Shown here: piece after piece, positions 1-64,000 of the stretch | Numbering within the stretch: the stretch's first letter is position 1 | Layout: every line of letters starts with the position of its first letter | Source: Rhytidiadelphus loreus | Lineage: Eukaryota > Streptophyta > Bryopsida > Hypnales > Hylocomiaceae | DNA: 64,000 bases | NCBI GenBank assembly: GCA_947034895.1 | Contig: OX344763.1 | Span: forward strand, 32,115,025-32,179,024 | Reading direction: 5' to 3' | Made by a program: the position numbers and the translations under genes | Notes under the pieces: generated by a model | Told to the model about the DNA's origin: nothing | The model's database searches: none | What the model saw: the letters and a program-made list of their open reading frames with translations, nothing else

Positions 1-1121
1 TCCATTACTATGTGTCTGATGACAAACAGCACGATTCATTATATGTTCAGCATGCTTTCATGCTACACTGGAATCACATGAGGGACAATGGATTTCAACC
101 AACTAATCACGTGGTGTGGAGTGATGGATGTAGCGGTCAGTTCAAATCAGCTCGCGCTTGGTATTTTGTTAGCAGATTTCCTAGTTTGACTATGAGTGAG
201 CAATTGCTAGAAGGTTGCCAAATGTGTTGGAATTACTTCGCCTCTGGACATGGCAAAGGAGAAGTTGACGGGGCTGGTGCTCTTTTAAAAAGAGAGTTGT
301 ATAAGGAGCAAATCAAACCCAATGGTCGGCAGTTGCAAAATGCGGCTCAAGTTGTACAGTTTCTGCAGGAGGAGAGCAATAAATATCATGCAGGGCATCC
401 TGGTGAACGGAAGACAATCAATAAATTCTTCTGGGAGATCAAAGATGGTGACATTCAAAGGGTGGACAAGTTGGAGGCTGAAACCATTTCGGGGAGTAGG
501 GGCATGCACCAATGCCGGTCTTTATCGTGCAAGGACCCCACTCTCATTCAATTCCGCCAGCTCACTTGTTTTTGCGTCGCTTGTTTAGATCCAGACTCAA
601 ATCTCAGTTGCTACCAGAAGGCCCATGTGCCGCAGTGGACGTTACGAAGGATTTGTGCGAAGAGAAAAACGGGCATACGGGTACTATCTGACTTGGAATG
701 GGATGACACTGAGGCTGAATTAGATACCGAGGTTTCAGGAGACCGAATTCGAGTTGGATTTAACATAGCTGTGAGGGCCGACAGTGACGATGGTGAAAGC
801 TTCTGGGTCATGCTCGTGACTAGAGGTGACCATGTGAACACTGATGCTTTTACTGGTGACTTTGGAAATGATTTCGTGCCTGGTGAATCTTTGATTCAAG
901 GGTATTGGTATGAGCAATACCAACCTGACAGTAGAACCTATCTCCTACGAGATGACAGGCCATTTGCATATGTCCATAGCCATGCGGTGTTGCTACAAGA
1001 CTTCTCGATGCCTCCTACTGCCCATACAGTCAAGGGGAGTTTCAGCAATTATGAATTGAAACTGCCAATCTTAGATTCTATAGTTGGGTCTCTCTTAGAT
1101 GCCGAGGCCAGAGGCTTCTAG
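1..1121 (+). CDS. Transposase-derived protein, 3' part (5' end outside window)
   Basis: The frame is open from the window edge; the first start-like codon inside it is GTG at position 12, so the true start lies upstream. It ends in TAG at 1119-1121. Counting from the GTG, residues 33-48 carry HVVWSDGCSGQFKS and residues 79-93 carry SGHGKGEVDGAGALL. This pair of Asp-containing motifs is typical of a DDE-transposase-like family found as stand-alone genes in plants and animals. A Cys-rich patch follows (about 167-210, several C-x2-4-C pairs). The C-terminal part (about 245-340) looks like a compact beta-rich domain with GYWYEQY and YLLRDDRPFAYVHSHAV. The frame is intact for about 370 codons, so it is a recent transposon or a domesticated gene. 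Family placement rests on motif memory; function is unknown. Confidence 0.6.
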   Translation, partial: HYYVSDDKQHDSLYVQHAFMLHWNHMRDNGFQPTNHVVWSDGCSGQFKSARAWYFVSRFPSLTMSEQLLEGCQMCWNYFASGHGKGEVDGAGALLKRELYKEQIKPNGRQLQNAAQVVQFLQEESNKYHAGHPGERKTINKFFWEIKDGDIQRVDKLEAETISGSRGMHQCRSLSCKDPTLIQFRQLTCFCVACLDPDSNLSCYQKAHVPQWTLRRICAKRKTGIRVLSDLEWDDTEAELDTEVSGDRIRVGFNIAVRADSDDGESFWVMLVTRGDHVNTDAFTGDFGNDFVPGESLIQGYWYEQYQPDSRTYLLRDDRPFAYVHSHAVLLQDFSMPPTAHTVKGSFSNYELKLPILDSIVGSLLDAEARGF

Positions 1122-1772
1122 GCTGGTTGACAGTTGCCGTCGGGGACTCCAAACTAGGTGAGTATGTGATCAAACAAATCTCATTACATTCATTAGATTC
1201 ACTAGTTCTGCTCCTTGTACATTAATGTGTCTGCTGAATCTCAAATTCTAACAGTGCACTAAAGGTTTAGAATATAGGACTGAATAGGGCTACTTATTGA
1301 AGCTGAGACATAGGCAGCTACCATTCTTGACGTCATCCCAGTGTGACTAGATCCAATGTTCAATTCTAAATGCATGCTAGTTTTGCAGTCGTTGTATTCA
1401 TTGTATTCATACGTGTAGGATGTCTGAACTGACTAGTTAGAGTCTATTTGCATTGAAAATTATGAGCACACTTAATTGCGCATGTGTGTTCACTCGTGTC
1501 TAATGAAGTTTTTAGTTCTCGATTGTGCTGCATACGAGTAGGGCACGGAGCAGAACTACTACCAGCAACAGGTAAGCCGAGGTACACAACAGGTTCACCT
1601 TGTTCATTTCTTTCAGTCTTGCTCGTCGTTCCAGGTCACCTGTGTTTGGTCCAGTGTTGGAGCGTCCGGAGCCTTCTTATCCTGTGAATCACCTGTATTG
1701 CTTTAGTTTCAAGTCTGCTTTAATTGCTCACAGTTTTAATTCTTGTCCATCTAAAGCACTCTAGTATTTGTA
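1122..1772. other. Intergenic or intronic stretch with a possible splice donor
   Basis: There is no convincing ORF; the 67-aa frame at 1484-1687 has no recognisable features. The sequence CAACAGGTAAGC near 1567-1578 matches a plant 5' splice consensus. The stretch may therefore be the 3' UTR and downstream introns of the gene ending at 1121, or the 5' leader of the ORF at 1773. Confidence 0.35.
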
Positions 1773-2219
1773 ATGGCGGAGCTTCCTATGACAAAGGCTG
1801 AGTTGCAATTTTACCTTGCACGGGTTGATGACGCGGTCGCACAACGCAAAGGTAAGGTTCCTTTCTTTGGGGGACAACAAGTGAGGGCGCTTTTGCAGAG
1901 AGGAGACGGTCCACAAGTGAGGTGGACACGAGCTGCTAATGCTGAGTTGCGGAACATGGAATTCTATAGCGGAGTTGCTTATACAATTCACCATGACATT
2001 TGTCTTTGGGACAGCGACCCAAATTACTACTCCGACCCAGAGGACAGTATCTACTGGGACGCTGACGAAAATCATAGCTTTGACCCAACTCCGACCCAAA
2101 TGACAATTGAACCCATGCGGACACCAGTAGCAGGTTGTGACAGATCCTCTAGGCTGGATACTCATCTGAATCTACGTACAGAAGGGGATGCACTTCCATC
2201 GCACACAGACCAGCGTTGA
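1773..2219 (+). CDS. Small hypothetical ORF, possibly a companion ORF of the upstream element
   Basis: This 148-codon ORF starts at ATG 1773. The N-terminal half is mixed helical and charged (MAELPMTKAELQFYLARVDD). The middle is very acidic and aromatic (DPNYYSDPEDSIYWDADENH), and the C-terminus is polar. No known domain is recognised. The stop codon at 2217-2219 lies just before a strong splice-donor match (GCAGGTAAGG at 2220-2229), so the ORF may end within an exon. An overlapping minus-strand frame of similar length is treated as a shadow. The acidic composition and position fit a second ORF of a transposon or an unrelated small gene. It could also be chance. Confidence 0.35.
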   Translation: MAELPMTKAELQFYLARVDDAVAQRKGKVPFFGGQQVRALLQRGDGPQVRWTRAANAELRNMEFYSGVAYTIHHDICLWDSDPNYYSDPEDSIYWDADENHSFDPTPTQMTIEPMRTPVAGCDRSSRLDTHLNLRTEGDALPSHTDQR

Positions 2220-3262
2220 AGCAGGTAAGGTCTCCTTGGCCAGCACTAAAGCACTTTCACTGCAAGTCATGGTTTAGAGTACATATTGCTTTGTCAATTT
2301 GGCCATGTGTCTTGGAAAAATTGCTTGAATGTAGTCATGGCTTCTCCTATTTGGGGATAAACTTGTGGCACGCACTTACACAATCTCTTGAATTTTGGCA
2401 GATGTATGGCACTGAAACAGGATTTCTACACTTGGGCGGAGTAGTGTTTGCTTTCTTATTTAGCTTTTTCAGTGATGACTTAGTGGCACCACCAGGCTTT
2501 GTAAAGTTTCTTTTCACCCATTGTCAATATGAAATGACTGCATTTGATTGACTACACTACTTGTGCCCATAGTTTTGCACATCTGCTTGTGTTGATTCGT
2601 GTTGAATTTGTTGGACTCCCAATTCCATAAGCAGTTGTCATGAGGTTGTATCGGACATTGGAGTTACAATGCTCATGTGCTTTCCATTTGCAATCTCAAG
2701 ACTTGTGTACCCTGAACTAACATGGATTGAATATTACGTACCTAAATCTCATGAACGCTAAAATACTTTTAACATGACCGTAATCCCCAAACAAACTCAC
2801 ATACATTACTTGGAAAACATGCATTGAAAGAGTATGTCCTCTAAATCTCTACCGAAACTGAAATACTGAAGCACCCAAAAAACCACAAACAATCTCATGC
2901 ATTACTAAACATGCAATAAGCACAACATAAGGCAAAGCCACTAACACAGCACAGTAGAAGAAAAAGCCAAAAAAAGCACAACACAAGGGAAAGTAAAGTG
3001 CATTCAAAGAACCTACTTACAAGGGGAAAGTGCTAGTAAAAGTATGGTCATGCTTATTGTAAGAATGCATTGTCAATCAAAAAACATTGTTGAACTGTGG
3101 AGGTTCTGAAGGACCCAAAATGCCAAGCGGAATTGGGAGGCACTCCAATTTCTAAGTTTTCTAACCTCACTTCAATTCTAATATTGTCCCTCCCAAAACT
3201 TCAAAAATGGCAGTGAAAACGGTTTCCAACAAGGTGCATCGTCCAACCATGATCCTAAACTG
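2220..3262. other. AT-rich non-coding stretch
   Basis: No supported gene. The ORF of about 110 codons at 2216-2551 begins at a splice-donor-like site, is hydrophobic without domain features, and is probably fortuitous. From about 2750 the sequence becomes A-rich with short homopolymers. It contains no clear repeat or RNA gene. Confidence 0.4.
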
Positions 3263-3904
3263 TTACTCTTCTTTATTTCGAGTTATCAACACAAAGAACT
3301 TGGACTTGCTCGTGAGAGTGAATGTCAGTCGGTCGCCAAGGCCCAGACAATTGGACATCGCAAAGTCTTTCCAACCCTGTCCGAGCTTAACTTGTGGCTC
3401 TCCTTTGGTCTGCTGCTCTGTGAGACAGATTTCCCACACCATACTTTCTTCGTCTGAAACAATGTAAATGGGATGTTTGACTTGGTCTCCCCAAGTGCAC
3501 ATAAAATCTGCTGGTACAGTCTGGAAGGCAAGCCCTTAATCTAATGAGCCAACCACCTCACACTAGGAAGAGAGGATGCATACTCTAAAACCGCAATGTT
3601 GCTCAAGCCATTGACACCATCCTCTCTCCCTCATCATCTAAAATCAAGTTACTCCTTAGTCTGTGGGTACTTGAAGGTAGGACAATGCCAAACCATCACT
3701 CCATGAGTACCACAATAGAATTCCAAACACGTGAAGCACAAAAAAGAAACGCACCACAGTGTGAAATGTGGACTTCTTTACTGTCCTCTCGAAGCTCAAC
3801 AATCCTTGCATGTTGTCGTGTCTCCTCCGTTCGGGGCCTTTGCTACAGGTAGCCCCGTTGCTGCTATCCCCTTCACCTGCCAACATTTTAATGGCAACGC
3901 TAAA
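3263..3904 (-). CDS. B3 DNA-binding domain protein, last two exons
   Basis: The terminal exon (3520 down to 3263) begins after an AG acceptor (TTGCCTTCCAG) and encodes TVPADFMCTWGDQVKHPI, then VWEICL, then QGWKDFAMSNCLGLGDRLTF and FFVLI, ending in TAA. That order (PADF strand, W-x-V/I-x-L strand, GWxxFxxxxxLxxGD helix-turn, F-x-V-x-I strand) is the signature of the plant-specific B3 fold, closest to the REM/VRN1 type that binds DNA as a transcription regulator. The preceding exon (3904 to 3782, 41 codons, polar and basic) ends at a GTAAAG donor and joins in phase 0 (intron 3521-3781). Further 5' exons probably lie at 3905-4100, where an open frame continues, and perhaps in the upstream exons at 4.3-8.2 kb. 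The B3 call is firm for the fold; the gene's 5' limit is unresolved. Confidence 0.65.
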
Positions 3905-4361
3905 CTGCAATAACCCTGAAACCAGCACCCGGAAGAAGAGTACACAAGGACTGGAGCATGGTGGTACTGGGTTCCATGGCTTCTCTTGGAAGTCTAATTT
4001 GTAGTCTTCACCTTCACAAAGAAGAAAGTACTTGCAAGGACCTCCATCATAACCCAAAACACTAGCAAGTTTAGTCACACGATTCCAGATCCAAGGCTAA
4101 TCATGACAATTGATATTCATTGAATGCTCTCAAGATATTTTGCTTGAGTATTGGGAGCCATCCCTCTAATGTGTACCCTTGCCACTTGAAAGTATACCTT
4201 GTGTAGTACATGTCCGTATTACTCCATATTAGTACATGTCCATATTAGTATTACTCCCTAAACTTGTATGTCAAAGTTCATTGGTGCATACCTGTAGTCC
4301 TAATCGTAAATTTGGTACATGTTGCTTGAACTGTGGAACCTACTATGGTTCACCTGTTTCT

Positions 4362-5309
4362 TTATTTTTTTTTGGTGTCGGCTCGTGTAGAAACTCTACC
4401 CATGCTCGTCTGTGGAATTTCCTCACGCGCCTTTCTTTTGGAACACTTCGCTTTGCCCTTACCCTTCTCAGTGGCGGAATTGAAAGCCGTATCTTCATTG
4501 CATTCTTCGACATTAAATTCCGCTTCACTGTGAAACTGAACCTGCACTTCTACATTCTTGTCTCCTAAAGCAGCTATAGCTACCTTTTTCCTCCCATCTC
4601 CATCATCTTCTGGCAAATCTGCAGGCCTTTTCAGTAGTGCACATCGAGGCTTCCGAAGTAAAGTCCGACTTAGCAGGTCGGAATCCTCTGCATGAAAAAA
4701 ACAAAACACCTAAATACTCAATACGCAACATCTTGTATCTACAAGCCCACAACTGCAATTTGCTTCACAAGTAGCAAAACTCATGAGGTGGCTGCAAAAC
4801 TTACCACATGCCTTTCTTGCTTCTGCCGCCAATGGTTCTGTGGCAAGCACATCCCACATGAATTTCCATGAATACCAGTACCATTTGCACGATGAAAAAG
4901 ACTAGAAGCAGTCGCAAAGGTACTTTTGGAAAAGAAATTGCAATTCATGTGTGTACCTAGATGCCAGGTGACGTCTTCAACTTCAAGAGCTTGATGATCA
5001 ATGCTGCGTTTTTTCACAGGGGAATCTACTTGAAGAGGTCGATGATCAATGCTGTGATTTTTCACAAGGGAATCTACGTCAAGAGCTTGGTGGTCAATGT
5101 TGCGATTTTTCACAGGGGAATCTACTTCTTGCCCTCGCGAGTTACAAAATGGCAAAACTACTTCTGTGTTCTCAAGCTCAGCACAAGGGCTAATACTTTC
5201 AAGATCGATCAGCCTATGCACACTTTCTGTGGCTGTGCTCCGTCCTCCATTGATCGGATCGATACCTCGTTGTCTAGATCCACATGATCCCCAATCGGAA
5301 TGCTTCAAG
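4362..5309 (-). CDS. Low-complexity acidic/basic exons of a nuclear-type protein
   Basis: Two exons can be joined in frame. Exon a runs from about 5309 (acceptor after CTCCCTCAAG; 5302 is an alternative) to 4957, ending at a CTAG/GTAC donor. Exon b (4687 to 4362) begins after CATGCAG and ends in TAA. Exon a contains a 15-16-residue internal repeat, three versions of VDSPVK(N/K)xxIDHxxL. Exon b contains acidic stretches and a lysine-rich patch (KGKGKAKCSKRKAREE) that resembles a nuclear localisation signal. A possible 97-nt cassette exon at 4901-4805 would bring a stop codon, so it is either skipped or non-coding. These exons may link the RING-like exons (6138-8169) to the B3 exons (3263-3904) or form a separate gene. 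No enzymatic domain is recognised. Confidence 0.4.
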
Positions 5310-5429
5310 CTTGAGGGAGACCATGTACACAGAATAACATATAGAAAAAGAAAACAGCAACAATGTTGCACTTAAAAATTTGGGAAGCACTTCCTCTCCC
5401 TGTACCATAGTTGGAAAGTAAGCCACTAG

Positions 5430-5880
5430 CACATCCCGTGCAAGCAGCAAGGACCCTCTCTAAGAATAAGAAGTAAGCCTAAACACTCTAAGCAACAAGG
5501 ACATTCTATAAGCACTGAGGACCTTCTCCAAGAAGCAAGGACCTTCTCTAAGCAACAAGTCCAAAAATAAGCAGCAAGAACCTTTGCTAAGCTGCAAGGA
5601 CCTTCTCTAAGAAGTAAGCACAAACACTCTAAGCAACAAGGACCTTCTTTGAGCAGCAAGGACCTTCTCTAAGCAACAAGCACAAACACTAAGCGGGAAG
5701 CACCTTCTCTAAATAGCTAGCACAAACTCTAAGTACCAAAGTCCTTCTCTAAGCAGCAAGCACAAAATCAAAGCAACCAGAAACTTCTGTAGGCAAAGAG
5801 CACAAATAGTAAGCAACAACACCGACTCTAAGAAGCAAGCACTTCTGTACGCAGCAAACACAAACATTCAGATGCCCCAC
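5430..5880. repeat. Imperfect minisatellite in a presumed intron
   Basis: Imperfect tandem units built from AAGCAACAAGGACCTTCTCT and variants with AGCACAAACACTCT repeat about ten times, with spacers of variable length. The array lies between the RING-like exon and the next downstream exon on the minus strand. The 77-aa minus frame across it is only a repeat translation. Confidence 0.65.
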
Positions 5881-6137
5881 CTCTCTAAAAGCAGTTATGG
5901 ATCTTTTCCTAAGCAATAAGCAGCTTCTGGCGTTGCAAAAGTACTTGTTCCCTTAGAACCAAGGAATTCATGAATGAATTAATATAAAAGAAGCTAATGG
6001 TAAGCACGACAAGGACTTAAGCACTGCTATGTTCTAATTTGTTGCTTGAAATCAGGTTCCAAAGCAATGAAACGAGCATACGAAGACAAAACGTGAATGA
6101 TTGGAATAGGCAATGCTCAGATACTGAACCCACTTAC

Positions 6138-8169
6138 AATTCATTACACGACGACTCCCATTCTCCTTCAGAGATTGCTTGAGCTCCTCTAACTGCGCTG
6201 GTAATTGCAACCTAAGGATCTCGTCTTCCAAGTTCGAGTATGCACCCCGGAATCCAAAAGTCTGCCACCAGTGAGGGTGGAAAACCTCATCACAACGAAC
6301 GCACCTATTGTCTCGTTTTGTAACTGCCGATGCACAAAATATGTGGTAGATGTGTTTACAGGGTGCAATCACAATGTCATAGTACGGGTAACCCCTGCTA
6401 CAAAACACACAAGGATGAAGTGACAAAGTAGGCAAGTTTACGTGTGAATCAATTGGCATTGGTGGATGGAGCGCTGGCTTGGGCCACAACGACAGACCAC
6501 CTCCCTTTTCCATATGTCCACATTGCTCCTCAACCGCGACTGCATGTCTCTTCATGTCCACAATCTCCCTCTTTAGAACTTGAAGATCCGATTCTGCTCT
6601 CATCTGTTCCTCCTCGATGTCTTGGTAAAAGTCCTCCCCCTTCATTGCCCTCTGTCGACTAGACTCTACCACGGATCGAGAAACGTCAAGCTTCTTGTCA
6701 AGTGCATCATTTTTACTGCGTAGGAAAGCTAATTTCTCTTTGAATTCATCATATTCAACACCTCCGACGGAAATGCCGATAGCCTGCAAAGAATTCAAGA
6801 CATGGAATCAACAGCTACCAAAATGCCGTGTATTCACTCCTCAACCCTGAATTCAGCCAAAACAAGATACATCTTTGATCAATGGACAAAACCATTTTCA
6901 AGTGAAGCTTAGGCAATTGCAAAGCACTTCCCACCCTAGCAGTCTAACCAATTGCCCGACGTTACCGCAACCCACCCTCCTACAATTAACATCAGCACCG
7001 TAAACTGAAGCAGAATTGCAAAGCACTTCCTACCCTAGCAACCTAACCAATTGCCCGACGTTACCGCACCCCACCCTCCTACAATTAACATCAGCACTGT
7101 AAACTGAAGCAGAATTGCAAAGCACTTCCCACCCTAGCAGCCTAACCAATTGCTCGACGTTACCGCAACCCACCCTCCTACAATGAACATCAGCACCGTA
7201 AACTGAAGTAGAAATTTTGATATGCCCTAAACTGTACCTGAAGCTCCAATTCAAGAACTACCTTGGTAGCTTGATCAAAGTCTAATTGCACTTGCGCGAC
7301 CTTCTGTTCATCTTCCTTTGCTGTAATGCGCCGATCATCCATGGTGAACTTGAATCCAACAAGCTTGTCCCCGATTTTCTTGACCTCTGCCTCTACATAT
7401 CTGACTTTAGCTGTGGCGATTCCAAGAATCTCACTCTCAATTTCACTAATCACCCTCCCTGAATCCAAATCATGGGCGGAAACTCCGTAAGGACAAAGGT
7501 CCCTAAACCCGGAACCCAATGGATTGCTCTCTGCCTTAGCAAGTGATCCCTCCGCTTTCACCATTGCTCCCACGCTTCGGTGACCATCGCTCCGCCGGTG
7601 GGATGTACAAGTACTCTGCTTCAATCCTGAAGATGCCCCGGCTTCGTCGCTCAAATCTGGATTCAACAGCCGCACAGCAACCTCTGCGCCCGATCTGCTT
7701 TCTCAGAAGCTGTAGTAGAAGCCGCCAAAGCCCAATTGACTTCTTTTTTCTTCAAATTCGCAATGTAGCCCTTGACAAGCCACCCGGCAAACTCGTTGTT
7801 GGTAACAGAGCTTGATCCATAGATTTTGGAATACAATTCCATCAAATCTTTTCTTGCTTCTGGTTTCAAAACAGTGTTCGTGGTGCGCAGTTTTGTACAC
7901 TTCCCAAAAAACTCCTCCACATCCGCATCGGTGACAAACGCGATCTCAGAAGCTACCTTGGGGTTTAGTCCAATGCTGAGTAACCCCCTTTCTTCTGCAA
8001 AAAACTTCTCTGTCTGTGCGTTGTAGAACGCGATCTCCTCTTTACACTTCGGTACACTGATCTCTGGCTTCATACTGAGCCTCCTCTCAAAGTCCTTTCC
8101 TAAACTCTCTCGACGCGGGCGTTTCTCTTCCTTGCCGAAACTCTCCCGACGTACCCACGCCTCCTCCAT
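6138..8169 (-). CDS. Coiled-coil / RING-like zinc-finger protein (with one frameshift)
   Basis: The ATG is at 8169; an in-frame GTG precedes it. Exon 1 runs to a CTTCAG/GTACAG donor at 7238/7237. Exon 2 begins at 6783 after TTTGCAG; the junction is phase 0. Exon 2 probably ends at 6138 before GTAAGT. Exon 1 has a basic N-terminus, a helical region of about 120 residues, then a long charged coiled coil that continues into exon 2 (KMxRxxxVxxEEQ). Exon 2 then carries CVFCSRGYP, APCKHIYHIFCA and CVRCDEVFHPHWW, a C-x2-C, C-x-H-x2-H-x2-C, C-x2-C metal-binding set like a RING finger. It is followed by WQTFGF, a combination I associate with uncharacterised plant proteins. Within exon 1 the frame must shift by one base near 7663-7700 (TGA at 7663 in the first frame). 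This is a mutation or an assembly error. A possible E3 ligase role is inference. Confidence 0.55.
6914..7211. repeat. Three tandem units of about 99 bp within an intron
   Basis: Units starting with ATTGCAAAGCACTTCC recur at about 6914, 7014 and 7113. Each contains CCTAACCAATTGC(C/T)CGACG and a segment ending in AAACTGAAGCAGA or a close variant. All lie inside the intron 6784-7237 of the RING-like gene. The small minus-strand frame over them is not a gene. Confidence 0.8.
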
Positions 8170-8210
8170 CACTCAATCTGAAACAAATACACAACGTAGA
8201 CCCTCTCAAA

Positions 8211-8224
8211 AAACCCTAAACCCT
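8211..8224 (-). promoter_or_regulatory. Double telobox upstream of the RING-like gene
   Basis: AAACCCTAAACCCT lies about 42 bp upstream of the ATG at 8169. Telobox (AAACCCTA) motifs are known plant 5'-proximal elements in housekeeping and ribosome-biogenesis promoters and are bound by telobox-binding factors. The position fits a promoter or 5' leader of the minus-strand gene. A chance match is possible, but the repeated unit makes it less likely. Confidence 0.5.
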
Positions 8225-8523
8225 CATACCAACTATGCACAAGAACTTTGATCTCGCCAAAAAAACTTGGGCAGCTGTGCGCGGGGAGATTCACGACCAG
8301 AGTGTTGGAGAGAGACTACGCCTGAGCACCGCGCCGAAAAATTCGAATGTTCCCTGTCCCGCTTGGAGTTAATTTCGCGTAGTTAATTTTGCGTAGTACG
8401 TGTCAGATGACGGTTACTAGCAATTTTAATTAACCTTAATTACATTCAGCTGGCACAGTTGGCACCTCCTTTCAATAAAACCAGCCTTCAAAGAAGGTCC
8501 CTAATGTCCACTAGTGGCTCCTA

Positions 8524-9163
8524 TTAGCTTGCTTTCACCCCAATATTCTTCAATAGCTTTTGAGCCTCAGGGTCTTGTGAAAAACGATACTTTGCACTTA
8601 TAATAATTTGCTTAGCCACCAAACCACCAAAACCATGACACACAAACACCATTGGGACTCCATTTTGTCCAATTTGACCAAATCTCACCATTTCTTGTAC
8701 AAGCTTTTCTCCTATAAGAAACAAGTCCATCCTTCCATCAATGGCAGTTTGCATTATGTTGGAATCATATTTTAGTGCAAAGACTTTTGTAGAGGAGAAT
8801 TCATCTGGGAGCCATGTCATGGGCCAAATGTTGTCAGGTGTACCATCTCGAGCTAGCCAAGTCTTCCAATATGCATCTCCATCGTTGTGATTATCCAATC
8901 CATGAACAAATACCACTTCCAATCGAATTGGTACCTTAGGTTGGTAGAACCAAAAGACAGAATCACACAACTGTGTCTCCAAATACAAACAATGGATCAA
9001 ACCTTAGAAAAACAAGGGCTTCCATAACATAGACTACAATTTGGCAAAATCAAATAAGGTTTCAATGTTCATCAAATCTATTGGCATGTGCAAATTTGTG
9101 ATTAGAAGCAAAAAACAAACTTACCTTTTCTCCATGAAAAAGTTTGCTGGCTTTTTTTCCCAT
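8524..9163 (-). pseudogene. HNL copy A: leader exon plus truncated hydrolase exon
   Basis: Exon 1 (9163 to 9125) encodes MGKKASKLFHGEK and ends at AAG/GTAAG. Exon 2 starts at 8970 after ACACAG and encodes the N-terminal two-thirds of the hydrolase: VVFVHGL, the conserved YWKTWLARDG, WPMTWLPDEF and VFVCHGFGG. It stops matching after LLKNIG at about 8536; four unrelated residues and a stop at 8524 follow. Copy C continues there with the strand carrying TPHHGS. The frame is otherwise open, so a short protein of about 161 aa is conceivable, but lost core strands make this a 5' fragment. Its breakpoint abuts the promoter side of the RING-like gene; the two genes are on the same strand. Confidence 0.8.
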
Positions 9164-11655
9164 TCTATATCTTACAACAATAATTACACATACTAGTCTC
9201 CCCTTCACATGAGTGGCTTATGTATCCTACAAAACATGATTTACAAAGAAGTACAAGGTGCCATTCCATGAGTTGAACCCATGACTTTATACCAAGCTTA
9301 GTTGCCTTTATTTCTACAAGCTCAAAAATGATCAATTATTTCAACAGTAGAATTCATACAACTACATTGAAGAATCTACACATGGGAGTGAAATCCAACA
9401 CTAAAAATAAATGATTTAGGCTTCCTTCAAACATTGCCTAAAGCCATTGCTCAAACACCATGAAAAGACATAGCCTAGACTACCTCTCATTTGTGCTTGG
9501 AATATTGATGCTTCACAAGTTAACTCACATTTTCAAACTAAAGCCTTGAGAGTATGGAACTCAATAAAACCTACTTTTCTTTAAAGAGAATTAATTTTGT
9601 ATCAAAGATAGTTTACATCACATGACTAAAGGAAACCTAAGCACATAAATCTAGACTTAAACCTAAAAATATTCAAACTTAGAACAAATTATTTCTAAAA
9701 GTTATGAACAAAAAAATGCCAAGAAAATGGACACTCAAATGTTTGATTTTCAGAAAATAGTAAAAGGAAATTAAAAAAATTAAGACAATCCACTTTTTGC
9801 TAATTTGAAGGTGCTTGTTTTCAACTATTTTCATCTTTAGGGGAAAAAATTGTGTTCTCTACATTTGTGCAAATGTAGTGCACTTTGAGCACATGTGTGA
9901 CATGGACAATTTTGAATCACCCTTCAATGCAAATACAACATGCTCGGCTTGTGATTTACATGTTAAAATCTAGCTTCCCAACAATCTAGCTTGACAATTT
10001 AAATGTGTATCATAGTATGAAGTAAACTTTTCATGCAACATGCCACACACAATAAATCAAAAGATTGACCAACATTGGTTCATAACTTGAAAATAAACTG
10101 TAACAAGAAAATACTACAATTTCCACTTGACATGTTTCCTACACCACCCTCTACAATCAATGCCCAAAACATATTCAAACCAATCATATTAGAAAGTGAT
10201 AATATCTTCTATTGCAAGCCAAGTTTGTGCTAGCGTTGCCTCTAAAGCAAACTTTGTCTTCTCCAAAAAGTCCTTGTTCTTCAATGACAATTAGACATCA
10301 TTCAAAAACAACAACTCTCAATAGAAAGACTAATTGGCTACCATTTAGTGAAGTTGGCCTTAGTTGTACACTTGGTTGAACTCTAGCCTTGAAGCTGTAG
10401 TGCCCAACCCATACTCATGAACACGCTCTTCTTTCTGCTACTTACTCAATTGAGCACAAAAACATACTTTTCTCAAGATTTGTCACAAATCTCACACCCG
10501 TCCAACAAAAAGATCTTAGATGGAAAACCAACAAATGACAAGCTCAACCAAGTGCTCACTTAAATTAGGTCATCACATTGTGGCTTACTATTGTACTCTA
10601 TACAAATTTTGGTTCTAACCCCAATTTAACTACCTTCAATTTTACTCAACAACTAAAACTTCTCACAAGACATTAAGTATCAACAATAATGTAACAAGTC
10701 TACACCAACAAGAAAACTCTAACTCGTACATGAGAAGTTGGCCATAGAAATTAGACAAAAGAACATGCACAACTAGAATTATTCAAAATCCAAGCAACAA
10801 AAACGTAGCATCAAATTCAACTCACCACTCCTAAACAAATGCTTTCCAAAATCACTTCCATCCATAAATGACCAAGGATTCATGGTTTGAAAATGATCAA
10901 TTCCATTGATCCTATTGTGTAAACAAAATTGATATAGGGCTTAATTTTATATCACTTGAGTTAGTGAAGAGCATTGCAAGAGTTGATGAAAAATATAACA
11001 AAATCAAACGAAAGAAAGTCTCCAATATGATGTAATCAAAACTACTACAAAGAACAAGAAAATGCAATATGGAGCTTTTGGTGATTAAGGTGCTAAACAA
11101 TGGTATTTCAACAACAAAGACCTTTACAAAAAGAGTTGGTTAACACTAGGGAAAATCCAATTACCACCAAGGAATTTCAGAGCCATGACAACCCAATACA
11201 AGTTTAAATCTTTGGCCCTGGATGGAATTGAAGGGCATGAAATCTAATACTTATTGGTTACAAAGTACAAACAAGTATTCACCACACAACCGATGAAGGA
11301 CTAAGGGATGTAGAGATTCACCTTGAAATTCACTTGTCACTTCAAGGCATGCCTGGACTTGCATTCTCCTTGACACTCTAACAACATCCTTCTTGGTGCT
11401 CTCAGAATTCTCACTCATGCACAATGCCTCCAAATCTCTACATGCCAAAATACGTCAATAAACACCAACATTGTGGAGTCTCATAACAACAAAGCTTCTC
11501 ATTCTACCATAGATGATCCACACAAGAAACTTAAATCACAATTCTCTCTCAAGATTTCTCTTGAATCTCACACCCATTCACCACAAAGAACATTAGACGG
11601 CCAACCAACAAATGACCTGAAAATGGCCTCTGAATTAACATGATATGATCACCAA
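9164..11655. other. 5' flank of HNL copy A, paralogous to 54,979-57,450
   Basis: No gene. The sequence aligns almost continuously with the upstream flank of HNL copy C (54,979-57,450) and in part with that of copy B (18,882-19,860). Shared landmarks include ATTATTCAAAATCCAAGCA and ACAAAAAGAGTT. It should hold the HNL promoter. A tRNA B-box-like GGGTTCAACTC (minus strand, near 9282) is also present and may mark an old SINE fragment. Confidence 0.6.
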
Positions 11656-13240
11656 CAGAGAATCAAGCTATGCGTACTTGTTACGCATACGAAGCACGTC
11701 GAGCTCCTCCTCTGAGTTGAATGTGGATCGGAGCTGGACGCCACTGCTGTACAATGAAACCCTCATTTTGGATAAGGCAGCCCTCGTCACAACCCGTAGC
11801 TCTGACTGAACATCAACCGACACCCTGCAGTCAGGATCGGAAGACGAAACCAAGGCTTACTGGAGCGCCCCCGGCATCGTCACTCAGAAACCCTTGTCGG
11901 TACACAGGAGCTCCAGGGATATCGCTGCCACCTTCAACACCACAGTGAAAGAAAAAAAACTTGGAGCCTACGGATGAGTGTCTGTGGACCTGATGCAGTG
12001 GATACAAAGCACTTCGCACTTAGTCTGGAATCTCGACTCCCATATTCACAAGTTCAATCTTCCGGTCTCTCCTGGAGTTGCAGACGCGCGCAAAGTAGTG
12101 GCATTTTCTGAGAGAGACGTGGTGCACGAAGGAGGAAGAAGAACAGTGTTCAAAAGCGCGTCAAACTGCCACACGGAAAACTGGTAGATGAGCTGTCCTC
12201 GTTGGCACGTTCGCACGGTCAAGGGTTGTCAGAGCGACTGTAGTAGCTAACATCTAACCGACCATTCTGGCCAATGTCTGGCGGAAGACGCTGCAGGGCA
12301 AGTGGACTCCCGGAATCCAGGCTTTGTTCACCGAACAGTGTTTCCATCCAAACAAGATGCGCGCACATCAGTTATTAGTCAGTTGGGGGTCTTAGAGTTC
12401 GAGAAGTGGCAGTGGGTCTGTCGTGGTTTGGGTCCTCGATTAGACCGGATTCGCAGGACCTGCTACATGGACATGTAGGGAGCCCTCCCGATTGAAACCT
12501 GGCTTGCGAAAAAGTTTGGCAAACCAAGCTTTTACTTACAAACTCTGGGAAAAATCATTTGCGAGCAAACTCTTAACGAACCAGTTTTCACAAGTTAAGT
12601 GCACCAGTAATTCGAATCATGTTTCCAAGAAGACTGTAATGTATCCAGTATAGCTTTCTCTCTCTACATCCGGTTCTGGATGCATCTTGTAGCGAGTTTA
12701 TGGTGTCGGATTTTGTTGTAAATTCTTGATTCCATCCAGTGAGTTTTGCAAAGTCCTCAGCACCCTGCCATAGCTCTTTCATTGCTCTTTCTTTCTCTTT
12801 CTTTAAATGGGAAGGCGAGGGGGTCTTTTTACGTACAGTGGCACTACAAGAAGAATATATCCGTGTTCCAACAGTCCACAATACACGGACAAGTTTGCAT
12901 TCATGATGTTCTATAATGAAAGGAGCCTTGACTCATAGAAAGCAAGGAGCCTTGACTCGTGAAAAGCAAGTCAAAGACTCCTGCCTTGAAGTTCGAGAAT
13001 GTTGTGGTGCCATCTCCCTGACAGAGAATCCTCCCCCATCACCACATGGGTTTCAAAACTTGTGCCTCCTACTCATATATTCCAACTGGAGAATGCTGAT
13101 GCTTTTGGATGGGTGCTGTGCGTGTGCCAAACTGTCGCTGTGTGTGGCCATCCACGAGTTTCGTCTCAACGGAAACTGAGTTTCTTGGGTTTATGCAGAC
13201 AACGGCGTCATCTCGATCGATCGGCGTTACAGTAAGTTTT
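11656..13240 (+). repeat. GC-richer repeated segment R1, copy A (decayed coding remnants)
   Basis: The segment starts near GAATCAAGCTATGCGTACTT and is shared with 19,861-22,190 and 57,451-60,450. Short plus-strand frames such as KAYWSAPGIVT, LMQWIQSTSHLVWNLDSHIH and ARKVVAFSERDV are retained in all three copies but separated by stops. This suggests remnants of one multi-exon gene or element. I do not recognise the family. Relative to copy C, about 1.5 kb is missing at a joint near 12,660 (CTCTCTCTACATCC). Confidence 0.55.
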
Positions 13241-14935
13241 TTTAGCACTTCTTTGATGTGTCACAGAATATGAAGCCTGGCAATGCAGTCCATTACAACA
13301 CCACCTCAAAAAACGTATGCTTGAAACCACAAATTCATAGGCTGGGGAGTCACAGTTGAATCCCTCCTCCGTGAAAGCTCAACATGTCAAGGTGACAGGA
13401 GAACACACCACGGGAAGTTCATCAAACTCATTGAAGAATTGTTCATCGACCAAGAAGACAATTACAGTTGCAGCAAACTCGTTGAAGAATCTCCAAGGCT
13501 CCCCCTATCAACCCCTAAAGCGCAATTTGATTGTGTATTGAACGGAAAATTAAAAATCCAGGTAGATTCCTTCGAAGTCAATTTTGGCTAAGTGTTCACG
13601 AAATTGTAACACAAGGTGTGATCATGTACTCCCTTAGTGCAAACATAATTTTTTTTCTGATTGGGTGCTTGTTGCAAAAGTTAAGGTGCCCTAAATTTTC
13701 TAGGTAGCTTGGGCAATTTGGGCATCTTGGGGGCATCTTTTGGTAAAACCGTCATCGACTTTTGCAATTTGGCATGTATGTAACTAATAATATATGGCAT
13801 AGAATGTTCCCAAGACAAAAAGAATTTAGTTTTCAAATTCTAAGAGGAGTCAAACCTTTGTAAGCTATGTCAAAGCAATTTTTAAAAATAAAACATTTTC
13901 TTTTGACTTCAAGCCCTATTATCTTGCAATCTGTTGAGGTCAAATTCTCGACATCCACCATCATATTCCAAACATTTGTCTCTAAATTTTCACCATGTTG
14001 ATTTCAAATGAAAATTTCTTCATTACATAAGAAATCATCAAAAAATGACTTGTGAACTGCCAATTCACTTAACCTCTTTGCATTGCAAGGTGATGTAGAG
14101 TAAGATAGACTTCACAATTGTTTTTGGAATATTTCATATATGTATGTAATTCCATATACTTGTGAATAATGAAAATCCTCATTTTTGTGTAGAGCAAAAA
14201 TTTACTCCAAGAGGCTCAAAGTTTGTTGACCCCATTTCACAAGAATGAAAAAAGTTATTTTTCTCACTTCAAATACTATAATCATGGTCAAATGGGCTGA
14301 AATTTTTTCCACATACTGCATTACTTGTTTCATACACTTTTGTACGGTTGGAATTCCAGTGCATCATGACCATAACGGAGTAAGGTAGGTACACCCAATT
14401 GTGCCACTTACCTTAAAGCACCATCTTCATTGTGTGTACATCTCCAAAATCAGTTCTGTACCTATGTGGAAGAAACACTTTTAGAATCAAACTTTGTTCC
14501 TTAATAACTTTTGCATATAGTATCCAAATGCCATGTTCTCTGGTGCATTGGAACCTCCTTTCACTTGCCAACAAGAATATGTGAAAATCTGACCAGTCTA
14601 ATAATAGTAGATAGGCTCAGTAGCAAAAAGTGTCGGTTTTGGGTGTACCTACCTTAGTGAAAAAGACTGGAATTTGATTGCCACATCGCTCTAAAGTTGG
14701 GTATATTCTCCTAGGGTACACAATTGTACTGACAAGGGTAACATTTGATGAAGAAATCATACCAGAAAAGGAAAGGAAATTGTTTGAAATTCTTAATCAA
14801 CATGCCTTCTGATTGGTTTGCTGAGGTCACAGCGGGAGGGACTAGCCTACACCAAATCCAAAAATTTAATATTAATAAGACTACAACACCGACTCAGACT
14901 AGTAACAAATCCATTACCAGTATCCCCACCATAAG
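13241..14935. repeat. Distal part of block A, paralogous to 25,605-27,170
   Basis: AT-rich, no gene. It aligns with the distal part of block B from the GTGTCACAGAATAT landmark to the shared end ACAACACCGACTCAGAC. The two copies differ by two MITE insertions: one present only here (14,383-14,654) and one present only in block B (25,680-25,939). Confidence 0.65.
14383..14654. mobile_element. 272-bp MITE with TA target duplication
   Basis: The termini are inverted repeats: AGGTAGGTACACCCAA at the left, and its complement TTGGGTGTACCTACCT at the right. TA dinucleotides flank both ends (14,381-14,382 and 14,655-14,656). Block B has the uninterrupted site at about 26,873-26,885 (GGAGTAGTGAATAAG), giving a direct empty-site comparison. 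There is no coding capacity. The TA duplication suggests mobilisation by a Tc1/mariner-type transposase. Confidence 0.85.
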
Positions 14936-15039
14936 GATCCCTAAAAATTTGTGAGGATCTTGCAAAAGTATATCAATAACATCTACTCCCTTTATCCTGA
15001 AATGATTGTCCACTTTGAATGTCATGTTTTTATAAGGTT

Positions 15040-17696
15040 GTTTTCAATAGGTCATATAGAGATTGTTTAAGAACAATTTTTTTTTTTTTCTAGTTCATAA
15101 GTTCACATTGGATCATAAGAGTCCTTCAGAGTTGTGATGAATTGACTTTTATTGCTAATTTGAAAAAGGAAATTGAAGTTCACATTGGTGGAGATGCTCA
15201 ATTGTGTCCTCGTCAACTAGTCAATAGTTGAATGTCCATTGAAATTCATACAAGTAGGAAATATTATTTTGATTATCAAAAAATATTTGATAATTGAATA
15301 TTAGTATAAAGAAACTACTCCGTATTATTTTACCATAACAAAGAGCATTTTCTCACTTAATTTAGGTATTGTCTAATGGAGCACTACAATAGTATGTTCT
15401 AAAAGCGACCATTTAAGAGCTGGTTCGCCTTTTCCATAGGCTTCCATGGAAAAAATTATTTTTCAATCATTTTTCAGAGAAAGAAAAATAGATGTGGAAC
15501 CTAACACAAGTGGTTCTGTATTTTTCCAATCATTTTTGAATTAATTATAAATTTTCAAAGATTCTAGACATAGATACCTATTTGAGACCATAGGTCTCTC
15601 AAAATCCGTGCACTTGCAACTTCTAAAGAGATGTGCGGAAATCAAAGACAATGATTGGCTCTTGCAATAGAAAAACGATTTTTCGTCAATGCATTCAATT
15701 GCTACAGTGATCCACTTAAGGATCACCCCATCTCCATTCTCCACCTAAAAGTAGGAGTGATTTGAAGAAGACTTGGGCGCTTTTAGAGCATACAACCTTA
15801 TGGCTATGTACATTTATTCTCCTCTTTTACCATCATCCCTCTGCAATTGTTGATCCTATCTAGTTACCAATTAACCTCATTCTATATAAAAACAACATTA
15901 TGCGCAATCAGGAAGTTAAACTTTATAATTGTTTTTGAGATTTTTCTCCTGCTACTTTCACTTATCTCATTCAACAAATACGATGATTATTATGGGAGAT
16001 TAATCAAGTGTCAATCTATCTTTGGAAATGGGGTTATCAGTAACACTCATACATACACTTTGAGGGGTTGGTTTTCATGCGTAATGGTATTCCTTGAGAG
16101 CGCAACAGTTTTCATGTAGCTGCAAGAATATCGACATTCAACACTTGGGTGAGATAGTTTTCTTCCCAACAAGCTTGCCATATTCTTGAGAATGTTCACA
16201 TCCAATGCTTAGCTACTAATGTAACAAGTAAGATCAAGCCATCTTCGTGTGATTCATTTATCATTGCCTGTATTTTTGTTAAATTGTGAGGTTCATGTGC
16301 ACAAATCCATAGACAATGTTTGTTCATAGAGTCAATCTTCTGATTGATATATCAAAGTTTAGTATGTGTTGTTGGGTTCAATTGAATTGATGCTATTCAA
16401 TTTGATTGATCAAAGTTAAGCATGATTGTGTAGATAGGCTTAAGTTGATGCTATTCAATTTGGTCATGCAGACAAATCAATTTCAAGTCTAGTATCTGCA
16501 ATTTTAGTAAAGTTAGAGTGCAATATCGGTAGTTTCTTTGACAAGGTTATAGTACTGTTGCCATCAAATATGCATTAGAAGTTATTTAGAACTTACTGTA
16601 CCAATATTGTCAATGTTCAAAAATTCATGACAAAACTTTGATGAACTGAAAGCTGATATTTTGGTGGTCATTATTGATCAGAGTTGATGAAGCTACAGTT
16701 TGCAGTCTTTGCTCCAGAACCAAAGTTATTGATTCATGCACATGGAATATCATGTTCACCAAGCCTGCACAATTTCCACACATCAGAAGCTCATGGTATT
16801 TTTACACTATTGATTGTTTTCAAATCATCTCAGGTTGTGCTCTATCTTTAAATTGCAAATCACATTGACAGGAATAAATATCAACACATGATGATAAGGC
16901 ATCAACACCGGGCATGAAAGCTTGGAACCTTGATTGCTAAACCGTTGTCAATGGTTGCAGGTATGCTACAACTTGCAAACAATTTCAATAGCGATTATGC
17001 TACCGTACTTCAGAATACTTCTTTGAGTTCTGTGACTTCTGCCAAACTTGTTCAATAGCCAGCATGCCATGCCATAGAATCTCAATACAATTTGGAATTG
17101 TCAATCAAATGATAACACTCTACATAATGAGATAAAAAATTTCATTCATTTTTAGCAAAGTCTAAACATGTAAGTTGTGTTTGCTAATACCAACTTATGA
17201 TGCATTAATACGTACATGTAAATATAATCCTACAATTGTATCACCCAAATACTTGATTTAAGCATGTCTTATACAAATCACTATGAAGCAAAGTTAACAC
17301 AATAGTTGATAAAATCATCATTTCAATGTGTCACTAAGGAAGAAAACGAGGAGGCACTTTAAAAAACATTAGTTGAGACTCTACCCAGACAAGCCCGTAA
17401 AACAACATTGAAGTGAAAGCAAGAACTTGCAAAGAATCTTGTTGGGTGACCTCACAACCATTCGAAGGCCACCCTCTTTGTCACAAAATCAAGGAGGAAG
17501 AAGATGAAGATATATAATGGATTGAAGGGAATAAAAGGGAGGGGAACATATACTAATAGGTTTGATGGAGATTTGTGGCCACCTATTTATGTTGTTGTGA
17601 AAATACATTGCAACCTCTCTACTACTTTAAGATATTTGCAAGCATTTCATAGTCCTTACAACAAATTAAGCAAAGCTTGATCCTTTGCAGAATGGT
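15040..17696. repeat. Dispersed AT-rich repeat, copy 1 (paralogue of 35,590-39,560)
   Basis: The two copies start near AAGAACAATTTTTTTTT and share landmarks such as GCAAGAATAT, CAACTTGCAAACA and TTGATCCTTTGCA. There is no intact ORF. The distal end (about 17,690) forms the breakpoint that truncates HNL copy B. The two copies differ by a MITE here (15,391-15,794) and a CACTA element in the other copy. Confidence 0.65.
15391..15794. mobile_element. MITE of about 400 bp with GTATGTTCTAAAAGCG termini
   Basis: The left end AGTATGTTCTAAAAGCGACC and the right end CGCTTTTAGAGCATAC are inverted repeats. The paralogous repeat at about 35,905-35,930 lacks the insert (CTAATGGCAAAGTATG). The minus-strand 67-aa frame inside is not considered a gene. 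Exact boundaries and target duplication are uncertain by a few bases. Confidence 0.65.
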
Positions 17697-18881
17697 TCAC
17701 AAAGCAATTAGATACATGGCTCTCCACTTTTGTACCAACCTCAACCACATATCTATCCAAGACCTGCTTTAGACAATTAGTCAACCATAAGTAGCTAGAA
17801 TCCTTCTTGGTTTTGGGTCTCACAACATCAAAGTGATCATCACTCAAGGCAAGGTAGTCACCACCTTCAAATCTTGAAGATGCTTCTTCCACCACCATTT
17901 CACCACACTATCCAATATGACACAAATTTCTAAAATTAGTATATAAAGCTTGGATTATAAACTACGACTATTGATACCTAAATCACAACCATAGTCAACC
18001 TCAAAGAAACCAAAGTCAATGCAATCTAATAGAAACTTACAGATTTTGTTACATGAGTCTCAGTTGTTGATGCAAAATACCACAAGTGCTCCTTAGAAAC
18101 TTGCTCAAAGTTGTAGTTGAGGCGACTGATATCTGTGCTTGACACTTCCAAATTCTCCAAGGGATCCTTCCCACCACTCCCAAAGCTATAAAAATATGGT
18201 GAAGACTCAGCCAAATGTGATCCATGATGGGAGGTTGAATAAAACAAAATTGCCCTAATGTTCTTCAACAAACTTTGGGCCTTGGGGTCTTGTGAAAATT
18301 GATGCTTTGCACTTATAAAAATTTGCTTAGCCACCAAGCCACCAAACCCATGACACATAAACACCACTGGGACTCCATTCTGTCCAATTTGACCAAATCT
18401 CACCATTCCATGTACAAGCATCTCTCCTATAAGGAACAAGTCCATCCTTCCATTAGTGCCACTTTGTTGTATGTTGGCATTGTATTTCAGTGCAAACACT
18501 TTTGCAGAGGGGAACTCATCTGGGAGCCAAGTCATGGGCCAAATGTTGTTTGGTGTACCATCTTGAGCTAGCCAAGTCTTCCAATAGGCATCTCCACAAT
18601 TGTAGTGCTCCAATCCATGAACAAACACCACCTCCAATTGAACTGGTACTTTAGGTTGGTAGAATTGAAAGACAAAATCACACAACTGCATCCCAAACAC
18701 AAACAATGGAATCAAACCTCAAAAAACAAGGGCTTCCATAACATAGATTACAACTTTGCAAAATCAAATAAGACGCCAATGTCTATCAAATCTAATAACA
18801 TGTGCAAGATTTGTGATTACAAGCAAAGAACAAGCTTACCTTCTCTCCATAAGAAAGTTCACTCACTAATTCATCCATCAT
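17656..18881 (-). pseudogene. HNL copy B: hydrolase with truncated NB-ARC exon
   Basis: Exon 1 (18,881-18,840, MMDELVSELSYGEK) ends at AAG/GTAAGC. Exon 2 (18,685-18,041, 215 codons) is a complete hydrolase domain with VVFVHGLEHY, CHGFGG and STSHHGSH. Exon 3 (17,907-17,656) starts with CGEMVVEEASSRFEGG and matches the first 60 or so residues of the copy C NB-ARC exon. It then runs into a dispersed repeat and stops before the P-loop. All junctions are phase 0, so a hydrolase-only protein of about 312 aa could be made. The NB-ARC and LRR parts are absent and not found downstream. It is either a truncated pseudogene or an expressed short paralogue. The usual nucleophile Ser is Gly, as in copies A and C. 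Confidence 0.75.
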
Positions 18882-19860
18882 GTAGCTTATAACATGTCCA
18901 CAACAACAAAAAGATCTGCTTGTGGAAGAGAAGCAAGCCATGGACAAGAAAACATGAAAAGCTGAAATTATTCAAAATCCAAGCATCAAAAGCATAGCAT
19001 CAAATTCAAATATGTACTCCTAAGCAAATGCTCTCCAAAATCACTTTCATCCATAAATGACCAAAGATTCATGGTTTGAAATTGATCAATTCCATTGATC
19101 AAATTGTGAGAGCAAAATTCGTATGGGGTAGTGAAGATTTTATATCACCCGAGTTAGTGAAGAGCATTGCATGAGTTGATGAAAAAATTAACAAAATCAG
19201 ACAAAAGAAAGCCCCCATATGACCTACTCAAAACAGTCAAAGAAAATAGGAGAAACAATAGCAATGGAGCTTTTGGTGATTGAGGACCTAAACAGTGGTA
19301 TTTCAACAATAAAGACCTTTACAAAAAGAGTTACTTAACACTAGGGGAATTCCAATTACCACCAGGAAATTTCAAAGCTTTTATAGTCCAATACAAGTCT
19401 TTGGTAGAACATCTCCCTAGATGGAATTTGAAGGGCATGAAATCTGGTACTTATTGGTTACAAAGCACACACAACCAATGAAGGATTAAGGGACTTACAA
19501 ATTCACCTCATAATTCACCTGTCACTTCAAGGCATGCCAAGACTTATGTTCTCCTTGAAACTTTAACAACACCCTTCTTGGTGCTCCCAAAATTCTCACT
19601 CATGCACAACACCCTCCAAATCTTTGCGTGCCAAAATACATCAATAAACACCAACATTGTGGAATTGCATTACAAGCAGAGTCTCGTAACAACAAAACTT
19701 CTCATTCTACAATGAACAATCCACACGAGAAACTTAAATCAAAATTCTCTCAAGATTTCTCTTGAATCTCACACCCATCCACCACAAAGAACATTAGACA
19801 GCCAACCAACAAATCACCTGAAAATGGCCTCTAAATTGACATGATATGATCACCAACAAA
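18882..19860. other. 5' flank of HNL copy B
   Basis: Non-coding. It is paralogous to the copy A and C flanks from about 18,955 onward. About 1.6 kb present upstream of copies A and C is missing near 18,900, so much of the putative promoter interval differs from the other copies. Confidence 0.55.
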
Positions 19861-22190
19861 GAATCAAGCTATGCGTACTTGTTACGCATACGAAGCACGT
19901 CGAGCTCTTCCTCTGAGCTGAATGTGGATCGGAGGTGGACGCCACTGTGCTGAACAGTGAAACCCTCCTTTTGGATAAGGCAGCCCTCGTCACAGCTCCA
20001 CGGACCCCCGGAGCCCTGACTGAACATCAACCGCCACCCAGCAGACAGGATCGGAAGACGAAAGCAAGGCTTACTGGAGCGCCCCCGGCATCGTCACTCG
20101 GAAACCCTTGTCGGTACACAGGAGCTCCAGGGATATCGCTGCCACCTTCAACACCACAGTGAAAGAAAAAAAACTTGGAGCCTGCGGATGAGTGTCTGTG
20201 CACCTGATGCAGTGGATACAAAGCACTTCGCACTTAGTCTGCTATCTGGACTCCCATATTCACAGGTTCAATGTTCCGGTCTCTCCCGGAGTTACAGACG
20301 CGCGCAAAGTAGTGGCATTTTCTGAGAGAGACGTGGTGCAAAAAGGAGGAAGAAGAACAGTGTTCAAAGCGCGTCAAACTCCCGCACGGAAACTGTTTCA
20401 CTCGGCGGCACTAAGTTATCGATGCTGCGTGAGGTCAAGGGTTGTCAGAGCGACTGTAGTAGCTAACATCTAACCGACCTTCCGGCCAATAACTTATCTG
20501 GCCGAACACGTGTTCCGAGCTGCAGGCTCCGTCTCTTCACCGAACAGTGTTTCCATCCAAACAAGGTGCGCGCACATCGCCGGGGTGTCAGAGTTCCGTC
20601 GAGATTTGGATCGTGGTTTGGGTCCACGATTCAGTTAGACCGGATTTGCAGGACCTGCGACGTGAACCTGTAGGGACTAGGGAGCCCTCCCGATTTCTAC
20701 CTGGCTTGCGAAAATGGCTTGCGTAAAAGTTTGGGTTTGCATAAAGGTGGAAGCACCCAAAACCGTCAATGTAAGCAATTCAGCATAGTTGGAGGCACAT
20801 TTCCTTAAAATGATATTTTTGTAGTATTAGCAAGTGAGATCATGAATATTTAAAAAAAAAAAATAGTTTTTTCAGATGCGGTATGTAATTTCTATGATTT
20901 TTCAAAGTGTGTTGACTCCCTAGACCACTGAAACTGTCACATAGTTGGATCCTAAATCGAAATCTGCAAAATTCAGTAGTTAACAAATCAAAGTTAAGTA
21001 TGTGTCTTTCAAATGTGACAGCGAATTAGAGATAAGCATTTGAAGAATACATTCACTAAAGTCTAGGGACACATGAACCCTTAAGCGCTCCGACGTCCAT
21101 ATTCTGGACAATGAATAGAGGCCTTGCAAGCATTGTTTCATCCAACTACCTTCTCATTCATCCAATTTTAACACTTGAATCTTGAAAAGACCACCTTCTT
21201 TTATGCCCAATTTCATGTACAAAAATATAAGCAAAAATGTGTCAAAATTTGAAAAAGGATTGAGGCGTTAAGGGGTTAAGAGGCAGTTAGGGTACAAGAA
21301 TAGGTACAGAGATGCTTTGGGGTGCCCTCACCTTAGGGTTTTTACTTACAAACTCTGCGAAAAAAGTCATTTGCAAACAAAATCTTTACGAACCAGTTTT
21401 TCGCAAGTTTTGCAAGCCAGTTTTTCGCATCATGTTTCAAAGAAGGCTGTAATGTATCCAGTATATATATTACTGCTTTCTCTCTCTCTGTGTGAGGATA
21501 GAAATCTCAATAAAAACTCCCGACAACCAGAGTCAAGCAGTAATATGTACTAGACACACGTTGCACCACAATCGCGAAGTAAATCACGGAGAACTGATGG
21601 GGGCGTCTGATGAGAGTGCATCGGAATTTCGAGCGACCACCGGTGATTCTGGCTCCCTTTTTGAAATCGGCTTCAAACCCCGGACGGACCCCAAACTCTA
21701 AAACCCATTAAAGGCCCGTGGGAAACTGTATTTCGGGTTTCGTAGTTGACTCCTAGAATCGGAATCATGTTTTTTAACCCCAGAACGCCACAGCGATCAA
21801 TTATGAGCGAATTGATGACTTTGTGAGGGCCTCACTGTTGGACGAAAACACTGTCCCCGGTGGCAAAGAACAGAGAATCAAGTCGTACTTGTTACGCATA
21901 TCACGCTCTTCCTATAATAAGCTGAGTGTGGATTGAAGCTGGACGCCACTGTTCTGTACAGTGAAGCCCTCGTTCTCGATGAAGGTGGGAGGCTAGAGTG
22001 GTGTGCCGATTTACGTGAATCTTCTTTTCCCCTATACATCCAGAGTAACCTTCACTCCTAATTAGGAACTTTTTGGAACCAGATTATATTTTCACCAGCA
22101 GATGATTATCTCGCTATCAAGGTTTTACAACGACTGCCGTCTCCTATCAAGAAATCTGTGATTCTCAACCCAGTGACAGTGTCGGGAAAC
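19861..22190 (+). repeat. GC-richer repeated segment R1, copy B
   Basis: Paralogous to 57,451-59,280 and partly to 11,656-12,660. Plus-strand remnants include KAYWSAPGIVTRKP in the first part and ERIDDFVRASLLDE, VPGGKEQRIKSYLLRI and SWTPLFCTVKPSF in the second (about 21,800-21,990). The related copy near 58,730-58,950 reads ANYQRIDDFVRASLLDKK. The two decayed open segments partly overlap in content, both having a ...SYLLRI...NVDRSWTPL motif, so R1 may contain an internal duplication. No known domain is recognised. Confidence 0.5.
20742..21335. mobile_element. MITE-like insertion of about 590 bp with TAAGGTG termini
   Basis: The left end TAAAGGTGGAAGCACCCAAA and the right end (reverse complement) TAAGGTGAGGGCACCCCAAA are imperfect inverted repeats. 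The paralogue in block C (near 58,310) lacks this stretch. The termini resemble those of the 272-bp TA-flanked MITE at 14,383. There is no coding capacity. Confidence 0.6.
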
Positions 22191-22215
22191 ACGCACCGGT
22201 CTCATAATTGAAAAT

Positions 22216-23290
22216 TGTAGAATTGGGGTTCATGTTTGGGGATTTGATGTTCGAGTGTGTGTATACTAAATAGTAGCTGCTTCCATTCTCTGCGAATGAT
22301 TAGAATTTGGATTTTGAAATTCCAGGTTTGCAAAGTGTTCCAGTAAATAGTGTTCTTGGGGTGGGGCTTGTTCTTTGCAGGGGAACACAATCAGAACACA
22401 ATCTTCTTAACCCCTCACCGCCCAGATTCAGCCAGCATGCTCAGGAAGCTCATCAATCAGCTCGACCATCATATTGCGTGTGCTGCCTATTTTTGCTGAA
22501 CAAGTCCAATTCACCGTTACAATTGTTTGCTGCCTTGAATCTTCAATAGATGCTTTGGGCTGATCTAGTTTCAGAAGAGTAGATTTCCAGAACATAACAT
22601 TTAATCTTGCACAACTGTCAATCTTTGCCGAACACTGTGCAGTGCATGGAGGTTTGATGAGCATGTATTTCAGTTCTTTGTGATGTGTTTCTTTGAGAAA
22701 TTTGGAGGGTACAGAGAAGATCACAACATTCACATGCCCAATGAATTTTTCGGACCACAACAGGAATTACCGCTCCATGATCTGCGTTTTTTCAAGGTGT
22801 GCCCCTATCGGCCAGTGACGGGGGCGACCTGCTACGTACATCCTTGTGCCCGGTGAGCCACAATCAGTTGCTGCCATGGACAATATATGTGCAGTTCGGA
22901 ATAGCTTGACGTGTCTCATGTGCCACAATTAAGTGTGAGTTCTATTGAGCATGTACGGTACAGTACTTGGCACCTTGTCGATTGTCTACAAATCAAACAA
23001 CAACAGTTGAAGCCGCCCGAAGCAGAGGTCGGTTCATTCGATTGCGAGATTCCAGACGTCGCTAACAAAAATTGTTACCTGAAAAAGATGATCACAAAGC
23101 CGTTTCTGGCTGAAGCCCAAGTACGGGAGTCTATGCTTAATTAAAACAAAATGCACGTCGTTGTATCAGCCGAGTGACAACATCCGCTCAAACACCCACC
23201 GGTCCACAAACTTGCACATTTAAACCAACCAATTTTAATCCATTAGCAGAGACAGAGTCCATCATAAAACTGAACCCTAAACCAAAAATT
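22216..23290. repeat. Near-identical 1.1-kb patch shared with 60,472-61,545
   Basis: Base-by-base reading shows almost complete identity with 60,472-61,545. One difference is seen at ACACAATC versus ACGCAATC, while the flanking paralogous sequence is visibly more diverged. A 110-codon minus-strand frame (22,760-22,428) and a 77-codon plus-strand frame (22,911-23,144) are open in both copies. With no recognisable domain, and identity explained by recency, they are not called genes. Confidence 0.7.
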
Positions 23291-23599
23291 CAGTTTCCAA
23301 AAAACCCAAACTCCATTTGAAGTTGGAAATGGGTGTACTTGATCAAGATCATTGCCTAAAAATGCAATGGTGTAGGAGTTGCTTAAGAGTTGTGTAAGGT
23401 TGACTTTCAAAATGGAGTGTTTGTACGGAATACAAATACGGGTCTTAAATTTTTTGTATCCTATTGTATGTTACAAGCATGGTCTACAATATAATCTAGT
23501 CCAATAATCTTACGAATTGACTATTGTGTCATTCAAATATTTTTTCCACAATATAGAATACAGTTCGCATTTTTTCACTTACATAAGAAACATTCAATT

Positions 23600-24610
23600 C
23601 TTACTCAATCCCAATCAAGCATACCAAATTTCAGTTTCAAAAATCCAAACTCCATTTTGGTTGAAATTATTTCATTTTATTGATTGAAAAACATTAGTGA
23701 TGAATTTTGTATTCATTCAATTGCATTGATATGTAGGAAACATCTACATGCGCATCTTTCCTTCAACAAGCATCTCCAAAAAGGTTTTAGAATTCCCTCT
23801 ACAAAGATTTTAAATGTTGTCGGGATGATAATCTCCAAATTTTGTAAACATTACAGAAAATTTCAGGCCTCTGGAGGGCTGCTCCAGAGTGACCAAACAA
23901 GCTATTGTTTTCAAAGTAGTCCCTGGTTGGAATCTAATTGTAGAGGAAAGTCACCTTAGGTGAATATTGCCGGAACAGTCAGCCCCGGCGACTAAAAATA
24001 TTTTTTTTTTAAGTTTTCTTTTTCTGCAATTAAATTTTGTTTTTGTTTTCTTTGAAAAAAAAATATAAAACTGGGTTCCTGTGCCATAGGCAGCATTGAA
24101 AACTGTAGGTTTGAGGTGGGAAATTTTAGGGGAAATTTTTTTCTTTTTGCCAAAAAAAAAGATGGGAGGGTAGTTCAACTACTACTCGAGTAGCCCTCCG
24201 GAGGCCTCATTTTTTCTCTAATGATAGATATTTCAAATTTTAAACTAGGTTTTAGAAAAGTAATTCTACCATCATGCTCAACTATACAAAATTAGTTATC
24301 ATATGAGGGTCAAATAGCAAAATCTAATAACAACAAAGAAATATCTATTTCACAAAATTTGGACATCATCACTCCAACAATGAAACCTCCATGGAAGGAA
24401 TTTTGAAACTTTTTCCAAGATGCTTGTTGATGTTTCACCTATATATCTATGCAATTGAATTAAAAAAATTCATCACTAATGTTTTTCAATCAATTATCGT
24501 GAATATTAAATGAAATAATTCAACCAAAATGGAGTTTTGGTTTTTTGAAATTGAATCTTGGTATGCTTGATTGGGATTGAGTAAGAATTGGATGTTAATT
24601 ATGCAAGACA
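23600..24610. mobile_element. Fold-back element (long inverted arms)
   Basis: The left arm (AATCAAGCATACCAAATTTC onward) and the right arm (ending near GGTATGCTTGATTGGGATTG) are complementary over more than 100 bp. The similarity continues inward through GCATCTCC/AAGATGC. A related copy lies at 62,280-62,905 and an older one at 41,410-41,960. It is non-coding. A second element is nested inside (23,849-24,223). Confidence 0.65.
23849..24223. mobile_element. 375-bp nested MITE
   Basis: Inverted termini include CATTACAG...GGCCTCTGGAGGGCT at the left and AGCCCTCCGGAGGCC...CTAATG at the right. The paralogous fold-back copy near 62,526 reads straight through (TTGTAAAATAGATATT), giving an empty site. 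Confidence 0.7.
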
Positions 24611-24719
24611 AAAAAAAGGTCAGTTTTATCCTATATTATGCAAAAAAAAAATTGAATGCACAATAGGCAGCTTGTAAGATCATTGGACCCAACTGAACAA
24701 GTCGTGAACATTCAGATTG

Positions 24720-25604
24720 TTCTTTCATAGAAGTGTTGTGCTACATCTGGTTCTTGATGCATCTTGTAGCAAGTTTAAGGAGTTGGATTTGTTGAAAATT
24801 CTTGATTCCATAGCACCTAAGCACCTTCACAAGAAACTCATATTGCATTCCCAGTGTCAAATTTCCCGGTGAGTCCCACTTTTCCTTGTGTGTCATACAT
24901 TGGGAACATTGGGAAAAGTAGGGCTCACCGAGAATTTTGACACCGGGAACGCAATATGAGCCCCCCCATGAGCTTGCCATAACTCTTTCTTTGCGGTCTT
25001 TTTTTTTTCTCTTTCTCTAAATGGGAAACCGAGGGTCTTCTTACAGTAGCACAACAAGAATATATATCCGTGTTCCTCCGTGTTCCAACGGTCCAGAATA
25101 CACACACAAGTTTGCATTCAAGATGTAGAAAGGAGCCTTGACTCATGGAAAACAAAAGCAAGAGACTCCTTCAAGAATGCTATGGTCCCATCTCCCTGAC
25201 AGACATTCCGTTTAAAGATGAGAGAATCCTCCTCCATCACCACATGGGTGTCAAAACTTGTGCCTCCCAACTGGAGAATGCTGATGCTTTTGGATGGGTG
25301 CTGCGCGTGTGCCAAACTGCCGGTGCGTGTGGCCATCCACGAGTTTCGTCTCAACGGAAACTGAGTTTCTTGGGTTTATGCAGACAACGGCATCATCTCG
25401 ATCGGTCTCCATTAATATGCCACGCTTCTTCATTATTCACGAAACCTCTATTTGTCTAACTTCTTGAAAAATGAATTAGCGTAGCATAATTATGCAAATC
25501 AAGGAGTTTCTCACAGTAATTGGTTACAGTCGAAACAGTTTTCTTACAGACAAGCAAGGAACTCCTGTCTCTCGACTCACCAAAACTGTGGCATCCCATA
25601 TCGG
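24720..25604. repeat. Segment paralogous to 63,010-63,690 and partly to 12,700-13,205
   Basis: Shared landmarks are CACAAGAAACTCATATTGCA, GAATATATATCCGTGTTCC and CTCAACGGAAACTGAGTTTC. A local inverted repeat is present: GTGAGTCCCACTTTTCC near 24,870 against GGAAAAGTAGGGCTCAC near 24,912, with TGACAC and GCAATATGAG continuing the symmetry. Short frames are open on both strands, but none has recognisable coding features. Confidence 0.5.
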
Positions 25605-25679
25605 TGCGTAACAATAGTCTTTTTTTTTTATCACTTCATGTGTCACAGAATATCCAACTTGGCAATGCAGTACAATAAG

Positions 25680-25939
25680 GTAGAGTGCTCTAGAAGCGAC
25701 CAATAACACAGAGGTACATTTTGCTTACTTCTAATGGAGTTGGTCACTTTTAGTGACCACAATGTTTCAACTTCAAAAATCTGTAACTAATAAGTTGTTT
25801 CAAAATATGAAACGACTTGGGCTAGATGCCAATTCCATTTTTCTTCTTACAAAAATCTATTTAAAATTATTTCAAGGAATTTAGATTCCCTCCAAAGGCA
25901 ACCAATTGTCTCTTAAAAGGTCGCTCAAGAGTAGACTAC
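25680..25939. mobile_element. 260-bp MITE with GTAGAG...CTCTAGAAGCGACC termini
   Basis: The left end GTAGAGTGCTCTAGAAGCGA and the right end TCGCTCAAGAGTAGACTAC are imperfect inverted repeats. Block A lacks it (near 13,293, TCCATTACAACACCACCTC). Block C carries it starting at about 63,759 and running off the window. Its ends resemble those of the MITE at 15,391. Confidence 0.65.
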
Positions 25940-27170
25940 CTTCCAACACTACCTCAAATGTATGCTTGAAACCACAAAATAATAGGAGAGTCACACTTGA
26001 ATTCCCTCTCCAACCTCATGTCAACAAGCTCCATGAAAGCTCAACATGTCAATCTAACAATAGAACACGCCAGAAAGTTCAACAAACTCATTGAAGAATT
26101 GTTCAATGGCCAAAAAAATGCTTATAGTTTCGCCAAACTCATTGAAGAATCTCCTTGTGACTTCCCCTGTCAACCCATAAAGGATAATTGTCCATTGAAC
26201 ACACAATTGAAAATTTGGGTAGGCTCCTACAAAGTCAATTTTGGTCGGGTGTTCATGATATTTTTACAAAGTGGGAATGCAATTTTTTTTTCTTCTCCAA
26301 TTGGGTGTCCATGGCAAGAGTTATACTACCCGAAACTTTTTGGGTAGCCTAGGCAATTTGGACATCTTTTGCTAAAATCCCCATGAACTTTTGAAATTTG
26401 GCATGTATGTATCAAATAATATATGGCATACAATTGTCCCCAAAAAAAACTTTTAGTACTCAAATTACATTCTAAGAGGAGTCAAACTTTGTTAGCTATG
26501 TTAAAGCAATTTTGAGAAGAAAAAAAACATTTTCTTTTAACTTCAAGCCCTATTATGTTGCAATATGTGAAGTCAAAGTAGAGTAAATTAGACTCCATAT
26601 TTGCTTTGGGGATTTTTCATGAGTGAACTTAACTCCATACACTCGTAAATGACGAAAATCCTCATTTTTTTATAAAGCAAAAGATTTACTCCAAGAGGGC
26701 TCAAAATTTGTTGACCTTGTTTCACAGGAATGGAAAAAAAGTTATTTCTCACTTCAAACACTATAATTGTGGTCAAATGGGCTGAAATTTTTTTCCACAC
26801 ATTGCGTTACTTGTTTCTTACACTTTTGTTAGTTTGTACGGTTGGAAGTCCAGTGCATCATGACAATAATGGAGTAGTGAATAAGACTGCAATTTGATTG
26901 CTACATCGTTCTAAAGTTGGGTATATTCTCGTAGGGTACACAATTGCATACTGACAAGGGTAATACTCGATGGACACACGATGAAGAAATCATACCAGAA
27001 AAGGAAAGTAAATTGTTTGAAATTCTTAATCAACATGCCTTCTGATTGGTTTGCTGAGGTCACAGACTCACGGCGGGAGAAACTAGCCTGCACCAAATCC
27101 ATAAATTCGTAATTAATAAGGCTGCAACACCGACTCAGACCTGTAACGAAGCGTTACCAGTATCCCCACT
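25940..27170. repeat. Distal part of block B, paralogous to block A
   Basis: Non-coding. It aligns with 13,300-14,935 without the TA-flanked MITE. Similarity ends at about 27,170 (CAGTATCCCCACTAT), which marks the duplication breakpoint. Confidence 0.6.
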
Positions 27171-27269
27171 ATGGGTCTGACTTTTGTCAGTAGACGAGGA
27201 CGTAAGCTTAGTTATGCTTTGACAATCACTTAGCACTACCGTCACCCTATCAGAGCAGACTATTGTCTC

Positions 27270-27860
27270 TTGTCTCTTTGAGTTCACTCTTGTTTCTTAG
27301 TTGTGTTTTGTTGCATTTTGATTTCACTCTTGTTTCTTAATTGTTGTGTTTTGTTGCATTTTGAGTTCACTCTTGTTTCTTAATTGTTGTGTTTTGTTGC
27401 ATCTTGAGTTCACTCTTGTTTTTTAATTGTTGTGTTTTGTTGCATCTTGAATTCATTTTTGCTTCTTAGTTGTTGTCTTTTGTTGCATCTTGAATTCACT
27501 TTTGCTTCTTAGAGTTGTTGTCTTTTGTTGCATCTTCACTCTTGCTTCTTGTTTTTTTTCTTCTTGCATCTTAATTCTTTCTTCTTCTTTCTTCTTTCTT
27601 ATTTTTTGTTCTCTCTTTTTGTTTCTTGTTTCTTTTTGTTGCATCTTCACTCTTGCTTCTTGTTTTTTTTCTTCTTGCATCTTAATTCTTTCTTCTTCTT
27701 TCTTCTTTCTTATTTTTTGTTCTCTCTTTTTGTTTCTTGTTTCTTTTTGTTGCATCTTAACTCTTTTTTGTTGTTTCTTGTTACCTCTTAGTAGTTGCTC
27801 CTTATTATTTCTTGTGCATCTTAACTTATATTTGTTGTTATCTTTTAGCACTTTTTGCCT
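27270..27860. repeat. Pyrimidine-rich tandem repeats
   Basis: Units of about 42 bp built on GTTGTGTTTTGTTGCATTTT followed by a CACTCTTG(T/C)TTCTTA phrase recur from 27,270 to 27,540. They are followed by two essentially identical direct repeats of about 112 bp (27,526-27,750) rich in TTCTTCTTT. The long frames here (163 aa +, 132 aa -) are repeat translations, not genes. Confidence 0.8.
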
Positions 27861-28379
27861 TTTTTCTTCTTGCTCCTTGCATCACCATTGTTTTTCTTCT
27901 TACCCTAAATTTGTATTACATATTTTCTATTGTTGTAAACTTTTGAAGATTGAGCTTTGTTGTATGTTCATTAAAAATTAACCTCCTATTTCTTTAATTG
28001 TATATGCAGGCAACAAAATTGAAACAAAGTCGTTGGAGGCTACTTGCAACTCACTTCATATTATTGTAAGAAATTTAGTCTTTATTGACTTGTGTAAATA
28101 ATTCATTGTGATATACATATTTTGTATTTGTGACAAATAAATTATAAATGTCATTGAAAGGAGTCACATTCCTTCTTATATATTCCCTCTCCAATATAAT
28201 TGTTTCTTGTATATCTTTAAAATCATATGTATTTGTTTTTAACTACATGAAATCTTTTATTCAATTGTTAAATCATTTTAATGTATGATTTCAAATATGC
28301 TTAGGTATTCTACAACCGTTGTATGATTTGTTCAATTCATAGTTCAAAATACATATCAATAAAAAAATGACTACTTGAA

Positions 28380-28921
28380 GTCACAAAATGATTATAATAA
28401 TTTCCAAAAAATGACTAGGTGCTCTCAATATGACTGAAAAATATGACTGAGAAGAGTCGTTTTACAAATCATCAAAAATATAACTCACCGCAGTCATATT
28501 CCACATGACTACAAAATATGACTCACCGCAGTCATATTTCACGTCATCAAAAAATATAACTCAACGTAGTTATATTCCACAAAATATGATTGACCAATCA
28601 TATTCCACGTCATCAAAAAATATGACTCAATGCAGTCATATCCCACGTAGGATTTTTTCATTTATTCAGGCAGCTCAAGAAAAAGTCAAAGAAAGTCAAA
28701 ATATACGCCTTGTTGGCATACTATAGCTAATTATGGGTATTTATATCCTTCAACTTATATGACTTCTAATATGATTGATGTCTGAAGCGACTGCTTCTAA
28801 ACGACTGCTGCAGTCATATTCCGAGTCATTTACAGTGATTTCTGCGCCAATCATATTTTTTGATTTTATGACTGATTGTAGTCATTTTTTGCAGTCATAA
28901 AACATTGCTTTTGTTGTAGTG
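28380..28921. mobile_element. CACTA-type element right end with subterminal repeats
   Basis: The right terminus ends ...GTTGTAGTG at 28,921, i.e. CACTACAACAAAAGC on the minus strand, typical of En/Spm-type ends. Inside it are many copies of a motif of about 10-15 bp, ATGACT(G)C(A/G)GTCATA, in both orientations, as expected for subterminal transposase-binding repeats. A convincing left end was not located. Confidence 0.6.
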
Positions 28922-28985
28922 TTTGATTGTCTTCAGCGCACAATAAGCTCCTTAAACTCTGTACATGTTTTCAAATTTTTTGCTT

Positions 28986-31851
28986 TCATTGACAATATGC
29001 AGGTCTACAGTTACTAACTGTGTCTGTAGTTCTTAATGCAGTTACTGATCCAAAGACTAGACTGAAAGCGCTCCCGTACTGCACAGCTGTATTGTTCAAT
29101 CCGTTGCGATGGAAGTAGGAGAAACTATGTTGCAATTGCATGTGGCCAACATTGGTGCTCAAGAGAGGAGGTTGAACTTCTTGTAGAGTAGGTAAATTTC
29201 TTGTATCCTCTCCTCTTTGTTTGGCTCTACTCCTTTGGATTGCCAACTTTTGATTGTCTTTGCAAACTTGAGGGATAACCCCACAATAAAGGGCCTTGTA
29301 ACCTATGGTAGGTGCATTCTCCCGAATTGCTGCATGCAACTTGTCACCTAGGGCCTTAACATTCTTGACACTCCACAATTCATTGTGTTTCTTTCTTGAT
29401 TTTGCTAATTCTTGCCTTGCTAGTTTTGCTTGATGCTTGTCCTTTTCTTGTGCCCTCTTCTCTTTATTGGTCTCTTTTTTTAATTGTCTTCTCTATCTCT
29501 TTGCTGCAGCTGCGTCCTTCTTGGCTGCCATCTCCTCCAACTGCCGAAAATGGTCCTCTTCAGTCAACAAAATAGAATTTTCGTAATCAATCTCTGGTTC
29601 ACTTCTGATTTTTGATGAGGAGGACAAATTCACACGAGGCAATTCTAGGAAGTCACTGAAACATTTAGTTTTACCATATTGTTGCTTTCCTGTCCCTATA
29701 AGGTCTCCTCTGTCTGCATTTCCTTCCACATGAGCTCCTTTACAATTGTTCTCACCTTCATCTTCTTCATGTACTTTGTTTGTAGAGCTATCTAAACCTC
29801 TCCCTTTTGCATAGCCTTCGTTCACATCATTGTCTATATCAACAAAGTATTGTGTACAGTTTGGAAGGTCCACATGTACCTCTTCAAAAATTTCCTGTAA
29901 TTTCCATGCCTCTAACTCAAATTTTTCAGTCACTATGCTTGGACTGCCTTTAGTACCTACAAGACATTTTCCATATCTCCTATTGTAGGCTTCACTAGGT
30001 CCCATTTTAGAGTCCATGGAAGCTGCATTGATAGGACAAATACTAGTTGCTGCAAATCCTTTGGTTATATTCTCTGTAGATAATGCTCTTTTTAAAGCAT
30101 ATGCAACCCATTGAGCAAGGTCTTCCTTCATTGGAGTCTGACCATTGTGACCTAATGTCCACTTGTCCCTGTAAGCTCTGAAACATAATTTGAAGGGCTT
30201 AAAGCAAGTAACATCTAGGGGCTGCAGAGCATGGAATGTATGAGATGGGAAAGTGAGAAGATCTAAGCCCCTTCTCATAGCAATCTTGATGACTTCCAAA
30301 GTCACATGGGATTTATGTCCATCCATAATAAGTAAATGCCTATTGGATGGAGAAATCCCATACTTTTCTGTAACATTGTGTAGAAAGTGCTTCATCCAAG
30401 CTATAAACAATGAATTGGTCATCCATGCTTTACCTTGCATTGCCATGGTAGCTCCTTTTTCACTTGTTTTCTTTAGGTAATTTTTAATTCTTCTCTTCCC
30501 TTTAAAAATGAAGAAGTGAGGAATCTTCTCTCCTCTTGCATTTATGCAGCAGAGCACTGACAACCATTCTCTTTGGTCTGGAATAACTTTGTGAACTGTT
30601 TTGATCCTTTCTTGGCAATGACGAATCCCCCCATCTTTTCCTGCTTGAGCACCACTCTCATCACAGTTCCAAATGTGGTGAGGTTCATAGTTGTGAGTGT
30701 CATAAAGTTTTTGTAGATTATTGTAAAAACTTCCCATTGCTTCAAGACACAAGTTTTTAGCCCTTTTTAGTTCTAGGGCTTGTGCTTTCCATACTGCTAA
30801 CTTTGGATGTCTGTTTTTGAAGCATTTCACCCATCCTGGCCCAGGCACCCCATCTTTAAAAGGGATGAGTCTTCCTTGAGTTAGTATCCCCACCTTTTTC
30901 CTCAATTGTCCAATAGTCAAAGGGAATCCAAAATTTTGCATTTTCAACAAATACTGTACCAATTGTTCCTCTTCTTCAGTAGTGAGAACTCGTCTTTTCT
31001 CCCTCTGCCTTTGCATGGTTGTGCCATAAAAATGACCCCTCAATGTGGACACATGAATTGCATGATCCCTTGCAGCTTGTCTAATAGGAACACTGTCATC
31101 TATATCAAAAATGACACACTCTAGCTGTCCATTATTCCAATTCCCATTTTTTTTTCTTTTCTGTGAACATTTCAAGCTTGTAGGTACAACAGAGGTTTGC
31201 ACAATAAATACGTTTGATATTGAAGCATGCCTCAATTCTGAGGCACTTCGAAGTTGCTGACCCACGTTGCTCTTGTATGGTTAGTGCTGTCTCCTTTGCT
31301 ATGTCGCTGTCTGAAGAACTATAAATGTTTCCGTGTGGTTGTGCCTTGCCTTCACTGGGGTCTAGTGACGGAAATGAAACCCTGTCTATGATGCCCTCTG
31401 CCTCCCCAATGCGGACATTGTCAACTGTTGTACGCCTTCGTTGCTGCTCCACTGTTGTTATCTCCCATGATTCTTGGCTTCCACTGCGATGCTGCATAAG
31501 GGCCCTACATAAACCATCGGTGTGACCCTCCTCATCTCCCGCCACAATTGACTCTATAAAGAAACCTATAGGACGTTGCAATATTCTTTGCCGCTTAGGT
31601 GGCCCCTTGTGATGGACCTCAACTGCAACAGTAGAAATATCATCTTCCCTTTCAAATCGGTCCATTTCTTGGAACCACAATCGTTCTTCCTCCTTTAGAG
31701 CCCAATCAAACAACTTCGTATTCTGCTCCTCGCCATAGTTCTCCTCATCTTCTTCATAGAATTCGGACTGACTACTTCCCCAACTCCTTGCCCTCTACTA
31801 GCTCTCTCCAATTGTCTCACTTGTATCCTCTAAGTTGTTGTTGTCACTCAT
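28986..31851 (-). pseudogene. Pogo/Tigger-like DDE transposase gene, decayed
   Basis: The main frame (31,265-29,493) contains a psq-type helix-turn-helix (IRQAARDHAIHVSTLRGHFYG region), a CENP-B-type HTH (TTEEEEQLVQYLL to FKNRHP), and a DDE_1 core. The core has IWNCDESG (Asp202), LLIMDGHKSH (Asp315) and ALQPLDVTCFKPFK (Asp351), spacing DD35D, numbered from the frame start. It is interrupted by TAG at 29,495-29,493, and the same frame stays open for a further 169 codons (lysine-rich coiled coil) to 28,986. Upstream, an overlapping frame (31,713-31,132) gives an acidic N-terminal region. Traced to ATG 31,851, it has two adjacent TAG codons. The element is therefore broken in at least three places unless splicing removes them. 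TIRs were not identified. Confidence 0.8.
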
Positions 31852-32600
31852 TTCTGTATAGCAAATCTGACCTCAACTAACTAAAATTTGTGGGACTCCA
31901 ACAATGTGCACTTCTTTCTCTCTAAATTAGCCAAACTTCCAATCGTTCTACAATTCTTTCAACTCTACAGTGCTTTAGATTGTCTATGTGTACAAGATGA
32001 AGAAAGAGGCCCAACAGCCAAGTTAATGGATACAATTTTTTAATGTAATTTATTCGAGTTCATTTCTAAAATATAATTCTTTCCTTGAACTTTGTAAAAT
32101 TGATAGCTAATACATGTTAAAGTATGCAGTAATAATGTTAAATAGCTCAAGAGTTGCTAGTGACCAAAATGTTTCTTGCTCTAAAAGTGATCTTTCATTT
32201 TTTGGGCCCTTTAAGAACCGCACACAATGGATCTTCAATGAATTCACTTCCCACTGTCAAAATAATCTTACACCTTGCCATTAAGTGCACTTCACTTTAA
32301 CATAAATTTACTTTAAAAAGCTTTTATAAGCTAATACCACTCATTACAATCACGTTGTAAACCTCATGAATACTCTAAAACTATACATGTACAACTGTCT
32401 TTCTCTAATACAAACAATTAGCTTCATATCAACATCCACTTGGACTATTCATGGCACTTTTTTAGGGGCGGTTCCTAATGCCTGAACGCTTCTCCAGCCT
32501 CCTCCTATAGACCACTAATGCATTTGCATGTCCTAATCAGCAAATGGTTTTTATTTAATTAGTTTCTCGTTTTTTTTGCCTTTATCATGTGAAGTCCAGG
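31852..32600. other. AT-rich stretch, no gene seen
   Basis: No ORF or repeat with support, apart from a short fragment near 32,150-32,205 (CTAGTGACC...CTCTAAAAGTG) resembling the termini of the MITEs at 15,391 and 25,680. Confidence 0.4.
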
Positions 32601-32924
32601 GGCCGTTTTGACATAGTAAACAAACTTATTTTTTTGAAACTTTCAACTAAAAAAAGTTGTAAAATGAAGTTAACTTTCACCTCCAAAAATCCGTTTTCAA
32701 TTTGGATTCTTTAATAAAAAGATATGGACAAAATTATTCAGAGAGGGTGTTTAAAGTGTTAAAAAAAATGGCCATTCCAACCCCTCTCTGAATTTTGTCC
32801 ATATCTTTTTATTAAAGACTCCAAATTGAAAATGGATTTTTTGAGGTGAAAGGTAACTTCATTTCCCAAATTTTATTAGTTGAAAGTTTTAAATAATAAG
32901 TTTGTTTACTATGTCAAAACGGCC
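32601..32924. mobile_element. Fold-back MITE (324 bp)
   Basis: The left end GGCCGTTTTGACATAGTAAA and the right end TTTACTATGTCAAAACGGCC are exact complements, and complementarity extends through most of both halves, so the element can fold into one long hairpin. It belongs to the same family as 33,613-33,940 and 40,241-40,578. Confidence 0.85.
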
Positions 32925-33612
32925 TCTGAAGTCTGCTGACTTTTAAAACCACGGACTTCTGAATATTTAAGCTATTAAATTCTTTTTTACCTATTTGTTA
33001 TTTCCTTGAAGCATGAAAATGAAGTTTAAAAAAAAAAATTGAGTATATATTTTCAACATGTTTTTTCAATATGTAAAGGAAGGTTGAAAGTTCTACAATT
33101 GAAGAACACATTTTGGGTAAATAGTTTGAGAGATAAAACCTAACCATGTGTAACAAAAAACATTTACTTAAAAAATTTCACACCGTATGTGCCCCCCAAA
33201 CAACACTTTTCATTAAAAAAAACATTTCAATTTGATTTTCTAAATTTATTTTTATATAAAAAGCTTTGAAGTATTTTGTTTTGATAAATGAGATGGAAAT
33301 TATAAAGATTTTTAATTTATCGGTAGTTGTAGAATTTGTATTGTAAAATAAAGTTAAATTTTTTTTTGGTATTCAATTTCAAATACCATTAAAGAAGACA
33401 TAAAAACATTGGATTTACATGATTTATTACAACATTACAAATTATTCATGATTGAAGTGGACATTTCCAAAATCTATAAGTAAATTTTAAAGAACCTTGA
33501 ACTTTTAATCATAACAATGAATCCCTCAAAGATGTTAATCCTTTAATGAAAAGTTATAAACAAAATGGAGATAGGTATTAGAATTTATTTTTTAATAAAT
33601 TAAGGAAACTTT

Positions 33613-33940
33613 GGAGGTTGTTTTGGCATAGTACAAGAACTTTTTTGAAAACGTTTTGAACTAATAAAAGTTGGTAATTCAAACAAGCTTTCATCTCCAA
33701 AATTCCATTTGAGGTTTGGAGATTTTACTCAAAAAAGTTTTGGACAAATTTAAGAGAGAGGTTGGGAATTTATTACTTTTGAAGTTTATGAACATCCTCT
33801 CTAAAATTTGTCCATAACTTTGATTAGAGGATCAAAACTTGAAATGGATTACTGGAGATGAAGTCTTGTTTTAATTACCAACTCTTATTAGTTCAAAATG
33901 TTTTCAAAAAAGTTGTTTTACTATGCCAAAACGGCCTCCA
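33613..33940. mobile_element. Fold-back MITE, same family (328 bp)
   Basis: The ends are GGAGGTTGTTTTGGCATAGT and ACTATGCCAAAACGGCCTCC, with long complementary arms and internal CTCTCT...AATTTGTCCA symmetry. A further half-element lies at about 33,985-34,130. Confidence 0.8.
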
Positions 33941-34129
33941 AAGTCTACTGGATTTTAAGAAAAAAAAATTCAATACTTCTCTGAATTTTGGTTATAACTT
34001 TTGATTGAACAATTGAAATCTCAAACGGATTTTTGGAGATAAAAGTTGGTTCAATTCCACAACTTTTTTCAATTCAAAGTTTTTTGAAAAAAGTTCATTT
34101 ATTATGCGCAAAGTACTTCCAAAGTCTGA

Positions 34130-34364
34130 TGACTTTAATGGACACCAAATTGTACCTGAATACTTAATTTAAAAGCAAACTACATTGTACAAATAAGATT
34201 CCAAAAATGTTCAACAAAAATCTGTTGATTTTGTCACTGCACTATCCAAATGAACAAAACAAATGTCACCATTAACAAAAAAATGTAAAAACGGACATTG
34301 TAGTACCTAAATGAACAAAAGTATGTTGATTTTCTGTTGAATCGGACGTCATTTTCTAGTAGTG
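34130..34364. mobile_element. Second CACTA-like right terminus
   Basis: The sequence ends TTTTCTAGTAGTG at 34,364 (CACTACTAGAAAA on the minus strand). Two copies of a nearby direct repeat (AAATGAACAAAA plus TTGATTTT) lie just inside. The matching left end was not found, so the extent is uncertain. Confidence 0.4.
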
Positions 34365-35589
34365 TTTTAACCCTTTCTAGACAATATATCTTATGTTATT
34401 TGGAATTGAAATTTTTGTCAATAGAAACCTTTAGTCATTGTTAAACAAAGCTCAAAAATTTTAGGATGAAATTATAATTTATTCAAAAGTAAATAGGGGG
34501 CCAAAAAATCACTCCGCCACACGTGGGTACCCCAAATGTAGTGAGAGTGTCCACCCCTTGGATCAAGCCACTCTAATCAATAAATAAAAATTTATTATAT
34601 AATTACCTTTCTTAACCAAAAGTGAGAAGTTATGAAAATTATTGTACCTAAAGCCTAGTCTTAAACTATGATTTGTGTGAATTTTCTTAAAATGATTGCA
34701 TTCATAATTCATTAGATGAATTTCAATTGGTGTACAAGGCTATGAGTTCCCTTGCGTTCCCTTGATTTTCCAAACTCTGGGAACTCTACCACGCAACCTA
34801 CTAACGTGGTCGAGAGACTGCCACATTAGCAAATAATAATAAATTATTTTTCAAAATTATTTTTTAATTAAAAAATTTATTTAAAATTTATTTTTATTTT
34901 TAATATTTTAATAATTTTTAATGATTTTTTAATTATTATTCTTTTCAAATAGTAGTGGGTGGTTCCCTACAATGGGAACCAACCTAAAGTGGCCCTCCAC
35001 GCAGGCCAAAATACATCTAATGGGATGACCACATTATGTTGTCAAAAAATGCTATTTTGTCCTTTAGCATTAGATTTTGTAAACATGACTTCAAATTTTG
35101 AGAGTTTTAAGTTAAATAATATATTAAAATTTAGATCAATTAATATGAATTTTATTTACCTCAAAATACATATCAAATATATGTAAATGTTTATTTCAAA
35201 ACAAATATCAAACATCAAATTTCAATACGTTATTAGTTGAACTTGCAATTATAATAAATTACTCAATTTTATAAGTATTTTTAGATTCTCAAAGTTTCTA
35301 AAAGCTAAACTTGCTAAGCTTCATTTTGTTGGTTAAAGTTCAAGTCTAATAAATCAAGATTATAGTTTATCTTCAATGCAAAAAATAAATTAAATATTAG
35401 TTAATTTGAAGAATGACAAAATATATTATATTTATACAAATTGAAGATACATGTATTATATTGAAAAGCCATAAAATTTTCAAAAATAGTCAAAATGATT
35501 AGAAAAAATTTCCACAAATACACATATTACCTTTGTATATCCATTAGAAATTTATAGTTCAAAATAATAATTGTAGACCTTTGATTAAA
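34365..35589. other. Very AT-rich stretch, no gene seen
   Basis: It includes a T/A-dominated tract at 34,840-34,950. Small frames such as 34,959-35,186 lack coding features. No RNA gene was recognised. Confidence 0.4.
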
Positions 35590-38500
35590 ACTATCAAAGA
35601 TTGCTTAAGAACAATTTTTTTTTCTAGTTTATAAGTTCACATTAGTCAAAATATAAGAGTCCTCTATAGTTATGCAATGAATTAGCTTCTATTGCTGATT
35701 TGAAAAAGGAAATTTGAGGTTCATATTTGTGGAGATGCTCTATCATGTCCTCCTCAACTAATCAGTAGTTGAATGTGTATTGAAATTCATATAAGTAGGA
35801 AATATATTATTTTGATTATCAAGTAATATTTGATAATTAAATAATAATAAAAACTATTATTTTACCATAACAAAGAGCATTTTCTAACATAATTTAGGTA
35901 TTGTCTAATGGCAAAGTATGACTAAGTATATACATTTATTCTCTTCTTTTTTCATCATCCCTTTGCAATTGTTGATCCTATATGGTTAACAATAAACCTC
36001 ATTCTACGCAAGAACAACACTATGTGCAATCAGAAGGTTAAACTTTAAAATTGTTGTTGAGATTTTTATCCTTCTACCTTTTGTTTATCTCATTTAGCAA
36101 AAACAAATGATTATGGCAGATTAATTAAGTGGCAATCTAGCTTTGGAAATGGGGCTATTGGTAACACTCCTATATACACTTTGAGAGGTTGGATTTCATG
36201 CATCCTAGTATTCCTTGAGAGAACAACAGTTTTCATGAAGCTGCAAGAATATATCGACGTTCAACACCTAGATGCAATAGTGTTCTTCTCAACAAGCTTG
36301 CCATATTCTTAAGAACGTTCGCATCCAATGCTTAGTTACTATTGTAACAAGTAAGATCAAGCCATCTTTGTATGATTCATTTACTGTTGTATTTTTGGTA
36401 AATTGTGAGGTTCATACTTCATATGCACAAATCCTTAGTATTTGTTGATGGAGTTGATATTCTGATTGAATTATCAAAGTTTTGTATTTGTTGATGGGTT
36501 CAATTGAATTGATGCTACTCAATTTGATTGATCAAAAGTTAAGCATGTGTGGATGGACTAAGTTGATGCTATTCAATTTGGTTACACAATTGGACAAAAT
36601 CAATTTCAAGTCTAGTATCTACAATTTTAGTATTTAAAGTCAGTACAATATCGATACTTTGTACAACTTCCACATGTCGAAAGCTCATGGTATTTCTTCA
36701 CTATTGATTGTTTCAAAGCCTCTCAATTTGTACTCTAACTTTTGCAGATCACATTGGCAGGAATAAATATCAACAAATATTGATAAGCCATCAACAAGGT
36801 GAGGCATGAAAGCTTAAAACCTTGATCGCTAAACCATTATCAATGGTCGCTAGTAAGCTACAACTTGCAAACATTTTTGAAAGTGATTTTGCTACTGTAC
36901 GTACTTAAATGCTTCTTTGAGTTTTTGTGACTTTTGCCAACTTGCTCTATAGCTTGCATGCCATGCCATAGAATATCAATACACTTTGGGATTGTCAATT
37001 GAAAGATAACTCTATAGAACAAGCACTAGAAAAAACCCTTGTTTTCTGTGTTGTTTTAAGAGATGTAAAAGTGTGTTATTTTGAATTGAAAGCAAATCAA
37101 CTCTAATGTCACCTAAAATCCGTCAAAGGTAGCGTTTCTATGACCGGCTAAAATCTTCTAAAATGTGCACTAATGTCTATATGTTTGATAAAACGGCTGC
37201 AAATACCTTGTGTTTGCACCCTCTAATCTACCACATTGATGTCACAGCAGCCATGCCATTTTTTTTTGTTCGGGCAATGTTCATTTAAAAAATAAATAAA
37301 TAACCACTGTAAAAATGTGGTAAGACAGATGATTCACCGAAAATATGTGGCATTAATGGTATTAAATTATTTACAATTAAAATTATTTAATTATACAAAA
37401 TAATTATTTTTTAAAAAATCCAAGAGAAAAAAAAAATTCTAAAATTCACAAACAATTAATGACCTACCATTTAAAGAACTTCTGATGGAAAAGTCAAGTA
37501 ATTACATCATTGGTGCTTGTGAAAACGAGGGAAAGAAGAGTCCCTTTTATACCTAAATCCATTGTCCGTCTATGACAAAGGATATGGGATAATTCAAAAT
37601 TGAAAACTTAACCACATAACATGCAAATGTTTTTTCAAACATTCAATTTTGAACAAAGAATTTGTTTTACATATCCCATATGGGTTGCCTTACTTCCTAC
37701 CAACCCACCAGTATAAAACCTAAAGGACCAATGCTCCTTTACTGCAAATAAACATCCAAAATTGCCATCTTCATAGAAAAGAGTAAAAAGAAAACTTAAT
37801 TGTTTCTTTTGCACATCTAACCGTATTATCTTACACATGATTAGTATGAAAATGTGTTAAAACAATTTCAAAAATTTTGACCGCATACATTGCAATATAT
37901 CAGCGTTGAAAGTGAAAAAAACAAAATTTCAGCACATTACGGGACCTAGATTATTTGACTTTAAACCTTCTTAAATTAAATTTTTTGCACTACAGAGTTT
38001 TGAGCTTCAAATCTTTATTGTGGGGAATTGAGTTGAGAGTCTAGGGAAAAAAAGGACTTCAAAAAAACTTAATTTGTATTCTTTAAGAAATTATTAAGTA
38101 AAAATAGGTATGAGATAGAAGGAAAATCTAAATTATTAAGGACCTTAAAATGGAGTGATTGTTTTAGCAAGAAAACTAAACCATGTAGAACTTTTTTTTT
38201 TGAACAATTGTAAAAATTGCATTCAAAAATGATTCAAGTTATTTTTTCAAGGAGATGCTCTAATTGTCCATAACTTTCTCATAACAAATCCAAATGGAAT
38301 AAATCAAAGCTTTCTATGTAGAAAAAAACATTATCTATGAAAGAAAAAAATTAATTTTAATTTTCAAATTTTTGTTTGTTGCCCCCTATCCCTTATTTTG
38401 GGCTTATTTGGGCATAACTTTTGTTCTTGAGCACTACTGTAGTTGAAAGAAAAATTACATTCCCATGAAGCTAATAAAGTTTTTTATCTTCAAAAAAAGT

Positions 38501-39560
38501 TTCAAAAAAATAATGACAAAAATTCAGCCCATAGGTACTTGCCCAAAATTCCATTTGTTCCCAATGGTCTTTTAGGGGATAAGGAGCTCATTGTTTCATT
38601 CATAATGTACATCCATCTATTTTCCTTTCTATTCAAAGTATGCCATATGACTGCCCATCCTCTATTTTTTTATCATCTAGTTTGCGTTTTATCTCATTCT
38701 ACTATAACTTACAGAAATTTATTCAAATGAATCCTAAACTTCTAGTTGATGTGGCACTTCTATATTTTTTAAGATGTTTTAATAAACATGACGATGTTTT
38801 ATTTGATGTCCAGAAAAACATACACATTCCCTGTGTCATCCACCTATTTTTGCTCTGATATCCCCACATCTTCCCCAACATTAGTAAAAATTTGCCTCCC
38901 ATAGGCTCATAATTTGTGACACATTGATGTCAATGAAAACATGTCCTATTTTTTTGTAACACCACATAAAACACGGGTTTCTTATAGTGAAGAAAAAAAA
39001 AATTTATTCATTTCTAGCAAAGTCTAAACTTGTAAGTTGTGGTTGCTAGTACCAACTTCTGATCCATTTATATGAACTTGTAAATATAATCCTATAATTG
39101 TATCAACCAAATGATTGACTTAAGCATATCTTATACATATCATAATGAAGCACACACAACAATTGATAACATCATCATATCAACATGTCACTAAGGAAGA
39201 AAATGAGGTTGCATTTAAAAACATATCAAAGATTCTAGCCAAATTACAACATTGAAGCGAAAGCAAGAACCTGCATAGAATTTTATTGGGTGACCTTAAA
39301 ACCATTCTAAGACCATCTTTTTTGTCACAATATCAAGCAAGAAGAAGGTGAAGATAATGGATAGAAGAGAATAAAAGGAAAGGGAACTTATATTGATTGG
39401 TTTCATGGAGATTTGTGGCCACCTATTTATGTTATTGTAACAATGCATTGCAATCTCTCTGTTGCTTTGCAAAATTTGTAAGAATTTTTTAGAAAGCTTA
39501 GGGATATGCGTAGCCCTTACAACAAATTCAGCAGAGCTTGATCCTTTGCAAAATGGTTCA
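35590..39560. repeat. Dispersed AT-rich repeat, copy 2 (paralogue of 15,040-17,696)
   Basis: Colinear with copy 1 and interrupted by the CACTA element 37,024-38,989. It ends at about 39,560 (CCTTTGCAAAATGGTTCAC), at the same point where copy 1 joins the truncated HNL exon. No ORF with support. Confidence 0.65.
37024..38989. mobile_element. Non-autonomous CACTA element, 1,966 bp
   Basis: The left end begins CACTAGAAAAAACCCTTGTT and the right end, complemented, begins CACTATAAGAAACCCGTGTT. These inverted termini stay alike for about 35 bp. A 3-bp target duplication AAG flanks both ends (37,021-37,023 and 38,990-38,992), as expected for En/Spm. The paralogous repeat near 17,125 shows the site without the insert. 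Internal frames (up to 95 aa) do not resemble a transposase, so movement would depend on enzyme supplied elsewhere. Confidence 0.9.
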
Positions 39561-39989
39561 CTTTAAATGGAATTTGAAGGAGAAGTTTTGCCAAGCAATT
39601 GAGAAAGAAAGTACCTCACTTTTAGCAAAAATTCATGTCATGGTTATAATGGAAAGAGAGCCAAAGCTAAGGAAGGAGATTTATAAGATTATTACAAAAA
39701 TCCAAGGAGAAGGTCAACCACTAAGGCTCCTCTTGTGCAACCAATCATTCAAGGCATTACTGAAAATTATGCACCTCATTTGCTTACTCACATGGAAAAC
39801 TCCAATGGTACTTTTGAGTTAGTTTGTGATGGACAAGGCTTTTCTTTCAAATTCATTGGAACTAGAGCTATTGTGTCTCAACTATAGTTGAATCTAAGTT
39901 GCCATCAAATTGGGATCTAAAATGGTGCAACATGTAGACTTTATTTTGTTCCATCAAGAGTTGAGAAAACATAAGAGAAGAAGGGATCC

Positions 39990-40171
39990 AAGTAAATATG
40001 TAGAAGGCGGCCTAAGCCCTCCTAGGTGGCCACAACTCCTATGCAGCTATGCCACATTAGCAAGCCACCTAGGCAACCAGCTTTGCCATGCAAGCTAAGG
40101 GGTGCCAAGGGGGTTTGAACCTTGCACCTTTTGTTTGTAGTAAAAGACCTTAACCAACACACCATGCATCC
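39990..40171 (-). mobile_element. tRNA-derived SINE
   Basis: On the minus strand the head starts GGATGCATGGTGTGTTGGTT, containing an A-box-like TGGTGTGTTGG. About 50 bp on there is a B box, GGTTCAAACCC, the spacing of an RNA polymerase III internal promoter. The arms do not form a tRNA acceptor stem, so this is a SINE head and not a tRNA gene. The 3' boundary is approximate. Confidence 0.6.
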
Positions 40172-40240
40172 ACTTACATTTACAATTTTATTTATTTAGT
40201 TTTTGCTAGTTTTTTTCATTTGGTTTGTGAACTCAGAAGA

Positions 40241-40578
40241 CTTTAGAGTCCATTTAGGCATAGTAAAGCAACTTTTTTCAAATACTTTGAATTAAAAAAA
40301 GTTGAAAAATCAAGCTAATTTTCACCTCCAAAAATCCGTTTGTGATTTTGACTCTCCAATAAAAAATGATGAAAGAAATTTAGAGAGGATCTTTAAAAAT
40401 GTCAATTGAAAGAAAATGTCCATTCTAAATCCTCTCTGAACTTTGTTCATAACTTATGATTGGAGGGTCTAAATCTCAAATGGTTTTGAATGTGAAAGTT
40501 AGCTTGGTTTCCAAACTTTTATTTAGTTCAAAGCTTTTTGAATTTTTTTGTTTTACTATGCCTAAATGGACTTTGAAG
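40241..40578. mobile_element. Fold-back MITE, same family as 32,601
   Basis: The ends AGTCCATTTAGGCATAGTAA and TTACTATGCCTAAATGGACT type sequences are complementary. Internal AAAATCCGTTT and CCTCTCTGAA phrases match the other two copies. Confidence 0.75.
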
Positions 40579-43500
40579 TCTGATGAGTTTAAAAATCACC
40601 AAATTGTGAATGATTAAGTTAAAAAAATAAAATTCCATTGTACATAGAATTCTAACCTTGGTGATTTAACCCGTAAATGCCCAAGACTTTTGAAGTGTGT
40701 TTTGCCTATAAAAAAAGACTATGGGCTTATAGTTATCTCCAATGAAGCAAACAAAAATTTCTTCTAAATGTAACCATATAGATGTTAAAAGAGCTTGCTT
40801 ATTAGTGTATAATCCAATTTTGAGTGTGAAATTGCATAAGAGTTGTGAGATTATAACAAGAGAAATGTAATTATCCTATTTTTAGTATGCTACCCGTCCC
40901 CACTATATATGTTTAAGAAATTTGCATATAAGAATTTTTGGAGATTGGAGGTGATATAAACAACTAAAAATAGTGTTAGCACACTAAAATGCACTTTCAA
41001 AAACCTTAAATTCAAATGAAGAGCTATCAAACTCATTACACAATCCACCTTGCAAGTGTTGAAATGCAATTTTTTTTATAAGTAGAAATTGCAAATAACT
41101 CCAAATCAACACTTGCATGTTTAAATTTTCAATGGTGAAAATCTTGAAAACAATTTATTCTTTCCATTAGGATCATTTTCAAAGCAAATGGACATGTACA
41201 ATGTTTTAGATCTCAAATCAAGTGAAATTAGCAAATTTTGCTCAAAGTCCGGAAATGTAAAGTTGACAAGTTGTACTCTTCACTAATTGTAAAAACATGC
41301 GTTTGAGGCCCTATCAAAAAACAAATATTTCAATTTCAATTTCAAATTTCAATTTCACAAAGTCAAAAATTATATTTTTGGTGAATTTCTAAAGTCAATT
41401 TCCCTGGTTTTACAAAAAAAATTATTGAATACAATTGGTGATAGGTAGGGAACATCCATACACATATCTTTCATATTAAAAATCAAACCCTTAAGTAACA
41501 AAATTTTGATCAATGAAGAATTCAATGAAAAGTGCCATATGACCAAATTTTGAAGAAATGGATATCTCTACATTTTAACTTGATTTTGGCAAAGTAATTG
41601 TACCATCATGCTTGTATGTATGAAATTAGTTACCATGTGAGGTGCAAATAGAAAAATCTAATTATAGAAAAGAGATATCTATTTTACAACATTTTAGGCA
41701 TTGTCACTCAAATATGGAAATCTTTATAGAAGGAATTGTGAAACTCTTTTGGAGGTGCTTGTTGAAGGGAAGAGGTGCGTATGGATGTTCCCTACATATC
41801 TATGAAATCAAATTCAAAAAATTCATCACCAATTGTTCTCAATAAAATATTATGTTAAACCATGAAAACGAACATTAAAAATTCACTAAAAATGAATTCT
41901 GCTTTTTTTGAAACCGAAATTTGGTATGCTTGATTGGGATCGCATAAGGATGCAATGATAATTATGCTTACCAAAATATACCAATTATATTGCACATTGT
42001 ACAAAAAAATGTAAATGGCTCAAATTGGTTGGTTGTAAGCTTTTAGTACTTGACTGTATAGTAAGTTAAGTTTGCTTACATTGTTAGACTATTTAAGCTA
42101 AGAAGATTGGAGCATAATATAGTTTACATTAGATTCCATCAAAAGTTGAGCCTAGCTACCATATTGTGCCATACTAGCTATAGGAAAAGTCTACAGTTGC
42201 AATGGACTATTTCTAGTTAAAAACAACAACATTCACACTCATCATTATGAGGTATTTCTTTGTAACCATTGTATTTCATTTCATGGGCTCTTGCTCCATG
42301 TTAGAGGAGGAAGATCATTTTGGAACAAATTTATTGAGGCCAAATGGAAGATCGTTTTGGGATGGAGAGAGTAGTCTATAATTCTAAACTTATATGTGTT
42401 TGTTATAATAATTCTAATATTAATGACCTATTACCTTGATAAATAGTAAACCTTAAATTTTTAATGAGTAAAATTTTACTACTATACTATTAATAATCAA
42501 CCAATGTTTAAAATATAGGTTGGTAAATATTTGAAGATATTTAGAAAAGATAACAAAGATTCAATAATATAAAAAAAAAAAGCTCACTAATTGAATTTCC
42601 CTAGAAAGGAATGAATGAAAGCTAGAGTTTGAATGAAAATCCTTAGATCTATAAGGATGTTTTTATTTGTATTGACTCTTAGGATATGTTTAAGATACAT
42701 TTTTTCTAATTTGAAGATGCTCCTTTTCAACCATTCACATCTTTAGAAAAAAATTGTGTTCTTTGCACTTGCGTAAAGGTAGTGCACTTTTAGCACATGT
42801 GGAAGGTGGAAACTTTATTATTTTTAGAAAATCTCTTTGTAGGCTTTTGTAGCTTTAGTAGAAGTCCTTGTATCCCAATTTTCACCTTCAAATTTGCATT
42901 TTTGGTTCGAAAATAGTACTATAGAACACCACCACCTATGCAATGGCAAAGGTAGTCATCCAATTGAAAAAATAAATTTATGTCAACAACTACTATTGTA
43001 AGTACCTTCATTTCAAATTTCATATGAACCTGACATATGAAGCAAGAGTTATGAGGTAAAAACCACCTATTTCTAGCCGAGGGGACAAAAAAAAGACAAA
43101 TGTTTATAGCAATCACCTTTAAGGTAAGTGCCATGGGGCAACAATACTACTCATTGTATTGTCAAGTTGTTACATTGAGCAAGAGACAAAGCCCACTTCA
43201 TGTGTGCATACATGAATATAATCCACAAGAGGATAGTAAGGTGCCTATTTATGCTTGGCTTGGGCATGGCCAAGATATCATAGAGTTAAATTGATGACCA
43301 ATATTAATAACTACTTTACATGATGGTGCCTAAACAACAAAACTCCTAAATCATGTCTTGTTGCTATATTGTTTGGAAACAATTATGAATACAACATACT
43401 AGGTCTCTTTGTAGTCAATGTCCTTAAAGTTGTATGACATTGTAAACAATATTGAGTGTCCTTCAAATGACAAAAAGACAACAATTCAAGAGTATTCACC

Positions 43501-43776
43501 AACGCAACATAAGCAAGCTCAAGAGCTATGTAACCTTATTAGACAACTTGTAGAAGAGGGACATAGAACTTGGTTTAGACCACACTCTTGCCATCTATAT
43601 GCTAAATCAAAGTAAATGGCACTAAAGCAACAAATGCAAGAATTAAAAACCAATCACATTGTAACTCGATGGATTTATGGATTACTTTTCTATAGTAAGG
43701 ATCAGTCTCTATTGTGCTCTATTTGAGGCAATTGAAGAACATTCCTTCGGTCATAGCATGATTCACAAAGATCAAA
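40579..43776. other. AT-rich non-coding stretch with an old fold-back relic
   Basis: No gene is supported. About 41,410-41,960 is a diverged copy of the fold-back element seen at 23,600 and 62,280 (GTAGGGAACATCCATAC against GTATGGATGTTCCCTAC). The 65-aa plus frame at 43,418-43,615 is unrecognised and probably fortuitous. Confidence 0.45.
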
Positions 43777-45243
43777 CTAAAGGCAATGCCAACACTTGGT
43801 AGAGACCACCTTCAAGTTAGAACTATTACATCTAGCTTGATTAGAAGAACAATACTTTGTCAAGTATTTACCATGATATAATCTTCCATCAAGAAGTTGA
43901 ATTTCAGAGTGACAATGCTGTTGGAGCTCATGCAACAAAGAAACATAACTTGTCTTCATCCCAAAAATATCAAGTGTGACCAAGTTGACTAACTCGCCAA
44001 TGGAATTTGGCAGATTGATGAGATACTCACAATTCTAAAGGAAAAGCTTTGATAGCTTGACCAACTTGCCAATGGAATTTAGTAGACTTGTGAGCCTTTA
44101 CAGCTAGAAATATTAAATGTGGACAAGTTGACTAACTTGCCAATGGAATTTGGCAAAATTGTGAGACGATCACAATTGCAAAGGGAAAATTCTAATAACT
44201 TAACCAACTTGCCAATGGAGTTTGGTAGACTTGTGTGCCCCTAGCAAACAAGAAATACAAAGTGTGAAGAAGTTGACTAACTTGCCAATTGCATTTGGTA
44301 GACTTGTCAAACCGCTGACAATTCCAAAGGTAAAACTCTGATAGGTAGACCAATTTGTCAATGGAGATTGGTAGACTTGTGAGCCCATTACAACTAGAAA
44401 TATCAAGAATAGACAAGTTGACTAACTTGCCAATGGAATCTAATAGACTTATAATTGTCAATTTTAAAATAAAAGATTTCATACGTTGGCCAACTTGTTG
44501 ACCAAATTTCCAATGGAATTTGGTAGACTTGTAAAACCCTTGCAATCACAAATATCAAATTTCGATAAGTTGATCAAGTTGCCAATGGAATCGGGTAGAC
44601 TTGTAAGACCCTTGCAACCAGAAATATCAAGTGTGGGTAAGTTCATCAAGTTGCCAATGGAATCTGGTAGACTTGTAAGACCCTCGCAATTGGAAATATC
44701 AAGTATAGACAACTCGACCAAGTTACCAATGGAATTTGGTAGACTTGTAAGACCCTTGCAACCAGAAATATCAAGTGCAAACAACTTGACCAACTTCTTG
44801 AAGGAATCGGGTAGATTGGTGAGCCTCATGCAACTTGAAATATCAAATGTGGATAAGTAGATCAAATTGCCAATGGAATCTGGTAGACTTGTAAGACCCT
44901 TGCAACCAAAAATATCAAGTGTAGACAATTGGACCAAGTTGCAAATGCAATTTGGTAGACTTTTGAGTTGCTCACAATACTTAAGGGAAAATCTTGAAAG
45001 GTTCACCAACTTGTCAAAGGAATCGAGAAGATTGGTGAGCCCCGTGCATTTTGAAATATCAAGTGTAGATAAGTAGATCAAGTTGCCAATGGAATCTGGT
45101 AGACTTGTTAGACCCTTGGAACCAGAAATATCAAGTGTCGATAAATTCATCAAGTTGCCAATGGAATCTGGTAGACTTCTAAGACCCACGCAACCGAAAA
45201 TATCAAGTGTAGACAACTTGACCAAGTTGCCAATGGAGTTTGG
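43777..45243 (-). pseudogene. Decayed 3' continuation of the HNL copy C LRR array
   Basis: Downstream of the stop at 45,244-45,246, LRR repeats continue in the same frame to 44,479 (about ten units such as GLTSLPDSIGNL). Shifts and substitutions break the frame between 44,480 and 44,000. The last piece, in the original frame (43,983-43,777), turns from LRR into VTLDIFGMKTSYVSLLHELQ and a non-repeat tail ending in a stop. This looks like the ancestral C-terminus. It is probably no longer translated, because of the upstream stop. Confidence 0.75.
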
Positions 45244-48200
45244 TTACTTTGGTAGATTTTTGAACTTGTCACAATACTTAATGGAAAGTCTTGAAAGGTT
45301 GACCAACTTGTCAAAGGAATTGGGTAGATTGGTGAGCCCCGTGCAACTTGAAATATTAAGTGTGGATAAAAAGATCAAGTTGCCAATGGAATCGGGTAGA
45401 CTTGTAAGACCCTTGCAACCAGAAATATCAAGCGTAGACAACTTGACCATGTTGCCAATGGAATCTGGTAGACTTGTAAGACCCTCGCAGCCAGAAATAT
45501 CAAGTGTAGACAACTTGACCAAGTTGCCAATGCAATCTAGTAGACTTGTAAGACCCTTGCAACCAGAAATTTTAAGTCTAGACAACTTGACCAAGTTTCC
45601 AATGGAATCTGGTAGACTTGTAAGACCCTTGCAACCAGAAATATTAAGTGTAGACAACTTCATCAAGTTGCCAATGAAATCTGGTAGACTTGTAAGACCC
45701 ACGCAACCAGAAATATCAAGTGTAGACAACTTGACCAAGTTGCAAATGGAATTTGGTAGACTTGTCAGACCCTGGCAACCAGAAATATCAAGTGTAGACA
45801 ACTTCACCAAGTTGCCAATGGAATCTGGTAGTTTTGTAAGACCCTCGCAACCAGAAATATCAAGTGTAGACAACTTCACCAAGTTGCCAATGGAATCTGG
45901 TAGACTTGTAAGACCCTTGCAACTAGAAATACTAAGTGTAGACAACTTCACCAAATTGCCAATGGAATCTAGTAGACTTGTAAGACCCATGCAACCAGAA
46001 ATATCAAGTGTAGACAACTTCACCAAGTTGCCAATGGAGTTTGGTAGATTTTTGAGCTTGTCACAATACTTAATGGAAAGTTTTGAAAGGTTGACCAACT
46101 TGTCAAAGGAATTGGATAGATTGGTGAGCCCCGTGCAACTTGAAATCTTAAGTGTGGATAAAAAGATCAAGTTGCCAATGGAATCGGGTAGACTTGTAAG
46201 ACCCTCGCAATTGGAAATATCAAGTATAGACAACTCGACCAAGTTGCCAATGGAATTTGGTAGTTTTGTAAGACCCTCGCAACTAGAAATATCAAGTGTA
46301 GACAACTTGACCAAGTTGCCAATGGAATCTAGTAGACTTGTAAGGCCCACGCAACCAGAAATATGAAGTGTAGACAACTTCACCAAGTTGCCAATGGAAT
46401 CTGGTAGACTTGTAAGACCCACGCAACCAGAAATATCAAGTGTGGATAAAAAGATCAAGTTGCCGATGGAATCTGGTAGACTTGTAAGACCCTTGCAACC
46501 AGAAACATCAAGTGTGGATAAGTTCATCAAGTTGCCAATGGAATTTGGTAGTTTTGTAAGACCCTTGCAACCAAAAATATCAAGTGTAGACAACTTCACC
46601 AAGTTGCCAATGCAATCTAGTAGACTTGTAAGACCCTTGCAACCAGAAATTTTAAGTGTAGACAACTTGACCAAGTTGCCAATGGAATCTGGTAGACTTG
46701 TAAGACCCTTGCAACCAGAAATATTAAGTGTAGACAACTTTAACAAGTTGCCAATGGAATCTGGTAGACTTGTAAGACCCTTGCAACCAGAAATATCAAG
46801 TGTAGACAACTTGACCAAGTTGCCAATGGAATCGAGTAGACTTGTAAGACCCTTGCAACCAGAAATATTAAGTGTAGACAACTTCACCAAGTTGCCAATG
46901 GAATCTGGTAGACTTGTAAGACCCTCACAATACTTAATGGAAAGTCTTGAAAGGTTGACCAACTTGTCAAAGGAATTGGGTAGATTGGTGAGCCCCGTGC
47001 AACTTGAAATATTAAGTGTAGACAACTTCAGCAAGTTGCCAATGGAATCTGGTAGACTTGTAAGACCCTCACAATACTTAATGGAAAGTCTTGAAAGGTT
47101 GACCAACTTGTCAAAGGAATTGGGTAGATTGGTGAGCCCCGTGCAACTTGAAATATTAAGTGTAGACAACTTCACCAAGTTGCCAATGGAATCTGGTAGA
47201 CTTGTAAGACCCTCGCAACCAGAAATATGAAGTGTAGACAACTTGACCAAGTTGCCAATGGAATCCGGTAGACTTGTAAGACCCTCAGAATACTTAATGG
47301 AAAGTTTTGAAAGGTTGACCAACTTATCAAAAGAATTGGGTAGATTGATGAGCCCCGTGCAACTTGAAATATCAAGTGTGGATAAGTAGACCAAGTTTCC
47401 AATGGAATTTGGTAGACTTGTAAGACCCTCGCAATTGGAAATATCAAGTGTAGACAACTTGACCAAGTCGCCAATGGAATTTGGTAGACTTGTAAGACCT
47501 TGGCAACCAGAAATATCAAGTGTAGACAATTTCACCAAATTGCCAATGGAGTTTGGTAGATTTTTGAGCTTGTCACAATACTTAATGGAAAGTCTTGAAA
47601 GGTTGACCAACTTGTCAAAGGAATCGGGTAGACTTGCAAGACCCTTGCAACCAAAAATATCAAGTGTAGACAACTTCACCAAGTTGCCAATGGAGTTTGG
47701 TAGATTTTTGAGCTTGTCACAATACTTAATGGAAAGTCTTGAAAGGTTGACCAACTTGTCAAAGGAATTGGGTAGATTGGTGAGCCCCGTGCAACTTGAA
47801 ATATTAAGTGTAGACAACTTCACCAAGTTGCCAATGGAATCTGGTAGACTTGTAAGACCCTCGCAACCAGAAATATGAAGTGTAGACAACTTGACCAAGT
47901 TGCCAATGGAATCCGGTAGACTTGTAAGACCCTCAGAATACTTAATGGAAAGTTTTGAAAGGTTGACCAACTTATCAAAAGAATTGGGTAGATTGATGAG
48001 CCCCGTGCAACTTGAAATATTAAGTGTGGATAAAATGATCAAGTTGCCAATGGAATCGGGTAGACATGTAAGACCCTTGCAACCAGAAATATCAAGTGTA
48101 GGCAACTTCACAAAGTTGCCAATGGAGTTTGGTAGATTTTTGAGCTTGTCACAATACTTAATGGAAAGTCTTGAAAGGTTGACCAACTTGTCAAAGGAAT

Positions 48201-51200
48201 TGGGTAGATTGGTGAGCCCCGTGCAACTTGAAATATTAAGTGTGGATAAAAAGATCAAGTTGCCAATGGAATCGGGTAGACTTGTAAGACCCTTGCAACC
48301 AGAAATATCAAGCGTAGACAACTTGACCATGTTGCCAATGGAATCTGGTAGACTTGTAAAACCCTCACAATACTTAATGGAAAGTCTTGAAAGGTTGACC
48401 AACTTGTCAAAGGAATTGGGTAGATTGGTGAGCCCCGTGCAACTTGAAATATCAAGTGTGGATAAGTAGACCAAGTTTCCAATGGAATTTGGTAGACTTG
48501 TAAGACCCTTGCAACCAGAAATATCAAGCGTAGACAACTTGACCATGTTGCCAATGGAATCTGGTAGACTTGTAAAACCCTCACAATACTTAATGGAAAG
48601 TCTTGAAAGGTTGACCAACTTGTCAAAGGAATTGGGTAGATTGATGAGCCCCGTGCAACTTGAAATATCAAGTGTGGATAAGTAGACCAAGTTTCCAATG
48701 GAATTTGGTAGACTTGTAAGATCCTTGCAACCAGAAATATGAAGTGTAGACAACTTGACCAAGTTGCAAATGGAATCGAGTAGACTTGTAAGACCCTTGC
48801 AACCAGAAATATCAAGCGTAGACAACTTGACCAAGTTGCCAATGGAATCTGGTAGACTTGTAAAACCCTCACAATACAGAATGGAAAGTCTTGAAAGGTT
48901 GACCAACTTGTCAAAGGAATTGGGTAGATTGGTGAGCCTCGTGCAACTTGAAATATCAAGTGTGGATAAGTAGACCAAGTTTCCAATGGAATTTGGTAGA
49001 CTTGTAAGACCCTCGCAATTGGAAATATCAAGTGTAGACAACTTGACCAAGTCGCCAATGGAATTTGGTAGACTTGTAAGACCTTGGCAACCAGAAATAT
49101 CAAGTGTAGACAACTTCACCAAGTTGCCAATGGAGTTTGGTAGATTTTTGAGCTTGTCACAATATTTAATGGAAAGTCTTGAAAGGTTGACCAACTTGTC
49201 AAAGGAATTGGGTAGATTGGTGAGCCCCGTGCAACTTGAAATATTAAGTGTGGATAAAAAGATCAAGTTGCCAATGGAATCTGATAGACTTGTAAGACCC
49301 TCGCATTTGGAAATATCAAGTGTAGACAACTTGACCAGATTGCCAATGGAATCTGGTAGATTTGTAAGACCCTGGCAACCAGAAATATTAAGTGTAGACA
49401 ACTTCACCAAGTTGCCAATGGAATCTGGTAGACTTGTAAGACCCTCGCAACCAGAAATATTAAGGGTAGACAACTTCACCAAGTTGCCAATGGAATTTGG
49501 TAGACTTGTAAGACCCTTGCAACCAGAAATATCAAGCGTAGACAACTTGACCAAGTTGCCAATGGAATCTGGTAGACTTGTAAAACCCTCACAATACTTA
49601 ATGGAAAGTCTTGAAAGGTTGACCAACTTGTCAAAGGAATTGGGTAGATTGGTGAGCCCCGTGCAACTTGAAATATTAAGTGTAGACAACTTCACCAAGT
49701 TGCCAATGGAATCTGGTAGACTTGTAAGACCCTCGCAGCCAGAAATATCAAGTGTAGACAACTTGACCAAGTCGCCAATGGAATTTGGTAGACTTGTAAG
49801 ACCCTTGCAACCAGAAATATCAAGCGTAGACAACTTGACCAAGTTGCCAATGGAATCTGGTAGACTTGTAAAACCCTCACAATACAGAATGGAAAGTCTT
49901 GAAAGGTTGACCAACTTGTCAAAGGAATTGGGTAGATTGGTGAGCCCCGTGCAACTTGAAATATCAAGTGTGGATAAGTAGACCAAGTTTCCAATGGAAT
50001 TTGGTAGACTTGTAAGACCCTCGCAATTGGAAATATCAAGTGTAGACAACTTGACCAAGTCGCCAATGGAATTTGGTAGACTTGTAAGACCTTGGCAACC
50101 AGAAATATCAAGTGTAGACAACTTCACCAAGTTGCCAATGGAGTTTGGTAGATTTTTGAGCTTGTCACAATATTTAATGGAAAGTCTTGAAAGGTTGACC
50201 AACTTGTCAAAGGAATTGGGTAGATTGGTGAGCCCCGTGCAACTTGAAATATTAAGTGTGGATAAAAAGATCAAGTTGCCAATGGAATCTGATAGACTTG
50301 TAAGACCCTCGCATTTGGAAATATCAAGTGTAGACAACTTGACCAGATTGCCAATGGAATCTGGTAGATTTGTAAGACCCTGGCAACCAGAAATATTAAG
50401 TGTAGACAACTTCACCAAGTTGCCAATGGAATCTGGTAGACTTGTAAGACCCTCGCAACCAGAAATATTAAGGGTAGACAACTTCACCAAGTTGCCAATG
50501 GAATTTGGTAGACTTGTAAGACCCTTGCAACCAGAAATATCAAGCGTAGACAACTTGACCAAGTTGCCAATGGAATCTGGTAGACTTGTAAAACCCTCAC
50601 AATACTTAATGGAAAGTCTTGAAAGGTTGACCAACTTGTCAAAGGAATTGGGTAGATTGGTGAGCCCCGTGCAACTTGAAATATTAAGTGTAGACAACTT
50701 CACCAAGTTGCCAATGGAATCTGGTAGACTTGTAAGACCCTCGCAGCCAGAAATATCAAGTGTAGACAACTTGACCAAGTCGCCAATGGAATTTGGTAGA
50801 CTTGTAAGACCCTTGCAACCAGAAATATCAAGCGTAGACAACTTGACCAAGTTGCCAATGGAATCTGGTAGACTTGTAAAACCCTCACAATACAGAATGG
50901 AAAGTCTTGAAAGGTTGACCAACTTGTCAAAGGAATTGGGTAGATTGGTGAGCCCCGTGCAACTTGAAATATCAAGTGTGGATAAGTAGACCAAGTTTCC
51001 AATGGAATTTGGTAGACTTGTAAGACCCTCGCAATTGGAAATATCAAGTGTAGACAACTTGACCAAGTCGCCAATGGAATTTGGTAGACTTGTAAGACCT
51101 TGGCAACCAGAAATATCAAGTGTAGACAACTTCACCAAGTTGCCAATGGAGTTTGGTAGATTTTTGAGCTTGTCACAATACAGAATGGAAAGTCTTGAAA

Positions 51201-54200
51201 GGTTGACCAACTTGTCAAAGGAATCGGGTAGACTTGTAAGACCCTTACAACCAAAAATATCAAGTGTAGACAACTTCACAAAGTTGCCAATGGAGTTTGC
51301 TAGATTTTTGAACTTGTCACAATACTTAATGGAAAGTCTTGAAAGGTTGACCAACTTGTCAAAGGAATTGGGTAGATTGGTGAGCCCCGTGCAACTTGAA
51401 ATATTAAGTGTGGATAAAAAGATCAAGTTGCCAATGGAATCTGATAGACTTGTAAGACCCTCGCATTTGGAAATATCAAGTGTAGACAACTTGACCAAAT
51501 TGCCAATGGAATCTGGTAGACTTGTAAGACCCTGGCAACCAGAAATATCAAGTGTAGACAACTTCACCAAGTTGCCAATGGAATCTGGTAGACTTGTAAG
51601 ACCCTCACAATACAGTATGGAAAGTCTTGAAAGGTTGACCAACTTGTCAAAGGAATTGGGTAGATTGGTGAGCCCCGTGCAACTTGAAATATTAAGTGTA
51701 GACAACTTCACCAAGTTGCCAATGGAATCTGGTAGACTTGTAAGACCCTTGCCACCAGAAATATTAAGTGTAGACAACTTCACCAAGTTGCCAATGGAAT
51801 CTGGTAGTTTTGTAAGACCCTCGCAACCAGAAATATCATGTATTGGCCACTTGATGAAGTTGCCAATGGAGTGTGGTTGACTTCTAAGTCTTTGATGATT
51901 CATAATCGCAGATCTTAAATGTAGAATTTCGAGCCTCTTTTGCAAAGAAATGTCAAGAATGGATAAGTTGACTAAGTTGCCAATAGAATCTGGTAGACTT
52001 GTCAGCCTCTGGCAATTAGAAATATCAAGTCTAGACAACTTGAGTAACTTGCCAATGGAGTTTGGAAGACTTGTGAGCCTTTTACAACCAGAAAGATTAA
52101 GGTTGGTTAAATGAATCATATCACCAAGGGAATTAGGTAGACTCATAAGGTTCACACAATCTGAAAGATTGAGCTCTAGTAAGTTGACCAAGTTTTCAAT
52201 GGACTCACCAAGGTCCTTCAAGAACCTACAATTTCTCATGTCCAGAACACATAACAAATTACAAAATCGCACAAACCTCGGCATTTCAGAGATATCAATT
52301 CCCTTCAAACAAAGCCATTGAATACGTGAATAACCCTTGATATGAATAGCTTCAATAGCATTCTCTTCCACTTTGTGAAGGTTTAACAACCTCATTGCGA
52401 GACAATCCAAACTAAAACCCTTTTGATTGCGAGTCTTTTGGCTTTTTGAAATCCCACTTGGTTTACCTTCCATAATGGAAGTTGATAATACACCCCATTC
52501 CTCCAATGACAAACCTTGTATCCGTGGAGCTATTACCTGACACCAATAAAGAGAAAAAATTACATAACTAGAATAAAAACTTACAAGTGATGTTGAAAGT
52601 TAAAAAACATAGAATAACTTCAATCAACAAATCATATGGTATAGAACTACCTCAATGCTTTGCAGAAGATTTTTCACATCCTTGGAGTCCCATAATCTAG
52701 TCATCTCACTTAAATCTCTTTTACAATCACGGCGTACAACACGGCGACCCATATCACGCAATTGGTCATGCATGATTACAGTGCCATCTTTTTCATTGAT
52801 CTTGATCAAACATCTCTCCTTCAAATTTCTAAACTCAACCTTTTTAGAAAGTTCACCTCCCCATATTCGTAACAAAGTTTGTTCACCATATCGCACGGAA
52901 TCACAAAAGAAACATGCAATATCCAAAAACATGCTCTTTTCATTATCATCTAAGCAATCATAGCTTATTTGCAACACCTTCCAAAGAATATCATTGTCAA
53001 CTCCTCCTTCCAAAGGCTCAGCCTTCTTCAACTTTTCCAAAGCCCCTCCACAACAATCTAAGCAATCTTTGCTCGAGAGATCGCCATCCCTTAGGAAACC
53101 ACCCAAGCAACAACCCATCACTTCAAGGCTTAATGGAAGTCCACTACAAGCCTTCACAACTTGATCACACATGCTTTCAAACTCATCAATCATACTTTCT
53201 GAGGAGTCCTTTGATAAAAAGCCTAGTAGTTTTTGACGCCTTTCCCCAAGAGTTCTAGTTCCCTTCAATGCATGATAAAGAAACAATTCAATATCTTGGC
53301 CTGACCTCATAGGCTCCACCTCATATTTGCCACTCCCTTGTACATGATCCTTCAATACTTGCCAATTTCTACACGTGACAATTACTTTAGACTCCCTGTT
53401 TCCATTCAAGAAATCCATGTCTTTCAACAAACATGCAAAGTTCTCTTTTGTCCCCACATCATCCACAACCACCAATACTTTATATTGCTTCACATATGTC
53501 TTCAAATCTTCCAACAAACTCTTCTTGCAATCTTGCAAGGCACTTCGCTCTACAATACAACCAGTATTTTTGTCCTTAATTCCAAAATTTTGGAGTAGTG
53601 TTATCAACACTTCATCCAAGCTTGCTTTTGATTTTACGTCGTCCAAATAGCAACTCTTCTCAAAATCTTTGTGTGCAGATTGGTACACAGCTTTTGCCAA
53701 TGTTGTCTTTCCAATACCTCCCATCCCAACCAATCCTACAATAGATACTTCTTGTAGTTTCTTCTTCAAGGTATTCTCTTGTACCTCCAATCTCACAAAG
53801 CTATCAGGTACAAGGCTCTCCACTTGTGGAGCAAGCTGAATTGCATGTTTATCCAAGACCTCCTTCAAACAATTAGTCAACCACAAGTAGCTAGAATCCT
53901 TCTTGGTTTTGGGTCTCACAACATCAAAGTGATCATCATTCAAAGCAAGGTAATTACCACCTTCATATCTTGAAGATGCTTCTTCCACCACCATTTCACC
54001 ATACTATCCAATATGACACAAATTTCACTTATTAGTATACGAAGCAAGGATAACAAATATAGACCATTGAAACCAAAATCACAACTATACTTAACTTGAA
54101 AGAAATCAAAGCAAGTATGATCTAGCAATGACTTACTGGTTTTGTTACATGTGTCTCAGCTGCTGATGCAAAATACCATGAGTGCTCCTTAGCAATTCGT

Positions 54201-54978
54201 TCAAAGTCTTGGTTGAGGCGACTAATATCTATGCTTAACACTTTGGAATTCTCCCATAAGGGACCCTTTCTATCCACCCCAAAGCTATCAAGATATGATG
54301 AAGACTGAGCTTGATGTGATCCATGATGGGGTGTGGAATAAAACAAAATGGCCCCAATATTCTTCAATAGCTTTTGAGGCTCAGGGTCTTGTGAAAAACG
54401 ATGCTTTGCACTTATAACAATTTGTTTAGCCATCAAACCACCAAAACCATGACACACAAACACCACTGGGACTCCATTTTGTCCAATTTGACCAAATCTC
54501 ACCATTTCTTGTACAAGCTTTTCTCCTATAAGAAACAAGTCCATCCTTCCATCAGTGGCAGTTTGCATTATGCTGGCATCGTACTTTAGTGCAAAGATTT
54601 CTGCGGAGGAGAATTCATCCGGGAGCCATGTCATGGGCCAAATGTTGTCAAGTGTACCATCTCGAGCTAGCCAAGTCTTCCAATATGCATCTCCATCATT
54701 GTGATTATCCAATCCATGAACAAATACCACCTCCAATTGATTTGGTACTTTAGGTTGGTAGAACCGAAAGACAGAATCACACAACTACATATCCAAATAC
54801 AAACAATGGATCAAACCTTAGAAAAAAAAGGGCTTCCATAAAATAGACTACAACATGGCATAATCAAATAAGGTGTCAAAGCCTATCAAATCTATGAACA
54901 TGTACAAGATTTGAGAGTAGAAGCAATAAACAAGCTAACCTTTTCTCCATGAGAAAGTTTGCTGACTTTTTTTCCCAT
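45244..54978 (-). CDS. Giant hydrolase-NB-ARC-LRR (HNL) immune-receptor-like gene, copy C
   Basis: There are four exons, all junctions in phase 0. E1 54,978-54,940 encodes MGKKVSKLSHGEK. E2 54,784-54,137 (216 aa) is a SERAC1/PGAP1-like alpha/beta hydrolase with VVFVHGL, VVFVCHGFGG and YSTPHHGSH. E3 54,003-52,651 (451 aa) is the NB-ARC: P-loop GMGGIGKTT (protein residues 322-330), kinase-2 LVVVDDV (406-412), GLPL (517-520) and MHD (640-642). E4 52,536-45,244 has a short linker, then about 97 LRRs of 24 residues. Splice sites: AAG/GTTAGC, CCA/GTAAGT, GAG/GTAGTT; acceptors ATGTAG, GGATAG, GTGTCAG. The product is about 3,110 aa, far above the roughly 900-1,500 typical of plant NLRs. All nucleotide-binding motifs look intact. 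The hydrolase nucleophile is Gly. A TAA inside the array ends the frame. The role as an intracellular immune receptor is inferred from the family. Confidence 0.88.
45247..52227 (-). repeat. LRR-coding tandem array, about 97 units of 72 bp
   Basis: The 72-bp unit encodes GLTSLPDSIGNLVKLSTLDI plus SGC(K/E/Q). Two unit classes are mixed. One has D/NSIGNL(V)KLSTLDISGC. The other has NSFDKLVNLSRLSIKYC, preceded by SSCTGLTNLP, and recurs every three to five units. Near-identical units show recent expansion. Only the first few (before about 51,860) are diverged, as expected for older N-terminal repeats. Confidence 0.92.
48986..51001 (-). repeat. Two tandem 1,008-bp higher-order units (14 LRRs each)
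   Basis: Positions 48,986-49,993 and 49,994-51,001 are essentially identical over their full length; all six-frame translations match. The match continues about 170 bp into 51,002 onward. A partly similar start also occurs at 47,402, which is 22 units (1,584 bp) away. 1,008 is exactly 14 x 72, so the LRR frame and phase are kept. Confidence 0.93.
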
Positions 54979-57450
54979 TCTATATCTTACAATGATAATT
55001 ACACATACCAATGTCCCCTTCACATGAGTGGCTTGTGTATCCTACAAAACATGGTTTACAAATAAGCACAAGGTGCCATTCCATGAGTTGAATCCATGAC
55101 TTTATACCAAGCTTAGTTGCCTTTATTTCTACAAGCTCAAAAATGATCAATTATTTCAACGATAGGATTCATACAACTACATTGAAAAATATGCACATTG
55201 AAAAATAAATGATTTAGGTTTCCTTCAAACATTGCCTAGAGCCATTGCTCAAACATCATGAAAAGACATAGCCTAGACTACCTCTCATTTGTGCTTGGGA
55301 TGTTGATGCTTCACAAGTTAACCTACATTTTCAAATTGAAGCCCCGAAATACGGAACTCAACAAAACCTACTTTTCTTTAAAGAGAATTAATTTTGTATC
55401 AAAGATAGTTTACATCACATGACTAAAGGAAACCTAAGCACATAAATCTAGACTTAAACCTAAAAATATTAAAACTTAGAGCAAATTATCTCTAAAAATT
55501 ATGAACAAAAAAAGGAAAAGGAAAAATGCCAAGAAAATGGACATTCAAATATTTGATTTTCAGAAAATAGTATAAGGAAATTTTTATTAATTTTTTTAAA
55601 TCCATTTTTTTGCTAATTTGAAGGTGCTTGTTTTCAACTATTTTCATCTTTAGGGGAAAAAAAATTGTGTTCTCTACATTTGTGCAAATGTAGTGCACTT
55701 TGAGCACATGTGTAACATGGACAATTTGGAATTACTTTTCAATGCAAATTCAACATACTAGGCTTGTGATTTACATGTTAAAATCTAGCTTTCCAACAAT
55801 CTAGCTTAACAATTCAAATGTGCATCATAGTATGAAGTAAATTTTCCATGCAACATCCCACACATAATAAATCAAAAGATTGACCAACATTGGTTTACAA
55901 CTTGAAAAATAAATTGTAACAAGAAAATACTACAATTTCCACTTGACATGTTTCCTACACCACCCTCCACAATCAATGCCCAAAACATATTCAAACCAAT
56001 CATATTAGAAAGTGATAATACCTTCAATTGCAAGCCAAGTTTGTGCTAGCATTGCCTCTAAAGCAAACTTTGTCTTCTCCAAAAAGTCCTTGTTCTTCAA
56101 TGAGAGTTAGACATCGTTCAAAAACAACCACTCTCAATAGAAAGACTAATTGGCCACCATTTAGTGAAGTTGGCCTTAGTCGTACACTTGGTTGAACTCT
56201 AGCCTTGAAGTTGTAGTGCCCGACCCATACTCATGAACACGCTCTTTCTTCTACAACTTGCTAAATTGAGCATAAAAACATACTTTTCTTAAGATTTGTC
56301 ACAAATCTCACACTCGTCCAACAAAAAGATCTTGGGTGGAAAACCAACAAATGACAAGCTCAACCAAGTACTCACTTAAATTAGGTCATCACAATGTGGC
56401 TTACTATTGTACTCTATACAAATTTTGGTGCTAACCCCAATTTTAATTGCCTTAAATTTTACTCAACAACTAAAACTTCTCACAAAGATATTAAGTATCA
56501 ACAATAATGTAACAAGTCTACACCAACAAAAAAACTCTAACTCGTACATGAGAAGCTAGCCATAGACATTAGACAAGAGAACATGCACAACTAGAATTAT
56601 TCAAAATCCAAGCAACAAAAACATAGCATCAAATTCAACTCACCGTTCCTAAATGAATGCTCTCCAAAATCACTTCTATCCATAAATGACCAAAGATTCA
56701 TGGTTTGAAAATGATCAAGTCCATTGATCCTATTGTGTAAACAAAATTGATATAGGGCATGATTTTATATCACTTGAGTTAGTGAAGAGCATTGCAAGAG
56801 TTGATGAAAAATATAATAAAATCAAACAAAAGAAAGTCCCTAATATGATGTAATCAAAACTACTAGAGAAAATAAGAGATGCAATATGGAGCTTTTGGTG
56901 ATTAAGGCGCTAAACAATGGTATTTCAACAACAAAGACCTTTACAAAAAGAGTTGATTAACACTAGGTAAGATCCAATTACCACCAAGGAATTTTAGAGC
57001 CATGACAACCCAATACAAGTTTAAATCTTTGGCCCTAGATGGAATTGAAGGGCATGAAAACTAATACTTATTGGTTACAAAGCACACACAACCGATGAAG
57101 GATTAAGGGATGTAGAGATTCACCTTGTAATTCACTTCTCTCAAGACTTGCATTCTCTTTAAAACTCTAACAACATCCTTCTTGGTGCTCCTAGAATTCT
57201 CACTCATGTACAACGCCCTCCAAATCTCTGTGTGCCAAAATACATCAATAAACACCAACATTGTGGAGTCTCATAACAACAAAGCTTCTCATTCTATGAT
57301 GGACAATCCACACAAGAAACTTAAATCACAATTCTCTCTCAAGATTTCTCTTGAATCTCTCACCCATTTAGCACAAAGAATATTACACAGCCAACCAACA
57401 AATGACCTGAAAATGGCCTCTAAATTGACATGATATGATCACCAACAAGA
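54979..57450. promoter_or_regulatory. 5' flank and putative promoter of HNL copy C
   Basis: Non-coding. It is paralogous to 9,164-11,655 over its full length with scattered small indels. The minus-strand transcript should start here. I see no single motif strong enough to name a TATA box. Conservation between A and C reflects duplication, so it does not prove function. Confidence 0.4.
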
Positions 57451-59280
57451 ATCAAGCTATGCGTACTTGTTATGCATAGCAAGCACGTCAAGCTCTTCCT
57501 CTCAGCTGAATGTGGATCGCCACTGTGCTGTACAGTGAAACCCTCGTTTTGCATAAGGCAGCCCTCGTCACAACTCCACGGAGCCCCGGAGCCCTGACTG
57601 AACATCAACCGCCACCCAGCAGACAGGATCGGAAGACGAAACCAAGGCTTACTGGAGCGCCCCCGGCATCGTCACTCGGAAACCCTTGTCGGTACACAGG
57701 AGCTCCAGGGATATCGCTGCCACCTTCAACACCACAGTGAAAGAAAAAAAACTTGGAGCCTGCGGATGAGTGTCTGTGCACCTGATGCAGTGGATACAAA
57801 GCACTTCGCACTTAGTCTGGAATCTCGACTCCCATATTCACAAGTTCAATGTTCCGGTCTCTCCCGGAGTTGCAGACGCGCGCAAAGTAGTGGCATTTTC
57901 TGAGAGAGACGTGGTGCAAAAAGGAGGAAGAAGAACAGTGTTCAAAGCGCGTCAAACTGGCACGCGGAAAACTGGTAGATGAGCTGTCCTCGGTGGCACG
58001 TTCGCACGGTCAAGGGTTGTCAGAGCGACTGTAGTAGCTAACATCTAACCGACCATTGTGGCCAATGTCTCGCGGAAGACGCTGCAGGGCAAGTGGACTC
58101 CCGGAATCCAGGCTTGTTTCACCGAACAGTGTTTCCATCCAAACAAGATGCGCGCACATCAATTATTAGTCAGTTGGGGGTGTCAGAGTTCGAGAAGTGG
58201 CAGTGGGTCCGTCGTGGTTTGGGTCCACGATTAGGCCGGCTTTGCAGGACCTGCTACGTGGACATGTAGGGAGCCCTCCCGATTGAAACCTGGCTTGCGA
58301 AAAAGTTTGGCGAAGCAAGCTTTTACTTACAAACTCAGGGAAAAATCATTTGCGAGCAAACTCTTTACGAACCAGTTTTCACAAGTTTTGTGCACCAGTA
58401 ATTCGAATCATGTTTCCAAGAAGACTGTAATGTATCCAGTATATATTACTACTTTCTCTCTCTCCGTGTGAGGATAGAAATCTCAGTAAAAGCTCCCGGC
58501 AATCAGAGTCAAACAGTAGCATATACTGGATCCACGTTGCACCACAATCGCAATTTTGAGCGACAACCGGTTGATAGCTGCCTCCCTTTTTGAAATCCCC
58601 CACCAGAATCTCGGATGCAAACCTAAACTCTAATCCCATTAATGGCCCGTGGTCTGTCGGGTTTCGTAGTTGACTCATAGAATCCGAATTATGTTTTTAC
58701 CCCAGAACGCCGCAGCGGCCAATTATCAGCGAATCGATGACTTTGTGAGGGCCTCACTGTTGGACAAAAAAATTGTCCCTGGTGGCAAAGAACAAAGAAT
58801 CAAGTCGTACTTGTTACGCATATCAAGCTCTTCCTATAAGCTGAATGTGGATCGAAGCTGGACGCCACTGTTCTGTACAGTGAAACCCTCTTTGTGTACA
58901 GTGAAACCCTCGTTCTCGATGATGGTGCGAGAGTGGTGTGCCGATTTTTGTGAATCTTGTTTTCCCTAAACATCCAGAGTAACCCTCACTCCTAATTAGA
59001 AACTTTTTGGAACCAGATCATATTTTCACCAGCAGATGATTATCTCGCTATCAAGGTTTTCCAAGGATTGCCGTCTCCTATCCAGAAATCTGCGATTCTC
59101 AACCAGTGATAGTGTCCGGAAACACGCACCTGTCTCATAATTGAAAATTGTAGAATTGGGGTTCATGTTTGGGGATTTGATGTTTGAGTGTGTGTATATT
59201 AATTGGTAGCTGCCTCCTTTCTTTCCGAATGATTAGAGTTTGGATTTTGAAATTCCAGGTTAGTAAAGTGTTCCAATAAA
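57451..59280 (+). repeat. GC-richer repeated segment R1, copy C
   Basis: Starts at GAATCAAGCTATGCGTACTT. It has the same decayed plus-strand remnants as copies A and B (KAYWSAPGIVTRKP, LMQWIQSTSHLVW). A 99-codon frame (58,670-58,969) contains NYQRIDDFVRASLLD, VPGGKEQRIKSYLLRI and NVDRSWTPLF. It is the best preserved version of that segment but is still not a recognisable domain. Confidence 0.55.
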
Positions 59281-60471
59281 TAGTGTTCTTAGCTTGGACT
59301 GGGGCTTGTTTTCACCGGAGAACACTATCAGAACACAATCTTCGTATGCTGAATGGCGACCAAGCAGTAACTAGGCGCTGGCAATCTTGGACCGAATTAT
59401 CTGCAATAATTTCCCAGTTAGCATCTATGGCGACAAGTTTTCTTAACAAATTCTTGATAGAAACGGTCATTACGTTTTATGTTAACCAATGCGAGTAGCA
59501 TTTTTATCGTACAACCAAAATCTGATCCTGCCCAAGATAACTACACTTGAATCCCAATGGTACTCATTTTTCATTCCCGGATTTCATCTTTTGATTCGGA
59601 GGTTACTACGAAGTTGTTACTGGTTGTAAAAAATTTCTAGTTTGCAAAATTTTGCACGACACTTTGACCTTGACGGTAAACTAATGCATTAGATTCTCAT
59701 CCGGGCTTCAGTGAGTTACACAATGAATGAGGAATGGAGCATCCACTTTGTTATCTCCTCTTCTCAACTGCTGAGATGGCCACATAAGCTTCAAGTTCTT
59801 GTATTGGCACTCTGGCTTGAAAATTTGACGGGTTTCACTGGCATTGAGGAAGTGGAATAAAGATCTAAGAAAATATTTGCATCAAGATTTGAGTAGGTTT
59901 GCTAGGTAGCTGTACGTGAACTCTTATATTAAATTTTTGGTAACCCATTATCCAGTACAAGTTGAACATTCAGATTGTCCCCTTGTAGGAATGCTTGCAC
60001 TACATCCGGTTCTGGATGCATGTTGTAGCGAGTTTATGGTGTCGGATTTTGTTGTAAATTCTTGATTCCATCCAGTGAGTTTTGCAAAGTCCTAAGCACC
60101 CTGCCATAGCTCTTTCATTGCTCTTTCTTCCTCTTTCTTTAAATGGGAAGGCGAGGGGGTCTTTTTACGTACAGTGGCACTACAAGAAGAGTATATCCGT
60201 GTTCCAACAGTCCACAATACACGGACAAGTTTGCATTCACGATGTTCTATAGTGAAAGAAGCCTTGACTCATGAAAAGCAAGTCAGACTCCTGCCTTGAA
60301 GTTCAAGAATGCTTTTGGATGGGTGCCGTGCGTGTGCCAAACTGCCGGTGCGTGTGGTCATCCACGAGTTTCGTCTCAACGGAAACTGAGTTTCTTGGGT
60401 TTATGCAGACAACGGCATCATCTCGATCGGTCTCCATTAATTTGCTTTAAAAATGCTACCCTTTTTCATTG
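59281..60471. repeat. Block C sequence between R1 and the near-identical patch
   Basis: 59,281-59,990 has no counterpart in block A and no recognised gene. 60,000-60,450 matches 12,665-13,240 of block A (CTACATCCGGTTCTGGATGC onward). An older diverged copy of the start of the near-identical patch lies at about 59,130-59,340. Confidence 0.5.
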
Positions 60472-61545
60472 TAGAATTGGGGTTCATGTTTGGGGATTTG
60501 ATGTTCGAGTGTGTGTATACTAAATAGTAGCTGCTTCCATTCTCTGCGAATGATTAGAATTTGGATTTTGAAATTCCAGGTTTGCAAAGTGTTCCAGTAA
60601 ATAGTGTTCTTGGGGTGGGGCTTGTTCTTTGCAGGGGAACACAATCAGAACGCAATCTTCTTAACCCCTCACCGCCCAGATTCAGCCAGCATGCTCAGGA
60701 AGCTCATCAATCAGCTCGACCATCATATTGCGTGTGCTGCCTATTTTTGCTGAACAAGTCCAATTCACCGTTACAATTGTTTGCTGCCTTGAATCTTCAA
60801 TAGATGCTTTGGGCTGATCTAGTTTCAGAAGAGTAGATTTCCAGAACATAACATTTAATCTTGCACAACTGTCAATCTTTGCCGAACACTGTGCAGTGCA
60901 TGGAGGTTTGATGAGCATGTATTTCAGTTCTTTGTGATGTGTTTCTTTGAGAAATTTGGAGGGTACAGAGAAGATCACAACATTCACATGCCCAATGAAT
61001 TTTTCGGACCACAACAGGAATTACCGCTCCATGATCTGCGTTTTTTCAAGGTGTGCCCCTATCGGCCAGTGACGGGGGCGACCTGCTACGTACATCCTTG
61101 TGCCCGGTGAGCCACAATCAGTTGCTGCCATGGACAATATATGTGCAGTTCGGAATAGCTTGACGTGTCTCATGTGCCACAATTAAGTGTGAGTTCTATT
61201 GAGCATGTACGGTACAGTACTTGGCACCTTGTCGATTGTCTACAAATCAAACAACAACAGTTGAAGCCGCCCGAAGCAGAGGTCGGTTCATTCGATTGCG
61301 AGATTCCAGACGTCGCTAACAAAAATTGTTACCTGAAAAAGATGATCACAAAGCCGTTTCTGGCTGAAGCCCAAGTACGGGAGTCTATGCTTAATTAAAA
61401 CAAAATGCACGTCGTTGTATCAGCCGAGTGACAACATCCGCTCAAACACCCACCGGTCCACAAACTTGCACATTTAAACCAACCAATTTTAATCCATTAG
61501 CAGAGACAGAGTCCATCATAAAACTGAACCCTAAACCAAAATTTC
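60472..61545. repeat. Near-identical patch, copy in block C
   Basis: Partner of 22,216-23,290. It carries the same open frames on both strands and virtually no differences. Because block C also holds a diverged version of the patch start at 59,130, this copy seems to have arrived later, by conversion or insertion. Confidence 0.7.
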
Positions 61546-61684
61546 AGTTTCCAAAAAAACCCAAACTCCATTTGCAGTTGGAAATTGGTGTGCTTGATCA
61601 AGATTGCATAAAAATGCAATGGTGTAGGAGTTGCTTAAGAATTGTGTAAGGTTGAGTTTGAAAATGGGGTGTATGTATGGAATA

Positions 61685-62113
61685 GGGGTAGTCACACCTT
61701 CTTCACTTTGCACTTGGGAGAATGGAGAATGGAAAGGTGGCGGCTTGGGGTTGGCTTCATGTTGGTAGAATATGCTTAGTTGGATATATCTTCCGCACTC
61801 CTAGTCTTCACCTCTTGAGGTGAAGATTGGAAGTGCGGAAGATATATCCACATAAGAAGATTCCTTTGTGCTCTACACTTTTACCTTTCATTGCCGCTTT
61901 ACCTTTATTGTTGCCGATTTCCCTCCAACTTTACATCTAATCTTAGGTTTAGGTAAGTTGCTTCTTTACTTTTTTCATTGTCCACTCTCAACACATCTTT
62001 TAGGGGTGTCACACCTCCTCACTCACCACGGCTTCCCATTGGCTCCTCCAAACCCTCAACAACTTCGCATTCTCCATTCTCCAAGTGCCAAGTGAAGAAG
62101 GTGTGACTACCCC
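61685..62113. mobile_element. 429-bp MITE with TIRs of about 33 bp, flanked by TA
   Basis: The left end GGGGTAGTCACACCTTCTTC and the right end GAAGAAGGTGTGACTACCCC are exact complements, and the match continues to about 33 bp. TA lies on both sides. Block B has the empty site near 23,430 (GGAATACAAATACGGG). Inside, 61,782-61,849 forms a second strong hairpin, with GGATATATCTTCCGCACT at its left and the complement at its right. Confidence 0.85.
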
Positions 62114-62279
62114 TAATACAAAATGGGGTCTTAAATTTTTGGTACCCCATTGTACGGTACAAGCATGGTCTACAATAAAATTGGATCCAATAATCTTATA
62201 AATGGTCTATTGTGCCATTCAATTTTTTTTGCATAATATAGAATACAATTGACATTTTTTTCTCTTACATAATAAACAT

Positions 62280-62905
62280 TCAGTTCTTACTCAATTCCAA
62301 ATCAAGCATACCAAATTTCAGTTTCAACAATCCAAACTCCATTTTGGTTGAATTATTTCATATTATTGATTGAAAATATTGGTGATGAATTTTTTTTTCA
62401 TTCAATTGCATTGATATGTAGGAAACATCTATATGCACACCTTTCCTTCAATAAGCATCTCCAAAAAGGTTTCAAAATTCTCTACAAAGATTTCAATGAT
62501 GTTGGGATGATAATCTCCAAATTTTGTAAAATAGATATTTCAAATTTTTAACTGGGTTTTGGAAAAGTAATTCTATCGTCATGCTCAACTATACAAAATT
62601 AGCTATCATGTGAGGGTCAAATAGCAAAATCTAATAACAACAAAGAAATATCTATTTCACAAAATTTGGACATCATCACTCCAACAATGAAACCTCCATG
62701 GAAGGAATTCTGGAACTTTTTCCAAGACGCTTGTTGAAGAAAAGATGTGCGCATGGATGTTTCACCTATACATCTATGCAATTGAATTTTTTAAAATTCA
62801 TCATCAATGTTTTTCAATCAATTATCATGAATATTAAATGAAATAATTCAACCATAATGGAATTTTGGGTTTTTGAAATTGAAACTTGGTATGCTTGAAT
62901 GATAA
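62280..62905. mobile_element. Fold-back element, block C copy
   Basis: The counterpart of 23,600-24,610 without the nested 375-bp insert. Arms run from AATCAAGCATACCAAATTTC to GAAACTTGGTATGCTTG, with the inner symmetry ATGTGCGCATGGATG against the complementary left half. Confidence 0.65.
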
Positions 62906-62999
62906 TTATGCAAACCAAAAAGAAAAGTCAATTGTATTTTGTATTATGCAGGAAAAAAAATTGAATGGCACAATAGGCAACTTGTAAGATTATCATACC

Positions 63000-64000
63000 T
63001 AATTGTATAAGTTGAACATTCAGATTGTCCCCTCGTAGGAGTGTTGTGCTACATCCGATTATGGATGCCTCTTGTAGCAAGTTTAAGGGGTCGGGTTTGT
63101 TGTAAATTCCTGATTCCATCCAGTAAGTTATGTAGAATCCTAAGCACCTTCACAAGAAACTCATATTGCATTTCCAGTGTCAAATTTTCCGGTGAGTCCC
63201 ACTTTTCCTTGTGTATCATACATTGGGAACATTGGGAAAAGTAGGACTCACCGAGAATTTTGACACTGGGAACGCAATATGAGCCCCCCGATGCTTGCCA
63301 TACTGACTCTTTCTTTGCGGTCTTCTTTTTTTCTCTTTCTCTAAATGGGAAACCGAGGGTCTTCTTACAGTAGCACAACAACAAGAATATATATCCGTGT
63401 TCCAACGGTCCATAATACACAGACAAGTTTGCATTCAAGATGTGGAAAGGAGCTTGGACTCATGGAATCCAAAAGTAAGAGACTCCTTCAAGAATGCTAC
63501 GCTTCTTCATTATTCACGAAACCTCTACTTGTCCTACTTCTTGAAAAATGAATTAGCGTTACATTATTTAGTATGCAAATCAAGGAGTTTCTCACAGTAA
63601 TTGGTTACAGTCAAAATAATTTTCTTACAGATAAGCAAGGAACTCATGTCTCTCGACTCACCAAAACTGTGGCATCCCATCTCGGTGCATAATAGTAGTC
63701 TTTTTTTTATCACTTCATGTGTCACAGAATATCCAACTTGGCAATGCAGTACAATAAGGTAGAGTGCTCTAGAAGCGACCAGTAACACAGAGGTACATTT
63801 TGCTTACTTCTAATGGAGTTGGTCGCTTTTAGTGACCACAATGTTTCAACTTCAAAAATCTGTAACTAATAAGTTGTTTCAAAATATGAAATGACTTGGG
63901 CTAGATGCCAATTCCATTTTTCTTCTTACAAAAATCTATTTAAAATTATTTCAAGGAATTTAGATTCCCTCCAAAGGCAATCAATTGTCTCTTAAAAGGT
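63000..64000. repeat. Continuation of block C, paralogous to 24,720-25,920
   Basis: The same landmarks occur as in block B, including the local inverted repeat around 63,190-63,255 and the MITE that begins at about 63,759 and leaves the window. No gene is supported. Block C therefore extends beyond the right edge. Confidence 0.6.

What the first reader, a model, noticed from the sequence alone, without database searches (positions are those of the whole stretch)
45244..54978. A giant hydrolase-NB-ARC-LRR protein of about 3,110 residues with about 97 LRRs
All four exons join in phase 0 with consensus splice sites, and the NB-ARC motifs (P-loop, kinase-2, GLPL, MHD) are intact. The single LRR exon is 7.3 kb. 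Plant NLRs usually carry roughly 10-40 LRRs, so about 97 near-identical 24-residue units is exceptional and would form several superhelical turns. HNLs are a known but little-studied class; this size is, to my knowledge, undescribed.
Basis: partly seen in the sequence, partly recalled or inferred. Interest (0 to 1): 0.9.

Follow-up and report, generated by a model that had tools for sequence, protein, structure and literature searches.

The report
Giant hydrolase-type plant immune receptor gene
This stretch of a plant genome, probably a moss or liverwort, holds a gene for an unusually long immune receptor whose sensing arm has about 97 repeats, and its enzyme-like front end appears to have lost the one residue it would need to work as an enzyme.

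Summary
On the minus strand, 54978 to 45244, four GT/AG exons join in phase 0 to encode about 3,110 residues: a DUF676 alpha/beta-hydrolase domain, an NB-ARC with its motifs, and about 97 LRRs, 90 of them gapless 24-residue units. It is best read as a hydrolase-NB-ARC-LRR (HNL) receptor whose LRR exon grew by unequal recombination.

Corrections and additions. (1) Units are not near-identical: mean pairwise identity is 0.79 (DNA) and 0.70 (protein), in three types, two of which always stand together. One 14-unit block is a perfect tandem copy. (2) The ORF ends inside an LRR, at a stop in a 9-nt insertion. The array continues in frame for 254 codons, then breaks up, so the ORF is a shortened longer array. 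(3) The catalytic serine is glycine in 3 of 3 window copies but serine in 6 of 6 bacterial relatives aligned: probably a pseudohydrolase. (4) Two hydrolase-only paralogues lie in the window.

"Undescribed size" is overstated: plant NLR LRR domains up to 3,400 aa are published (PMC9585916), though mainly CNL/NL. Expression, assembly accuracy and host could not be tested.

The parts
54940..54978 (-). Exon 1, start codon and first 13 residues
   Evidence: Splice search, phase 0; same exon in paralogue C and similar in B
54137..54784 (-). Exon 2, most of the alpha/beta-hydrolase domain (aa 14-229)
   Evidence: PF05057 DUF676 26.1 bits against cut-off 20.3
54446..54448 (-). Codon 126, Gly at the place of the catalytic Ser (CHGFGG)
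   Evidence: Gly in 3 of 3 window copies, Ser in 6 of 6 bacterial relatives aligned
53929..53931 (-). Codon 254, conserved His of the hydrolase domain
   Evidence: His in 8 of 8 sequences that cover the column
52651..54003 (-). Exon 3: end of hydrolase domain, NB-ARC, winged helix
   Evidence: NB-ARC at aa 307-528, WHD_ROQ1 at aa 579-654; alternative donor after 52648 adds one residue
53107..53772 (-). NB-ARC Pfam match (P-loop 53701-53727)
   Evidence: 77.9 bits, motifs
52765..52773 (-). MHD motif
45244..52536 (-). Exon 4, single LRR exon ending in TAA
   Evidence: LRR_14 E 6.1e-304
51787..52191 (-). First, irregular LRRs, one with extra residues
   Evidence: read by eye
45307..51786 (-). 90 gapless 24-residue LRR units (72 bp each)
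48940..51180 (-). Tandem copy of a 14-unit (1,008-bp) block with a 1,233-nt perfect match at offset 1,008
45239..45253 (-). In-frame 9-nt insertion relative to a sister unit, carrying the stop 45244-45246 (edges ambiguous within this range)
44479..45243 (-). Array continues in the same frame behind the stop, 254 codons with 10 complete LRR units
43965..44478 (-). Decayed end of the array, LRR pieces spread over all three frames with stops
17656..18881 (-). Paralogue B: three-exon hydrolase-only ORF, 312 aa
8536..9163 (-). Paralogue C: exon 1 and part of exon 2, broken off

Best explanation
This is an HNL-type NLR gene of a land plant, by inference a bryophyte. Its LRR exon was expanded to about 97 units by repeated unequal recombination of multi-unit blocks, and the array was once longer. 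It most likely works as other NLRs do. The NB-ARC is an ADP/ATP switch. The first LRRs hold it closed, and the long LRR solenoid is the recognition surface. On binding, the receptor opens and oligomerises its N-terminal domains. The N-terminal domain keeps the alpha/beta-hydrolase sequence pattern but lacks the nucleophile, so it probably signals or binds without serine-esterase catalysis, or serves a sensor that works with a partner. Shown here: gene structure as an open model, domains, array anatomy, loss of the serine, pN/pS below 1. Inferred: expression, switch behaviour, recognition role, non-catalytic signalling.
For: Open four-exon phase-0 model. NB-ARC, WHD and DUF676 above Pfam cut-offs, motifs present. 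No stop and no length change in 90 units. pN/pS is 0.63 in the coding frame against 0.76-1.63 in the five other frames (89 units). On a minimum tree of the 57 unit types omega is 0.49 at core positions and 1.02 at the exposed xxLxLxx positions, and the chance of no nonsense among 190 neutral substitutions (a lower bound) is 0.003. Block structure: identity by lag (1-49) peaks at 14 units; c and B units always stand together. Active-site Gly in 3 of 3 window copies, Ser in 6 of 6 bacterial relatives. Exon 2 dN/dS is 0.32-0.48 between copies. Nearest solved NB-ARC by sequence is Roq1, in line with the published HNL/PNL/TNL grouping. Two Marchantia hydrolase domains gave cell-death-like responses in N. 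benthamiana (PMC11218826 passages).
Against: No transcript data. The protein ends inside an LRR at a stop in an insertion, with no cap that I could see, which is what a damaged gene looks like. Purifying selection on the units is weak (0.60, 0.63, 0.73, 0.78 by four counts), the three antisense frames also fall below 1 (0.76-0.89), and exon 3 shared by A and B gives dN/dS 0.72. A 14-unit block is perfectly duplicated, so the unit number may be off. No plant HNL sequence could be aligned: the protein database was switched off and the genome search was unreachable.
Confidence: 0.6

Rival explanations
1. A recent pseudogene or relic: the receptor lost its real C-terminus through the stop-bearing insertion, the tail is decaying, and the long ORF persists only because stop-free units keep copying themselves.
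For: Stop inside an LRR; 10 complete units still in frame behind it with omega 0.55 against nearest ORF units; beyond 44479 the frame breaks repeatedly; two broken or shortened paralogues in the window.
Against: No stop or frame break in exons 1-3 or in the 7.3 kb of exon 4. Solenoid proteins tolerate C-terminal shortening (general knowledge); Tsw also has an incomplete last repeat (PMC9585916 passages). Absence of nonsense has p 0.003 under neutrality.
Confidence: 0.25
2. The unit number is an assembly artefact: a shorter array was expanded (or a longer one collapsed) by mis-joining of repeats.
For: 1,233-nt perfect match at offset 1,008 bp, against silent divergence pS 0.098 between hydrolase copies A and C.
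Against: Removing one 14-unit copy leaves about 83 LRRs, and removing all 19 consecutive units that match at 0.95 or more at that lag leaves about 78. No other lag from 1 to 49 gives a run of more than 5 units at 0.95, although single units often have near-perfect counterparts elsewhere (nearest-unit means 0.95-1.00). The array with its tail is about 8.2 kb, within one long read.
Confidence: 0.15
3. The LRR exon is a separate gene or unspliced neighbour, not joined to the hydrolase-NB-ARC.
For: No cDNA, and no paralogue in the window covers this junction.
Against: Intron 3 is short (114 nt), GT/AG and phase 0, at the NBS/LRR boundary where HNL, PNL and TNL genes have a phase-0 intron (PMC3352924 section 13). 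By eye, exon 4 begins with a linker of NB-ARC-LRR type rather than a start region.
Confidence: 0.03

Closest known systems
HNL class (alpha/beta-hydrolase-NBS-LRR; Hyd-NLR) of liverworts and some mosses (PMC3352924, PMC11218826)
   Same: Domain order, two phase-0 introns before and one behind the NBS, NB-ARC nearest a TNL among solved structures
   Different: About 97 LRRs, catalytic Ser replaced by Gly (state in other HNLs not known to me), ORF ending inside an LRR. By my alignment intron 2 lies inside the hydrolase domain and intron 1 at residue 13; the published figure with exact places was not held
Rps11, giant soybean NLR (PMC8571336, abstract and passages)
   Same: LRR enlarged by tandem duplication and unequal recombination, in a cluster with truncated relatives
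   Different: 2,463 aa, angiosperm; no hydrolase domain mentioned in the passages seen; resistance shown by transformation
Tsw of Capsicum (PMC9585916, abstract and passages)
   Same: Core LRRs followed by near-identical multi-LRR blocks (7 blocks of 6), incomplete last repeat
   Different: CNL, 57 LRRs; a known resistance gene
Bacterial DUF676-like hydrolases in AAA_35, TPR and ABC-three-component proteins (L001-L006)
   Same: 23-29% identity over the aligned hydrolase domain; same HG, H-[S/G]-x-G-G and DH positions
   Different: All 6 aligned keep Ser; other partner domains (4 of 6 scanned)

Membership tests
HNL (hydrolase-NBS-LRR) | N-terminal alpha/beta-hydrolase domain | tested here: met
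   DUF676 26.1 bits, cut-off 20.3; aligns with bacterial hydrolases
HNL (hydrolase-NBS-LRR) | NB-ARC followed by LRRs in one protein | tested here: met
   In the predicted gene model; no cDNA
HNL (hydrolase-NBS-LRR) | Three phase-0 introns, two before and one behind the NBS | tested here: met
   against PMC3352924 sections 8 and 13
HNL (hydrolase-NBS-LRR) | Exact places: one intron within the hydrolase domain, one between it and the NBS | tested here: inconclusive
   Introns at residues 13 and 229; the conserved His254 lies behind intron 2, so that intron is within the domain and none lies between domain end and NBS; the figure was not held
HNL (hydrolase-NBS-LRR) | NB-ARC falls in the HNL clade of a tree | not tested
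   No plant HNL sequences could be fetched (genome search did not complete)
Active serine alpha/beta-hydrolase | Ser nucleophile in the H-S-x-G-G elbow | tested here: not met
   Gly126
Large-LRR NLRs (1,000 aa or more of LRR, 30 or more repeats) | LRR length and repeat number | tested here: met
   About 2,300 aa, about 97 repeats; criterion from PMC9585916
Functional NLR | Expressed; switch and cell-death activity | not testable with these tools
   No cDNA or assay

The most novel reading that the evidence does not exclude
A pseudohydrolase NLR that works as a multivalent reader. 21 copies of an obligate two-LRR dyad (c-B), set at intervals of 2 to 12 LRRs along a long solenoid, bind a polymeric or repetitive ligand, with array length tuned by recombination and trimmed by the stop. 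The dead hydrolase serves as a platform or decoy rather than an executioner.
Probability: 0.08. Interest if true: 0.8.

Novelty: new variant of a known kind. Interest (0 to 1): 0.5.

Why it matters
Large-LRR NLRs are an open puzzle: contacts with the rest of the receptor use mainly the first LRRs, so the purpose of dozens more is unexplained (PMC9585916). This case adds an extreme from the hydrolase class and a readable growth record: blocks, a perfect new copy, and an abandoned tail. A class member without its nucleophile makes a clean question testable: does the hydrolase domain of these receptors signal by catalysis or as a scaffold?

Tried and rejected
The hydrolase exon folded alone gave pLDDT 34 and was not used. 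The 50-unit LRR model (pLDDT 76, pTM 0.40) matched LRR proteins in the PDB, but with TM-scores of 0.09-0.23 by query length in the 50 rows shown, so I draw no geometry from it. Scans of bacterial genome contigs and viral contigs with the three-copy alignment gave no relative. The PDB sequence search with the hydrolase domain gave one hit at E = 1, an unrelated binding protein; NCBIfam gave nothing; PADLOC gave one model, DUF626_VIII, E 7.7e-10, which I could not interpret. No tRNA and no Rfam family at gathering scores in the window.

Rejected: chance ORF, separate LRR gene (phase-0 intron at the class position), and 'near-identical units'.

Full report
What is there. The minus strand from 54978 to 45244 carries a four-exon gene. 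In short stretches around the boundaries there are 4 combinations of GT/AG sites; 2 of 4 stay open to the end. They differ by one codon at the exon 3 donor and give 3,110 or 3,111 residues; all three introns are phase 0. Residue numbers here follow the 3,111 version; the donor giving 3,110 (CATTGAG|GTAGTT) looks the better one by eye. Pfam finds DUF676, a putative serine esterase of alpha/beta-hydrolase type (26.1 bits on exon 2 alone, cut-off 20.3), NB-ARC (77.9 bits), a Roq1-type winged helix and LRRs. [quoted passage not shown] The nearest solved NB-ARC by sequence is Roq1, a TIR-NLR (PMC9585916 passages).

The array. After about six irregular LRRs (counted by eye) come 90 units of exactly 24 residues without an insertion or deletion, then 20 residues of a 91st. 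That makes about 97 LRRs. The units are not near-identical: mean pairwise identity is 0.79 in DNA and 0.70 in protein, with 57 distinct DNA units among 90. They fall into three types. By string tests, 21 end in FDK ('c') and 20 start LVNLSR/KLS ('B'), with 49 others. All 20 B units follow a c, and the 21st c is followed by the truncated B at the end of the protein. Random placement gives a mean of 4.7 such pairs and never more than 11 in 10,000 draws; block copying of units would raise that mean, so this is not a test of function. The c units are 2 to 12 units apart. Identity by lag (1-49 tested) peaks at 14 units. A block of 1,008 bp is tandemly doubled with a perfect match of 1,233 nt at that offset (48940-50172 against 49948-51180). 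This fits growth by unequal recombination of multi-LRR blocks, as published for Rps11 and seen in the blocks of Tsw. It also means one block could be an assembly artefact; without it about 83 LRRs remain, or about 78 if all 19 units that match at 0.95 or more at that lag are dropped.

The end. The stop at 45244-45246 sits in a 9-nt insertion relative to a sister unit, inside an LRR. The same frame stays open behind it for 254 codons (44479-45243), with 10 complete LRR units that are 83-99% identical to their nearest ORF unit. Then LRR pieces appear in all three frames with stops, down to about 43965. So the ORF is a shortened form of a longer array, and the tail has been decaying. I saw no C-terminal domain, but looked for one only by eye in the translations around 42000-44500.

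Selection. Pairwise pN/pS among units is 0.60 (90 units), or 0.63 with another count on 89 units. The other five frames give 0.88, 1.63, 0.77, 0.89 and 0.76 and hold 10 to 232 stops, against none in the coding frame. On a minimum spanning tree of the 57 unit types (190 substitutions, a lower bound) omega is 0.73: 0.49 at core positions, 1.02 at the xxLxLxx exposed positions and 0.67 elsewhere. Under neutrality, no nonsense change among 190 has probability 0.003. Nearest-neighbour comparison gives 0.78. Constraint is therefore present but weak; horizontally spreading protein repeats in general show relaxed purifying selection (PMC5120217, abstract and passages). The tail gives 0.55 (22 silent, 37 replacement), so it was probably translated until recently. 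These counts ignore recombination between units.

The hydrolase domain. tblastn within the window found two more copies. B (18881-17656) is a three-exon ORF of 312 aa with introns 1 and 2 at the same places and in phase 0; its likeness to the giant gene stops at residue 299, before the NB-ARC. C (9163-8536) breaks off within exon 2. Exon 2 dN/dS between copies is 0.48 (A-C), 0.39 (A-B) and 0.32 (B-C); for the short shared part of exon 3 it is 0.72 (A-B). tblastn against plasmids found 17 records with distant relatives. I fetched 6 of the 17. Pfam on 4 of these 6 shows an AAA_35 protein of Nostoc with an N-terminal hydrolase match, a hydrolase-TPR protein, an ABC-three-component protein and a hydrolase without a named partner domain. 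Aligned, all 6 have Ser at the nucleophile elbow, while all 3 window copies have Gly126. The His at 254 is kept in all 8 sequences that reach it. That the Ser of this elbow is the nucleophile is established knowledge of alpha/beta-hydrolases, not a test here. The simplest reading is a pseudohydrolase shared by this gene group; the three window copies are close relatives, so they count as one event. Whether other HNLs have the Ser could not be tested. Searches looked for catalytic residues together with NLR and moss or bryophyte terms; among the papers listed (12 of 70, and 6 of 6) I saw none whose title or abstract start reports it, but opened only some of them.

Setting. The window has large duplications around these copies: 8538-12665 against 54352-58463 at 91.6%, 17697-18867 against 53793-54967 at 84%, and 22214-23432 against 60468-61684 at 98.7%. 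Tandem and broken copies are usual in NLR clusters (general knowledge).

How it works. By the general NLR model (established knowledge), ligand binding to the LRRs frees the NB-ARC switch, and oligomerised N-terminal domains signal. In PMC11218826 (passages) two Marchantia hydrolase domains gave cell-death-like responses and ion leakage in Nicotiana benthamiana. If that signalling needs a nucleophile, this gene cannot do it alone and would be a sensor or platform; if not, the loss is neutral. I favour non-catalytic signalling or a sensor role. This is inference.

Compared with the known. It meets the HNL definition in domains, intron number, phase and side of the NBS (PMC3352924); exact intron places and tree placement are open. 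By size it belongs with the large-LRR NLRs. PMC9585916 (abstract and passages) reports LRR domains up to 3,400 aa, mainly CNL and NL, with few TNLs over 1,000 aa. So about 2,300 aa of LRR is extreme but not beyond the published range. For hydrolase-NLRs I found no report of such a size in search listings or in the passages opened of PMC3352924, PMC11218826, PMC12512272, PMC7145615 and PMC9825502. Supplements were not open to me.

Limits. There is no transcript, no second genome and no named host; the protein database was off and the genome search unreachable.

Noticed in passing
17656-18881 (-): Hydrolase-only three-exon ORF (312 aa), a paralogue of the giant gene's N-terminal domain; open frame, dN/dS 0.39 in exon 2. 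Could be a stand-alone signalling partner or a truncated receptor.
   Followed up: partly
8538-12665 and 54352-58463: 4.2-kb duplicated segment (91.6%) covering the upstream region and first exons of the gene, with more duplicated pieces at 22214-23432/60468-61684 (98.7%) and 25417-25921/63494-64000 (94.9%).
   Followed up: partly
29493-31280 (-): 595-codon open frame with DDE_1 and Tc5-type HTH transposase domains.
   Followed up: no
33530-34021, 32597-32928, 40221-40598, 62190-62993: Stretches matching their own reverse complement at 70-85%, like long inverted-repeat (MITE-type) elements.
   Followed up: no
6052-8172 (-): A possible plant gene with a weak RING match (below cut-off), directly behind the broken hydrolase copy C; a 99-bp unit repeated three times lies at 6915-7213.
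   Followed up: no
L001-L006 (plasmid records): The hydrolase domain's bacterial relatives sit in AAA_35, TPR and ABC-three-component proteins, which may hint at an old link between this hydrolase and ATPase-based defence-like systems.
   Followed up: partly
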